A DNA stretch of 64,000 nucleotides from Auricularia sp. M13 (lineage: Eukaryota; Basidiomycota; Agaricomycetes; Auriculariales; Auriculariaceae), in contig CM073195.1 of NCBI GenBank assembly GCA_037042915.1, positions 2,418,001-2,482,000 of the forward strand, in the 5' to 3' direction. The notes beneath the pieces are model-generated. The model was not told where the DNA came from and did no database searches. It saw only the letters and a program-made list of their open reading frames with translations. Positions 1 through 64,000 of the stretch are shown piece after piece (positions within the stretch are counted from its first letter, which is position 1; the number at the start of each line of letters is the position of its first letter). Position numbers and translations under genes: made by a program.

Positions 1-131
1 TGATGACGGAGATTCTATACGAGTCTGGAGATGACGAGAAGCGGCAGTTTATCCGGGACACGATAGACGCTTGGCTATGGAAGCAAATGGACTTCTACAA
101 CAAAGCCATGGATCTTTGCAAAGCAATGTAA
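1..131 (+). CDS. 3' end of an unknown small gene, paralogue of the next gene
   Basis: An open frame enters at the left edge and ends with TAA at 129-131. The visible part from the ATG at 3 is 42 residues. Its last 31 residues line up without gaps with the C-terminus of the gene at 479-1000: both have E-[KR]-[KR]-Q-F, a W, then D-F-Y, and end L-x-K-A-[TM]. This makes the two genes tandem paralogues. I do not recognise the family. The helix-rich, charged C-terminus suggests a small soluble protein. The ATG at 3 may be internal, because the 5' part lies outside the window. Confidence 0.6.
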   Translation, partial: MTEILYESGDDEKRQFIRDTIDAWLWKQMDFYNKAMDLCKAM

Positions 132-312
132 TGATGTATACGTCCAGTTTAGCTATGATTATCTCAAGGTGCTCCGTCTGAAAGTATAATGTTCGGTCAG
201 ACCCGGACTCTGTTCACGTTAAGGTCGTTAGACTTTCCGTCCAACGATCTCACGTGTCCTTACGTGCTGGTTGGTACTAAGACAGTCAAGACCTAGACGT
301 ACAGGGTCAGAT

Positions 313-406
313 TGGTTCGTACCAAAAAGTCTCGATCGTATAGTACTTCGTGGTTCGTACCAAAAAGTCTCGATCGTATAGTACTTCCTGGTTCGTACCA
401 AAAAGT
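313..406 (+). repeat. 38-bp tandem repeat in the promoter (two and a half units)
   Basis: Units at 313-350 and 351-388 differ only at the last base; a partial third unit covers 389-406. Each unit starts TGGTTCGTACCAAAAAGT and holds the palindrome CGATCG. The array lies 40-130 bp upstream of the TATA box of the next gene, so it may act as repeated activator sites. That role is inference from position only. Confidence 0.75.
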
Positions 407-443
407 ACCTAAGAGAACGCTCCGTCTTGCTTCCGAGGCAGAG

Positions 444-450
444 TATAAAA
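444..450 (+). promoter_or_regulatory. TATA box
   Basis: TATAAAA at 444-450, 28 bp before the ATG at 479 and just downstream of the 38-bp repeats. The spacing implies a very short 5' leader. Confidence 0.5.
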
Positions 451-478
451 CCTCCGTCAGTTTCTGGTACCTTTGCAC

Positions 479-1000
479 ATGTCGACCCACGACACGCTCC
501 ACGCCCCGGGTGTTTCCGCCCTTGCGAGTGTGAAACCAGACGGAAGTCAGAGCACAAGTCGCTATCGCCGTTCGCTTCAGCAATTCGACGGAGTCCCGAT
601 AACAGACGTCCTCAAAGAGCATCTCGGAGTGCGTTTATCTCATGCTAATGATGTCATACCTCTCTTTCTCACTGTCGCGTAGGAGTATCTTGCTGCACGT
701 CTTCCACGCGTCCTCTCACATTTTCCGCCTCTCATCCCTTCCCGTTTGCGTGACCAAGATTACGTACAGCAGTGGTTGACGAAGGCGTATCAACTTAAAC
801 TTCCCATTTGCGACTTCGACGAGCAGATCGAGGTGCAGCGGGAAATCGTGCATGGTGTCTTCCGTCTGTTAATGATCGAGATTGAACACGCGGACTGCAT
901 CGCAGAGCGGAAGCAGTTTCTAAACGAAACTGTCATGCAGTGTTGCTGGAGATACTTGGACTTTTATGCGGACGTCCTGGCGCTCAGGAAAGCTACCTGA
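479..1000 (+). CDS. Unknown small protein, 155 aa, two exons
   Basis: Exons 479-628 and 683-1000. The intron 629-682 has a GTGCGT donor, a CTAAT branch-like site and a TAG acceptor in phase 0; without splicing the frame would stop at that same TAG. The 155-residue product has a Ser/Arg-rich N-terminus (about residues 1-40) and a predicted helical C-terminal half. Its final 31 residues match the gene fragment at 1-131, so this is the second member of a tandem pair. No domain is recognised and no signal peptide or membrane segment is seen. The exon model is well supported by the frame and the paralogy; the function is unknown. Confidence 0.7.
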
Positions 1001-1175
1001 CAGGATTGATTGCCCAACACATATCTAATAGACTAGCGTAATCTACTCTGTCCTAATCTTGGCGTGACACAAATCCTAATTGAGAAGTACCGAGCGGCTC
1101 TGCGCTTGACTGACAGTTTCGACTTGGAATTGCAAGAGATCGGAGATGCCGTTTAAAGTCATAGGTTCGACTGCG

Positions 1176-1183
1176 TATAAAAG
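1176..1183 (+). promoter_or_regulatory. TATA box of the OB-fold/heptad gene
   Basis: TATAAAAG at 1176-1183, 30 bp before the ATG at 1213. The 1001-1212 spacer otherwise shows no gene. Confidence 0.45.
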
Positions 1184-1212
1184 CCCGCAAGGACGAACGG
1201 CATGAGAGCACC

Positions 1213-2833
1213 ATGGCCCACTTCTTCTTTGATGCGTTCCTTCAGCTGAATTCCCCGACTCTTTTGAATCCGAGGCGCGGCGATGACAAATGGCTGCAAC
1301 TCTATTTTGCCACAGTCCCTCTCAACGGTACGCTGCCGCAAACTGATGGTCTTTCATTCAAACTGATTGTCTGTTAGGTTCTACGATCGACGTTGCGGTC
1401 ACGAGGGTCGTCTACAACGCGCGGTCTGCTCTACTGCCAGCCGGCACATGGGCGCAGGTTCTCGGCCCGGCAGATGTTATCGGAAGATGTTTCTTTGTTC
1501 ACAGTCCGACCATCTGCGTCTCCGACCCACCCCCGGAATCGGACCCGGTCATTCGCCGTCCCGCGCTCGTGTTCAAGGGCATCGTGACTCGCGCTGAACA
1601 AGCGGGTCTTATCGCGTCCTTTACCACCTACGTCGACATCGGAAAGCCATGGCCGTCTCCTGTGGACGTCAGGTATGGTCTTCATTGCACTCACTCGGTG
1701 GCGTGCTCACCTTTCTTTTTAGCTGTTTGGTCGATCACGACTGCCCGCATCTTTTGGAAGTACCCTCCATTCGCGTCGGTATGGTTGTCAACGTGTCGGG
1801 CCTGTTGACCGACGTCTATGGCGACGTTCCTGCTGTTCGGGTCCATGACGTCCGCTCTGGCGATACTCCACCTTGCCATGCTCATTCCCTGACCCGAGTC
1901 GGTTCATTGGCCCACACTGTGACCACCTCCTACTGCAACTGGTGAGCTCACACTCGGCTACGTCCTATCCTTTCTGAACTTTGCTCTAGGCTGGCTCTCT
2001 ATTTCGCTTCGGACGGCTTCGAGGAGGCCACTGTTGAGTGAGTAACCTGTTCACATTTACAGTCCGAGCGCTCATTTGCTCTTAGTTCTCGTACAACGTA
2101 CCCGTCGTCGTCCGTGTCTGGATCGGCCGCACCCTCGGACGCGCAGGATGAGACTGCACCCGCTGAGCCCCGCGGTTACGTGCTACCCTGTCCAAGCGGT
2201 GTGGTCAGCTCCGCGCAGCCTGTACCATCGACGTCCTTTCCCGATCCGAGCGCCGGTCTCCGCACATCCATCACTTCCAACGCTGCCCGTTTCTACTCGA
2301 TGGTGTTACCCGATCCCCTCATTGACCCCATGGTGTTACCCGATCCCCTCATTGACCCCTCGAATACTCCTCCGCTGCAGTCGCAGACGTTGCGAGACGT
2401 CCCATCGAAATTCATCTTCCAGTCCCTCGACGACATCAATGCCCCGAGCTTCCCACGCGTCAATTCGGGATTACAGGAGCCTGTTCAAGCTCCCTCTTCT
2501 CCACGCCTCTCGCCCAGGTCGCCGCGCTACTCGCCCGGGTCGCCGCTCTACTCGCCCACGTCGCCGCGCTACTCGCCCACGTCGCCTGGCAACTCGACTG
2601 TGTATCAGCGCTACGTACTTTCACCGACGACACCGCAGCATACTCCCGCGCCTCAACTTCCCTCGCCTGAGCCTGATCTCCCGCGTGTCACTGCGATTGA
2701 CCGTGACGGTTCGCAGGAGTCAGCGCCTGTTCCCTCACGCGAATTCGAGACTCCTTCGGTGGCTCTTAAGAAGTCTGCTTGGTCCCTCTACAGTTTGAAC
2801 GGTACTCAGCGTGTTAGTTCATGTGCCTTCTGA
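1213..2833 (+). CDS. OB-fold-like protein with a C-terminal tail of Pol II CTD-like heptads, 474 aa
   Basis: Five exons: 1213-1327, 1378-1672, 1723-1941, 1990-2037 and 2086-2833. The four introns are 48-50 bp with GT..AG ends, and the exon sum is exactly 475 codons. Residues about 105-200 read as an OB-fold: a strand with FKGIVTRA, then YVDIG, a Cys/His patch, then [11 protein letters not shown]. This pattern recalls Stn1/RPA-type single-strand-binding proteins, but that is inference. Residues about 366-395 hold four consecutive heptads, [21 protein letters not shown] and YSPTSPG, close to the Pol II CTD consensus YSPTSPS. A short direct repeat ([10 protein letters not shown] twice) lies before them at about residues 297-316. 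The tail is Pro/Ser-rich and probably disordered. A telomere or DNA-end role is possible but not shown. Confidence 0.72.
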
Positions 2834-2959
2834 TGCTCATTTATTCTGTAATTGTGTACATTCATCACCCGCGTATCTACTCCCTTTGTTTGAGATAATG
2901 TCAGACTAATGTGAACTTTGAATACTTTAGTAACCGTAGCGAAGCGAAGGTTTGTCTTG

Positions 2960-3152
2960 TACAAACATACCATAACTTCATGCGCCTCATCAGCACATGA
3001 AGTGACCAGCTCGCTAATAAGCAAGCAGATGTTAGCAAGTAGGCAGCTGCATGTGGCCCTTTAGGGCCACTATGGGTGTATCTCTTGAGACACTCAAGAA
3101 AAGTATCTTAGAGACTGATAGATGGTAGAGGGCAGAGTCTGGATGGGTGGGG
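2960..3152 (-). mobile_element. LINE-B 3'-UTR fragment
   Basis: About 190 bp match the 3'-UTR of LINE-B at 12121-12310 and 47876-48066. Neither the RNase H ORF nor the terminal (TC)n tail is present, so it is truncated on both sides. It sits exactly at the 5' boundary of the recognisable DUF6589-type coding sequence and has probably displaced that gene's start. Bases 2834-2959 between the previous gene and this scrap show nothing I recognise. Confidence 0.75.
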
Positions 3153-5163
3153 TCCTGACAATGATATCCATAGCTCAGCTGGCCACGAACCAGAACTGTA
3201 ACGCGGTGCTGATGAACTACGGCTTTCTGACGCACATGATGCACGTCTCTGACAGCGTCATCAATACTCTGAGCCGCACCGGCATTGTCGTCAGCAACAA
3301 GTCTATCGACCGTGCTGTTACCTCGCTCAGCAAAGCCGAGGAAAAGCGGCTCCTCCTCCAGGGAGCAACACTGACATCGCAGAAGGCGTTCGATAACTTC
3401 AACTTCATGCAGCGGGTCGCCGTTCCTACCGCTGGACGCGACAACCTCTACAGATCCGCGATATCCGCGCTCAATATCTTGTCTCACCCGAGTCTCACGC
3501 CTGATCACTTTCGTTTTCTACTCTGACCTGGGAAACAAATGCCGCCATCAAACTTCCTTGCTTATTCGGCCAGCGCAAGCCAAAACTGCCTACTTACCAC
3601 GAGATGCTGGGCATTCCGGACTGTCTCAATCTGTGTTCGCACCACGACAAGGACGTGCCTTCGCATCTCGTCGATTCCCATGCCTACTACATCCGTGTGC
3701 TCTTGTTCAACTAGAAGCGGCCTTCTCTTGCTACACAAAGTTCTTGGGCGACCCTACTGAGGTTCAGCGCGTCCTGCCGCACAAGACTGAATGGGATCCC
3801 ATCCGCACAATGGATCTCAGTCAATCTACCGTGGCTGATACCATCGAGGCTGTCGAACGTATGCTTGAGCAGACTGGGATCACGGACAATATCACTGACG
3901 AGTATGTCACACTGGTTCATGGCGACCTTGGTGGATCCGAGCGTCTGCTCTCCGCGCAGCTCTTCCGCAGCATCGAGCCATCTCCACTTGCACGATTCAA
4001 GGGCATTGTCGATGTCCCTGGCCTGTTCCACACTGTTATGGCTAGCGCTGAAGCCGTCTTCTGCCTTCATGTGCTGCCAGCCAATGCCCGCAGCGACGAG
4101 AACAGCTCGAGTGTGTTCAAATACATCAAGATCATTCTACCGAAACCAGCCGAGCACAACAAGTTCAAATCAGCCACTGGCGGTCCGTCGTTTCGCCGCG
4201 CACATGATAGCTTCTCGCATATCATGAACAGCATGCTTCTAGAGTGCTGGCTGCGCGAGGCTACTGCCTGGAACCCTGCCTGCACCTCCCTTGATGTGTT
4301 TGCCACTGAGCTCAAGAAGCTTGGTTCTCCCAAAGATGCCTGGCTGCTGATCAAGAAGCTCTCCTTCGACATTGCCAACAAGTACGTCGCGGGCGCCAAT
4401 TTCCACGAGACCAGCACCAAGCCTGATGTGGATCGCGACTTTGTGCACGAAAACTAGCAGCTCTATCTTGCGCACACGCTCCTCCACACGGACCTCTATC
4501 ATTCCATCAAAATACAAGACATTGGATGTGTCGTTTACGCCGTCTTCCACCTACTTTTCATCTTCGCAGCCTCTGGGAAGAACAAGTACGCCTTTCACAT
4601 GACCCATGTTCTAAACAACCTCACCTATGTCTATCCGGAGCCTCTGTGCAAGGCCTTTCTCACCAGCTGGACCATAAATCCGTCTGGGAAAGCGGACGGC
4701 GGGCGCGGAGTAGACTGGCTAGTCGAGCTTTTCAATTTGTACTTGAAGGTGCGTACCTGCTGTGAACTTTGGATGCGCAATTACGGATACAACAAAGGTG
4801 GTTCACAGTGGCGCTTCGTCCAATTTCGGTCTTGAGCAGATTATCAAGGTCTCGCCGCTGATAAAGCTGTACAAGGTTGCATTCAAGAACTTTGTTCTGA
4901 GCTATCATCTCGTAGGACGGACGACGAAGTACGCACCACCAGACATGACGGAGATGCTTGATCGCCTGTGTCGAGAAATTCGGTCCGACAAGGCGTTGGA
5001 CTTTGTGCCGGGACGCAGCGCAAAGTACAAAGTCCCTGACGCCATCACTATTGGACAGTCAATGTTTATGGCGGGCAAGGTTGCTGGTCTTGAGGGAACT
5101 GATGAACCTGATGACGAGATGATTCTTATAGACTTCAATGATTTCGATCTAGACGATTCATGA
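3153..5163 (+). pseudogene. Decayed DUF6589-type gene
   Basis: Three stretches of one protein remain. 3153-3526 encodes an N-terminal region with a SDSVINTLSRTGIVVS-like segment. 3558-4457 carries VHGDLGGSERL and PGLFHTVMAS, which match the VxGDQL..RL and PGLFH pattern I associate with DUF6589, a family of unknown function multiplied in Agaricomycetes. The C-terminal part lies in 4458-4748 and 4798-5163, split by a 49-bp intron (4749-4797). The frame changes near 3527-3560, an in-frame TAG lies at 4455-4457, and the 5' end is lost to the LINE scrap at 2960-3152. I read it as a pseudogene, although an unrecognised intron could explain the first break. The tail is acidic. Confidence 0.6.
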
Positions 5164-7385
5164 TTTATTTAGAAGTAGTACAGGATGCATTTCTTGATCG
5201 CAGTCAGCTGTGAGACGGAGAGCCGAGCCGGACTGGGTCAGAGAAGCAGCGGACGGTTTGGCAGCAAAGCCACGACGTGAAGCAGCTGATAAACGCGGCA
5301 CGAAGGAAACAGCTGGTCGGAACATAGCATGAGACTGTGGGGCAGCTTGAATGCGTGATGGCCCTGGAACAGGTTGAGGCTGCAGGATCGAAACGGGTGT
5401 TAAGACGGGCACCCGAGAACCGCTAGCAACTGGTAGTTGAGTTGGCCACTCCCGATAGTAATTTATGCGCGGTGCTGGCGTAACAGATATAGCTCACTGC
5501 GATAATACAAGATCCGGGACTCTGAGGTAGTGTTGCGGTCATCACGGCCGTCGCAAGCTCTGTCCGTTCGCCCGCGGGTTTTACGCCACGTCACCGAGCG
5601 CTCGGTCGCTGCTGCATACAGTCGGCGCACTGTTTACCCTCGGACGGAGACTCGGCCAGGGTTGTATGCCTTGGGCTGCTCAACTCGGGATATGATCGAC
5701 GTGCCGCTCTCTACCTGCCTAGGGGGTGAGACGACCTCGGCGCATACCCCAATTCGGCTCAGTGGAGGCTTCTTACCCTCGGACCAGGGTTCGGCCGCTC
5801 TCCTCTCGCTGTATGCGTCGGGTGTGGGTGTTGTGGTGCTCGGGACGGACTCTAGGACCCCCTTCCGACCTCGGGCGGACTCGGCGGGTCATCCTGAACA
5901 GTCTCGGAGGGTCGGGAACGCCTCTACTGGACTTCTCCTTGGTGCGGTACCCCTCGGATGGATGATAGGCCGGTTATCATCGCCTGGTACAAGCTCGGCT
6001 ACATCCTCGGACCCTCGGCCCGTGGCCTCAGCAGCTCGGCGCTCTCCCCGTGCACTCGGGAGGTGCCCTCCTTCTCGGTCCATGCCCTCGGTGTGAGTGT
6101 GTGTGGCGTACCTCAGCACCTTCGCCCCGTCTCGGACCATGTTCGACTGGAGGTGTGGTAGGGTGCTGGCACCATGGGAGACGATGATGGATGGACCCCT
6201 TAGCTTCAGGATCACCCTGGACCGGATCAACGGACCTTGGGGAGGGGTATATATGTTGTAGGGTGTAGATGCGTGTACCCCAGGTTTGGTCTGGTCAATT
6301 GTACTGCTTGTCCGTTCTTCCTCGTCTCTCTCTCTCTCTCCTCCTCTCTTGGGCGTCCGTCTCGGCGAGTGACGAGCGCTCTGCCGTGACAGGTAGGCGG
6401 AGGGACAGGAGGACCAGTGGGAGGTGCAGTGGCCGCTGGAGTGGCATCAGAAGCAGCCGGAGAAGCAAGAGGAGCAGCAGGAAGACCAGGCGAGGGAGTA
6501 GCAGTGGGAGCGATTGGACGAGAAGCATTCCCAGAGCGCTCAGCGTCGTACTTGGCCTTGAACGGACAGGCTAGGCCACGCTTTCAGTGCCCAACCGCAC
6601 GTTCAAGCTGTCCCTCAGCAACAGACATGCTGCAGGTTGGCGGAGCCTTAGGCTTTGCAGGGCGGTGCGGCGAGCCACTGGGTGAGTTCATAGTATCAGC
6701 AAGACTAACGGGCTCGGGTGTTGCTATGCGCGGAGGGAAATGTCGCAAGACAATCTGAATGACCGCCGGACCATGTTCTGAAGCATAAGCCCAGTCAGTC
6801 TCAAAAGGGAGCCGCTCTTTCGTCGTGATAACCGTGCGGTGAGCAATTGAGACAATTTGGTCGATAATGGAGTCTGCGAGCAAAGCCGTAGAGCCCATAC
6901 TGGAGCGTGGAAACAGCTCGTGCCATCGCCGTTTTTGCCAGTCACGCAGCGCCAGTGTGAGCTGTTCCTCAGCTCGACCAGGCTTGTGGCTGCGCAGCGC
7001 GGCTGTACGCCTCTTAACCTTCGGTTTCTCAGGTGCAAGAAAGAGCAAGAATTGGCGGATGAGCGCAGGGACAGAGTCCGGCAGGGAGCCGTGGGTGTCG
7101 TACACGTCAAGGTCACAGCATATGGTTGGAGAGCGTACGACGCATCGTTTGCAGTCAGGAGACACGGGATCTGGAGCATGAACGTCTGCGCTGTGATAGT
7201 GTCTGCGAGGAACAAGTCGTCAGCAGCGGTGTGGAGACGTAGCAGATTGGCCAGGCTGAGATGGAGCAGGGGAGCTGACAAACTCGAGCACCACAGAATC
7301 AAGCTGAGTCTTGTTGCGGCCAACAGTAGAGGTCTTCTTTACCGGTATCTTCGATTGAGTGGGTGCGAAGACAGGATTTGGGACA
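5158..7385 (-). pseudogene. Unknown gene of a CxRC type, split by a solo LTR
   Basis: On the minus strand coding runs from about 7385 to 7224, then a short intron (about 38 bp, CAG acceptor), then down to 6397. It resumes beyond the solo LTR with 5530-5498, an intron at 5430-5497 and 5429-5158. The frame continues across the 5-bp duplication GGTAG. The central part has a CKRC motif, then RQFLLFLAPEKPKVKRR, then W-rich WQKRRWHELF; similar proteins are common in mushrooms, but I know no function. The C-terminal 200 residues are Pro/Ala/Ser-rich. One in-frame TGA at 6584-6586 interrupts the frame. The 5' end is cut by a LINE tail at 7386. The gene is convergent with the DUF6589 gene: their TGA stops overlap in the palindrome TCATGA (5158-5163). 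Confidence 0.5.
5531..6391 (+). mobile_element. Solo LTR, family L1 (LTR retrotransposon fossil)
   Basis: An 861-bp unit begins TGTTGCGG, ends CCGTGACA and is flanked by a 5-bp target duplication GGTAG (5526-5530 and 6392-6396). A TATA-like TATATA lies about 140 bp from its end. Two more copies are at 57044-58907 and 60255-61100. No internal region is present, so it is a solo LTR left after recombination. The exact target duplication suggests moderate age. Whether the parent was Gypsy or Copia cannot be decided. Confidence 0.8.
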
Positions 7386-7530
7386 TGGGAGAGAGAGAGA
7401 GAAAATTTCTTGAATTTTAGATAGCGTAAGCAGGCTACAAATACAGAGCCAAGACGCTGTGGAGTGCACAGAAGACACATCCAAATGGTGAACAGGGGGC
7501 GAGCAGGGGGGAGGTCTAAACAGGGTTGAA
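7386..7530 (-). mobile_element. LINE-A 3' tail fragment
   Basis: About 145 bp of LINE-A 3' tail on the minus strand, starting with (GA)n, i.e. the end of the element. It holds the terminal stem-loop (GACAGCGT-type and ACGCTGT arms). It abuts a second tail in the opposite orientation (7531-7782), so the two form a long inverted repeat. It truncates the 5' end of the CxRC-type gene. Confidence 0.8.
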
Positions 7531-7782
7531 GAGGGATCAAGATGGTCTCTATGCCCCTATATCCCCCCTCCCTATGCTTGCTGTGAACCTTCTTGTCAAC
7601 CCCCTGAATCCACACCTGTGTGCACTTGATCCCTCTTCAACCCTGTTTAGACCTCCCCCCTGCTCGCCCCCTGTTCACCATTTGGATGTGTCTTCTGTGC
7701 ACTCCACAGCGTCTTGGCTCTGTATTTGTAGCCTGCTTACGCTGTCTAAAATTCAAGAATTGCTCTCTCTCTCTCAAGCTCA
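7531..7782 (+). mobile_element. LINE-A 3' tail, complete to the (TC)n end
   Basis: About 250 bp homologous to the tails at 21690-21930 and 51165-51414, from ATGGTCTCTATGCCCC to TCTCTCTCTCTC. It is followed directly by LINE-B endonuclease sequence at 7783, a junction also present at 36712. No LINE-A coding part is attached. Confidence 0.8.
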
Positions 7783-7857
7783 TTGACCTTCCAGACATGC
7801 CAATTGCCATTGCCATGCATGCAAATGAACACCACCATGTGTGGGACTTGTTTGCGG
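7783..7857 (+). mobile_element. LINE-B endonuclease fragment (75 bp)
   Basis: It encodes LIDLPDMPIAIAMHANEHHH and a few residues more, the part of the LINE-B endonuclease holding the catalytic N-x-H-H stretch. It is joined on the left to a LINE-A tail and on the right, in opposite orientation, to a LINE-B RNase H segment. Confidence 0.75.
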
Positions 7858-8509
7858 CCGTGCATGCGAGCTGCCTCCTTGGCTAACTCATCTGCACGCT
7901 CATTGCCCCTTATGCCAATATGGCTGGGGACCCAAGAGATGGTCACGTCATGAGAAGCATCAGCAGCAAGGAAGTCACGAGCATGCTCGCAGAAAGAAAT
8001 GGAAAACTGCTGGGCAGATGCAGGACGCTCCTTGACAATGGCCTCAACAGCTGAAGAGTTGTCAGCAAAGAAGTGAAGATGGGAGGCCGAGCCCATGGGC
8101 AAGTCCATGTAATGGGCGACATGGTCCATGGCAGCAGAGAGGGCATGCATCTCAGCATCATAGACCTCAGCATGGGACCCCATAGGGATGCGACCGCAAG
8201 ACTGCTCCTGACCCTCCAGGTAGGTCACAAACGCTGCACCAATCCTGCGACCGTTGGAGTGTCTAAAAGGGAACCATCAGTGTAGATCAGCAGGTTTGCA
8301 GAGCTGAGTTCCAGCATCTGCACAAGTTCAACATGTGACTCTGCAGCATCAGCTTTGCTCACACCCTTTGGCACAGGCCTGATGTGGATGCGACCTGGAA
8401 ATGCTGCAAGCAGAGATATGGCCCATGGGGCAATGTGGAAAGGCTCAATGCGCTCATTGCCAGGTGAGGTGAGCTTGGCAAGGTAGCAAAGAGAGGAGCG
8501 AGCTTGACC
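7858..8509 (-). pseudogene. LINE-B copy 1: linker and RNase H part of ORF2
   Basis: It encodes the linker and RNase H with the motifs IYTDGSLLD, AEVYDAEMHALS, FFADNSSAV and WVPSHIGIRGNERADELAKEA, holding the catalytic D-E-D-D set. Compared with copy 2, one base is missing near 8252, which splits the frame between the linker and RNase H. It ends at about 7858, where it meets the endonuclease fragment. Confidence 0.8.
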
Positions 8510-9082
8510 CAAGCTCCTCCCCAGCGGTCGCTGCCCACGATCGCATTAACCACTGTGGAAATGAAGATGAGAGGGGCGGGAGCAAATGAGAGATCCAGCG
8601 ATTGATTCGGAAGTTAAGAGAGCGATGTGGGCAGCTAGACCGCTGGCACCACAGTTTTTAGCGCCCAGTCGGCCGTGCATCAACCGACCGACCGCGCTGC
8701 AGCCGGACCGTTCGGATATCAGTGGAAACCCCATTTAACGCGAACATTGCACTCGGTTTTGGTAAATATGTATTTATAATTGCGCAAAATAGAAATTAAA
8801 AAAAGTGTCCGATGGCAATCTCATTGCTCGGAACGGACTCCGAACGGTCGGCTGCTGCGCGGTCGGTCGGTTGATGCACAGCCGACTGGGCGCTAAAAAC
8901 TGGGTCGGTTGATGCACGGCCGACTGGGCGCTAAAAACTGTGGCGCCAGCGGTCTAGCTGCCCACATCGCTCTCTTAAGTTCCGAATCAATCGCCGGATC
9001 TCTCATTTGCTCCCGCCCCTCTCATCTTCGTTTCCACAGTGGTTAACGCGATCGTGGGCAGCGACCGCTGGGGAGGAGCTTA
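8510..9082. mobile_element. Foldback DNA element with TIRs of about 210 bp
   Basis: The left arm, from AAGCTCCTCCCCAGCGGTCG, is repeated inverted at the right end (CGACCGCTGGGGAGGAGCTT). The two arms pair for about 210 bp with few differences around a core of about 130 bp that is AT-rich. The right arm carries an extra partial repeat of CGACTGGGCGCTAAAAACT. Flanks AGCTTGACC (8501-8509) and AGTTTGACC (9083-9091) are a 9-bp target duplication with one mismatch. Long TIRs with a 9-bp duplication fit a Mutator-like MITE. There is no transposase inside. It splits LINE-B copy 1 between reverse transcriptase and RNase H. Confidence 0.8.
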
Positions 9083-10486
9083 AGTTTGACCACGCTTGTG
9101 CACCACTGGTGGCTTCTCCATTCCAGACTGGTGCCAGGCAGGGTGCAGGCGCTGCAAGACAGGACTGCAAGGCCCCAACTTGTGCAGGCGAGCAGCAGCA
9201 AGGTCATCGGCCTTGTCCAATACCAAATGTATAGGTGGAATAGCTGCCTCCAACTCCAGAGCATAAATGGGCGAAGTCTTGAAGACAGCACAGATCATGC
9301 GCAGACACAAGTTCTGCACACGCATGAGCTTCTCAGCTTGCCATGCCCTTTGCATCCACCATACTGGTGAAGCATAGAGTAGGATGGGGAGGATGCAGGA
9401 GATGTACAGCCTGCGCATGTGTCCCTGGTGGAGACCACGCACAGTGTTGGCCAGCATGCGCAATCCCATGGCTGCCTTGCGCGCCTTGGCACAGGCCTTG
9501 TCCACATGGGCGCGATAGGTCAACTTGGGGTCAAAGAAGATCCCCAGCCAACGTACAACTGGGAGAGGGCGCAGGCGAGCAACCTGGCCCTGAGCATCAG
9601 TGTAGGCCATGGCCAAGTCATCATTGGCAGCAATGTCAGCAAAGGAGCCATCCTTGCAACGCCAGGTGTGGTGCATAAGCTCACACTTGTCCAGGTCAGG
9701 CTGAAGACCTGCCAGGTTGAACCACTCCCGAATAATGCAGAAGCAGAAGCACAGCTCAGCAGTGTTCAGCTCCAGGCTGTCAGAGTGCACTGTGCATCTC
9801 CCATCATCCACATAGAGGAAGAGGGTGGGTGCAACAAATGTGGGATTGAGCTGGCGCATCTCTGCCTCGAGGGCAGCTCGCCTCTGCTGCATGAACTCAA
9901 TGAGCTCAGTGGAGTAGAATGCAGAGAGTATGCCAGAGACTGGAGATCCCTGAGGCACTCCATTCTCAACTGGCTTACAGCTGCTGACTCTACTACCATC
10001 CAGGCAGATGGATGCCTCTCTGTCCTGCAAGAAGGATGCAACCCACTGCACAATGGGCAGAGGCACACGCTTCTCTCGCAAGACCAGCAGGAGACGCTGG
10101 TGGTTGACAAAGTCAAAGTAGCCCTTGATGTCAAAGGTCAGGGAACTAGTCACGAAACCCTTGTCACGAGCAGTCTGCACATCATGAGTGTAGCACAGAG
10201 CAGCATCCACAGTGGAGGACGCAGGCATGGCCCCAAATTGGTTGGGGTGCACAAGACCCATGGCAGATGCCATGTAGGTCAAGCGCTTTGCCTGAATGCG
10301 CTCCAGGACTTTTCCCAAGCAGACAAGCAAGGTAATCAGCCTGTAAGACCTGGGATTAGACCAATCAGTCTTGCCAGCTTTCTTGAGCACATATGCAATG
10401 GCTCGTCTCCAGCGGCAAGGGTGGTAGCCCCAAAGAGCACAGCGCAATGAGAAGATAGATCTCCTCCTGTGCCAAGCCCAGCGCAA
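9083..10486 (-). pseudogene. LINE-B copy 1: reverse transcriptase
   Basis: About 467 codons with FDIKGYFDFVNH (motif A), NGVPQGSPVSG (motif B) and the catalytic LYVDDG (motif C), followed by thumb and connection. The downstream frame is cut by the foldback element. Compared with copy 4, seven bases are missing near 10470, which separates this frame from the upstream endonuclease frame; copy 3 has the same 7-bp loss, so the two copies share an ancestor. Confidence 0.85.
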
Positions 10487-11401
10487 CCCAGTGTAGGGAA
10501 CTCCGACTCATCACCACGCGCTTTCTGGGGGTTAGGCCCAAAGATGCCTTCTCTCACCTCCTCCAGAGTGACCTCCCTGTAGGGAATGTCTTCTGGGTGT
10601 GGTGTGGTCAGGTCTGGCCGTCCAGGCCCTCTATGTGAGGAGGGCGCTGGTACAAGGTCTCGCGCAGTGCATCACACTTCTCAGCATGAGTGCGCGCAAA
10701 GGTACCATCTGGGCGACGAATGTCAGGAGAACGGTACCCAGGTGCGACGTCCCTGAGACCACTTGTGCATGTCCCAGATGTCATCCACAGTGGCATCCTC
10801 CACTACCTTGTTCCAGTAGTCACGCTTGGTGCGCTTTACCTGGCGACGATGGTAGTTATGCTCCCTGGCTGCAGTTGCAGTCAGGACTGCATTGGAGCGG
10901 CGCATGCGCCTTGCAAAGTCCTGTGCAGCTCTCTCTGCATCTCGCATCTTCTGCAAGCTCTGGGTGAGTGCAGGAGTCCACCAGGGCTGAGAGTGCTTAG
11001 AGGGTCTCCTCTTGGGCACCTTGGCCTGAGTGGCACCATTGAGAGCGTCATGGAGTGCTGCTGCAGTGCGCTCTAGGAGCTCAGTGTTGTGAGTGTGGTT
11101 GGGAGCACTTTGCAGCTCTGCAAACACTGCTGCATGGCCATCCAGGCGAGAGCGAAACTCTGCCTTGAACTCGGCCTCATCTGCATGCTTGAAGTTGTAG
11201 CTGGCTCCAGAACCAAGGTCCACATCCTCAGCACCCAGGTCAAAGACCCAGGAGACAGTGTGATGGTCAGAGAAGTCATGGACGTCATCTGACACCGCAA
11301 AGTCTTGCAGCAGACCAAGTGCAGCCATTTGGTCATTCTGCCACACCAAGTCCAGAACAGAGGACTGAGAGTGGTTGTCCTTGCGCCAAGTGGCCACAGG
11401 A
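10487..11401 (-). pseudogene. LINE-B copy 1: endonuclease C-terminus and linker
   Basis: From VATWRKDNHSQSSVLDLVW through the FSDHHTVSW motif of AP-type endonucleases to a basic linker (RRPSKHSQPWW, RQVKRTKRDYW) and the start of the RT region. The first part of the endonuclease lies at 14933-14581, beyond an insertion. The frame is interrupted near 10740. Confidence 0.75.
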
Positions 11402-11498
11402 GCTTCTTGAACTCCGACTTCCACCAAGTCCGAGTCAGTGGAGCAATTCTCGCTTTTCCAGCGCGCCCCTTCATCCGCCTCTTCGATCTAACGATCAT

Positions 11499-11879
11499 GG
11501 CATCTTCCTGGACCCACCAGGAGTCTATCGAGGTTGGGCGCGACCCTCCTGGGCCGGTGGATCCAGAGAAATCGCAGGTGCGAGTTCCAGACAAAACTGG
11601 GACTCCTAGAGCGCACCACCACCCCCTCCGCTTCCTCGCTTCCATGGAGCTAGATAACGACCCTGCGCACTCCCCACGACTCTGTTTGGCGACTTGGCAG
11701 CTTTGTGCGGTCGGGTGTACGCCGGTTGACCCCCAGGAGCGGCAGGAGCACCAGGAACGAGCTGCAGAGCAGGCAGCTCACTAGGAAGCGGTCTGACAGC
11801 CCTCCTAGACACTCAGGTGCGCCCCAGCCAGTTTCCAAGCGTTATAGACGCTCCTCCTTTCGTTCTTCGCATCCTGGGG
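11499..11879 (+). pseudogene. LINE-B ORF1 N-terminal fragment
   Basis: It starts MASSWTHQESIE, the same start as the 620-codon ORF1 frame at 35117. The region is Ser/Pro/Arg-rich with a basic KRYRRS stretch. The remainder (13873-14330) continues the same protein, about 150 residues, before the jump into the 3' tail. It lacks the zinc-knuckle end. The N-terminal frame has small length differences from copy 5 around 11620-11720. Confidence 0.7.
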
Positions 11880-12392
11880 GGAGAGAGAGAGAGAAATTCT
11901 TCAATTTTAGACAGCGTGAGCAGGCTACAAATACAGAGCCAAGACGCTGTGGTCTGTACAAAGTACATTCTAATGGGTCAACATGGGGCAGGCAAGGGGG
12001 GTCGTATCAGGGGTGTAGAGGGATCTAGTGCAAACTGGTGTGGATTCTGGGTGTAACAAAGTTGTGAGCGCAGTTTCATAGGGGTATAGGGGCATAGGGG
12101 CATAGAATAAATAAAAATATACAAACATACCATAACTTCATGCGCCTCATCAGCACATGAAGTGACCAGCTCGCCAATAAGCAAGCAGATGTTAGCAAGT
12201 AAGCAGCTGCATGTGGCCCTTTAGGGCCACTGTGGGTGTATCTCTTGAGACACTCAAGAAAAGTATCTTAGGGACTGATAGAGGGTAGAGGGCAGAGTCT
12301 GGATGGGTGGGGATGTAGCCTACAGACAAAAACGCACCGCAACATGGTCAAAGCCATGTGGAGCCACGGCGCAGCTCATGGTCCTCCCAACC
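11880..12392 (-). other. LINE-B 3'-UTR and tail with terminal stem-loop
   Basis: About 510 bp follow the ORF2 stop. The last 50 bp before (TC)n form ACAGCGT...ACGCTGT, a perfect 7-bp stem, with an inner GGCT/AGCC pairing. The same end occurs at 14331-14578, 22216-22326 and 47618-47880, and in LINE-A tails. This is the likely recognition site of the LINE reverse transcriptase (inference). Confidence 0.75.
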
Positions 12393-13872
12393 CTAAGGGT
12401 CCTGCGGCAGTGGCTCACCAGTTTTGGTGAACGCACCCGACGAGTGGATGAATTTGGCCAAGGCAGAGATGCCCTTGCGCGTACTGAGTAGCGCATGCGT
12501 CCCAAGCAAGTCAGGCTTGAAGGAGGCAAAGTGGTGATAGTGCTCGTCATGGCGCTCGCAATCTCTAAGGATGTGATCGCGTGTCTGCAAGTGGTGTCCA
12601 CAAGGGCAAGTCACATCTTCAGTGGGAACATGGCGCTGATAGTACTCGCCCATGAACGCATGTCCAAAGCGGCACTGCATGACCAGTCCATAAAGACGGC
12701 GAGGCAGCTCACCAAAGTAAGGTGGAGGGCGCGCCTTGGGTGGCCCATAGGCTGCCCTGGCATACAAACCCCGAGGAGGTGACTCTGCCCACTCCTCTAT
12801 CCAAGTCTCCATGACACGCTCCTTGGCACGTCTTTTGAGGTGGGACACAGTGGCCCATGAGGGACCTTGCATGCGAGCTGCCTCCTTGGCTAACTCATCT
12901 GCACGCTCATTGCCCCTTATGCCAATGTGGCTGGGGACCCAAGAGATGGTCACCTCATGAGAAGCATCAGCAGCAAGGAAGTCACGAGCATGCTCGCAGA
13001 AAGAAATGGAAAACTGCTGGGCAGAAGCAGGACGCTCCTTGACAATGGCCTCAACAGCTGAAGAGTTGTCAGCAAAGAAGTGAAGGTGGGAGGCCGAGCC
13101 CATGGGCAAGTCCATGTAATGGGCAACATGGTCCATGGCAGCAGAGAGGGCATGCATCTCAGCATCATAGACCTCAGCCTGGGACCCCATAGGGATGCGA
13201 CCACAAGACTGCTCCTGACCCTCCAGGTAGGTCACAAAAGCTGCACCAGTCCTGCGACCAGTTGGAGTGTCTAAAAGGGAACCATCAGTGTAGATTAGCA
13301 GGTTTGCAGAGCTGAGGTCCAGCATCTGCACAAGTCTGACATGTGACTCTGCAGCATCAGCTTTGCTCACACCCTTTTGCACAGGCCTGAGGTGGATGCG
13401 ACCCGGAAAAGCTGCAAGCAGAGAAATGGCCCATGGGGCAATGTGGAAGGGCTCAATGCGCTCATTGCCAGGTGAGGTGAGCTTGGCAAGGTAGCGAAGA
13501 GAGGAGCGAGTTTGACCACGTTTGTGCATCACTGGTGGCTTCTCCATTGGAGACTGGTGCCAGGCAGGGTGCAGGCGCTGCAAGACAGGACTGCAAGGCC
13601 CCAACTTGTGCAGGCGAGCAGCAGCAAGGTCATCGGCCTTGTCTAATACCAAATGTATAGGTGGAATAGCTGCCTCCAACTCAAGAGCATAAATGGGCGA
13701 AGTCTTGAAGACAGCACAGATCATGCGCAGACACAAGTTCTGCACCTGGTGGAGACCACGCACAGTGTTGGCCAGCATGCGCAATCCCATGGCTGCCTTG
13801 CGCGCCTTGGCACAGGCCTTGTCCACATGGGCGCGATAGGTCAACTTGGGGTCAAAGAAGATACCCAGCCAG
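12393..13872 (-). CDS. LINE-B copy 2: ORF2 C-terminus (RT end, RNase H, knuckle-like end)
   Basis: Open from WLGIFFDPKLTYRAH to the stop at 12393. It contains RT thumb, linker, RNase H (IYTDGSLLD, AEMHALSAAM, FFADNSSAVEAI, WVPSHIGIRGNERADE) and, after it, a C-terminal segment with CPCGHHLQTRDHILRDCERH, a cysteine-histidine cluster typical of LINE ORF2 ends. About 100 bp are missing at RGLHQ/VQNLCL relative to copy 3, in frame. The frame stays open leftward into antisense ORF1, but that part is not real. Confidence 0.8.
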
Positions 13873-14580
13873 TCTTCGCATCCTGGGGTCGAGACGAGCC
13901 AGGAGGCTCGCTTTGCAGCCCCTGGGGACGACCCCTTCGTTACTGGACTCGATTTTCGCGCACACACATCTCCTACATCCCCTCCTGCATTCCACACCAT
14001 TCCTGGCACCAGAGCGCACTCTGTGCGCGTCCCAGGCTCGTTTTTGCACGAGGGTGACGTGGCCCCATCGGCTCCGGCCGGAGCGGACCGGTACCGCCTC
14101 CAGGAAGCGCCAGAACGCGCAGGAGGAGCCCAGCAGTCCCCTCCAGCCTCCCCAACTCGAGCTGCACACTCTGGTGTGCAGCAGCTGGCTGCAGTGACTC
14201 CAAATCGCTCAGAACACGCTCCTACCGCTTCAATGCGGCCCACAGTGTCTGCTCCTCGCCCCCTTAGTGCACTGCACACTGGGGACGAGCCTGCTGCGCT
14301 CACAACATCTGCTGTGCGCTCTGGGGTCATGGTATGTTTGTATATTTTTATTTATTCTATGCCCCTATGCCCCTATACCCCTATGGAACTGCGCTCACAA
14401 CTTTGTTAGACCCAGAATCCACACCAGTTTGCACTAGATCCCTCTACACCCCTGTTACGACCCCCCTTGCCTGCCCCATGTTGACCCATTGGAATGTACT
14501 TTGTACAGACCACAGCGTCTTGGCTCTGTATTTGTAGCCTGCTTACGCTGTCTAAAATTCAAGAATTTCTCTCTCTCTCT

Positions 14581-14933
14581 TTCCCTTGACGAATCTCAAG
14601 AATGAGAAAGTCAAGATCTTGGGCAAGGTCATAGCGGTTAAATACTTCAAAGTCACGCCGTGTCGCAGACGCATAGGCAAAGACACGTGGCCTCTCAAGA
14701 GCAGGCACTACTTGAACTGGCAGGATGGGATACATGCCTGCTGGTTCTTTGACAGAGTAGTGTGGCTCGTCTGGTTCATCACCAACTCGCCACCACGGTT
14801 CAATGACCAGATATATATCAGATGCAAGAGGGCTCCCATAATGGGAGCCAGGAGTGAAGAGTGCAGACTGCGAGTCATTGAGACGTCGCAGATTGGTCAT
14901 GGAGACACAAATAGGGCGAGTGGTGTCTCTCAT
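14581..14933 (-). pseudogene. LINE-B copy 1: start of ORF2 (endonuclease N-terminus)
   Basis: It starts MRDTTRPICVSMTNLRRLND and continues through the N-terminal AP-endonuclease fold to LEIRQG, where the internally deleted LINE-B cuts it. The ATG overlaps the TGA of ORF1 as ATGA (TCAT at 14930-14933 on the plus strand). Confidence 0.8.
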
Positions 14934-15665
14934 GCAGACTCAGTGTCAGGCGCAGGTGTGCTGGGCTTGTCACGAGTGCTGCTTGCAGTTGCTGCAGCCT
15001 TGGCTGCAGCGTCTGCCTCTGAGCGAGAGTTGGTCCCCAGAGGGACGGCATTGCTGCCAGACACATTGGCCTTGGGGCCAAGTGCAACTCTGCTCTTGGT
15101 GCGACGCAGCTTGGGCGCAGTTGCAGCCTTGGGTGCATCATGTCTGGGCTTGCGCAGCACCATGCGACGCCGCTGCCAGATCTTGCACTGGGAGTCGCGC
15201 ACAACATGTGCTCCACCACAGTGAGGGCACTTGAGCTGAGTGTGCTCGCAGTGAGTTCCAGGTGCATGTGCAGAGCTGTAGAACTCGCACTCCATCTGCT
15301 CGCAAGTGTGGTTGGCAGTGGTGTGGGTGCTGGCACTGCAGATTCCACAGCGCATGGGCTTGTCGCAAATGCGAGCAGTGTGGTCAAGTCTGCAACACCT
15401 GTCACAGGTGCGCAGTCGAGGCATGTCCTCAAAGTAGCGAACTGAGCAGAGGCGTCCAAAGAGACTAACTGCATGGTCAACTGCATAGCGAGCGTCTGCC
15501 TCACTCAGGAATGCCAGAATGACAGAGCCTGAGCTCTTGCCAGCAAGGTCTGCTGCACTTCCCAGCCAGCGTGGCATGGTGGCCCAGTCAAACTTGTGAG
15601 TGTTGAACTCAACAATGTCTGAGAGGAGGTCTTGCCCAGTGGGCAGTCCCTCAATGTCATGAACT
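14930..15665 (-). CDS. LINE-B copy 1: ORF1 C-terminus with zinc knuckles
   Basis: An open frame of about 216 residues after the inserted element. An RRM-like or coiled part (LAFLSEADARYAV) is followed by three zinc-knuckle-like clusters: CDRCCRLDHTARIC, CGICSASTHTTANHTC and CPHCGGAHVVRDSQC. A basic, Ala-rich tail follows and the frame ends in TGA overlapping the ORF2 start. The equivalent part of LINE-A ORF1 (21134-21665, 50600-51147) aligns throughout, so the two ORF1 proteins are homologous. The upstream part lies at 16499-16645. Confidence 0.8.
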
Positions 15666-16498
15666 TAGGTTCGGACCAAACCGCGCCGGTTCCGGCGCCC
15701 TCCTCCGGAGGGGTTTGTGACAAAGTGCCCGAAAACAGGGGGTTTGAATCTTCCATTTTTCTCTTTATCCCCTACATTTCTCCCTTCGCTATACTGGGGA
15801 ATATTGTTTGGGAGAAGCTTCTCTACCGATCTGTACACTCGGTTTACACAAATATTCAAAATGGACGGTTGCAGGGAGGCGGCATCTCGCCGTACAGCAA
15901 ATTCATCTCAACACTTAATTAAATCGTAAGAGCTTATTCCCGTACACCGGAGCTTCTATAGAACTATATTCCGCCTATATAAACCCATAAACAAGTTGCA
16001 CTTCGTAAGGGAAGCTTGTCTTGGCTGTGTGGAGGAGCATTCCGCGCTGGAGGGATGCCTTGCGAAACCCAGACCTGTTCGGCATTAGCCGACCCGTTGC
16101 TTGTCAGCCACGGGCGAGCACATAACGTCTCTGCTGTAATATCCCCTCACATGTCCCTCATGAGACATAGACAATACTGTTATTACATGCCTCAAGTACC
16201 TAATTCCGAAGCAAAATTGATTACCTGGCACCGATAATGCCAGCGAAATGGTGGCTGCTTGAAATCAACACCACCACTTGCCCGGCTTCGTTTGCTCCAG
16301 AATGCTTAGATATAACTATGAAGAAATCACCATAAAATAGATTTGCTTCTCCTCTTTCGGATGATATATATATTTGATGGTGAGAAACAAGAGGTTGAGG
16401 AGGTAGGATGCAAATTCAAACCCCCCCATTCGGAGCACAAACGCATAAGCCCCTCCGGAGGAGGGCGCCGGGCGGAGCCGGCGGCTTAGTTGAGCCTA
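15666..16498. mobile_element. 833-bp non-autonomous TIR element (9-bp target duplication)
   Basis: The ends are TAGGTTCGG... and ...TGAGCCTA; the inverted termini match over about 55 bp, including the shared block CGGCGCCCTCCTCCGGAGGG. The flanks TCATGAACT (15657-15665 and 16499-16507) are an exact 9-bp target duplication, which fits Mutator-like elements. The interior is AT-rich with no long ORF of recognisable type. It interrupts LINE-B ORF1 of copy 1. Confidence 0.85.
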
Positions 16499-16774
16499 TC
16501 ATGAACTCAAGGTGAGACACCATTGACTAGCACTTGGTGCCAAGGCTCGTCGCGAGACGCCTTGATGAATGAGCCAGAGTCTGGCACGATGGCAGACGCA
16601 ATTGCATCTCCATGTTCAACCAGATCTGCTGAAGTCAGTCCATCGTGTTTGGCAGCAATGCTGTCCCTCTGGGGACTAACTCTCGCTCAGAGGCAGACGC
16701 CGCGGCCAAGGCAGCAGCAACTGCAAGCAGCACTGTGACAAGCCCACCACACCTGCGCCTGACACTGAGTCTGC

Positions 16775-18290
16775 ATGAGAGACACCACTCGCCCCATTCG
16801 TGTCTCCATGACCAATGTGCGACGTCTCAATGACTCGCAGTCTGCACTCTTCACTCCTGGCTCCCTTTATGGGACCCCTCATGCATCTGATATTTATCTG
16901 GTCACTGAACCGTGGTGGCGAGTTGGTGATGAACCAGACGAGCCACACTACTCTGTCAAGGAACCAGCAGGCATGTATCCCATCCTGCCAGTTCAAGTAG
17001 TGCCTGCTCTTGAGAGGCCACGTGTGTTTGCCTATGCGTCTGCAACGCGGCGTGACTTTGAAGTATTTAACCGCTATGACCTTGCCCAAGATCTTGACTT
17101 TCTCATTCTTGAGATTCGTCAAGGGAGGCGTCCAGCGTTCTTACTTGTCCTCATGTACAATGAGGACGCTCCTGAGGGGGCTGAGCGACTTGGCCGCACT
17201 TTTGCGCGCTTCAAGCTCATTGACCTTCCAGACATGCCAATTGCCATTGCCGTGGATGCAAATGAACACCACCATGTGTGGGACTTGTTTGCAGGCAACT
17301 CCTCTCGAGGGGGTGAGCAGATGCTGGAGTGGATGGAGGAGCATGGGTTCTCTGTGCTCAACAGTCCTGATGTGGCCACTTGGCGCAAGGACAACCACTC
17401 TCAGTCCTCTGTTCTGGACTTGGTGTGGCAGAATGACCAAATGGCTGCACTTGGTCTGCTGCAAGACTTTGCGGTGTCAGACGACGTCCATGACTTCTCT
17501 GACCATCACACTGTCTCCTGGGTCTTTGATCTGGGTGCTGAGGATGTGGACCTTGGTTCTGGAGCCAGCTACAACTTCAAGCATGCGGATGAGGCCGAGT
17601 TCAAGGCAGAGTTTCGCTCTCGCCTGGATGGCCATGCAGCAGTGTTTGCCGAGCTGCAAAGTGCTCCCAAGCACACTCGCAACACTGAGCTCTTAGAGCG
17701 CACTGCAGCAGCACTCCATGACGCTCTCAATGGTGCCACTCAGGCCAAGGTGCCCAAGAGGAGACCCTCTAAGCACTCTCAGCCCTGGTGGACTCCTGCA
17801 CTCACCCAGAGCTTGCAGAAGATGCGAGATGCAGAGAGAGCTGCACAGGACTTTGCAAGGCGCATGCGCCGCTCCAATGCAGTCCTGACTGCAACTGCAG
17901 CCAGGGAGCATAACTACCATCGTCGCCAGGTAAAGCGCACCAAGCGTGACTACTGGAACAAGGTAGTGGAGGATGCCACTGTGGATGACATCTGGGACAT
18001 GCACAAGTGGTCTCAGGGACGTCGGGGGTACCGTTCTCCTGACATTCGTCGCCCAGATGGTACCTTTGCGCGCACTCATGCTGAGAAGTGTGATGCACTG
18101 CGCGAGACCTTGTACCAGCGCCCTCCTCACATAGAGGGCCTGGACGAGCCAGACCTGACCACACCACACCCAGAAGACATTCCCTACAGGGAGGTCACTC
18201 TGGAGGAGGTGAGAGAAGGCATCTTTGGGCCTAACCCCCAGAAAGCGCGTGGTGATGAGGGAGTTCCCTACACTGGGTTGCGCTGGGCTT
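16775..18290 (+). pseudogene. LINE-B copy 3: ORF2 endonuclease and linker
   Basis: It starts MRDTTRPIRVSMTNVRRL. The AP-endonuclease signature is complete: VTEPWWR near the N-terminus, DANEHHHVWD, SVLDLVW and FSDHHTVSWVF. A basic linker follows (RRPSKHSQPWW, KVVEDATVDDIWDMHKW) up to GVPYTGLRWAW. A 7-bp loss relative to copy 4 at about 18290 shifts the frame into the RT frame that follows. This is the best-preserved endonuclease in the window. Confidence 0.85.
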
Positions 18291-19721
18291 GGCACAGGAG
18301 GAGATCTATCTTCTCATTGCGCGCTGTGCTCTTTGGGGCTACCACCCTTGCCGCTGGAGACGAGCCATTGCATATGTGCTCAAGAAAGCTGGCAAGACTG
18401 ATTGGTCTAATCCCAGGTCTTACAGGCTGATTACCTTGCTTGTCTGCTTGGGAAAAGTCCTGGAGCGCATTCAGGCAAAGCGCTTGACCTACATGGCATC
18501 TGCCATGGGTCTTGTGCACCCCAACCAATTTGGGGCCATGCCTGCGTCCTCCACTGTGGATGCTGCTCTGTGCTACACTCATGATGTGCAGACTGCTCGT
18601 GACAAGGGTTTCGTGACTAGTTCCCTGACCTTTGACATCAAGGGCTACTTTGACTTTGTCAACCACCAGCGTCTCCTGCTGGTCTTGCGAGAGAAGCGTG
18701 TGCCTCTGCCCATTGTGCAGTGGGTTGCATCCTTCTTGCAGGACAGAGAGGCATCCATCTGCCTGGATGGTAGTAGAGTCAGCAGCTGTAAGCCAGTTGA
18801 GAATGGAGTGCCTCAGGGATCTCCAGTCTCTGGCATACTCTCTGCATTCTACTCCACTGAGCTCATTGAGTTCATGCAGCAGAGGCGAGCTGCCCGCGAG
18901 GCAGAGATGCGCCAGCTCAATCCCACATTTGTTGCACCCACCCTCTTCCTCTATGTGGATGATGGGAGATGCACAGTGCACTCTGACAGCCTGGAGCTGA
19001 ACACTGCTGAGCTGTGCTTCTGCTTCTGCATTATTCGGGAGTGGTTCAACCTGGCAGGTCTTCAGCCTGACCTGGACAAGTGTGAGCTTATGCACCACAC
19101 CTGGCGTTGCAAGGATGGCTCCTTTGCTGACATTGCTGCCAATGATGACTTGGCCATGGCCTACACTGATGCTCAGGGCCAGGTTGCTCGCCTGCGCCCT
19201 CTCCCAGTTGTACGTTGGCTGGGGATCTTCTTTGACCCCAAGTTGACCTATCGCGCCCATGTGGACAAGGCCTGTGCCAAGGCGCGCAAGGCAGCCATGG
19301 GATTGCGCATGCTGGCCAACACTGTGCGTGGTCTCCACCAGGGACACATGCGCAGGCTGTACATCTCCTGCATTCTCCCCATCCTCCTCTATGCTTCACC
19401 AGTGTGGTGGATGCAAAGGGCATGGCAAGCTGAGAAGCTCATGCGTGTGCAGAACTTGTGTCTGCGCATGATCTGTGCTGTCTTCAAGACTTCGCCCATT
19501 TATGCTCTGGAGTTGGAGGCAGCTATTCCACCTATACATTTGGTATTGGACAAGGCCGATGACCTTGCTGCTGCTCGCCTACACAAGTTGGGGCCTCACA
19601 GTCCTGTCTTGCAGCGCCTGCACCCTGCCTGGCACCAGTCTCCAATGGAGAAGCCACCAGTGGTGCACAAGCGTGGTCAAACTCGCTCCTCTCTTCGCTA
19701 CCTTGCCAAGCTCACCTCACC
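18291..19721 (+). pseudogene. LINE-B copy 3: reverse transcriptase
   Basis: It contains YVLKKAGKTDWSNPRSYRLI, FDIKGYFDFVNH, NGVPQGSPVSG and LYVDDG at about 18950-18966, and the thumb up to KPPVVHKRGQTRSSLRYLAK. All RT active-site aspartates are present. The frame ends seven codons into foreign sequence. RNase H is missing. Confidence 0.85.
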
Positions 19722-19929
19722 AGTCGAAAGCGTCGACAACATCGAATAAGGCTGGCGACCTGCCTTGGGGCATTCTCAATGGGCCATTGATGTATATCTC
19801 GCGCAGGACGTGGTTCTCTATGCATGAAAGAACAGAAGGATCCGGGTAGACCTCATCGTCGTTCCCAGCCCATTTGTCTGCAGCGTAGAGAAGCCCATTG
19901 CGATACGGGGTGTCGCTCAGGTAGAGCAT
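19722..19929 (-). pseudogene. 5' fragment of an unknown host gene
   Basis: The ATG at 19929 opens a frame MLYLSDTPYRNGLLYAADKW and continues to DVVDAFDW at 19722, where LINE-B copy 3 begins. About 69 codons remain. The fragment is divergent from the F-box gene at 20018 with fewer than 90 bp between starts, so they may share a promoter region. I do not recognise the family. Confidence 0.45.
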
Positions 19930-20017
19930 GGTTGGTTTAAACTCCGCCGGCTCTCTCCGAGACAACCAACCACCATGATTCGTCTTCTCTGTTCCACCCC
20001 TGCGGCGCCCCTCTTAA

Positions 20018-20998
20018 ATGTCTACGAACTGCCTTTCACATGAAATCCATTGCATGGTCTTCCTCCAAGTGCCATGCCCCGCTCTTCTTCGACTTGTTTG
20101 CTCGAAATGGGACGAGATCATTCTGCGCTGCCCTTCATTCTGGACGAGGCTCCGAATCCCTGATATAATCGACAAAGAATTCGCTTTTATCATGGTCAAT
20201 ACCTATCTCGAACGATCTGGCGCTCTCCAACTAGATGTCGATATCACCCTACCTGACGGCGAAGAGCCAAGGTACCTGTCGTCGATTCTGGGAGCCTCGA
20301 ATAGGATCTCGTCTCTTAGCATCGTAGGAAATATCGGGCCCTCACTGGATTCATTTACACGCGAATCGACGCAATGGCCTGTTTTGAAGGCGATGTCTAT
20401 CATGAACGATGTTCTGGTGTCACAGCCCCTCATCTCTTGGGTTCACCGTGCCATTACAGCTCCATTCAACGATATTGTCGGAATTATGTCCGATAATTCC
20501 CTTGAAATGGTCTACATGTGCCCTGCAGGGTTCGACCTGTCCGACTACTACCGCCTTTCCATTCGGGCACAAAGCCGTTATTTCGACCTCACTCTTCCTT
20601 CGATGCATCTCGTAGAAATGTTCCACGATTCTATAACGGATATTCTACGGAGAACGTCACACATTACCTGCGATCTCAGAGCGTTCCGCTCACTTCTTGG
20701 CAACACCGCACGACAGGAATATCCTCAGCTGCAGAGGATCACTGCGATACTCTGCCGGCAGCCTGTTCCCGACGACCTGAATGCTTTCAACATTCGGGTT
20801 TCTCTGCAACCAAGGAGGTTCACTGGGCTCTCTGTAGTGCGGCTTCCTTTCCTTGAGGAGTACAATCAATACGACTGGACTGACATCGACAAATGTCAGC
20901 TTGCGATGTTCTTCAAGAAGAATTTCCAACGATACCTGGGAGATCACTCTGTGGCGGAAATTTACATTGACAATTATTTTTCTAGCCAGCCAATTTGA
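20018..20998 (+). CDS. F-box-like protein, 326 aa, single exon
   Basis: The ATG at 20018 begins MSTNCLSHEI. Residues about 5-45 (LSHEIHCMVFLQVPCPALLRLVCSKW then FWTRLRI) match the F-box pattern L-P-x-E-I...L..L..V.K.W, the Skp1-binding module of SCF ubiquitin ligases. The rest (about 280 residues) is the variable C-terminus typical of mushroom F-box proteins, weakly leucine-rich. There is no intron and no break. It is likely a substrate adaptor, with unknown target. It is one of the few intact host genes in the window. Confidence 0.7.
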   Translation: MSTNCLSHEIHCMVFLQVPCPALLRLVCSKWDEIILRCPSFWTRLRIPDIIDKEFAFIMVNTYLERSGALQLDVDITLPDGEEPRYLSSILGASNRISSLSIVGNIGPSLDSFTRESTQWPVLKAMSIMNDVLVSQPLISWVHRAITAPFNDIVGIMSDNSLEMVYMCPAGFDLSDYYRLSIRAQSRYFDLTLPSMHLVEMFHDSITDILRRTSHITCDLRAFRSLLGNTARQEYPQLQRITAILCRQPVPDDLNAFNIRVSLQPRRFTGLSVVRLPFLEEYNQYDWTDIDKCQLAMFFKKNFQRYLGDHSVAEIYIDNYFSSQPI

Positions 20999-21131
20999 AT
21001 GGAGAAGCTGCAAATATCGATGTCGTCTTCCTCTGTGTTATTTCAATCTGACAGTTGTCCGCCTATAATTAAACAAGGATTGATGATGTAAATCGTTCCT
21101 GCAAACTAAGATGATGTCTCTAGAGCCGTGT

Positions 21132-21930
21132 TCGCAGGAGTTGCAGGCTGAGGTGGAGGAGTTTACTGCCCACCAGTTTGCCTGGGCCGCCCCTCCCATG
21201 TGGTTGGGCCCACCTACTCGCATCATCCAGCAGGGCTCTGGCTCTGTGCTACTTTCCTTCACTCGTGAAGATGACTTGCAGTACGTCCTTCGCCATGGTG
21301 TCTTCCTTTTTGGCCACGCTATGCGTGCTCGTCGCTTCCACGACTCTGGTCGTGCTCGCCCCTGCTTTAACTGCTGCAGTCTGGAGCACACTGCTCGTGC
21401 CTGCACCCAGGCCCCTCGCTGTGGTCTGTGTTCTCAGAGTCACTTGACTTCTGAGCACGGCTGCAGTGAGTGCGACTTCTTTGCCGACATCCATGATGGT
21501 CTTGCACACTGTGCACACACTGTCTTGTGCTGCCCCCACTGTGCTGGGTCCCACGCGATGTGCGACTCAGCTTGCCGCGTCTGGACTCGCCGTGCTGGTG
21601 GTCCCAGGAGAACTAGGAGGACATCTGGTGGTGGCCAGGCGGCCACTGCCATGGATGTGACTTGATCTGCTTTTCCACTGAGTGCGTGTTTTGTTTTATG
21701 GTCTCTATGCCCCTATACCCCCCTCCCCTATGCTTGCTGTGAACCTCTTGTCGACCCCCTGAATTCACACCTGTGTGCACTTGATCCCTCTTCAACCCTG
21801 TTTCGACCTCCCCCTTGCTCGCCCCCTGTTCACCATTTGGATGTGTACTCTGTGCACTCCACAGCGTCTTGGCTCTGTATTTGTAGCCTGCTTACGCTGT
21901 CTAAAAATGAAGAATATCTCTCTCTCTCTC
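21132..21930 (+). mobile_element. LINE-A copy, 5'-truncated, with target duplication
   Basis: This is the 3' part of LINE-A: the ORF1 end (21134-21665) and the complete 3' tail to (TC)n. The direct repeat TCTCTAGAGCCGTGT at 21117-21131 and 21931-21945 is its target-site duplication. ORF1 is followed directly by the tail with no ORF2, as in all other LINE-A copies. This is direct evidence for a target-primed insertion of an ORF2-less element. Confidence 0.88.
21134..21665 (+). CDS. LINE-A ORF1 C-terminal part with zinc knuckles
   Basis: An open frame (about 177 codons) ending in TGA at 21663. QELQAEVEEFTAHQFAW is followed by an RNA-binding-like segment (SGSVLLSFTREDDLQYVL), then CFNCCSLEHTARAC, CGLCSQSHLTSEHGC, and CPHCAGSHAMCDSAC. 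The truncation removes the Pro-rich N-terminal half. It is aligned with LINE-B ORF1 at 14930-15665. Confidence 0.8.
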
Positions 21931-22142
21931 TCTCTAGAGCCGTGTCCCATCGCCAGCAAGCCCTTCCAAAATCCGGGCCCAAGCTCTGGCTCGAGGTGAA
22001 ACACTAGCACCGGATTAGCACTCAGTTAGTTACTCAAGGTTATTAACAATGTTTCTAAATTGTTAGTTACACCTCGAGGGCAAGTGTCGTTGCTGACTGG
22101 AGAGGTGTACCAAGTGGCCGGCCGAGAGACGGTTTGCCATCA

Positions 22143-22460
22143 TTATATTTGAAGCTCTATGCATTCTGAACTCCCCCACAGTCCAGAAGAGCCAATGTGA
22201 CATTTATCGACCGAGAGAGAGAGAGAGAAATTCTTGAATTTTAGACAGCGTAAGCAGGCTACAAATACAGAGCCAAGACGCTGTGGTCTGTACAAAGTAC
22301 ATTCCAATGGGTCAACATGGGGCAAGCATTTATCGACCGAGATAACAGAGCTCTTGAGGTCTCCAGACTTGCCGCTGTCTGTGACACCATGCTGATCATC
22401 CACGTGAGAGAGTTTGTGAATGGATGATACCCTTGGATAGAGTCCAATGAACTCTTCTAG
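22143..22460 (-). pseudogene. Coding fragment inside the CACTA-like element
   Basis: The minus frame reads NPLETRYHDLEEFIGLYPRV, SSIHKLSHVDDQ and DSGKSGDLKSSVISVDK, and after the LINE-B tail insertion continues with CHIGSSGLWGSSE to a stop. It looks like real coding sequence because the frame continues across the insertion's empty site. The source gene is unknown; it may be a captured host fragment or the end of the element's own gene. Confidence 0.4.
22216..22326 (-). mobile_element. Very short LINE-B 3' end with 15-bp target duplication
   Basis: Only 111 bp: (GA)n, the terminal stem-loop and about 50 bp more of LINE-B-type tail. The exact direct repeat CATTTATCGACCGAG at 22201-22215 and 22327-22341 flanks it. 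It shows how little 3' sequence accompanies a target-primed insertion. Confidence 0.9.
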
Positions 22461-22856
22461 ATCATGGTAGCGCGTTTCCAGAGGGTTATAAGTAAGTAGT
22501 ATTGTATACGGTTGTTATCAACAATTTTAGTAACACCGTGTGTTAGTAACATGTTAGTTACCCCGACGGGGATAAAACAAACTGAGCGCTACACCGGGTG
22601 TGAACACCGAAATTTAGATTATAATATCCTGATATAATATTTATATCTCTGTTGTTTGTTGGAGGGGATGAACTTTCATTTGACGGCTATAGCTGAAAGA
22701 TCTATGGGAATCTGGCTGAAATGCAAGTTCGGTATTTCTACACCTGGGAAAGATCGCCCTCCAAACCTCGCATATTGATTTATCATAGTCTATTGCATCT
22801 TCCGATATATGGAAATTTCTACGGATCGAGATCCGAACCTATGCCTGGATGTAAGC

Positions 22857-22985
22857 GGTCCCGACGTCTCGAGACGGGACAGAACGGGTACGGTCCGTCA
22901 GAAATACGGCCTTATTGCCTTGTATAACCCCAAGACGGCACGGGACGGGTCCGTCAATAGCCGTCTGACGGGTTGACAGGTTGAC
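22857..22985. repeat. Inverted GACGG-rich repeats
   Basis: A palindrome CGTCTCGAGACG and oppositely oriented copies of a GACGG-ACC-CGT motif lie within 130 bp. They could be ends of a small degraded MITE. The stretch 22611-23177 otherwise shows no gene. Confidence 0.35.
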
Positions 22986-23177
22986 GGGGTCAGTGCATAT
23001 TTTTTATTGACAAAAATAAGGGAGGAACGTAGAAGATGGTCTGCTTGGCTGATTCCGGTGTCATCGCGGAAACTCCGACGATAAGCTCACGAGCAGTCTG
23101 TCGGTGTTGGAAAAAAAGTGATCCGACAGCTCTTGCTCAACCTCGTACCCGTCCTCTCCGTCTTCCTCGTTCTGTTC

Positions 23178-25985
23178 ATGGCCGAATTCCTCGATCCCAC
23201 GCCATGGGATGGCTACAATCGCGACCGCCCATTCTTCAAGGAGGATATGAGAGACGATGTGCCGCACTCGTATCCAGCTGAGGACATGTACTACACCTCG
23301 AAGGTCTCCCTCCGTCGTTACTTTGGCCTCTGCTCCAATGTGATGAAGCGCATTGGTCCGCAAGCTTATGACGAACAGGCCTATACTTGGCTGTCCCTCT
23401 GTGGTAGGCTGCCCGAGCCTGACGCCACGATGAAAATCATCACTCGCAAGCTGGACGTTGATGTGACGGAGGGTCAGCTTCTTCACGAACACCATGACTT
23501 GGAGCCAGTGCTTGTTCGCGACTACGACTCAGCGTTCGGCTTCTGCACTAATATGCCTCTCAAACACGGCTTCGACGTGATGCTCTTGGCGGATAATCGA
23601 CTCTGCCTTTCCAACAACAATCACGCCAATGTCACCATCGATGGTCCTCATGGTCATAGCATATCGGTCCCCGCACACCATGTCCCGAACCTTCCTCTCT
23701 CCAACCTCGGAGAGCACGCAACACTCCTTGTGTGCTTTCCCGCGCTTTATGAGCCACAAGCCAACAACGGTGCAGCTGTGAACCGCGGCATCCCGGAGCC
23801 CCTCCGGAAGCAGTTCTACGGCCACGTCCTCAGACCTTCTATCACTCGAGTTGATCCGTCGACAACTCGCCTTCTCGTCACTTATGATGCGCTCAAGAGC
23901 GTGGACAAAGGTCGTCGCGTCGGCATCACCCAGGAAAACGTTGGCCTCTTCGGACAGCACTTGCTTCACCAAGCAAACTACGGTCCAGTCCGGTCATTCA
24001 AAGGAATGAAATTCATGGTTGTTATCAGAGGTCGTAAGGACAGCACGCCTCATGAACCCGGCGTGGAGCACCAGAGGAAGGCTAGGCTCACGGAGCTGTT
24101 TCGTATCATTCACCGGACGTCATTGGCAGAAGACCACTGGACTGTGGACGTTGCCATCGAGATCCGTGTTCAAGATCACTGCCTCCTCGTCCGCAGACCT
24201 TGCCACAAGGCCATCATCAAAATTGCTTGTCCCAATGTCTCCGACGAAATGCTCACACGCGTTCTAAACTCAAAACGGTTTCGGCTCGACGTCAACTCGC
24301 AGCTCTATGAGGTCGCCGGATTCGATGCTCCCATGTTCAAGAACAACTCTTTCGACGGTGTACTGCACATGAAGGCGTACATGACGGAGAAGAACGGATT
24401 TACCACCTTCGGCCATAATAACCCAATCTATCATCATGATGCTTCCAACCTGCTCTCCCAGGCAAGGCGGGGAGATTCTTGGAGGACATGAATAAAGCGA
24501 AGGACATCCTCCTTGCTAATGCTGGTCTCGGTCCTGGTCAGGGTCCAGTTCAAGATGGTGCCCTTCGTATCGAGGCCACTGTCAAACTTGGCCCGAGGGT
24601 CGTCGATATTTTCTCTGACACTGTCATTGAAGATGTCACTGGGTCTGCACTTGTAGTCAAATCCAAGACATATTGGTATGCAGCCTTTCTCATGGTGTGC
24701 AAGAAACTGATTACAAACCAGGATGTTCAAGTATGCCAGGCTGCATGGGATCAAACTAGTTGCTGAAGCCTTGCTGAAAAGCCCGCCTATTGTCCGAAAA
24801 CAGCCTGTTTCCCTCACCTTGGGGGCAGCACTTGCAGTGATGTTCAACTCGCTGTTCTTCAGGGAACCCAGAGACAGTCGTCAAGATGGGCCCGTGCTAC
24901 TCGCCAGTGGTCGGAAGCTTCTAGATGAAGACATCGAGGCCTATCCTTCCGTAGGGGATGCTGAGGGCTTGTTCTTCCTTTCCGACATCTACTATGGCAA
25001 TGGGTACCCTAGTGTCCCCAAGCAGTCGGTGATGACCACGGATGAACTCGCAAACTCGTACAAGGCTGCCACCTTTCTCGATCTCGTGGGTCGCTTTGGG
25101 CCTTCCCATGAGCCCATGCAGGGAGGCCAGAGGTCCAATAACCGTGGTCAACTCTCCATCGTTGATATGTTCAAGAACCTTCAACTTCTGGAGCCAAGCC
25201 CGGACCAGGGCTACACTCATCGGAAGGTCCGCCTGGTCAAGAACCGCATTCCACTCCCCAGCAATCCTGGCTACGAAGAGTCGGCTGAGGATGCTCCCGA
25301 TGACGAAGAAGACATCGTCACCATTGATGGCAAAAAGGTCAACGAGTACCTCGAAAAAGTCTGGAGGCTGTTTCCTATCGATATTGCGAAGAAGGCCCCC
25401 AACATCAACAGCGGACGGTGCTATGTTCGTTTCGAGAATGAGGACGCCAGCTCTGTTACTTCGAAGTTTTTCGAAATGCTGGACATCCACGACAGGTTTG
25501 TATCTGCCAATCTCAAGCCATGCACAAAGGACGAGTGGAGAAAGCTGTTTGACATCTACTTCCCACTGAGGATCACAGGGAAAAGGCTGCAGAACTGGGG
25601 CTCGATGGCGTACTTCGCCTTGTGGAAGCAACTGCTCGACCAACTCAGTCCGAACGACGTTCAGGCTTGCAGAACCCAAATCTGGTCAAAGTCATTCATG
25701 AGGCTGAAGTGGCTTCCCTTTGCAACCCCAGAGCGGGTCTGGGACACTCGGAAAGCTACCTCAAAGTGGCTCCTGCTCCCCGACCACGACAGTGTCATCC
25801 GAGGGCCCAAGGTCGCCCTCTTCTGTTCCCAGGAGCAATTTGCTGCTGTGGAAATTGACTACATCGAGGAAGAGGAGGCTGAAAATGAAGTGAACGGAGA
25901 AGGACCTGTGGATGATGGTAACATGCAGGGAGAAGACCAAGGTGCTGTTGTTCCTGATGAAGACGAACTAGAGTATGCGGATTAG
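23178..25985 (+). CDS. Large unknown protein with acidic tail
   Basis: The ATG at 23178 starts MAEFLDPTPWDGYNRDRPFF. The first frame is open to at least 24355. A frame change then occurs, best explained by an intron of about 105 bp (donor GTGTAC near 24356, CCCAG acceptor at 24460), which gives FDGKAGRFLEDMNKAK. A second intron 24676-24721 (GTATGC..CCAG) joins TYW to MFKYARLHG. The last exon 24722-25985 ends with a very acidic tail (EEEEAENE..., DEDELEYAD). The total is near 890 residues. There are no known domains that I can name; HH/HE clusters (LLHEHHDLEP, VPAHHVPN) could bind metal. Similar long proteins occur in Agaricomycetes. The function is unknown. No break is certain. Confidence 0.55.
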
Positions 25986-27020
25986 CTAGAATTCCCCTTG
26001 TGTTTTAGTGAAGACTCCTGGCCGCTTTTCCGCATTCCCTCCGGTGATTATCTTCATAATTCGACCTCTAATTAAACCAGTTATCCATGTCCTCCTCAAT
26101 TTCACCTTTATATGCCTATCTCATCTGCCATACTTCCCCATGTGTTCTGTAACTTTCCCCTTAGAATATTTTGACCTGTGTCTTATCTAAAACCATGTTC
26201 TTCTTCTCATTACCTGATCCCTAATTATTAAATTTCAAAATTCCGTAGTATTCTGATTTAATGAAGCATTTATTTTATTGTAAAATGTTCTGGAACGAAC
26301 TTCATGTACCATCCAGTCAGAATCAGGTGATGAACTATGAATGGCACCTGTAGAAGAGGGTTCATTGTAATGTTTTAGTGAGTGTTACACTCCCTGAAAA
26401 TTTAGAGAAAGGGGTTTAATAGATCATTACATAGCTTCAAGCTGCCGTGACCATGGGCTCACCAATCTCATGCACGGCTCCCGGCTCATACCAGCTTTCG
26501 GAAAGTGGAAGATTCGCAAGTCAAGGTTACCTCATCTCACAGGCCGCGTGCGGGCGGTAATGAGACACGAGGGTACGGTAACGGTACTGAACCTGGAATG
26601 CAGAAGAACCAATTTATTGAATATTCAGGCTGTTATATAAGCTATAATCTATGGATTTATATATTCAAGTTCTAGATGAGGCAGGGGAGAGCCATCTTTG
26701 ACTTGCTAACACGCTTTCAAACCCCGACGGTTCGCTCGCGGCCAGCTGAGCGGAGCTTGTAATCTGATTCCGATAAGCGCCAGTTTGCTCTCCGTTCAAG
26801 CCAACGTCCACTCGCGTAGTACCCAATGTGAGTCGCTGTTTTTTTCGTTCTACAAATTTCCTCGTCTATTTCAAACCACGGGTCAACCTGTCTGGTGACA
26901 GCAGGTGTGTTGATGCGCGCGGCGCTAATGGTGCTTAAGACGGGTGCCGGTTGCTCTGGCCGACGCTGGCTTGGACGCGCCACGCACATAGTAGTTCTAT
27001 CGTGCAACTTGGTGTTCAGT

Positions 27021-27280
27021 GCAGCTCTGGCATCGCATGTGCTGCCCACCCAAACTTGGTGTTCAGGCGGTGCGGCGAGAGTTGTGGACTCGGACGCCTC
27101 CAGGGCTGGCATCGTTTATCCATCCTGGGTCTGCTGAAGCGGCGCCATGTTTGATATACACCGCACAAGGTGATAAGTGTGCAGCTCGCGCATGAGCTGC
27201 CCACCCAATATTGGTGTTCAGGTGCGCGGCGAGAGTTGTGGACGCACAAGCCTCCAGGGTCGTCTGTTCAGCACGAGCTG
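27021..27280. repeat. Two diverged copies of a hairpin-centred repeat
   Basis: Copies at about 27021-27110 and 27177-27265 share GCTGCCCACCCAA, then TTGGTGTTCAGG, then GCGGCGAGAGTTGTGGAC and GCCTCCAGGG. The centre CACCCAATATTGGTG is a near-perfect palindrome. A third, shorter relative lies at 32590-32636. The surrounding interval 25986-27432 contains no gene that I can support; 26000-26690 is AT-rich and featureless. Confidence 0.55.
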
Positions 27281-27432
27281 TCGGCACAATTTTCCCTGGT
27301 ATGCATTCGCTGCGTGCTGGATATTGGTGTTTACAGGTGCCAGAACAATATTAAAACCCTGCATAGATACCTTCATCTAAAAGCTGACATGAACGCTAAT
27401 ATGATTCTGTTGTTCACAGTCATTCAATCAAC

Positions 27433-30400
27433 ATGAACTCCTCCCCTCAGTCCTCCCCCAAGCCATCGTAAGATATTGTTTTCCTGTTATAAATGAAGTT
27501 AATCCTGCTATAGAGCTTCTAATGCCCTCGTCCTCTTCAAGAAGACGGACCTGGCCACGGTTCTCTTTTCCGCCTCAGCCCAGCCGCACAGATATCTACG
27601 ATGGATCAGGGAGCAGACCCAAATCTTCCAGGAAGCCGACACCACGAATTTCGTAGAGAAGAAATTCAAGTATCTCAGGGACTTCCAAACCAATCCTACT
27701 GCGGTGGACGTGAGGCTACTTCGGTCCATGTCCATGTGGGCCACTTCGGTCCATGTCCATGTGGGCCAACGACTTGGCTAGTGCCTTCAAGCGTAATTCA
27801 CCCTGACACCGTGCATTTGATATCATCTAAAAAAATTCCGATTTCTGCTTTCACAGAAAATCGGGAGAAAGGTTCAGCTTCCTCAGATGGCAATCATGAC
27901 GAAACCGGGTCGGATTTGATCATCTTGGACGGCACGACGAGTATGTCTCCGCGTTCTCATGCATGAACATCAAACACTCTGACATTTTTTTCCCTCTGGT
28001 CATGAAAGCCACACCTATCTCGGTAATATACAATAAGCAACTCGATAAATTTAAGGGGTCCTACTGGAGAATTAAAATACTACATACCTTCATGACGGCC
28101 ATGGTGGAGTTCGCCCAGATGGTGGAGAAAAAAGCCTTCGCACACAGAAATCTGGCCTTCACGTTCCTTGCGACATCTGCTGTATTCGCATTTACACCAG
28201 CGTGTCGTTCTCAGCGGGGGGGATCAGATTCGGAACTAGAAGCGGTACGGATTGCATCTGAGACGAATATTACCTCATCAGAATTGCAGTTTCGATATGC
28301 CATGGCCCATCTCGATAAGGAACATTTAAAAACACTGCTCAAGGCCGAGGAGAAGATCCTCAGCACCATGCTGTCTCTGGTAGAGACCCCACAGCAGCTT
28401 GTTCCCGTCGCGGAACAGCTCCTGGACGACCTATATCAGGACATAGAGCAGTTAATTCCGGCTTGCGACGCCTTGAAGGAAATGTGCGAGTCTTTACCCG
28501 TGCAGTTCCCCAACTGCAAGCGTATCGAAGACCCCCCACCCACTGAAGACCCCCAACCCACCGAATACCCCCGACCCCCCAAAGTATCCAAAAAACGGCA
28601 ACTCGAAGAAAATGGACCTGCCCCTGGTCGACCGTCGAAGCGCTTCCGAAGTGCTGAACCCTCGGTGACCAACAATTTCAATATAAACATTTTTCAGGGC
28701 AATGGCTTCCCATCGTGAGCAAAAAATACATACTAAGACGATTCACTGATTTAGTTTCAGGCCAACAAACGTTCCGGTCCTTCAAGCTCAGAGCGCTTTT
28801 GGTTTCAGGTCAGCCTTAGCGATCTGTATTGTAGATACGGACTCACTCCCGTCGCAGACCTCAACCCATGTTGCCAAGGAGTACGTGGGGAATGGGCCCA
28901 GGACCATCGACTGCCAGGTATGCCCTTTATTTCGGCTCTTTGGAGTTCTGCTTATCTGCTTCAGGGTCGTTTCAGGTAGACATTCTGAAGGCGGCCATAT
29001 CAGCTCTTCAAGGTATGTAAAGGCTTTAGATTATATGGATTCTCTCCAGGTTTAGTGATTCAATGGTTATTAAGCAGCGACGCCGAGTTCCTCTTTTCAA
29101 TAAAATCTTTCACCATATTTTCTGACATTCTTATTGCAGTGGTCTTTCCGACAAAGACAATGGTGGTGGTGATGATGATGACGATGACGACGTGGCCAGT
29201 CATCCGGAATTAGAGCCGCAACTGGTAGGAGGACGTCCTGGCGATGTCCCGTCTATGCTCCCTGTCGGAACCAGGTTCGATATCAGTTTATCCATTGTGG
29301 CAATCAAATTAACTCTTCACAGCTCGGATTTGATTCAACCAACTTCCGAAGATTCTTTATTTAACGAGATTATTGATATGCAGTTGGTGGACGAAGCAAC
29401 CATTTCCCCTGGGTAAGCATATGGCTGTTGGGTCTCGTTCGACAAACTGAAGACGGAAATATTCTTACCAGAGATGACCCCGATGGCCGGTTGGTGTTTT
29501 ATTCGTCATATCATCGTCGTATTAATATTCTCTTTCAGCCAAGATGACATGGATGTCGACAATGATCATGGGGTCCAACTCGAGTATGTTTTCCATGGTT
29601 GGAGTCCTCCTCTGATGATTTCCGGCAGACAAGGGGGATTACCTGATGAGATGAATAATTTGCTTGATTTCTCTATGGAGGACGACCCCGGCAACATGGA
29701 AAAGGACAAGAGGTGAGATCTCTCCCCAATCATTTCAGGGAGACTCATCCAGCTACAGCACGGACAACATCATCAACGTCCATGCTGAGTCAGACAAGGT
29801 GACTGCCGGGGAATCACTCAGGTTTCGTCTCTTTTTATTACCCGTAGTCTACGTCCCTATGATGCTAATTTTCACACAGGAGGGTGGACGACGATGAAGA
29901 GGACGGCGAGGAGCCAGAGACAGGAGGCCTCATTTCTGGGGAAGGCTTCCTGTGAATATCCCTCATGGTCATCAGCATGATTCTAACTCAGATAAATCAG
30001 AGACGACGGCGGCCAGAATACTGAGGATGAAGGTTCAGATCTTACTGAACTCTCTGAAACCGAGGCGAACGGCACAAAGTGGGTTCATTTTTTGAAAGAC
30101 AAACCTATATAATATTGACCTTCGGTATGACAAGGGCAGGGCAGAACGATGACGCTGAGTCCCCGGTCAGGAAGCTCAGGGAAAGGAAGAAGTACGGTAC
30201 ATATCAAGTTGAGGTCATTATGAAACTGACATAATTACAGAAGCAAGCCAGTACAAGACTCTAATTCCCAACAAGTTCCAACGTGAGAATCAATGTGCTT
30301 TTGAGGTGTATTTATTGCTAAATTCTTCAAGGAGGACGAAGAAGAAGAGACGTACTGCTGCAAAGAAAAAGAATGCCAAGAAGCCAGCCGCAGAGCAGAC

Positions 30401-31959
30401 TCAGCGCCCACTGCAGTTACTGGATAACTGCCCATGGAAGGTGAATGCAGCTCCGGTACGTTGTAGTCCATTTTTCATTTTACTCTGATAAAAATCTTCT
30501 CTAGTTCACATTTCCTGTGGGAGATGTCCAGGTGCCCTTTTGCCAGGCAGCGAAGTTCCACAGTGAAATCATGCAGCAAGAACTCGCGAACGCGAGAGCG
30601 TTCAATGAGCAAGAGGATGCCGATCTACTCGTGCAGCTTACCCGGGAGACATTCGACAAAATGGCAGCCAGTTCTGAGGGTAGAAAGGAGCTGATGAACA
30701 AGAACTTCATCATCAAGGGCTTCCAAGTCCAGCCTGAAAATCAAACGGTTGAGGCTGCCATCAAGAGCAATGTTGGGAACATCGCATCAAGAGTGCAGGT
30801 CCAAAGTGAGTTTATCGTTGTCTCAGTGGATGAAGTCCAATATACCATTTCCAGATCCTGTACTTCGCAAGAAGGACTGTTCCGTTAACGATTGGCTTTG
30901 CACGTCGAGCTGGGACCAGATAATCCGGCTGAGCAAAAGCCCGTATGCCGCCGGGCTAAACGTCCTCTCTGGCCAGTTGTCGAAGCTTCCGGATCAACTT
31001 GAGGCATTGAGAGGGTACGAAGACTATATCAAGAGATATTTCCCCTGATAAATAACCAAATACTGCTCAGGTCATTCTGCAGGCTGGGTCAACGCTGGGC
31101 AGACACCACTCATGAGGTTGAACATACCGTCGACGTCCGCTATACCCCCCAGGACTACAACTTTATCCTGGCTGCGCTTCCCGGTGCCTACTCCCAGGAG
31201 CACATGGATGCCAGTGGACAGTCTACGTGTGCGCTTGTCCTCACTGGCAAGAAGCTTTGGGTCTTCCGGGACAAAGCCAAGAACAAGGACGTTTTCGTCG
31301 TCATCGAGGCAGGTGACGTCCTGTGAGTCCCACAGTCAGCTCTATTTCGACCATGCTTATTTTCAAACAGGTGGCAGCGACCTGGGCAGCTCCACCTCGT
31401 TGCTACTCTGGAGACTGCGGTTGTTGTCGGTGGCCATGCTCTGCCCCTGGAGTGTATCCCCCGATCCGTTCTCGCGGCGGCCATACTGGCTCAAGACGGC
31501 TCCCTCACGAACGCCGCTCACAACATCAACGTCCTGGCCGCATATGACAGGATATTCCTCTCGGAAACAGCCTCCCTTGCTAGGCTCATGGAGGCTGGGG
31601 ATGAGGCATATGACGGCCTTGACCAGCCGAGGCTTCCCATGGCATCGTCGGATGACATCTTCATCCAGCTCTCTGTCGCCGTCATCCTTGCTGACCAGGT
31701 CTTCCCCCATGAGGAAGACCAGTACAACCAGTACGACGCCGAACAGGTCATGCTGCAGCACAACGATGTACTCGCAAGGCTGCTCCAATTCCTTAAGTTG
31801 TTGGCCCGCCCTGGAAGACCCGAAATGTTGCTGTTTGGGCCTGCCTTCACGGAGGTCTCTACCAAACTCGAAGCTGGACTTAGGGAGTATGTTGGCCAGG
31901 ATGCTCAAATTCCGGACCTGTCTGGCGCTGTCGCGAAATTTATCGATGGATCAATATAG
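27433..31959 (+). CDS. Multi-exon JmjC-like (HxD cupin) protein
   Basis: Exon 1 27433-27467 starts MNSSPQSSPKPS, exon 2 is 27514-27792, and the next exons run through 27963-28710 and a series of short acidic exons. Exons I could phase at the end: 30241-30282, 30332-30455, 30505-30805, 30855-31014, 31071-31322 and 31371-31959; introns are 48-56 bp. The order is an N-terminal helical region, a Pro-rich spacer with KKRQL and RPSKRFR, Asp/Glu-rich exons, and a strong nuclear-localisation-like stretch (RTKKKRRTAAKKK). The end is a JmjC-like core: YSQEHMDASGQSTCALVLTG gives the HxD motif, and a later GQLHL may hold the distal His. A chromatin oxygenase is possible. A 25-bp tandem duplication in exon 2 (about 27718-27767) breaks the frame unless it is an error. 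Confidence 0.55.
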
Positions 31960-32070
31960 AAAATTTTCTTTGTAATTTTACAGCATTGTTGTAATAGTGA
32001 ATTTTTCTTCTTGCACCTGAGTGTGGGTCAGAGTCATCGTTCTTTACACTAAACTTCGCCTGGTACAATT

Positions 32071-32223
32071 TACCGTATCGACCGTAGGTTCATTCCCACA
32101 GGCTCATATAAAATTTATTTAATATTTTTCAGCCACAGTGAGAGATTGCGGTATATTTCTAAAATCAAACCTTATTTCTCAGAGGTAGTCGTTACGCATT
32201 CCTGAACCTACGGTTGATGCCGT
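32071..32223. mobile_element. Small MITE with 22-bp TIRs
   Basis: TACCGTATCGACCGTAGGTT at 32071 and its inverted match (20 of 22 bases) at 32202-32223 flank 109 bp of AT-rich DNA. If the outer TA is the target site, it would be a Tc1/mariner-type MITE. No coding capacity. The rest of 31960-32917 shows no gene. Confidence 0.55.
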
Positions 32224-32917
32224 ACAGTAGAGTCTGGAATTTCAATCACCTATTTTCATGAAGTGGTCAAGTTGAAAATATGATTACCATCTCACATGAA
32301 GCATATCAACGCTCGTAGAAAACGCTTACACAGTCCCCGCGCACCAATTCTTTTTCATACTCCGATGATGTGTTCACGAGCAGATCTTCGGAGTTGTGAT
32401 TTGAGCGCACAGCTTCGCAGCCCATCATTGGATCCTTTGCTTTCTACCATCACGCCCTGCTGCCTCTCAGGAAACGTGAGTGGTATCTTTTATGTTTTCC
32501 TGTTCGGTTGTCTTGAACTGGGATGTACTCATCTTTGCCACCTGCATCGATGGTTGCCATGGCCGGTCCCAACTCCCGAATTTTACATCGGCCAGCTGTG
32601 CTGCCCACCCTAATATTGCGTTCAGGCGGCACAGCTCAATACCTGACGGTTGGGAATCCTTGTGCGCAGTTCCACCTGCATATGAAATGACCCTTTCCAC
32701 CTCAATTATCATTAGATGCTAACACCACTTCAGATCCTTCGCATAGATTCGTATGGCTTCCACCCCACATGATTTGTCAGTCTTCATTGGATACATATCA
32801 ATGAACCTGATAATCTCTATCAACAGCAGCCGACTGCCTCAGAAAGACTTGGAAATTGTATGGCAGTCTTAATATTTCCCGAGATTAACTTGACCTGATT
32901 CTGAACAAAGTTTTGAA

Positions 32918-33203
32918 GCCAACTGTCAAGCTTAGACGAAAAGAGTCAAGAGACAATCGCAGCAGTACAGGACAAGATCCTCTTCACGATTATGAGCCTT
33001 CTACGAGAGAAGCAGCCGACTTCTCAAGTGGCATTACAACTTATGCACGACCTCCAATGTTTCTTCCCGGCTTTGGAAGCTGTTTCTCGAGCCTTTGCCG
33101 AGGTTCCCGAGAAAGGAACAGCCCACCGAGCTGAAGACTTTGCTGCGCTGCATCCTTCGAACATTCCTCCAGTACCGTCCTCAGCAGGACTGAGCTACAA
33201 CAT
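32918..33203 (+). pseudogene. Host exon fragment truncated by LINE-B
   Basis: An open frame reads QLSSLDEKSQETIAAVQDK, ILFTIMSLLREKQPTSQVAL, then a helical segment up to SSAGLSYNM, where LINE-B ORF1 (antisense) begins at 33204. The start at about 32918 follows an AAG acceptor-like site. Residue composition and lack of stops suggest real coding sequence. The family is unknown. Confidence 0.4.
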
Positions 33204-35213
33204 GGCTCGCATTGTTGCGCACATGAGCAGTGAGCTCAGGGGGGGCACGGACGCTCAGGATGAGACGATCTGGGTGGTGGCGCGCACGACCATTGGTAGG
33301 AGGTGGCTTTGGCACCGCACTGGGACGGGCAGGCACCACAGTGCCTTTGGCAGCTGGCTGAGCAGCACGTGACGCATAGGAGCGACCAGGTGTGCTTGCC
33401 TTTGCAGGAGCAGCTGTAGGGGCAGCTGCTGCTGTTGGGCACTTGAAGGCGCAGAGGCCTGTTGGGCAGTGAGGAAGGCAATGTTGCGCTTGACCTCAGC
33501 CATATCTGAGACAAGGGTGTCAAGGAGTGTGGGCTGTGGGCAGGACAAGTACCCAAAGTGTTGCTCTGCTTCTCCTGCAGCTGCCGAAGAGCACATGACT
33601 CTGGCAAGCTCAGTGACGCGCTCTGCTGTCCACAGGTCTGCCCAGCGCCAGTACCGGTCTTCCTGGTTCCAGACAGCCGCATTGACTGCAGTGGCACGTG
33701 CAATGAGGTGCTGCAGGTCAGACCTGATGTCATTGACTGCCTCCTCAAGTGGTGTGCCGTCTGGCAGACAGCCCAAGTTGGCTGGCACATTCTGTGCCCT
33801 CCAGTCCTGAACTGAGTTCACAGACTGCATGTCCTCGTCACCACAGACTGACATAGTCTCGCCTTGGGGGATTGAGGTGCTAGGGCGAGCATAGGGCAAC
33901 TTTGTTGCAGCAGAAGACAACTTGGTTGCCTGTGGTTCACCTGGGGCAGAACTGCCCCAGTTATGCGCCGATTGAGGCTCTCCAGGAGCTGAGTCGACAC
34001 CCCAGTCATTTCTCACCGAGGGGGCGCGATCTGAGCCGCTGCCATGTGCAGCAACTCGAGGAGCACGTCCAGAAGCGGTGTGAACGAGGCCCTGCATTCT
34101 GGATACTCCCTCAGCCTGTTCTGGTGAGGCCGAACTCGTTTCGACGGTTTTGGGCGCAGCAGGTGAGCTAGTGGCTCGATATGCGGCGCCCTGCTCGAGG
34201 ACGAGCCCATCCACCTTTCCTGACGCCCCCAGCCGGTCATCGATACCAATGCCCGTTGAACGAGCCGGAATTGCGCCCAGGGCATCCTTGGACACCCCAG
34301 AGCGCACAGCAGATGTTGTGAGTGCAGCAGGCTCGTCCCCAGTGTGCAGTGCACTAAGGGGGCGAGGAGCAGACACTGTGGGCCGCATTGAAGCGGTAGG
34401 AGCGTGTTCTGAGCGGTTTGGAGTCAGTACAGCCAGCTGCTGCACACCAGAGTGTGCAGCTCGAGTTGGGGAGGCTGGATGGGACTGCTGGGCTTCTCCT
34501 GCACGTTCCGGCGCTTCCTGGAGGCGGTACCGGTCCGCTCCGGCCGGAGCCGATGGGGCCACGTCACCCTCGCGCAAAAACGAGCCTGGGACGCGCACAG
34601 AGTGCGCTCTGGTGCCAGGAATGGTGTGGAATGCAGGAGGGGATGTAGGAGATGTGTGTGCGCAAAAATCGAGTCCAGAAACGAAGGGGTCGTCCCCAGG
34701 GGCTGCAAAGCAAGCCTCCTGGTTTGTCTCCACCCCAGGATGCGAAGAACAAAAGGAGGAGCGTCTATAACGCTTGGGAACTGGCTGGGGCGCACCTCTG
34801 AGTCTAGGAGGGCTGTCAGACCGCTTCCTAGTGAGCTGTCTGCTCTGCTGCTCGTCTCTGGTGCTCCTACTGCTCCTGGGGGTGAACTGCGCCTTAACGA
34901 GGTCTTTGGCCTTGCCAAGCCACCCCAAACGCGAGGGGGAGTGCACAGGACCGGTATCTAGCTCCATGGAAGCGAGGGAAGCAGAGGGGGAGTGGTGGTG
35001 CGCTCTAGGAGTCCCAGTTTTGTCTGGAACTCGCACCTGCGATTTCTCGCGATCCACCGGCCCAGGAGGGTCGCGGCCGGGCTCGATAGACTCCTGGTGG
35101 GTCCAGGAAGATGCCATGATCGTTAGATCGAAGAGGCGGATGAAGGGGCGCGCTGGAAAAGCGAGAATTGCTCCACTGACTCGGACTTACTGGAAGTCGG
35201 AGTTCAAGAAGCT
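33204..35213 (-). mobile_element. LINE-B copy 5: 5' end and ORF1
   Basis: The 5' leader starts at 35213 (AGCTTCTTGAACTCC) and ORF1 at 35117. The copy stops within ORF1 at 33204 (NNAS) against host sequence. It is the only copy here with an intact 5' end and a long ORF1 N-terminus, and it abuts LINE-B copy 4 in the same orientation. Confidence 0.8.
33255..35117 (-). pseudogene. LINE-B ORF1 (620 codons, C-terminus missing)
   Basis: It starts MASSWTHQESIEPGRDPPGP. The first 330 residues are Ser/Pro/Arg-rich and probably disordered with basic patches (KRSDSPPR, KRYRRSS). Residues about 430-560 are helical, with WNQEDRYWRWADLWTAERV and a coiled segment (LVSDMAEVKRNIAFLT). Comparison with 47034-47616 shows a frame shift near 33420: the alternative frame continues with TNGRARHHPDRLILSVRA. 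Zinc knuckles would follow but lie beyond the truncation. Likely an RNA-binding Gag-like protein. Confidence 0.7.
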
Positions 35214-36712
35214 TTTCTGTGCACCACTGGTGGCTTCTCCATTGGAGACTGGTGCCAGGCAGGGTGCAGGCACTGCAAGACAGGACTGCAAGGCCCCAAC
35301 TTGTGCAGGCGAGCAGCAGTAAGGTCATCGGCCTTGTCTAATACCAAGTGTATAGGTGGAATAGCTGCCTCCAACTCAAGAGCATAAATGGGCGAAGTTT
35401 TGAAGACAGCACAAATCATGCGGATGCCATGTAGATCAAGCGCTTTGCCTGAATACGCTCCAAGACTTCTCCCAAGGAGACAAGCAAGGTAATCAGCCTG
35501 TAAGACCGTGGATTAGGCCAATCAGTCTTGCCAGCTTTCTTGAGCACATATCTCGTCTCCAGCGGCGAGGGTGGTAGCCCCAAAGAGCACAGCGCCCAAT
35601 GAGAAGATAGATCTCCTCCTGTGCCACATCCCAAGCCCAGCGCAACCCAGTGTAGGGAACTCCCTCATCACCACGCGCTTTCTGGGGGTTAGGCCCAAAG
35701 ATGCCTTCTCTCACCTCCTCCAGAGTGACCTCCCTGTAGGTAATGTCTTCTGGGTGTGGTGTGGTCAGGTCTGGCTCGTCCAGGCCCTCTATGTGAGGAG
35801 GGCGCTGGTACAAGGTCTCGCGCAGTGCATCACACTTCTCAGCATGAGTGCGCGCAAAGGTACCATCTGGGCGACGAATGTCAGGAGAACGGTACCCCCG
35901 ACGTCCCTGAGACCACTTGTGCATGTCCCAGATGTCATCCACAGTGGCATCCTCCACTACCTTGTTCCAGTAGTCACGCTTGGTGCGCTTTACCTGGCGA
36001 CGATGGTAGTTATGCTCCCTGGCTGCAGTTGCAGTCAGGACTGCATTGGAGCGGCGCATGCGCCTTGCAAAGTCCTGTGCAGCTCTCTCTGCATCTCGCA
36101 TCTTCTGCAAGCTCTGGGTGAGTGCAGGAGTCCACCAGGGCTGAGAGTGCTTAGAGGGTCTCCTCTTGGGCACCTTGGCCTGAGTGGCACCATTGAGAGC
36201 GTCATGGAGTGCTGCTGCAGTGCGCTCTAGGAGCTCAGTGTTGCGAGTGTGGTTGGGAGCACTTTGCAGCTCTGCAAACACTGCTGCATGGCCATCCAGG
36301 CGAGAGCGAAACTCTGCCTTGAACTCGGCCTCATCTGCATGCTTGAAGTTGTAGCTGGCTCCAGAACCAAGGTCCACATCCTCAGCACCCAGGTCAAAGA
36401 CCCAGGAGACAGTGTGATGGTCAGAGAAGTCATGGACGTCATCTGACACCGCAAAGTCTTGCAGGAGACCAAGTGCAGCCATTTGGTCATTCTGCCACAC
36501 CAAGTCCAGAACAGAGGACTGAGAGTGGTTGTCCTTGCGCCAAGTGGCCACATCAGGACTGTTGAGCACAGAGAACACATGCTCCTCCATCCACTCCAGC
36601 ATCTGCTCACCCCCTCGAGAGGAGTTGGCCGCAAACAAGTCCCACACATGGTGGTGTTCATTTGCATGCATGGCAATGGCAATTGGCATGTCTGGAAGGT
36701 CAATGAGCTTGA
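35214..36712 (-). mobile_element. LINE-B copy 4: ORF2 fragment lacking the RT core
   Basis: It runs from LIDLPDMPIAIAMHANEHHH through the whole later endonuclease, the linker and the start of RT (GLRWAWDVAQEEIYLLIGRC, the undeleted form of the 7-bp difference). It then loses the catalytic core: after GEVLERIQAKRLIYMASA it jumps to MICAVFKTSPIYALELE. It ends at 35214 against LINE-B copy 5. It starts right after a LINE-A tail, a junction shared with 7783. Confidence 0.8.
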
Positions 36713-38957
36713 GAGAGAGAGAGAAATATTCTTCATTTTTAGACAGCGTAAGCAGGCTACAAATACAGAGCCAAGACGCTGGGGAGTGCACAGAAGACAC
36801 ATCCAAATGGTGAACAGGGGGCGAGCAGGGGGGAGGTCTAAACAGGGTTGAAGAGGGATCAAGTGCACACAGGTGTGGATTCAGGGGGTTGACAAGAAGG
36901 TTCACAGCAAGCATAGGGAGGGGGGGTATAGGGGCATAGAGACCATAAAACAAAACACGCACTCAGGGGGAAAGCCAATCAAGTCACATCCATGGCAGTG
37001 GCCACCTGGCTACCACCAGATGTCCTCCTAGTTCTCCTGGGACCACCAGCAAGGCGAGTCCAGATGCGGTAAGCTGAGTCGCATATCGCGTGGGACCCAG
37101 CACAGTGGGGGCAGCGCAAGACAGTATGTGCACAGTGTGCAAGACCATCATGGACGTCAGCGAAAAAGTCGCACTCACTGCAGCCGTGCTCAGAAGTCAA
37201 ATGACTCTGAGAACACAGACCACAGCGAGGGGCCTGGGTGCAGGCACGAGCAGTGTGCTCCAAACTGCAGCAGTTGGAGCAGGGGCGAGGACGACCAGAG
37301 TCGTGGAAGCGACGAGCACGCATAGCGTGGCCAAGGAGGAAGACACCGTGGCGAAGGACGTACTGCAAGTCATCTTCACGAGTGAAGGAAAGTAGCACAG
37401 AGCCAGAGCCCTGCTGGATGATGCGAGTAGGGGGTCCCAACCACATGGGAGGGGCAGCCCAGGCAAACTGGTGGGCAGTAAACTCCTCCACCTCGGCCTG
37501 CAACTCCTGCGGCGTCGGCAGGGGTTGGCCAAGGTCAGGAGGCACAACATTGGAGACAATGGCCTTGAACCAAAGGCTGCCACGAGCAGCACCAGAAAAG
37601 GCGGCCTCCTGGGGCAGGAAGGCAGAGGCAATGAGTGCACTGTGGGGCTCCAAGTCGGCAGCAGTGAGACCTGGGAGCGCAAAGACAACAACATTGCCTG
37701 AGCGAGTCAGGCCAACACCACTCACCCCAAGCCTGGGATGAGGTGCAGCAGGAGGGGAGACGCCAGCGAGGGCGGTGTTGATGGCAGAGCGGGCGGCAGC
37801 AGCGTTCTTGACAGCGAGGCGAACAGAGGCACTGGGCTTGACCATGAGGATCAGGCGGCGAGCGTCATGGCGGGTAAGAGGAGTAGCTGGGGCTGGCAGG
37901 CGGGGCACAGCAGGTGGTGGTGGAGCTGACTTGGCAGCGCGAGCAGCATAGGAGTCCTTGGCAGGACGAGCAGGAGCAGGTGGTGCAGATGAAGTTGCAG
38001 CAGCAGGCACACCTCCAGGGGCGTCCTTAAGCAAGGCTACCATAGCAGAGAGCTTCCCAAGCTCCTCCTGCTGAGCAAGAAGCAGCCTAGTGGCGGAGGA
38101 CAGCACAACAGAGTGGCAGAAGTCCTTGATGATGGAAGCAGCCCGTGGAATACACTCCCTGCAATCAAGGAGCAACTTTAGCATGCCCAGAAGCTCATTG
38201 ACCAGCGTGACAGAGTTCCTGAGGTCACGAGGAGTCAGGGGTACAGAGGCCCAATTAGCAGCAAAGGCAGCAAGGTCAAATCCTTCATAATCATCCTCAG
38301 AGTCTGAGGCCATGTCCTGATCAGAAGCAACTGGCTGAGTGTCCAGGGCACCCCGAGGGGCACCCAGAGCCGAAATATCGACGCCAGAGGAGGAGAAATG
38401 AGCCTGTGGTGGTGCAGGGGCAGGAGGAGGGGGTCCGGAAGTATCCGGAGCGGAGTTTGAAACTGATGAACGCGCAGCCTCCTGAGGCAGCACCTCACCA
38501 GGGCTCAACCAGGCACTCTGGGAGCTAGCCCTTTCGGGTGGGAGGTGCTGGGAGGTGGTGGAGGGAATAGGACCGCTTTTCCTGGACTTTTTAGGCCCAG
38601 AAATGCGCCCAGGAGGTGGTGCAGACCCAGCAGAACCTGCAAGTTGCCCAGGACTAGCCAGGGCATCTACAGGCCGCTTAAGGGGGGCAAGGGAGGGAGG
38701 AGTGGTCCTAGAGGGAGGGCCAGGGCCAGAGGTGGGGCCAGGGGCAGTGGTGGGGGCTGGAGTGGCCAGGGCAGGTTGGGCTGGAGCACCCAAGGACATG
38801 CCCCACTGGGGAGCCATGAGCAGGCTGGAGCCACTCTTTGGAGGGCCAGGGGGACCCCCTGGGCCCCTAGGAGGGCCAGTAGGATGAGATGTAGAGGACA
38901 GAGTGTGCCAGAGGTAGACTGACTCTGACCAGGTGGTGGTAAGAGTCCAAGAAGCGA
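36713..38957 (-). mobile_element. LINE-A copy a1, full length
   Basis: The 5' end is at 38957 (CTTCTTGGACTCTTACC on the minus strand), ORF1 runs to 36979 and the 3' tail ends in (GA)n at 36713-36724. It lies against the C-terminal coding part of the Plavaka transposase. It carries no ORF2. No target duplication is seen because the left flank is LINE-B, not Plavaka. Confidence 0.8.
36979..38957 (-). CDS. LINE-A ORF1 (Gag-like), intact frame
   Basis: About 659 codons of LINE-A sequence remain open, with the likely start MAPQWGMSLGAPAQPAL about 45 codons in. Order: a Pro/Gly/Ala-rich N-terminus (GPPRGPGGPPGPPKSG), a basic GPKKSRKS, an acidic DSEDDYEGFD, a helical part, a conserved middle (DARRLILMVKPSASVRLAV; GVSGVGLTRSGNVVVFALPG), then QELQAEVEEFTAHQFAW and three zinc-knuckle-like clusters ending CPHCAGSHAIC. 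The C-terminal half aligns with LINE-B ORF1. There is no endonuclease or RT. The open frame continues upstream into Plavaka to 39120, but that fusion is accidental. Confidence 0.8.
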
Positions 38958-41325
38958 AGTTTGCCGGTGGGGGAAGAGCACGTGGGTTTTTAGGGTTGCG
39001 TGGTGCCTGTGGGGTTGCGCGTACAACGTCGTCGAGTTTGGAGCCGCTGACGGAAATGTAGACCCGCTTGTACACATCGAACTTGTCCTCAGGACAAAGA
39101 TGAAAGTCATCGGGCGTCACAGACCAACGAATGAAATCTTTGACGCAAGCAGCAAAGTCTTGTGCCCTGTGGACGGCCGCAATTGCAGCAACAACGCGGG
39201 CAGGGAAGGACGGAGCTTTTGGGAGACGATGAGATACGGGAACCTCATCGGAGACGTGGCTAGAAGACCCATCACCCGGTTGGGGGCTTGCCTCCTACGA
39301 GTCAATGGAAGGCGATGCTGGTGCAGCGCCTACGAGAGGATGTCCAAGAGACCAATCGAGGTAAGAAGCAAACTTGTAGACAGCTTCACGACGGCACAGC
39401 CAAGTCGTCATCTGCACAATGTAATCGCGGCGGTTGGAAGCACGGTACGCCTCTTTACAGAAATCGCTGTGAAAGCGCTCGGGAGCCTTGGTGTCGAAGC
39501 CGACTGCTGCGCCGAGCCAGCGAATAGGCTCAATGGAGTGCGACAAACTATGAAGTTTTGGAATGTTGAAATGCGCGCGGATCTCCTTGTCGATGAAGAG
39601 CTGCTTGTACTTGTGAAAGCGATCGTATGCGTCCTTCATGAAGGCCAATGTGTGGTCCGAATGTACCGGCATGCGGGCACAGTAGATGAAGTCGAGCAAA
39701 GCACGAACAACGTGGCCGAGGCGCTTGTCGTGATGACCAGCAACCACACCGAGGATGAGCTTCTCGGCGTTCCGGTACTCGGCTCCAGTCCACTGCGAGA
39801 TGACGCTGATACCCTTCTTGAACGGGCGGACAGCAGGATGAAGCAGCATTGCCATGAGGCGCCGATCAACCTCTTCCATGCCAACAATGCTGATGCACCA
39901 TTGGAGGAGGTGGTCACCAAAGATGCCCTTGTGCAATTGGTGGAGAATGTCGGGAGGAAAGCAGCGAAAGATGTCGCAGTGAGGAAGGTGGGCCCAGAAG
40001 GGAGAGACAATATCGGTAAGGCCGAGTTTCTGTGTGCCGGGATCGTTGGGTCCACGCTTAAACAATCGAAGAATTGTATCCCAAGTTCGATATGCCCATA
40101 CGCTCGGGTTGCTGCTCTCAGAGGGAGGACAAACGCAGACCGGGCACGATTGTTGCGACAGCCTGCAACCATGCAACGCTCGGGATAGTCGCCAATATAA
40201 GCCGCCAGTACAACGTATACATGGCGAACATGGCCGTCAGCACAGAGAATGCGTACCCCATTAGAGCCAGCCTTCTTGAGCGGCTCAAGAATGATCGACA
40301 TGCAGTGGTGGAAGAGGCGATGCTGTGCACAAGAACGAGCCTCGCGCGTTGCAAAGATGTTGAACTTCGAGACCGGCAGGTACCCCAGCAGAACTGAAGC
40401 GTGGCTCGATGGCTGGCGGCGGACATCATTGGGAAGATTGCCGATGGTGAGATAGACCGGGTATGCCTGCTTGTCGCCGCTGAAGTTCGAGAGTTGTGTC
40501 TTATCAGACGCCAGAATGACCGGACAAATTGTCGCACCAGGAGGAAGAGATTTCTGCAGGAAAGTCACTTGATCTGCACACTTCAATGTGCAAACAGCGT
40601 ACCTGCAAATCCCACCACCAGTTTGCAGTCCACATCTCTCCATAACAGTGCTTCGTTTGCTGTTCATCGAGCCAGGCACGGAGCGGACTGTACACAAGAA
40701 GTTTGTGGAACGCAGGGTTTGCCATAAGTTCCTTAACCAGCTCTACGGGCCAAGTCTTCCGTCATGTGCTGCTGATTCTCGTCGGTTTGGTCGCCTGTCA
40801 CCCGAATGCATTTGACACGCCATTGTATTCCCTGGGGCAGAGAATCTATTTTCTTGAGAAAAGTGCGGTTCTTGTGGAAAGACGGGTTGGCGTCGCGAAT
40901 CTATACACAAGGTAAAGAGAAGCTCAAGAAAGAAAGTGAATTACAGACCTTCTTCAACTTGAGCAACTCATCCGTATCCGACTGAGCAATGCCGCTGGAG
41001 ATGAGCCATTGTGCAAATTTCCAATTGTCCTCGTCCTCGAAAGGCGCAAATCCACTGAGGCCGAGGTCGTGCTGTTCGCGTTGCCAAACTTCAAAGGGGA
41101 GGTCGTGAGTGCCGAGGCTGTCGGCTGTCGGCTGTGGAAATGGCTGCGTGAAGTATTCATCCTCCACCTCCTCGACGCTCGGTTGTTGAGATGAACGAAG
41201 GGACATATCGTCGAAAAATATAGCCTCGGCACCGGCGGCGTTGAGCGGGCTGTCAGGATTGGGAATGGCTGCAGGAGAGGGCGGAGGGAGCAGCAACGGC
41301 CCATCTGGGCCGGACCCCTAGAAAA

Positions 41326-41605
41326 CCGTGCGCAGGGTCCGTGCGCATCCGTGCGCAAGAATATCCGTGCGCAGAACTTCCGTGTGCAGGGTTAGAACTT
41401 TCGTGCGCATGAGTTTAACTTTCGTGCGCAGGGTCCAAATGTCCGTGCGCACTTTTCAAAATCCGTGCGCAGGGTCCTGGTCATCCGTGCGCATGAAATG
41501 TGCTTTCGTGCGCAATTTTCACAATCCGTGCGCAGGCTCCTGATATCTGTGTGCAGTTTTCACAATCCGTGCGCAAAGTACAAAATCCGTGTGCAGTGTG
41601 AAAAA
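41326..41605 (+). repeat. Left subterminal array of TCCGTGCGCA
   Basis: About 15 copies of the 10-mer, some as TTCGTGCGCA or TCCGTGTGCA, are spaced 10-30 bp apart. The spacers themselves share GGGTCC and ATTTTCACAA. Such arrays are typical transposase-binding sites next to the ends of DNA elements (inference). Confidence 0.8.
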
Positions 41606-42284
41606 CATCAAAAATCTTTTGAAGATGTATATCATAGATGTATTTATGGCACTGTGTGCATTGATAGAGGTGCACATCTCTAGTGTCAACTATTTTAGAT
41701 AAACTACTGTGCTACATGATTTGTTCGAAATTTCACTTCCACGTTAGTACAGGATCAGAAATATTCAGCCAGCATGTTGGTTTGTGTTCTAAGCTGATTT
41801 CCTGAAGAGGCTCTAAGTAGGTACTCATAACTCAAAAGATGTTACCCTCATACAGTTATGTTATGTTAGGTTAGATTAAGCTTGCTAAGGTTAGAACTTA
41901 TGTTATTTTGGTTCATGAATTCAGGAGTAATATCCTTTGCAGCCTGAGTAACCATGATTCACTCATCCACTAATAGATTCTAAGCCCTGATCCCAGTTTG
42001 GTCAAAAAATCTCAAATGAATTGTCTGGGTCAAGGAGAGACGAGACACATGTTTTGGGCCGTGAAGTGGACCTGGAACAAGCCAAAGTTTGCTGTGTCTG
42101 CTCCACCACCTCTGTACCACAGAGGTGCTCACTCTCCTGCATCACATCACCATCCCGTCCCCTCAGATCTTCTTGTTGATTAGATGGGTTCCAACCTCAT
42201 CCTCACCATGCCATCTCACAGAGGACTTGCACGCCCACACCATATTATACTCAAGTTACCAGGATGTATTTTCTGTAGTTTGGA

Positions 42285-42360
42285 CTAGTGGTTAACATGT
42301 ACATGTTCTTAATGGATTCGAAACACCCTCAGTTCAAATCCAGTCATAGACATCCATTTT
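42285..42360 (+). other. tRNA-like Pol III promoter boxes (possible SINE head)
   Basis: TAGTGGTTAACATG fits an A box and GTTCAAATCC, 45 bp further, fits a B box. The acceptor and T stems do not pair well, so it is not a working tRNA. It could be a relic of a tRNA-derived SINE inside the 1.7-kb element. Confidence 0.3.
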
Positions 42361-42513
42361 GTGGCACTTCTACCTGTGTTTACTACATTCTGTAGTGTAT
42401 TAACAAACTGTACTTGAGCAGTCAATTGCAACAAGACTTATGGAAATTGTTGGTGTTTGTTAATGAACTTCAATGAGTTCAATCAAGTCGCCTAGATGTG
42501 CCAAAGTGAAAAA

Positions 42514-42592
42514 AAAATAATGCAGTTGTGCTTTATACAAAATAATGCAGTTGTGCTTTATACAAAATAATGCAGTTGTGCTTTATACAGAA
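42514..42592 (+). repeat. 26-bp tandem repeat, three units
   Basis: Three near-identical units of AATAATGCAGTTGTGCTTTA plus TACAA sit directly before the right GTGCGCA array. Confidence 0.8.
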
Positions 42593-42593
42593 T

Positions 42594-42815
42594 CCGTGCG
42601 CAACACACAAAATCTGTGCGCAGTGTCAGCATGTCCGTGCGCATGTCTACCATGTCCATGCGCATGATTCTAACATCCGTGCGCAGGGTCCAAAATGTCG
42701 TGCGCACAAAATCACAATCCGTGCGCAGTCCTCCTTCATCCGTGCGCACGATTTCAACTTTCGTGCACAGTGTGAAAAATCCGTGCGCAGTCCGTGCACA
42801 ACGTGCGCAACATGC
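42594..42815 (+). repeat. Right subterminal array of TCCGTGCGCA
   Basis: About 12 copies of the same 10-mer as in 41326-41605, in the same (not inverted) direction; then a few inverted copies at 42966-43005 right at the end of the element. Confidence 0.8.
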
Positions 42816-43559
42816 GCGCGGAACTTGAAAGCAGTAATTTGACAATATCTTGGCCAGTTTTTAAGGTTTGATAGGTTTGTGCACACAGACATGTGCGGGT
42901 AGGTGTAAGCTACTGGAATGACCCTCAACAATCATTCTATAATGTCTGAACAGTCTTCTAGGGCAGGATTACTGCTGCGCACGGACCTCGCGCACGTGCG
43001 CACGGTTTTCTCGTGACCCATCTGGGCCATGTACTCCCAATAGCTGGGCAGTTTGCCAGTCAGCCGCGGTGAGCTCAGCGTCTGACTCGATGGGATGGGC
43101 CAGCGTAAGGTGAACGCTGAGCCCTGTCTTGGTGTGGAAGGCACGGTCACAGTGCTCGCAGCAGTAATGCCCCTTAACGAAATTCGTCAGCCGGCGAAGC
43201 ATCCAGACGGTCAGAGGTCGTGGGGGAGAGAGAGAGAGAGAGAGATATTCTTCATTTTTAGACAGCGTAAGCAGGCTACAAATACAGAGCCAAGACGCTG
43301 TGGAGTGCACAGAAGACACATCCAAATGGTGAACAGGGGGCGAGCAGGGGGGAGGTCTAAACAGGGTTGAAGAGGGATCAAGTGCACATAGGTGTGAAGT
43401 CAGGGGGTCGACAAGAAGGTTCACAGCAAGCATAGGGAGGGGGGGTATAGGGGCATAGAGACCATAAAACAAAACACCCGGATATGTTAGAGCTCCAAAA
43501 GTTGGGAGTGGCCTCCCAACTCTCAACTCCCAACTCCTATATAGTAATAGCCGGATATA

Positions 43560-43720
43560 ATATATATAGTGTATTCTGAAACTTTCTTAAGTACATAAAT
43601 TACCCCCAACTCCCAACTCCCAACTCCCAACTCTGAACACCTGAATCACTCTTTTGAATACCATCCCACTGCCCCAACTCCAACCCCCAACCCCCAACCC
43701 CCAACTCCCATCTTCGAGAC
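43560..43720 (+). repeat. CAACTCC heptamer minisatellite
   Basis: CCCAACT-type heptamers repeat in 43601-43640 and again at 43670-43712 (CAACCCC variants), with a related inverted piece at 43500-43540. Low-complexity DNA inside the insert in LINE-A copy a2. Confidence 0.7.
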
Positions 43721-43774
43721 ATAAAGTACAAAAAAACAATTGTGCTCGTATTGCGATCTAGTCTCGAAACAAAC

Positions 43775-43775
<1 letters not shown>

Positions 43776-43812
<37 letters not shown>
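43776..43812 (+). repeat. Poly(A) run of about 36 nt
   Basis: An uninterrupted A run after ACAAACC. It could mark the end of a processed or retrotransposed piece, next to the spliced-looking coding fragment at 43813-44090. Confidence 0.7.
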
Positions 43813-43813
<1 letters not shown>

Positions 43814-44090
43814 AATCTTTTCCACTGTCTACAATCTGCTTAAATGCTTTGTTTTTCTCCTGGAGAGCTTTGGTGGCCTTGTCCAATTTCCAATAGGGAC
43901 GATGCACCTTGACAGGACTTGAAGCTTCAGAAGAGGCAAGCTGATTCAAACGGTGGGCTGAAGTCCAGACAAGTCAGACAAATAATGAAGGATAACATGA
44001 GAATAGACAAACCTTCGAGGCGGTTGAACTCTTGGAAATACCGATGGAAGGTATTCATGTATGTGTCGGGATCTGCTAAGTAATCTGACA
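43813..44090 (-). pseudogene. Fragment of a spliced host gene
   Basis: The minus frame reads LADPDTYMNTFHRYFQEFNR, then an intron of about 55 bp (GTTTGT..CTTCAG), then HRLNQLASSEASS and VHRPYWKLDKATKALQEKNK, up to the poly(A/T) tract. The intron has normal ends, so it did not come from a spliced mRNA. The family is unknown. It is probably captured DNA inside the LINE-A copy. Confidence 0.4.
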
Positions 44091-44282
44091 ACCGGAAACT
44101 CAGCAATTAACACAGAGGAATAGCAGGGCCAGGCTAAACCTTGTCGATAATTGGGGTGGGGGTTGGTGGTGGCCACGGTGCCCTCGGCCAGCGAAGCACC
44201 GTCGGGAACGTGAGACGAGGACAGAGCAGTACCGTGCGGGCCTGCAAAGGCATAAAATCAGTACGGAGCGAGGAGTGCCGAA

Positions 44283-44994
44283 GACGTCGCGAGCACGGAG
44301 TCGTGCTGGCGGCGCCGGCGCTGCGTGGGTGGTGGGGAGAAAGAGCGCGCCGCGCCCGGGCAAGAGCCCGAGCGCGCGGAGAGGACGAGCGCTGCGCCGG
44401 CACCGTCTGCGAGCACGGAGTCGTGCTCGCAGCGCTGGCGCCGTGTGGTGGTGGGGAAAAGAAAAGGAATAAAGTAAGCACGTACATGGAATGTTATTTG
44501 GCACATGAAGCACCGGGGCTTGTCCTGCATTACTCATGAATACTGGTGAGGGGAGGGCAGGGGCGAGCAGTGCGAGCCGTGGGAGGCGGGGAGTTCGCGG
44601 GCAGAACGAACAGGCCAGCGCCGGTGCCTCATGAAGCCGGCGCTGGCTCTTGCTGAACGTCTGCGAAACGGCGCCAGCACCGCTGACGAGCACGGAGTCA
44701 TGTTCGTAAAAAGAAGGGGCAGTGCCCGGGCAAAAGCCCGAGCGTGAGAAGGACGAGTAGCGGGCAGGAGAGCCGCCGCTGGCGCCATGAGCACGCACGG
44801 AATCATGCGCGCGACGTCAGCAGCGGCGGCGGCGATGGAAGGACGGGGACGCACTCGGGCAAGTGCCCGAGCGCGAAGAAAGGCGGCCGTGGCGCAACGA
44901 AGAGCAGCGCCCGGGCAGGAGCCCGAGCGCGACGAGAAGGTGGCCAGCCGCTGCTGGCGCCATGTGCGCGCACGGAGTCGTGCGCGCGGCGTGG
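44283..44994. repeat. GC-rich array of two alternating hairpin modules
   Basis: Module X is a palindrome with a GAGT loop: GAGCACG/CGTGCTC at 44291 and 44411, a weaker copy at 44688, and GCGCGCACG/CGTGCGCGC at 44965-44986. Module Y is CGGGC-4 nt-GCCCG at 44357, 44727, 44854 and 44911. A third piece GCTGGCGCC precedes X. Stem sequences differ between X copies yet still pair, so base pairing seems kept. No coding role is supported in spite of long open frames, which result from high GC content. Confidence 0.6.
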
Positions 44995-46484
44995 CCAAAG
45001 AGGAAGACACCATGGCGAAGGACGTACTGCAAGTCGTCTTCACGAGTGAAGGAAAGTAGCACAGAGCCAGAGCCCTGCTGTATGATGCGAGTAAGGGGGC
45101 CCAACCACATGGGAGGGGCAGCCCAGGCAAACCGGTGGGCAGTAAACTCCTCCACCTCGGCCTGCAACTCCTGCGACGTCGGCAGGGGCTGGCCAAGGTC
45201 AGGAGGCACAACATCAGAGACAACAGCCTTGAACCAAAGTCTGTCACGAGCAGCACCAGAAAAGGCGGCCTCCTGGGGCAGGAAGGCAGAGGCGATGAGA
45301 GCGCTGTGGGGCTCCAAGTCAGCAGCAGTGAGACCTGGAAGCGCAAAGACAACAACGTTGCCTGAGCGAGTCAGGCCAACACCACTCACCCCAAGCCTGG
45401 GATGAGGTGCAGCAGGAGGGGAGACACCAGCGAGGGCGGTGTTGATGGCAGAGCGGGCGGCGGCGGCGTTCTTGACAGCGAGGCGAACAGCAGCACTGGG
45501 CTTGACCATGAGGATCAGGCGGCGAGCGTCGTGGCGAGTAAGAGGAGTAGCTGAGGCTGGCACGCGGGGCACAGCGGGTGGTGGTGGAGCTGAATTGGCA
45601 GCGCGAGCAGCGTAGGAGTCCTTGGCAGGACGAGCAGAAGCAGCAGCAGCAGGCTGGGCAGCTGGGGCAGACGAGGTTGCAGCAGCAGAAGCACACCCAA
45701 GGGTGCACTGAAGGGAGGCTACCATGGCAGAGAGCTTCTTAAGCTCCTCCTGCTGTGCAAGAAGCAGCTGGGAGGTGGAGGATTGCACCACAGAGCGGCA
45801 AAAGTCCTCAACTGCAGCTCCAGCAGCACTAGGAAAGCGGTCCTTGCGATCATAGATCACCTTGACCATGTCCAGGCAGTAGGTCAGGAAGGAAATAATG
45901 TCCCTAGCCTTCTTGGAGGTCACAGGCTTGGCATCCAGTTCAGCAGCAAGTGTATCAGGGTCCAGAGCATCAGAGTCATTCTGTGGCTCCATATCCTGGT
46001 CCTGGTCAGGAGCAACTGGCTGAGAGGGCAGAGCATCCCTAGGGGCACCCACAGCCGGAGTATCAGGCAGATTGAAGCTGAAGGTAGCCTGCCAGGCAGC
46101 AGGGGCAGGAGGAGAGGGTCCGGAAGTATCCGGAGCGGAGTTTGAAACCGATGAACGCGCGGCCTCCTGAGGCAGCAGCTCACCAGGGCTCAACCAGGCA
46201 CTCTGGGAGCTAGCCCTTTCGGGTGGGAGGTGCTGGGAGGTGGTGGAGGGAATAGGACTGCTTTTCCTGGACTTTTTAGGCCCAGAAATGCGCCCAGGAG
46301 GTGGTGCAGACCCAGCAGAACCTGCAAGTTGCCCAGGACTAGCCAGGGCATCTACAGGCCGCTTAAGGGGGGCAAGGGAGGGGGGAGTGGTCCTAGAGGG
46401 AGGGCCAAGGCCAGAGGTGGGGCCAGGGGCAGTGGTGGGGGCTGGAGTGGCCAAGGCAGTGGAGCACCCAAGGGCAAGCCCCAC
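44995..46484 (-). pseudogene. LINE-A ORF1 without zinc knuckles
   Basis: It matches the ORF1 at 36979-38957 from GPTSGLGPPSRTT to RHGVFLFGHA, with a different central acidic part (DQDQDMEPQNDSDALDPDTL instead of DSEDDYEGFD). The variable middle shows at least two LINE-A subfamilies. After FGHA the frame runs into the hairpin-rich insert and has no meaning there. Confidence 0.75.
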
Positions 46485-46652
46485 TGGGGAGCCATGAGCA
46501 GACTGGAGCCACTCTTTGGAGGGCCAGGGGGACCCCCTGGGCCCCTAAGAGGGCCAGTAGGACGAGAGGTAGAGGACAGAGTGTGCCAGAGGTAGACTGA
46601 CTCTGACCAGGTGGTGGTAAGAGTCCAAGAAGCTTTTCAGAGGTCGTGGGGG

Positions 46653-47033
46653 GAAAGCAAGCGCCAGTGCCAAGATTTTACAAAGCGGAGCATCACGACG
46701 ATCACGAGGGCTTGCTTCTGCTCAGGCACTGGCCGCCCCAGTATGAGCGTTGGTACTACATAACCACAAAATAAAATGTATAAGAAAGCGGCCTATGAAT
46801 ACAGAATTACTGCACAAAGTTAGTACCCAAGAACTGAGTAGGGAGGGCATGTACTTGCTATGAATGGCTTCCATACCTATGCTCACAGTGCACCGACTTG
46901 CCTACGACCTGCAACGCCCTATGCCACTGAATAGCACCTGTTGAACATTGGCAGGTTGAGCTTGACATTGCCGTGCAGCATCAAGTCAAAGACGCGCGCA
47001 TCTGCATCGCACGATGATTACAAACAACACCAA
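46653..47033. other. Unassigned spacer, probably upstream part of the Plavaka element
   Basis: It continues the sequence beyond the LINE-A target duplication, so it was once joined to the zinc-finger exon at 43210. No gene, terminal repeat or promoter is clear. Confidence 0.4.
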
Positions 47034-47616
47034 CCTGAGCTCTTGCCAGCAAGGTCTGCTGCACTTCCCAGCCAGCGTGGCCTGGTGGCCCAGTCAAACT
47101 TGTGAGTGTTGAACTCAACAATGTCTGAGAGGAGGTCTTGCCCAGTAGGCAGTCCCTCAATGTCATGAACTCGAGTCGAGACACCATTGACTAGCACCTG
47201 GTGCCAAGGCTCATCGCGAGACGCCTTGATGAATGAGCCAGAGTCTGGCACGATGGCAGACGCAATTGCATCTCCATGTTCAACCAGATCTGCTGAAGTC
47301 AGTCCATCTGCCGCAACCACCACAATGTTGCCAGAGGCGGTGGTGTCCACACTTGTGACACGAAGTGGGAGCTTGGCAGGCGACTTGCTCTTGTGAGGAG
47401 CAAGCGCAGTGTTCACTGCGGCGCGCAAGCGGCTCGCATTGTTGCGCACATGAGCAGTGAGCTCAGGGGTGGCACGGACGCTCAGGATGAGACGATCTGG
47501 GTGGTGGCGCGCACGACCATTGGTAGGAGGTGGCTTTGGCACCGCACTGGGACGGGCAGGCACCACAGTGCCTTTGGCAGCTGGCTGAGCAGCATGCGAC
47601 ACATAGGAGCGGCCAG
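47034..47616 (-). mobile_element. LINE-B ORF1 middle fragment
   Basis: The minus frame reads HAAQPAAKGTVVPARPSAVP, ARHHPDRLILSVRATPELTA, VTSVDTTASGNIVVVAADGL up to LAGKSSG. It covers the conserved middle of ORF1, aligned with LINE-A (LILMVKPS..., SGNVVVFALPG). It is truncated on both sides and lies beside a LINE-B 3' end. Confidence 0.75.
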
Positions 47617-48146
47617 GGGGGGGGGAGAGAGAGAGAGAGAGAAATTCTTGAATTTTAGACAGCTTCAGCAGGCTACAAATACAGAACCAAGAAGCTGTGG
47701 TCTGTACAAAGTACATTCCAATGGGTCAACATGGGGCAGGCAAGGGGGGGTTGTAACAGGGGTGTAGAGGGATCTAGTGCAAACTGGTGTGGATTCTGGG
47801 TGTAACAAAGTTGTGAGCGCAGTTTTAGGGCATGGGGGTATAGGGGCATGGGGGCATAGAATAAAATAAAAGATACAAACATACCATAACTTCATGTGCT
47901 GATGAGGCACATGAAGTGACCAGCTCGCCAATAAGCAAGCAGATGTTAGCAAGTAGGCAGCTGCATGTGGCCCTTTAGGGCCACTATGAGTGTATCTCTT
48001 GAGACACTCAAGAAGAGTATCTTAGAGACAGATAGAGGGTAGAGGGCAGAGTCTGGATGGGTGGGGCTGTAGCCTACAGACAAAGGCACACTGCAACATG
48101 GTCAAAGCCATGTGGAGCTACGGCGCAGCTCATGGTCCTCCCAACC

Positions 48147-48566
48147 CTAAGGGTCCTGCGGCGGTGGTCCACCAGCTTTGGTGAACGCACCCGACGAGTG
48201 AATGAATTTGGCCAAGGCAGAGATGCCCTTGCGCGTACTGAGTAGTGCATGCGTCCCAAGCAAGTCAGGCTTGAAGGAGGCAAAGTGGTGATAGTGGTCG
48301 TCATGGCGCTCGCAATCTTTAAGGATGTGATCGCGTGTCTGCAAGTGGTGTCCACAAGGGCAAGTCACATCTTCAGTGGGAACATGGCGCTGATAGTACT
48401 CGCCCATGAACGCATGTCCAAGGCGACACTGCATGACCAGTCCATAAAGACGGCGAGGCAGCTCACCACAGTGAGGTGGAGGGTGCCTCTTGGGTGGCCC
48501 ATAGGCTGCCCTGGCATACAAACCCCGAGGAGGTGACTCAGCCCACTCCTCTACCCAAGTCTCCAT
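48147..48566 (-). pseudogene. LINE-B ORF2 C-terminal end
   Basis: It encodes WIEEWAESPPRGLYARAAYG-like sequence, then HVPTEDVTCPCGHHLQTRDH with the Cys/His cluster, and ends like copy 2 at 12393. The RNase H part upstream is separated by the MITE. Confidence 0.75.
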
Positions 48567-48591
48567 GACACGCTCCTTGGCACGTCTTTTG

Positions 48592-49045
48592 CTGTAAGTG
48601 ACTGTCCCCCACTATTCCACGTGTAATTCCACCTCAAAAATAAAAGTTGTCAGAAATGAAGTGTAACACCTAAATATGAAAAGTTTCTCAGGTGGAATAG
48701 GTGGAATTCCACGTGGAGATTCCGGCACTTTATTCCACCTAGTTCCACCTATTCCACGTGGAGTAAACACAAATAGTGCCATGGCATGCGCATTGAGGTT
48801 AGGTTAGTTTAGGTTAGGTTAGGAGTTAGGTTAGGTTAGGTTGGGAAACGTTTTCTTCCCAAATTCCACGTGGAATGCAGACTGATTGAGTTATAACACA
48901 GGCATCAGTGTTCGGTTAGGTTAGGTTAGTGTGGGGATGGGTTAGGGGTTAGGTTAGGTTAACTTAGGTTAGGTCAAATTTTCTTAATTTGGAGGTCACT
49001 CCACCTAGAATTCCACCTGGAAACGTGGGGGAGAGTAAGGTTCTC
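48592..49045. mobile_element. MITE with TTAGG repeats, copy 1 (8-bp target duplication)
   Basis: It begins CTGTAAGTGACTGTCCCCCA and ends with GGGGGAGAGTAAGGTTCTC; the ends match inverted around ACTSTCCCCCAC. Flanks GTCTTTTG at 48584-48591 and 49046-49053 are an exact 8-bp duplication; the empty site is seen in LINE-B copy 2 near 12830. The interior has GGAATTCCACxTGG-type subterminal palindromes and several GGTTA/TTAGG arrays (48800-48980). An 8-bp duplication fits hAT or KDZ superfamilies; there is no transposase. Confidence 0.85.
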
Positions 49046-49166
49046 GTCTTTTGAGGTGGGACACAGTGGCCCATGAGGGACCTTGCATGCGAGCTGCCTC
49101 CTTGGCTAACTCATCTGCACGCTCATTGCCCCTTATGCCAATATGGCTGGGGACCCAAGAGATGGT

Positions 49167-51414
49167 CAAAGCTTCTTGGACTCTTACCACCACCTGGTCA
49201 GAGTCAGTCTACCTCTGGCACACTCTGTCCTCTACATCTCATCCTACTGGCCCTCCTAGGGGCCCAGGGGGTCCCCCTGGCCCTCCAAAGAGTGGCTCCA
49301 GCCTGCTCATGGCTCCCCAGTGGGGCATGTCCTTGGGTGCTCCAGCCCAACCTGCCCTGGCCACTCCAGCCCCCACCACTGCCCCTGGCCCCACCTCTGG
49401 CCCTGGCCCTCCCTCTAGGACCACTCCTCCCTCCCTTGCCCCCCTTAAGCGGCCTGTAGATGCCCTGGCTAGTCCTGGGCAACTTGCAGGTTCTGCTGGG
49501 TCTGCACCACCTCCTGGGCGCATTTCTGGGCCTAAAAAGTCCAGGAAAAGCGGTCCTATTCCCTCCACCACCTCCCAGCACCTCCCACCCGAAAGGGCTA
49601 GCTCCCAGAGTGCCTGGTTGAGCCCTGGTGAGGTGCTGCCTCAGGAGGCTGCGCGTTCATCAGTTTCAAACTCCGCTCTGGATACTTCCGGACCCCCTCC
49701 TCCTGCCCCTGCACCACCACAGGCTCATTTCTCCTCCTCTGGCGTCGATATTTCGGCTCTGGGTGCCCCTCGGGGTGCCCTGGACACTCAGCCAGTTGCT
49801 TCTGATCAGGACATGGCCTCAGACTCTGAGGATGATTATGAAGGATTTGACCTTGCTGCCTTTGCTGCTAATTGGGCCTCTGCACCCCTGACTCCTCGTG
49901 ACCTCAGGAACTCTGTCACGCTGGTCAATGAGCTTCTGGGCATGCTAAAGTTGCTCCTTGATTGCAGGGAGTGTATTCCACGGGCTGCTTCCATCATCAA
50001 GGACTTCTGCCACTCTGTTGTGCTGTCCTCCACCACTAGGCTGCTTCTTGCTTAGCAGGAGGAGCTTGGGAAGCTCTCTGCTATGGTAGCCTTGCTTAAG
50101 GACGCCCCTGGAGGTGTGCCTGCTGCTGCAACTTCATCTGCACCACCTGCTCCTGCTCGTCCTGCCAAGGACTCCTATGCTGCTCGCGCTGCCAAGTCAG
50201 CTCCACCACCACCTGCTGTGCCCCGCGTGCCAGCCCCAGCTACCCCTCTTGCCTGCCACGACGCTCGCCGCCTGATCCTCATGGTCAAGCCCAGTGCCTC
50301 TGTTCGCCTCGCTGTCAAGAACGCTGCTGCCGCTCGCTCTGCCATCAACACCACACTCACCAGCGTCTCCCCTCCTGCTGCACCTCATCCCAGGCTTGGG
50401 GTGAGTGGTGTTGGCCTGACTCGCTCAGGCAACGTTGTTGTCTTTGCGCTTCCAGGTCTCACTGCTGCCGACTTGGAGCCCCACAGCGCTCTCATCGCCT
50501 CTGCCTTCCTGCCCCAGGAGGCCGCCTTTTCTGGTGCTGCTCGTGACAGCCTTTGGTTCAAGGCCGTTGTCTCCAATGTTGTGCCTCCTGACCTTGGCCA
50601 ACCCCTGCCGACGTCGCAGGAGTTGCAGGCCGAGGTGGAGGAGTTTACTGCCCACCAGTTTGCCTGGGCTGCCCCTCCCATGTGGTTGGGACCCCCTACT
50701 CGCATCATCCAGCAGGGCTCTGGCTCTGTGCTACTTTCCTTCACTCGTGAAGACGACTTGCAGTACGTCCTTCGCCATGGTGTCTTCCTCCTTGGCCACG
50801 CTATGCGTGCTCGTCGCTTCCACGACTCTGGTCGTGCTAGCCCCTGCTTTAACTGCTGCAGTCTGGAGCACACTGCTTGTGCCTGCACCCAGGCCCCTCG
50901 CTGTGGTCTGTGTTCTCAGAGTCATTTGACTTCTGAGCACGGCTGCAGTGAGTGCGACTTTTTCGCTGACGTCCATGATGGTCTTGCACACTGTGCACAT
51001 ACTGTCTTGCGCTGCCCCCACTGTGCTGGGTCCCACGCGATGTGCGACTCAGCTTTCCGCGTCTGGACTCGCCATGCTGGTGGTCCCAGGAGAACTACGA
51101 GGACATCTGGTGGTGGTCAGATGGCCACTGCCATGGATGTGACTTGATTTGCTTTTCCCCCTGAGTGCATGTTTTGTTTTATGGTCTCTATGCCCCTATA
51201 CCCCCCCTCCCCTATGCTTGCTGTGAACCTCTTGTAGACCCCCTGAATTCACACCTGTGTGCACTTGATCCCTCTTCAACCCTGTTTAGACCTTCCCCCT
51301 GCTCGCCCCCTATTCACCATTTGGATGTGTCTTCTGTGCACTCCACAGCGTCTTGGCTCTGTATTTGTGGCCTGCTTACGCTGTCTAAAAATGAAGAATA
51401 TCTCTCTCTCTCTC
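49167..51414 (+). mobile_element. LINE-A copy a3, full length
   Basis: The 5' end AGCTTCTTGGACTCTTACC is at 49168, ORF1 runs to 51147 and the 3' tail to (TC)n at about 51414. The left flank is LINE-B RNase H (minus) and the right flank LINE-B ORF1 (plus), so flanks do not match and rearrangement followed insertion. No ORF2 lies between the ORF1 stop and the tail. Confidence 0.85.
49213..51147 (+). pseudogene. LINE-A ORF1 with one premature stop
   Basis: Same domain order as 36979-38957: Pro/Gly-rich N-terminus, GPKKSRKSGP, DSEDDYEGFDL, conserved middle, QELQAEVEEFTAHQFAW and three zinc knuckles. A TAG at 50053-50055 replaces a glutamine codon (CAG in the other copies); apart from it the frame is open. 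It is otherwise almost identical to copy a1, so this copy is young. Confidence 0.8.
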
Positions 51415-52100
51415 TGGCTCATTCATCAAGGCGTCTCGCGACGAGTCTTGGCACCAGGTGCCAGTCAATGGTGTCTCGACTCGAGTTCATGACATTGAGG
51501 GACTGCCTACTGGGCAAGACCTCCTCTCAGACATTGTTGAGTTCAACACTCACAAGTTTGACTGGGCCACCATGCCACGCTGGCTGGGAAGTGCAGCAGA
51601 CCTTGCTGGCAAGAGCTCAGGTTCTGTCATTCTGGCATTCCTGAGTGAGGCAGACGCTCGCTATGCAGTTAGTGTCTTTGGACGCCTCTGCTCAGTTCGC
51701 TACTTTGAGGATATGCCTCGCATGCGCACCTGTGACAGGTGTTGCAGCCTTGACCACACTGCTCGCATTTGCAACAAGCCCATGCGCTGTGGAGTCTGCA
51801 GTGCCAGCACCCACACCACTGCCAACCACACTTGTGAGCAGATGGAGTGCGAGTTCTGCAGCCCTGCACATGCACCTGGAACTCACTGCGAGCACACTCA
51901 GCTCAAGTGCCCTCACTGTGGCGGGGCACATGTTGTGCGCGACTCCCAGTGCAAGATCTGGTAGCGGCGTTGCATGGCGCTGCACAAGCCCAGACATGAT
52001 GCACCCAAGGCTGCAACTGCGCCCAAGCTGTGCCGCACCAGGAGCAGAGTTGCACTTGGCCCCAAGGCCAATGTGTCTGGCAGAAATGCCGTCCCTCTGT
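51415..52100 (+). mobile_element. LINE-B ORF1 C-terminal fragment
   Basis: It covers FIKASRDESWHQVPVNGVST to the zinc knuckles (CDRCCSLDHTARIC, CGVCSASTHTTANHTC, CPHCGGAHVVRDSQC) and part of the basic tail, with a TAG at 51962 and a 12-bp loss at 51670. It ends at about 52100, where host sequence upstream of the MYND gene begins. Confidence 0.78.
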
Positions 52101-52365
52101 GTGTCGGAGGTCGATGAGGTCCGGCATGCTCCCCCGTTCGATGCCTGCATTACTGACTCATCAGCACAGGCGACTCCAGCAGCTGTACTATAGAAAAGAA
52201 AGGCGACAAAGAAACACAAAAATAATCTATGGTATAATCACTCCTTCTCCCACGTCCCAGGCTCTGACTGCTAATTCAAGGAAGCCCACCAGAACCAGCC
52301 TGCAGTGCGATCTCGTCTTGAACAAGACTGAGTCTTTGTCGATCAACAAACGATGTACGGCATAT

Positions 52366-52412
52366 ACACATATATATATATACATGTGTGTGTGTGTGTG
52401 TGCGCGCATGTG
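52366..52412 (+). repeat. TA/TG microsatellite upstream of the MYND gene
   Basis: Alternating (TA)n then (TG)n then (GC)-rich purine-pyrimidine repeats at 52368-52412, able to form Z-DNA. The rest of 52101-52470 shows no gene and presumably holds the promoter. Confidence 0.65.
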
Positions 52413-52470
52413 TGTGTTGCTTCTGCGCCTTGCAAGAGCCCAAAGACGCCCCTGGGAAAGCACACCCCCA

Positions 52471-53927
52471 ATGGATCTCCATAGGATCGTCGACCGTGGA
52501 GTGCTTGCCTTCCCGCCTGACCGTGGCTTGCAACTCGCCAATGCGTATACCATGCAGCTGGACGATGCTACAGCACTCCGCGCGTGCCCAATCTGCATAC
52601 AGGCGTTCTCGGCTATGCTCAAGGACGAGGTCAACATTCCCGCAGTCGAGATGATGCTCAGCTCTCGCCATGCATTCTGGGCTGCTTGTGCGAAGGTGGC
52701 TTCCGTGCCTGGCGCCACCGGGGACCTATCAGCACTGCGCTCTCGCCTCGCTCTCAACGCAGCATCTTGTGTCCAGCCTGGTCACACAAAGCAAAGCCTG
52801 ACCTGGGACCCCGTTGCATGCCTCATGGATGCCCTTTGCTCCTTTCTCCACTTGGCACTGTACTGCGGGCCCAACGCAAAATATACCAACATCTTCCAAA
52901 AGGGAGCATGGCCTTGCGTTCCAGGCAACGTGATGCCCAATGGCATCAGGCCTTATGTCTGCTGGGCCTGCACGATCTCCACGTGCAGCGGGCTGGATCT
53001 CGTTCTGCGCCGGATGCTCTGTGCCCGGCTGGAGGTCATCGACACACTGCGCCAATTCCCTGCCCGCGACTGCATTGTCGTGACTGTTGTTCTGGCCCTA
53101 TGCAACTGGGAAATGCTCAACACCAGCTTCCCGTCGCACGTGGTGCCCTTTCTTGTTCATGATGTTGGGCTCGGAAGACCTTCGTCTCAACAGGCTGGAG
53201 GGATCAAATACGATGCCTGCATGCTTCTAAATACGATCATCAACGGCCCTGACGCTTGCTTGGACGATTGGCTGGTCATTTCTGCCGGCTATGAACAACT
53301 TCTTTACGATGCCATTGTACCGTACGCAATGAACACGCAGAACAAGATGGTTCAAAGCATCCTGCTGCGTGCCGCCTCAGCCCTTCAGACGGCCAATCCC
53401 CACCTCCAACTCCCCGAGATCGTCAACACATACTGTGCCCAGAACGTGCTCTCCCGGGCTAGCCCGTCTGAGCTGGTGTTCACTCACCTTCGGCTCTGTT
53501 CTACGTCGCTCGTGTACCACGGTTCGGGCTGCACCAATAGGGTCAGTGGTATTGGGAAGCTGCAGCGTTGTGGCGCCTGCATGTTCTCGCTCTACTGCAG
53601 CCAACAGTGCCAGAGAATGTACTGGAAGGCCGCGCCAGTGTCTCACAAGAAGCTGTGCCCCTCGCTGGCCAAAGTTGTGGCATCAAGAGCCGTCAACACC
53701 GGCAAAACCATGGCTGAGTTCTCCTCTGTGTGGGATGAAGGCGTGCTGTTCAATGAAAGCGAGAAGATCGCGCTCATTGAATCCGCGAGCTGCAATAAAC
53801 GCCTCAGGAGCAAGATAAAGGACCATATGGCATTGCTGGTGCGTCCTTTCTTTTTTGATTTTGGCGTGCCTGTGTGTTGAGCTCATTTGAAATCTAGGTT
53901 TCTATGCTCAAGTTCCTGGAGAAGTAG
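52471..53927 (+). CDS. MYND-type zinc-finger protein, 465 aa
   Basis: Exons 52471-53838 and 53898-53927; the intron has GTGCGT..CTAG ends and yields the short end VSMLKFLEK. Chosen start MDLHRIVDRGV at 52471; the open frame upstream is LINE-B-derived. The first 340 residues are helical without known domain. Residues about 350-395 hold a MYND finger: C (GSGCTN), CGAC, YCSQQCQ, H and C (SHKKLC), with the usual W between. MYND fingers bind proline-containing peptides. Mushroom genomes hold many such proteins of unknown function. The gene is intact. Confidence 0.75.
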
Positions 53928-54324
53928 ACGCTCAGATTATAAACTAAGCACCTTGTAGAATTGACAGCATTTGCTAACGTGCAATGAATTGCTGCCCAGG
54001 AGCTATTTTACAGTAGAGCAAGAACTAGCATAAGAACATGGTGCCATATACGCCGGAGGAGAGACCGTTTCGAATGCGTGAATCCGGTCTTCGTGCACCC
54101 CGGCAGCTCGATAAGCGAGTTAGTGACGCACAAAAAAATGGTGCACACCTACCTCTGTGCGTAGTCGCCCACCTCAGCGCTCTGTGCCCACTACTGATGC
54201 ACAGATCTCCCTGCTCATTGGTCTCAGTGCCCAGGACACAAACCACAGGGAGCGTCTGGTCCCTGCTTTTGACGGCACCTGTTTGGTTGCGTTATTTAGG
54301 ATAGTAAAGCGGTGTATAGTTAAG

Positions 54325-54408
54325 ACCTGTTAGTTCACTGGTTAGAATGTGTGATTTCAGTTCAATTGGAACTTCCACGAGGTCGCAGGTCCAACTCATG
54401 CACAGGTC
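54325..54408 (+). tRNA. tRNA-like sequence, possibly a tRNA-derived SINE head
   Basis: GACCTGT (54325-54331) pairs perfectly with ACAGGTC (54399-54405). A D-arm-like GTTC..GAAT and a B box AGGTCCAACTC with a 4-of-5 T stem follow the normal spacing. The anticodon arm is poor and would need an intron of about 12 nt; TTC is a possible anticodon, with low certainty. It could be a degenerate tRNA gene or a SINE promoter. Other parts of 53928-54916 show no gene. Confidence 0.3.
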
Positions 54409-54916
54409 ATAATTTGGTTTTCCAAATTTGACCACTGACAACAAAGGATGACAGCATCTTGAAAAAGGTTTCCATAGAAATTTTTTTCTCGACACCGTTC
54501 TCGCAAATCGCAAGTCTGCTGCGTGTGGAACAGTCAGGCTTTGCCTGCATGTGGTCGCGGAGAAATACGACGGGACAGCGGACATGACACTTGAGACACC
54601 GGTTAATGTTCTTACATAATTGACAACGGCCAAGTGGTTTGCCTACTGAGGTTAGCTGGTGCGCATTTGAGGCGAGGGTTTTCTTCTCCGAGCAAGTGTT
54701 TCTTTATTTTATCGAATCCCAGGCACAGGCCTAGTCACAACATTTCTACTGGTTGAACAGCTTGCGTTTCCAAAGGCCTAGCACGTACTGAATATGAGGC
54801 TGGGGGAGTCTTCAGACATTTTGTCTCATTGCATAAAACGCACAGGTTCGCAGCAGAGTGCTTTTGCTGGCGCTGGAAAGAAATGATGTTGCCACTAGAA
54901 CCGTGTCAAGTACAAA

Positions 54917-55379
54917 CTGTAAGTGACTGTGCCCCCCAATTCCAGGTGGATTCCAGGTGGAAAAATGCAACTATGCAAAAAAAATGTCAGAATGTCAAAT
55001 CCATCATATTTTGATGGTATACCCCCTCAGGTGGAATTTGGGTGGAATTCCACTGGACCGTTGGATCGGATGGCCAGAATGGCCGAATTCCGGTGGAATT
55101 CCACTGGAAACAATGTGGAAATTCATCAAAAACTGTGATTAAGTGTTAGGTTAGGTTAGGTTAGGTTAGGTTAGGTTAGGAGTTAGGTTAGGTTAGGTTA
55201 GGTTAGGTTAGGTTACTAGAACGTTTTCATGTTTCCGGAGGCGGCTGTGCATCTCTGAACCTTATTTGTGATGTCTAACATAATTTTTTACCCTTTAGAA
55301 AATATTTTGTCTGGAGCAGGTTTTCCACCGGAATTCCACCTGGAATCCTCCTGGAACCAGGGGGCAGTGTCAGGTTCTC
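54917..55379. mobile_element. MITE with TTAGG repeats, copy 2 (8-bp target duplication)
   Basis: Same ends as 48592-49045: CTGTAAGTGACTGTGCCCCC and CAGTGTCAGGTTCTC. Flanks AGTACAAA at 54909-54916 and 55380-55387 are an exact 8-bp duplication. The interior holds GGTGGAATTCCA-type palindromes near both ends and two long TTAGG arrays (55145-55180 and 55182-55215). Internal sequence differs strongly from copy 1, but layout is conserved. Confidence 0.85.
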
Positions 55380-55389
55380 AGTACAAAGG

Positions 55390-58300
55390 CTAAAGCTCGG
55401 AAATGTAGCGCGTCGGTGAATCACTGTCAGGCTGGACAACGAGGGGAAAATGTATACGAGCCATCTCCTTGTAATTTGGGTAGTGCCCGGTCGATTGATC
55501 TCGTTCGTCCGTGACCGAATGCATGGAAGCCTGGGTGAACCAAACGGCGCTCCCGCGACCGCCTTCCCCCTCCAGGGGGATCCCCGTTGAGTTTTCCGGT
55601 GTCGGAGTCTGACCCGCCTTGCATTTCACGATTTGGATGTTGAAATGAAAGAACAAGGCGGAAGGGTAGAGAACGAAGGCACTGCGGGGAGATTGGATGA
55701 TGATTCCAAGCTCCCAGATGACAAGCCAGGACCACTCATCTTCTCCGACCAGTTCTACGGCCAGTGAGTCATTGATGCCAGCAGAGTCTGCAAGGCATAC
55801 CTTTATGCCAGAACAGAAACAGAGCGCATAATAGAACGGCGCAGTTCATTTGGTCCGCGTGCGGGCCGCAGAAGACACGAGGAATTCCCCGTTCGGGTAG
55901 GGGAGCATTAATGCAGAAGTTCCAGAAAAGGCCAAACTGAGGCTCTAAAGGCTCAGGATCAGCGGCAGTGTTTTGGAGATGCCAAGCGTGATTTTGCTTC
56001 ATGCGCTGTACGATGCGGGGAAAGCGATTCTGTAGAATTCCTGTGAGATAGTTGCTGCAGCAAGTCAGGAGCAGGTAAGCATGGAGATGAAAGGGCCTAC
56101 GTTATCCTGCTCGCGGGCCCGCCGTCGCGAAAGAGCTGCGAAATGGCGCTGTCGTTGTCCAGCTGAAACTTGGTCTTCCTTGCCCGCTAAGCTGGCTGTG
56201 AGCATTGTGCAAGTTCAGTTCGGAGCCGAAACAAACCTTAGCATACTGGCGGTGCACGCCTGCTATGCAGAATGAATGGTTGCCGTGCGGGTTTGCGGCC
56301 CTGTCACCGTCCGATACAGGTGCAGTGCGTGCAAACGCATAGGCTTCAGCGCAGAACGCCTCGATTAGGTCGTCGTCAAGAATAGGAGTCGACCGGAATA
56401 CAACGCCGCGGCCCGCCATGTCGCATACGAACATGTTGCGCCCTGTGAAGGGCAACACATGCATGTCCCGCAGCAGGTCCAGCAGTCGCGGCGTGCCCCA
56501 GAGCTTGCGGACGTCTCCTATCAAACGTGGCTGGATATATCCGCGCCAGCCGGGCTTAGTGCGATTGGTGGTCTCAAGAAGAACGGTAGACCGGCCAGCT
56601 GGCGAAGCGGTGAGGCAGTATGCCTCGGTCGGGCGAGAGGCATGATAGAGCGCGCGGCGCTGCTCGTAATAGCCAGGAAGATGATGCGGTTTTATGCCGA
56701 CGCGTTTGTCCACTGCACTGCTGGAAGGAGTCGAAGCTGAGGGCAGGGTGCCATATTTGCCATTGGCGAGGCATGTGCGGTCAAAAGGAGCAAGTTGGTA
56801 CCGAAATTCGAAGGATGACAACGAGGGCGCGGGCGCGAACACAGCGTTCTGAGCTGTTGGCTGCAGTGAAGAAACAGATGGTGGCTGAGCGCCTTTCTTC
56901 TTCGAGTTGCGCAAGGCACGTCGACTCTTGCGCATGCAGGCACCGGATGAAGTGGTGCTTGGGCCGCACGACGTGCGTGCTGCGTCAGGATTGCAGGCTG
57001 GCAACGGTAAGACACTGTAAGCCAGGCTCCACGAAGAGCCGGGTGTTGCAGTCTTCACGGTCGCCGCAAACTCTGTCCGTTCATCCGCGGGTTTTACGCC
57101 GCTTCGCCGAGCGTTCGGTCGCTGCTGCATACAGTCAGCGGACTGTTTACCCTCGGACTGAGACTCGGCCAGGGTTGTAGACCTCGGGCTGAACGACTCG
57201 GGATATGATCTACGCGCCGCTCTCTATCGGTCTATGGGGTGAGACGACCTCGGCGCATACCCCAATTTGGCTTGGTGGAGGTTTCCTACCCTCGGACCAT
57301 GGTTCGGCAGCTCTCACCTCGCTGTATGCGTCGGGTGCGGGCGCTGTGACGCTCGGGACAGACTCTAGGACCCTCTTCGGACCTCGGACGGGCTCGGCTG
57401 GTCACCCTGTGCAGCCCCGGGGGCTCAGGAACGCCTCTATTGGACTTCCCACTGGCGCGCTACCTCTCGGACGGATAGTATTGAGGCTACCATCACCTGG
57501 TACAAGCTTGGCTACACCCTCGGACTCTCGGCTTTGGCTCTCAGCAGCTCGGCGCCATCCCTATGCGCCCACGTGACGCCCTCCTTCTCGGTCCGTGTCC
57601 TCGGTGTGTATATTGTACCTCAGTTCATTTGCCCCACCTTGGGCCACGCTCGACTGGGGGTTTGGTGGGAAGCCGGCGCCATGGGCGGTGATGAGAGGAT
57701 GCGTCCATTAGCTCCGAGATTGCCCTGGGCCGGATCAGCGGCCCTTGAGGATGGGTATATAGGTTGTGGGATGTAGATGCGTTGTTACGGTGCGCGGCGA
57801 TCTTGCCCATACGCCGCTTCCGTTGGATCTCTTTCGACGCTTCACCTGCTCCGTCGGACCGATATACCCGTTCCGCATGCCTCTCCGGACCGCTGGCACA
57901 TCAGCTACCTTCTCTCGGCGTCCCCGGACCCTTGTCAACCTCAGTCTTTGGATGCAATGCGCCATTGCCATTGTCGTCGACCACCGCTGCGCTGGTTTCC
58001 ACCCGGTGTGTATCCGTTCGTCGGTCCGTCTCCTCGGTGTCACATTATGGCCTACACCTTCGGAGATGCAGCACACCACACCTCGGGTATTACCCTGCAT
58101 GGCCGGTGCGCGCTGGGAGTACAGGTGAAGCTGCAACAATCTTGCCGATGTACATCCTTCACCCTCGGTCCCATGGACGCTCGACCGCACCGATACCTCG
58201 GACCTCGGCCACCACACTCTCCTCAGTCTGCGCGCAGCATGGTCCATGGTCCGGAGGCTGTCCGGATGGAGTGGGAGTGTTGATTGTTGGGTGGTGTGCT

Positions 58301-59544
58301 CGTACCTCGCTCGCCGACGCGTTGTGCTCGCCATTGCGTCAGCGCCTTTCGCCCCAGGTGTCGGTGCGTGCATACATGCAAGGACACCTCGGTCTGTCTC
58401 GGATACCCGCCCGATACCCTCCATAGGCACGAACATCCTTTATCCCCTTCGTCCGGAGTCGTTCTGCACCTTCGGCGCAACACTTCACTCTTTCTTGACC
58501 CTCCCTTGACTCCCTTTACCCCCCATTGCTTCCACTGGCTCCCGATTACCCTCGGTGACTTCCCCAATGTCTTTCCCATTGCTTCCGGACCTCTCTTTGG
58601 TGTTGGCTGGCTTCCTTTGTTGTCCGGAGCGTTTGGATCCGGTTTGCCTCCGATCGGACTATATGTACCGGCAATTGCCCTCGGATGTACCCTAGGTTGG
58701 ATCTGGTCTATTATGTGTTCGACCTTCCCCTCCTGAGTACCCTTCCTGGTCGGCTACGCCTCCTGGTCGGTGGTGTATGCAGCACACCGTGACATGCGTG
58801 TACCCTAGGTTTGGTCTGGTCAATTGTACCGCTTGTCTGTTCTTCCTTGTCCCTCTCTCCTCTTTTGGGCGTCGGTCTCGGCGAGTGACGAGCACTCTGC
58901 CGTGACACCGGGCCGCGATGCGACGTCTACAATGCGCATGGAGCCAGTAGAGAGCCTGCGGTGTTTTGCAATTGGGCCGGTAGGCGACGCAGTCGTGGTG
59001 ACGGGTGGTGGTGGATGCCCTGTGATGTGATTGCTTCGACGCGGAACGAACGAATCATCGACCGGTCTTTTGCGGCGCAAGGGCATCTTTTTGGGCATCA
59101 AGGGCTGATTGAGTCGCTCCACGATGCGCAGGATGACTCGCGGCGGAACACGTAGTCGGGGGTCAGGGTTAAGGTCTTCGTTGTCGTCGCTCAGCCCGCG
59201 CGCGATGATGACGTCGACGACGTTGAAGTTTCCAACTCGAACGGATTGTGCTCCTCGAGCGTCGTCGTTGTTTACGATGGGAAATCTAAGCAATGGTCGT
59301 GAGAGTCTGGGCGTGCGCACAGACTGCTGACGCACAGCTCCGCCAAGTCCTCTGCAGAAGCGCGGGCGAGCTCGATTTCGTGGGGCGACGCATCGCTGTT
59401 AACAGGGCTAAACGCCTGAGTAACGGAGTGGGTGGTACTGTCGTAGGTTGCTGGAGCTGAGGTTGTGGCCGAACAGTCCTGGGGTGCGGGAGACGCACTC
59501 GGGTCTTCTGGGAAGACGTGAAGGAGCCAGGGGCTAGTGGGCAT
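55390..59544 (-). CDS. Oxygenase-like protein (HxD...H...R), 697 codons, split by a solo LTR
   Basis: Minus-strand exons: 59544-59336, 59285-58908 continued at 57043-56237, 56186-56101, 56054-55801 and 55754-55390. The introns are 46-50 bp. With the LTR and one 5-bp duplication taken out, the exon sum is exactly 698 codons. The C-terminal domain has GPHADQMN (HxD), then VIWELGIIIQSP, then YPSALFFHFN (distal His) and GRGSAVWFTQ (Arg), the layout of Fe(II)/2-oxoglutarate oxygenases; fungal TET/JBP-type proteins look similar, but this is inference. A middle region reads GRGVVFRSTPILDD and PHGNHSFC; the N-terminus is Pro/Ser-rich with MPKKMPLRRKRP. The LTR (57044-58907) lies in the long second exon, so the allele is probably inactive. 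Confidence 0.65.
57044..58907 (+). mobile_element. Solo LTR, family L1, carrying a nested L2 LTR
   Basis: Same family as 5531-6391 (TGTTGCAG...CCGTGACA). Target duplication CCGGG at 57039-57043 and 58908-58912. The extra length is due to a second LTR at 57783-58794. No internal region. It lies inside the oxygenase-like gene. Fossil; moderately old, and older than the L2 it carries. Confidence 0.85.
57783..58794 (+). mobile_element. Solo LTR, family L2, nested in L1
   Basis: 1012 bp from TGTTACGG to CCGTGACA with target duplication TGCGT (57778-57782, 58795-58799). Its last ~105 bp match, inverted, the element that starts at 61902. L2 is younger than the L1 copy that holds it. Confidence 0.85.
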
Positions 59545-59764
59545 AATAGAGCTTGCTTCAGACAAGGGCGCGCGTCCCGCACTCACGCGGCTCACGACGA
59601 ACACAGCAGACACGCGCCTGTTGTGGCAGGAGCTCAAAATGCGGGAGCTGCCAAAGGATCAACTCGCAAGCTACACACGTCGCTCACATGACGTATTTTC
59701 AAAGCTGAGGAAATAAATAAAGCTTTGTAAGCTTGGGTGTTTTATTTTTTATCGTCATCAAGCT

Positions 59765-60147
59765 GTAAGATAGGCCCAGCCGGGGACCCAGAATATCACG
59801 TGATCTCTGGCAATATAAAAAATGAATTAAATGAGCAAATTCAGCCGCAGTGAGGGGCTCTATATCTGCTTGAAATGCTGCTCAGAAAGTGTGCCGTCAG
59901 GGCATGGTCTTGTTGGGCCGCCATTAGCTCGGCAAGCGGGGGTGCTTACACCCCTCCATGTTATGGAACTTAAACCAGTCTCAAGCCCGAAATTCTGGCC
60001 GCAGTGAAGTCTTTATTTTCGTATGATAAAGTATTTGAGAGCCTGAGATGCTTTATAAGTCCTTTATTCCGGCTGCCAATAGACTCTCATGCTGCCGGGC
60101 GTCAGCCATCACGTGATGTCCCGAGTCCCCGGCCGGGCCTATCTTAC
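59765..60147. mobile_element. 383-bp MITE with TIRs of about 40 bp
   Basis: GTAAGATAGGCCCAGCCGGG at 59765 is matched inverted by CCCGGCCGGGCCTATCTTAC at the right end, and the arms continue to the palindrome ATCACGTGAT on both sides. Target duplication is unclear. The interior is without coding capacity. The rest of 59545-60254 shows no gene. Confidence 0.65.
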
Positions 60148-60254
60148 GAGCCCCAGGTCGTGATCCCAATTTCGAAGGATACCGAAACGCAAAACGCTTG
60201 GAGCAGCAAAAGACCTCAGCCCACGGAAGAGCGCGCTGCTCGATGCCATGGAGG

Positions 60255-61100
60255 TGTCACGGCAGAGCGCTCGTCACTCGCCGAGACTGACGCCCAAAGG
60301 AGGAGAGAGGGACGAGGAAGAAGGGACAAGCGGTACAATTGACCAGACCAAACCTAGGGTACACGCATCTACACCCCACAACCTATATACCCATCTCCAG
60401 AGACCGTTGATCCGATCCAGGGTGATCCCGGGGATAGTGAGTGCATCCACCGTCGTCTCCTAGGGTGCCGGCGCCCCTCCAGACCTCCGGTCGAGCACGG
60501 TCCGAGGCGGGGCTAAGGTGTCGAGATATACCATACACACCGAGGACCCGGACCGAGGAGGAGGGCATCACACGGGCGCATAGGGATGGCGTCAAGCCGC
60601 TGCGAGCCATAGCCGAGAGTCCGAGGATGTAGCCAAGCTTGTACCAGGCGAGAGTAACCTCACCACTATCCGTCCGAGAGATAGCGCACCCGTGGGGGGC
60701 CCAATAGAGGCGTTTCCGAGCCCCTGGGGCTGCACAGGGTGACCAGCCGAGCCCGTCCGAGGTCCGAAGAGGGTCCTAGAGTCTGTCCCGAGCGTCACAG
60801 CGCCCGCACCCGACGCATACAGCGAGGTGAGAGCTGCCGAACCATGGTCCGAGGGTAGGAAACCTCCACCGAGCTGAATTGGGGTATGCGCCAAGGTCGT
60901 CTCACCCCATAGACCGATAGCGAGCGGCGCGTAGATCATATCCCGAACCGTTCAGCCCGAGGTCTACAACCCTGGCCGAGTCTCAGTCCGAGGGTAAACA
61001 GTACGCCGACTGTATGCAGCAGCAACTGAACGCTCGGCGAAGTGGCGTAAAATCCGCGGACGAACGGACAGAGCTTGCGGAGACCGTGAAGACCGCAACA
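60255..61100 (-). mobile_element. Solo LTR, family L1, minus strand
   Basis: 846 bp, closely related to 5531-6391 and the L1 part of 57044-58907. Target duplication GGAGG at 60250-60254 and 61101-61105. No internal region. Fossil. Confidence 0.85.
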
Positions 61101-61105
61101 GGAGG

Positions 61106-61376
61106 GCCGCGAAGAAGAACAACGAAGTAGTGGCTCGGAGAGCAATCGCAGCAGAAGTCGCAGCAGGAGTCGAAGCGTCAGCGACGACGAAGGCAGATAC
61201 ATGTTCAATTGTTATAAACATTATCGGCCTCTCCGCCTCTTTAGCGTGTGCGTAAGATATGCACCTGAGCGTGTTAGGCGACCAGAACCACACGCCGTCG
61301 CAAGCAAGGCGTCGCGCTCGTTTTCTGCTTTCTTGAGCTGCCGTCTGTATCGTTGCAACACCAGCCCAGTTGATTT
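61106..61376 (-). pseudogene. Coding scrap between LTR and LINE-A
   Basis: The minus frame reads STGLVLQRYRRQLKKAENER and DALLATACGSGRLTRSGAYL, a coiled-coil-like piece, followed by a stop. It joins LINE-A ORF1 at about 61376 without target duplication. Host or LINE origin is undecided. Confidence 0.35.
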
Positions 61377-61901
61377 CTTCAGAGTCATCCTCGGAGTCAG
61401 AGTCCATGTCCTGATCAGAAGCAACTGGCTCAGTGTCTAGGGCACCCCTAGGGGCACCCAGAGCCAAAGTATCGAGGCCAGAGGAGGAGAAATGAGCCTG
61501 TGGTGGTGCAGGGGCAGGAGGAGGGGGTCCGGAAGTATCCGGAGCAGAGTGTGAAACCAATGAACGTGCAGCCTCCTGAGGCAGCACCTCACCAGGGCTC
61601 AACCAGGCACTCTAAGAGCTAGCCCTTTTGCGTGGGAGGTGCTGGGAGGTGGTAGAGGGAATAGGACTGCTTTTCCTGGACTTTTTAGGCCCAGAAATGC
61701 GCCCAGGAGGTAGTGCAGACCCAGCAGAACCTGCAAGTTGCCCAGGACTAGCCAGGGCATCTACAGGCCGCTTAAGGGGGGCAAGAGAGGGGGGAGTGGT
61801 CCTAGAGGGAGGGCCAGAGCCAGAGGTGGGGCCAGGGGCAGTGGTGGGGGCTGGAGTGGCCAGGGCAGGTTGGGCTGGAGCATCCAAGGGCAAGCCCCAC
61901 T
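61377..61901 (-). mobile_element. LINE-A ORF1 N-terminal fragment a4
   Basis: It matches ORF1 from APAQPALATPAPTTAPG through GPKKSRKSSP and LPQEAARS to DSDSEDDSEE, on the minus strand, with a TAG at about 61613. It is cut at 61902 by an LTR-type element and at 61377 by the scrap described above. Confidence 0.78.
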
Positions 61902-64000
61902 TGTCACGGTGTGCTGCATACACCACCGACCAGGAGGCGTAGCCGACCAGGAAGGGTACTCAGGAGGGGAAGGTCGTACACATAATAGACCAGATCCAAC
62001 CTAGGGTACACAGCTCGGCGATAGCCGGTAACTATAGCGGGTCCGGAAGCAATGGAAGCGCAGCCACAACACACTATAAAGCGGACCGAGGGGCGGAATA
62101 GAAGAGGTGAAGATCGGGGCAACGACCGAGGGGAAAGACACAAATAGAAAGGACACCGAGGTGCCGCGGCAGTGCGAGGGGACAGTGACGAAGTGAATGA
62201 AAGTGGAATCACCGAAGGGGGTGACGAAAGGAAGGTGAAGGAAACCATACTAAACTAGAGTCCATGCCTATGGGGGTATCGGGCGGGTATATGAGAAGGG
62301 CCGAGAAGGAGGAGTGCAGCGGCAGCTGCGCGGCGAATGACCGAGATCGAGGAACGCGCGCCGCGGCGCGGCGAGTGGTCGAGATCCACCATGGAAGTAC
62401 TCCGAGCGAAAGGTCCGATCGTCCGAGGGTGCAGCGGGCACGGTGCACAGCACCAAGACTGAGGTCGGTGCCGAAGGCCGATAGCGGGCATGCACAGCCG
62501 ACGGCCCGAACAGCGGTGGGAGCACGCCGACGGTGCTGGGATGCATCGGCGCGGCGACGAGAGAGGGGTGACGTCCGGCGAGCGACTCCGAAGGGCATTG
62601 CGGGAGTGTGTCGACTGAGGTCAAGGGTCCGAGGTAATGGGAATGGAGGGCGACGAGCACGGGCTGAGCGTCGACAAAACAACGCGGGAGTGGCGTGGGC
62701 GAAGAACATCGCCAGGAACCGCAACATAACCCCCCTTCTAGACGCGAAGTCCGTAGAGTCGGTCCGAAGGGTGCAGATCCGACCATCCACCTCGGCGAGT
62801 CGTAAACGTAGAATAAAGGGCGCACCAAAGCCTGGGAAACCTGTGGGATGGAACCGGTCCGACTCCTTGTGTCGGAAGTGCCAGCGGTAACGACGAGCAC
62901 GCTCGGGGATGACGGTAGACGGGCCATAAGAGCACGACGAACTAACCTTCAGCGGTCCGAGGAGCAGCGCGGATGACGAAGACGTTCCGGTGGGCAAGGA
63001 AGACGCAACCGAGCCAAACACCCGATAGGAAGGGCACCACTCGTGGGTATCCCCACGCAGCATCTCGATATGCAGCGGCCATCGGAGGTTGCACCGGGGT
63101 GGGACGGGCGCAGAGAAGTTCGTAGCGGCCGAACGGCGCGGCGGCGGTCGGATCGTAATGGAAAGCGGGGGTGGACGCTGCGCGCCCGAAACGACTCCTA
63201 CATTCTCCGGCTCGGGCACAAGCGGTCACAAGCACCGAGTACGCCGAAGACATCGCCGAGGTGGCGAAAGGGGACCGAAGGTGACGGAGGTGTCGGTGTG
63301 CCGATCCGAGACCGACACAGCTGAGCGGTACACATCCCGGTGGATAGTAACCTCAACCCCGGCTAAGGGCACGACGAGGGTAAAGAAAGAGAAGTCGTGC
63401 GGGTCATATCGGACCGTATCGGACGGTGTCCGCAGCGGCCGAGTGGCGTTAGGGCAACAGCAACATTCCGGGGTTGGTGCGCACTCCATGGGGCTCCGGA
63501 ATGGGTCCAGGGGGTCCGAGGCAGTTAACCTGGGCGGCGAAAGAGTCCATAATATCCTCGGGTTGGGAACCACCACACGCGAGAGGCCATCGGTCCGAAA
63601 CGACCAAACGGAAAGGGACAACCTCCGGCTGCAGCGAGCAGGGACATCGCAGTTGGCGACCGCGGGCATGCGCAACGACGGAGCGGGGTGTATCAGTGGT
63701 CATGCTCTGCAGCGGAAGGTCAGCGTTCCGGGGACCGTCGTCGGAACCATGGGACATTGGGTGCCAAAGGTCCGCAGAGAACAGTGTCGGTCGTGGCGAG
63801 GACAGCTTCAGCAGGCTCGGGGCGAGCAGAGGAAAGGTAGTGTTCTACGAGGCGCTTCCATCGAGGGCCCGCGCGTGTCGACCCACCCGGGGACGGTGAC
63901 GATATGGCTCCAGATGTCTCGGGTGTCGGAGACGAGTCAGACGTCCGGCGATCTCGACGGGGACAGCTCCGGTCAGCTTGCCACCAGCGACGGAAAGATG
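61902..64000 (-). mobile_element. L2-related LTR element, open at the window edge
   Basis: It begins TGTCACGGTGTGCTGC (the inverted end of L2) inside LINE-A ORF1. The first ~105 bp match the end of the nested L2 (58690-58794); beyond about 62010 it diverges but keeps the same CTCGG-rich style. The far end and target duplication lie outside the window, so a solo LTR or the 3' end of a longer element are both possible. No domain is recognised in 62010-64000; long open frames there follow from the high GC content. Fossil. Confidence 0.6.

What the first reader, a model, noticed from the sequence alone, without database searches (positions are those of the whole stretch)
49167..51414. LINE-A: a Gag-only, ORF2-less non-LTR family that seems to use LINE-B's machinery
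Five LINE-A pieces in this window (21132-21930, 36713-38957, 43227-46636, 49167-51414, 61377-61901) encode an ORF1-type protein with zinc knuckles; in the four that reach the end of ORF1's side of the element, no endonuclease or RT is present, and where the end of ORF1 is kept the stop is followed within about 20-40 bp by the 3' tail. Two have 15-16 bp target duplications, so they did move by target-primed insertion. LINE-A and LINE-B share the 5' start AGCTTCTTG, a homologous ORF1 C-terminus and a homologous 3' tail. This resembles the Drosophila HeT-A element, which has Gag only. A fungal Gag-only family paired with an autonomous LINE is new to me.
Basis: partly seen in the sequence, partly recalled or inferred. 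Interest (0 to 1): 0.82.

Follow-up and report, generated by a model that had tools for sequence, protein, structure and literature searches.

The report
ORF1-only LINE riding its partner
A short jumping gene in a probably fungal genome makes only an RNA-binding-type protein and appears to be copied by the machinery of a longer neighbour whose RNA tail hairpin it shares; similar pairs are known from fly telomeres and mammals.

Summary
LINE-A is a 2.25-kb retrotransposon. Fourteen uninterrupted full-length copies encode only ORF1 (open in 8 of 14) and carry no ORF2. Target duplications of 12-16 bp flank 10 of 17 tested copies (0 of 272 mismatched flank pairs). LINE-B is a 7.55-kb relative with ORF1 and an endonuclease/RT/RNase H ORF2, open in four copies. 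The two are far diverged (53% nucleotide identity in the shared ORF1 end, 61% in the 3' UTR), yet in the last 47 bases before the CT tail their majority letters agree at every position and fold into a hairpin, the kind of tag that stringent LINE enzymes read. Three of 29 LINE-A bodies carry LINE-B's terminal letters, and one A-B fusion exists. A LINE-A form without the ORF1 C-terminus moved at least once with a 14-bp duplication. The ORF1 C-terminal half is under purifying selection (dN/dS 0.27). 93 of 94 hairpin sites lie in 15 clusters spanning 1.1% of the genome. Best reading: LINE-A supplies its own ORF1 protein and borrows LINE-B's ORF2. HAL1 and HeT-A are known ORF1-only LINEs, so this is a new variant. 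A fungal host is probable, not proven.

The parts
49169..51414 (+). LINE-A copy (subfamily A1), full length; ORF1 interrupted by TAG at codon 249; no TSD found
36713..38955 (-). LINE-A copy (A1), full length, ORF1 open (658 codons, 612 from the first Met); no TSD found
43232..46634 (-). LINE-A copy (A2), 5' and 3' ends present, interrupted at 43478-44988; 16-bp TSD
21132..21930 (+). LINE-A 5'-truncated copy with 15-bp TSD
61379..61901 (-). LINE-A internal fragment (positions 151-673 of A1)
7389..7541 (-). LINE-A 3' fragment with LINE-B-type terminus (TTCAAGAA)
7542..7775 (+). LINE-A 3' fragment with LINE-B-type terminus, head to head with the previous one
51345..51390 (+). shared 3' hairpin block of LINE-A/LINE-B in the title copy (C3:2469345-2469390, 1 mismatch to the pattern)
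16637..19721 (+). LINE-B piece, end of ORF1 into ORF2 (endonuclease domain matched in ORF 16775-18430)
11887..13745 (-). LINE-B 3' part: RNase H, 3' UTR and hairpin; 16-bp TSD found for 11887-13872
9073..11398 (-). LINE-B piece with RT domain
33204..35212 (-). LINE-B 5' part (positions 1-2022, ORF1)
35420..36712 (-). LINE-B endonuclease region that abuts the 3' end of the 36713 LINE-A copy

Best explanation
LINE-A is a non-autonomous, ORF1-only non-LTR retrotransposon family that is copied by the ORF2 protein (endonuclease, RT, RNase H) of the related autonomous family LINE-B. Its RNA ends in the same hairpin and CT tail as LINE-B RNA, so LINE-B ORF2p binds it and reverse-transcribes it at nicked target DNA. 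LINE-A supplies its own ORF1p, probably acting on its own RNA in cis, which is why that protein stays under selection. Shown here: anatomy, copy set, absence of ORF2 in the copies examined, TSDs, hairpin identity, selection on ORF1, A/B mosaics. Inferred: that LINE-B ORF2p is the enzyme, that it reads the hairpin, and what ORF1p does.
For: 14 uninterrupted full-length copies without ORF2; TSD of 12-16 bp in 10 of 17 copies versus 0 of 272 mismatched flank pairs reaching 9 bp. LINE-B has four ORF2s open over all 1344 residues, with Exo_endo_phos_2, RVT_1 and RNase_H. A-B identity: ORF1 C-terminus 53% nt with 39% at third positions, 3' UTR 61%, last block 99%; there 47 of 47 majority columns agree and 42 are invariant, versus 145 of 229 majority columns in the rest of the 3' UTR; longest run 48, 0 of 100000 shuffles. 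Both tails fold to the same hairpin. The block occurs 94 times, 0 in the reversed control: 34 sites in LINE-A matches, 45 in LINE-B matches, 15 in neither list, which proved to be LINE-B-type tails. One other LINE family of the genome (two stretches) shares nothing with A or B and ends in poly-A. 3 of 29 A-bodied 3' ends carry the B terminus; of 40 B-bodied ends 38 are B-type, 1 is mixed, 1 is deleted. A form lacking positions 1296-1914 (ORF1 C-terminus) occurs twice, once with a perfect 14-bp TSD. ORF1 C-terminal dN/dS 0.265 (bootstrap 0.195-0.370) in all 14 copies; 0.21 in three LINE-B ORF1s.
Against: No biochemical or expression evidence. 7 of 17 tested copies, both full-length window copies among them, show no TSD. 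The B-type termini rest on two diagnostic bases, two of the three cases adjoin and may be one event, and gene conversion between nested copies is possible; 24 of 94 sites were not held as letters. The A/B fusion may be a DNA-level deletion: its 3' part is interrupted and no TSD could be read. The two deletion copies lie about 3 kb apart on C2, and the second has no TSD, so one transposition at most is shown. No disabling ORF1 lesion is shared among the 14 full-length copies, which fits cis preference and shows that supply of ORF1 in trans is not the rule. The ORF1 protein search scored 67 of 100 candidates, so an unscored RT-bearing relative cannot be ruled out. The hairpin z-scores (-2.3, -2.1; 2 and 7 of 200 shuffles fold as well) are modest.
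Confidence: 0.84

Rival explanations
1. LINE-A copies are merely internal deletions of a LINE with its own ORF2, made one by one, and not a self-renewing family.
For: The nested, rearranged clusters do produce deletions, such as 1296-1914.
Against: 14 copies share the same ORF1 stop region, 3' UTR and ends; no parent with ORF2 was found; TSDs show that the 2.25-kb form itself inserted.
Confidence: 0.04
2. LINE-A is mobilised by some other LINE of the genome, not LINE-B.
For: The genome holds other RT families, of which only one was compared.
Against: That one (L055, L056) has a poly-A end and no similarity to A/B; every classified carrier of the hairpin is A or B; A and B share clusters and mosaics.
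Confidence: 0.08
3. ORF1 in LINE-A is a passenger reading frame and LINE-A behaves as a long SINE; openness reflects youth.
For: N-terminal part and cassette have dN/dS of 0.68 and 0.71; a copy without the ORF1 C-terminus moved.
Against: C-terminal dN/dS 0.265 (0.195-0.370), 0.24 among the six broken copies alone, close to LINE-B's ORF1; the Cys/His pattern is conserved with LINE-B.
Confidence: 0.08
4. The identical 3' block is kept by gene conversion or template switching from LINE-B and not by selection for enzyme recognition.
For: A bodies with B termini exist; LINE-A subfamilies appear to recombine.
Against: Variation of the block within each family is low: 1.0% versus 3.8% in the rest of the 3' UTR for A, 0.4% versus 2.8% for B, which fits selection. 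Template switching would itself imply a shared enzyme.
Confidence: 0.15

Closest known systems
HAL1 (half-L1) of mammals
   Same: Non-autonomous LINE derivative that encodes only ORF1p, arisen several times beside an autonomous partner (passages of PMC5753468 seen; Bao and Jurka 2010 seen only in its reference list, not held)
   Different: Derives from L1; here the partner is an RNase-H-bearing LINE with a CT tail and a shared 3' hairpin, and A and B ORF1s are only about 43% identical in their shared part
HeT-A with TART/TAHRE of Drosophila
   Same: Gag-only LINE lacking pol, thought to rely on a partner's pol; gag conserved; confined to one chromosomal niche (passages of PMC5537684 seen)
   Different: HeT-A attaches to chromosome ends in head-to-tail arrays; LINE-A lies in internal clusters, in both orientations, often with TSDs, and has a short 3' UTR
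LINE/SINE pairs and LINEs of the stringent type (UnaL2, ZfL2-1/-2)
   Same: ORF2 protein recognises a 3' hairpin of its cognate RNA (abstract and outline of PMC4176376 seen)
   Different: The non-autonomous partner here is protein-coding, not a SINE
LINE ORF1 copies and the EKA family of Blumeria graminis
   Same: Fungal LINE-ORF1 sequences in many copies apart from ORF2: of 34 full-length ORF1-type fragments searched 3 kb downstream, one had an ORF2 (passages of PMC4641428 seen). An ORF1-only fungal LINE may therefore already lie in those data
   Different: That paper reads truncated ORF1s, lacking the cysteine-rich domain, as host effectors; in the passages seen it describes no shared 3' hairpin, TSD set or helper element

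Membership tests
ORF1-only non-autonomous LINE (HAL1-like kind) | intact ORF1, no ORF2 in full-length copies | tested here: met
   14 of 14 uninterrupted full-length copies lack ORF2; ORF1 open in 8 of 14
ORF1-only non-autonomous LINE (HAL1-like kind) | insertion by target-primed reverse transcription (TSD, 3' tail, 5' truncation) | tested here: met
   10 of 17 with TSD; truncated copies L016 and window 21132 have TSDs
HAL1 proper | derived from L1 by loss of ORF2 | tested here: inconclusive
   its only relatives found are LINE-B, whose ORF2 carries RNase H and whose tail is CT, not poly-A; LINE-B was not placed by a tree
HeT-A | gag-only | tested here: met
HeT-A | head-to-tail arrays at chromosome ends | tested here: not met
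   clusters inside contigs, both orientations; TSDs in 10 of 17
HeT-A | very long 3' UTR with promoter (recalled) | tested here: not met
   3' UTR 269 nt; promoter activity not tested
stringent-type LINE partner | 3' hairpin shared with an autonomous LINE | tested here: met
stringent-type LINE partner | ORF2p binds that hairpin | not testable with these tools
   needs a binding assay
SINE | non-coding | tested here: not met
   ORF1 of 607-619 aa in five copies, C-terminal half under selection
SINE | pol III-type head (tRNA, 5S, 7SL) | not tested
   no search was made

The most novel reading that the evidence does not exclude
LINE-A and LINE-B form a two-part, centromere-dwelling system in which LINE-A's Gag protein carries both RNAs to the clusters (as HeT-A Gag does for TART at fly telomeres), with two exchangeable helical ORF1 cassettes as alternative versions, so that LINE-A is a working partner and not a pure parasite.
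Probability: 0.15. Interest if true: 0.88.

Novelty: new variant of a known kind. Interest (0 to 1): 0.62.

Why it matters
Few Gag-only LINEs are known to keep their protein under selection (HeT-A is one). A compact pair in a small genome, with the putative recognition hairpin preserved letter for letter while the rest has diverged, would let one ask directly what ORF1p adds when ORF2p comes from elsewhere, how strict RNA recognition is, and whether a Gag protein can steer elements to centromere-like sites. Restriction to one or two clusters per contig also gives a handle on how such regions are built.

Tried and rejected
Green alga (Zepp-type centromeric LINEs) considered because of the one-cluster-per-contig placement (listing only): rejected as far as testable, no PF00504 match. 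Identification by a recalled 5.8S motif failed. Pfam scans of seven ORFs of one arm region and ten window ORFs and an ORF list of another arm region did not settle the taxon. AlphaFold2 of LINE-A ORF1 was too poor to use (mean pLDDT 40, pTM 0.24); it only hints at helices at residues 182-263 and strands and helices from 321 on, so no fold search was run. Pfam finds no domain in ORF1 of A or B at E up to 1 (two A, one B); the zinc-knuckle motifs were read by eye. Splicing as origin of the 1296-1914 deletion was considered and rejected because the joined sequence keeps GTCCCAG. Paper searches: ORF1-only or gag-only LINEs in fungi, HeT-A with ORF1, centromeric LINEs in basidiomycetes, HAL1, mildew ORF1, hairpins, template switching. 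Listings only, apart from the papers cited; none of the listings showed this system, but most subscription papers are not held, so absence from print is not shown.

Full report
Setting. The window is C3:2418001-2482000 of a 52.1-Mb, 14-contig genome. It is a nest of two related non-LTR elements, LINE-A and LINE-B, inserted into each other.

LINE-A. The title unit found 53 matches, a lower bound (105 candidates, 40 scored). I fetched 20 regions. Fourteen copies are uninterrupted and at least 2,230 bp long. Thirteen begin at or within a base or two of AGCTTC (the fourteenth, L013, lacks about the first 10 bases); they run through ORF1 and end after a 3' UTR of about 270 nt in a CT tail. None has an ORF2. 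ORF1 is free of frameshift and stop in 8 of 14, two of these with small in-frame deletions; the open frames are 642-666 codons, and five that I translated give 607-619 aa from the first Met (coordinates). The other six carry lesions, none of them shared. The title copy has a TAG at codon 249. For TSDs I tested 17 copies (14 full-length, 3 truncated); two interrupted copies were left out and two deletion copies were tested apart. Ten of 17 have an exact repeat of 12-16 bp; of 272 mismatched flank pairs none exceeds 7 bp.

Does any LINE-A carry ORF2? The 5' end query had 31 matches, all candidates scored, 24 from base 1. Of these 24, 21 are held as letters: 13 of the 14 full-length copies, 4 interrupted ones (two in L007, one in L018, window 43232-46634), 2 with the same deletion (L020) and the 2 C6 copies; 3 are short matches (134-251 bp) not held. 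The C6 pair is a fusion: A2 positions 1-1183 (95% identical) joined to LINE-B from position 2618 (98%), with the start of LINE-B's ORF2 behind it, present twice in an inverted repeat. It is an A/B recombinant and not a LINE-A ORF2. ORF1 as protein query finds only A and B (67 of 100 candidates scored).

LINE-B. Full length is about 7.55 kb: ORF1 of 958-973 aa from Met in three copies (coordinates), ORF2 of 1344 aa with endonuclease, RT and RNase H. Four ORF2s are open over all 1344 residues (35 of 260 candidates scored), 98.2-98.6% identical, dN/dS 0.09. Seventeen 5' ends were found within 3 mismatches. I did not place LINE-B in a clade.

The shared 3' end. The comparison used 17 A tails and 10 B tails; A copies without a CT end (L007, L019, L020) and other B copies were left out. 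The shared part of ORF1 (three A, three B) is 53% identical at nucleotide level and 39% at third positions, and the 3' UTR 61% with gaps counted, while the last 47 columns before the tail are 99% identical. All 47 majority letters agree, 42 columns are invariant, and none of 100,000 shuffles gave so long a run. The block folds as ACAGCGT...GGCT...AGCC...ACGCTGT in both families, with modest z-scores of -2.3 and -2.1. It occurs 94 times with up to 3 mismatches, 0 in the reversed control. Of the 94, 34 lie in LINE-A matches, 45 in LINE-B matches, and 15 in neither. Of these 15, window 22221-22328 is LINE-B; 13 of the 14 fetched align to LINE-B tails, and the last (L052) is cut to 67 bp but has B-type letters. 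Two stretches of a dispersed LINE used as control share nothing with A or B and end in poly-A (one of them shown). ORF2 recognition of a cognate 3' hairpin is established for stringent LINEs (abstract of PMC4176376).

Mosaics. Of 70 hairpin sites held as letters (24 of 94 were not), 29 have A bodies, 40 B bodies, 1 undetermined. Three A bodies end in the B-type terminus (C12:207395, and window 7389-7541 and 7542-7775). Of the B bodies 38 end B-type, one (L031) has a mixed TTG, one (L047) a deletion. The two window cases adjoin and may be one event. Switching from LINE-B RNA to LINE-A RNA inside the shared hairpin would leave such copies, but gene conversion is not excluded.

Recombination within LINE-A. 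Subfamilies A1 and A2 are about as alike to each other as within themselves (91-98%) over most of their length, but 63-66% identical at the core of a central stretch, alignment columns about 450-1000. In trees A1 and A2 split with support 1.0 in that stretch and are mixed in the C-terminal and 3' parts; most mixing nodes are weak (the best, L003 with L015, 0.91), and in the 5' part the two still tend to separate with weak support. So two versions of a cassette, predicted helical at low confidence, appear to be exchanged against a common backbone.

Selection. In all 14 copies dN/dS is 0.68 for codons 1-125, 0.71 for the cassette, and 0.265 (bootstrap 0.195-0.370) for codons 271-612, which hold the Cys/His motifs; 0.29 among the eight intact and 0.24 among the six broken copies. 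The C-terminus of three LINE-B ORF1s gives 0.21. The protein is therefore under selection in the lineages that spawn copies. Against full dependence on it in cis: a LINE-A form lacking positions 1296-1914 is present twice, about 3 kb apart on C2, with unlike 5' flanks, one copy with a perfect 14-bp TSD and the other with none.

Placement. Grouping sites less than 50 kb apart, 93 of the 94 hairpin sites lie in 15 clusters on contigs C1-C12, one each except two on C1, C2 and C3; the spans add to 566 kb, 1.1% of the genome. One LINE-A fragment (C3:505833) lies outside. This is centromere-like, but no centromere mark was tested.

Mechanism and novelty. The best reading is mobilisation of LINE-A RNA by LINE-B ORF2p through the shared hairpin, with LINE-A providing its own ORF1p. 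HAL1 (passages of PMC5753468) and HeT-A (passages of PMC5537684) are precedents, so the kind is known. The variant lies in the letter-perfect shared hairpin, the exchangeable ORF1 cassettes and the cluster restriction. I saw no report of such a fungal pair in the listings, within the limits of the held library, but the Blumeria paper reports many LINE ORF1 copies without ORF2. Confidence in the best explanation was lowered by 0.01 on rechecking, because the deletion derivative proves at most one transposition.

Noticed in passing
window 7389-7775: Two LINE-A 3' fragments lie head to head with both tails outward and both with LINE-B-type termini; looks like reverse transcription primed from both sides of one break.
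   Followed up: partly
window 7774-7859 and 36627-36712: LINE-A ends with different termini abut the same position (about 3450) of LINE-B, which suggests a reused insertion site or conversion.
   Followed up: no
L032 and L033 (C6:1482500-1497500): Inverted repeat holding an A2/LINE-B fusion on both arms.
   Followed up: partly
genome contigs C1, C2, C3: Each carries two LINE-A/B clusters, C4-C12 one; may reflect chromosome fusion, a lost centromere or assembly joins.
   Followed up: no
window 43478-44988: About 1.5 kb unrelated to A or B sits inside the 43232-46634 LINE-A copy, in place of A2 positions 1654-2019; three ORF stretches match no Pfam family.
   Followed up: partly
window 5530-6391, 57043-57782, 60255-61100: A separate repeat family of 0.7-0.9 kb at 81-88% identity, unidentified.
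   Followed up: no
window 3558-4454 and 52030-53880: DUF6589 protein (E 3.8e-33) and a MYND-finger protein (E 4e-06).
   Followed up: no
L055 (C1:3442500-3447500), L056 (C8:1453900-1458900) and other places: A LINE family with long single ORFs (about 1820 aa) and a poly-A end, spread over many contigs outside the LINE-A/B clusters.
   Followed up: partly
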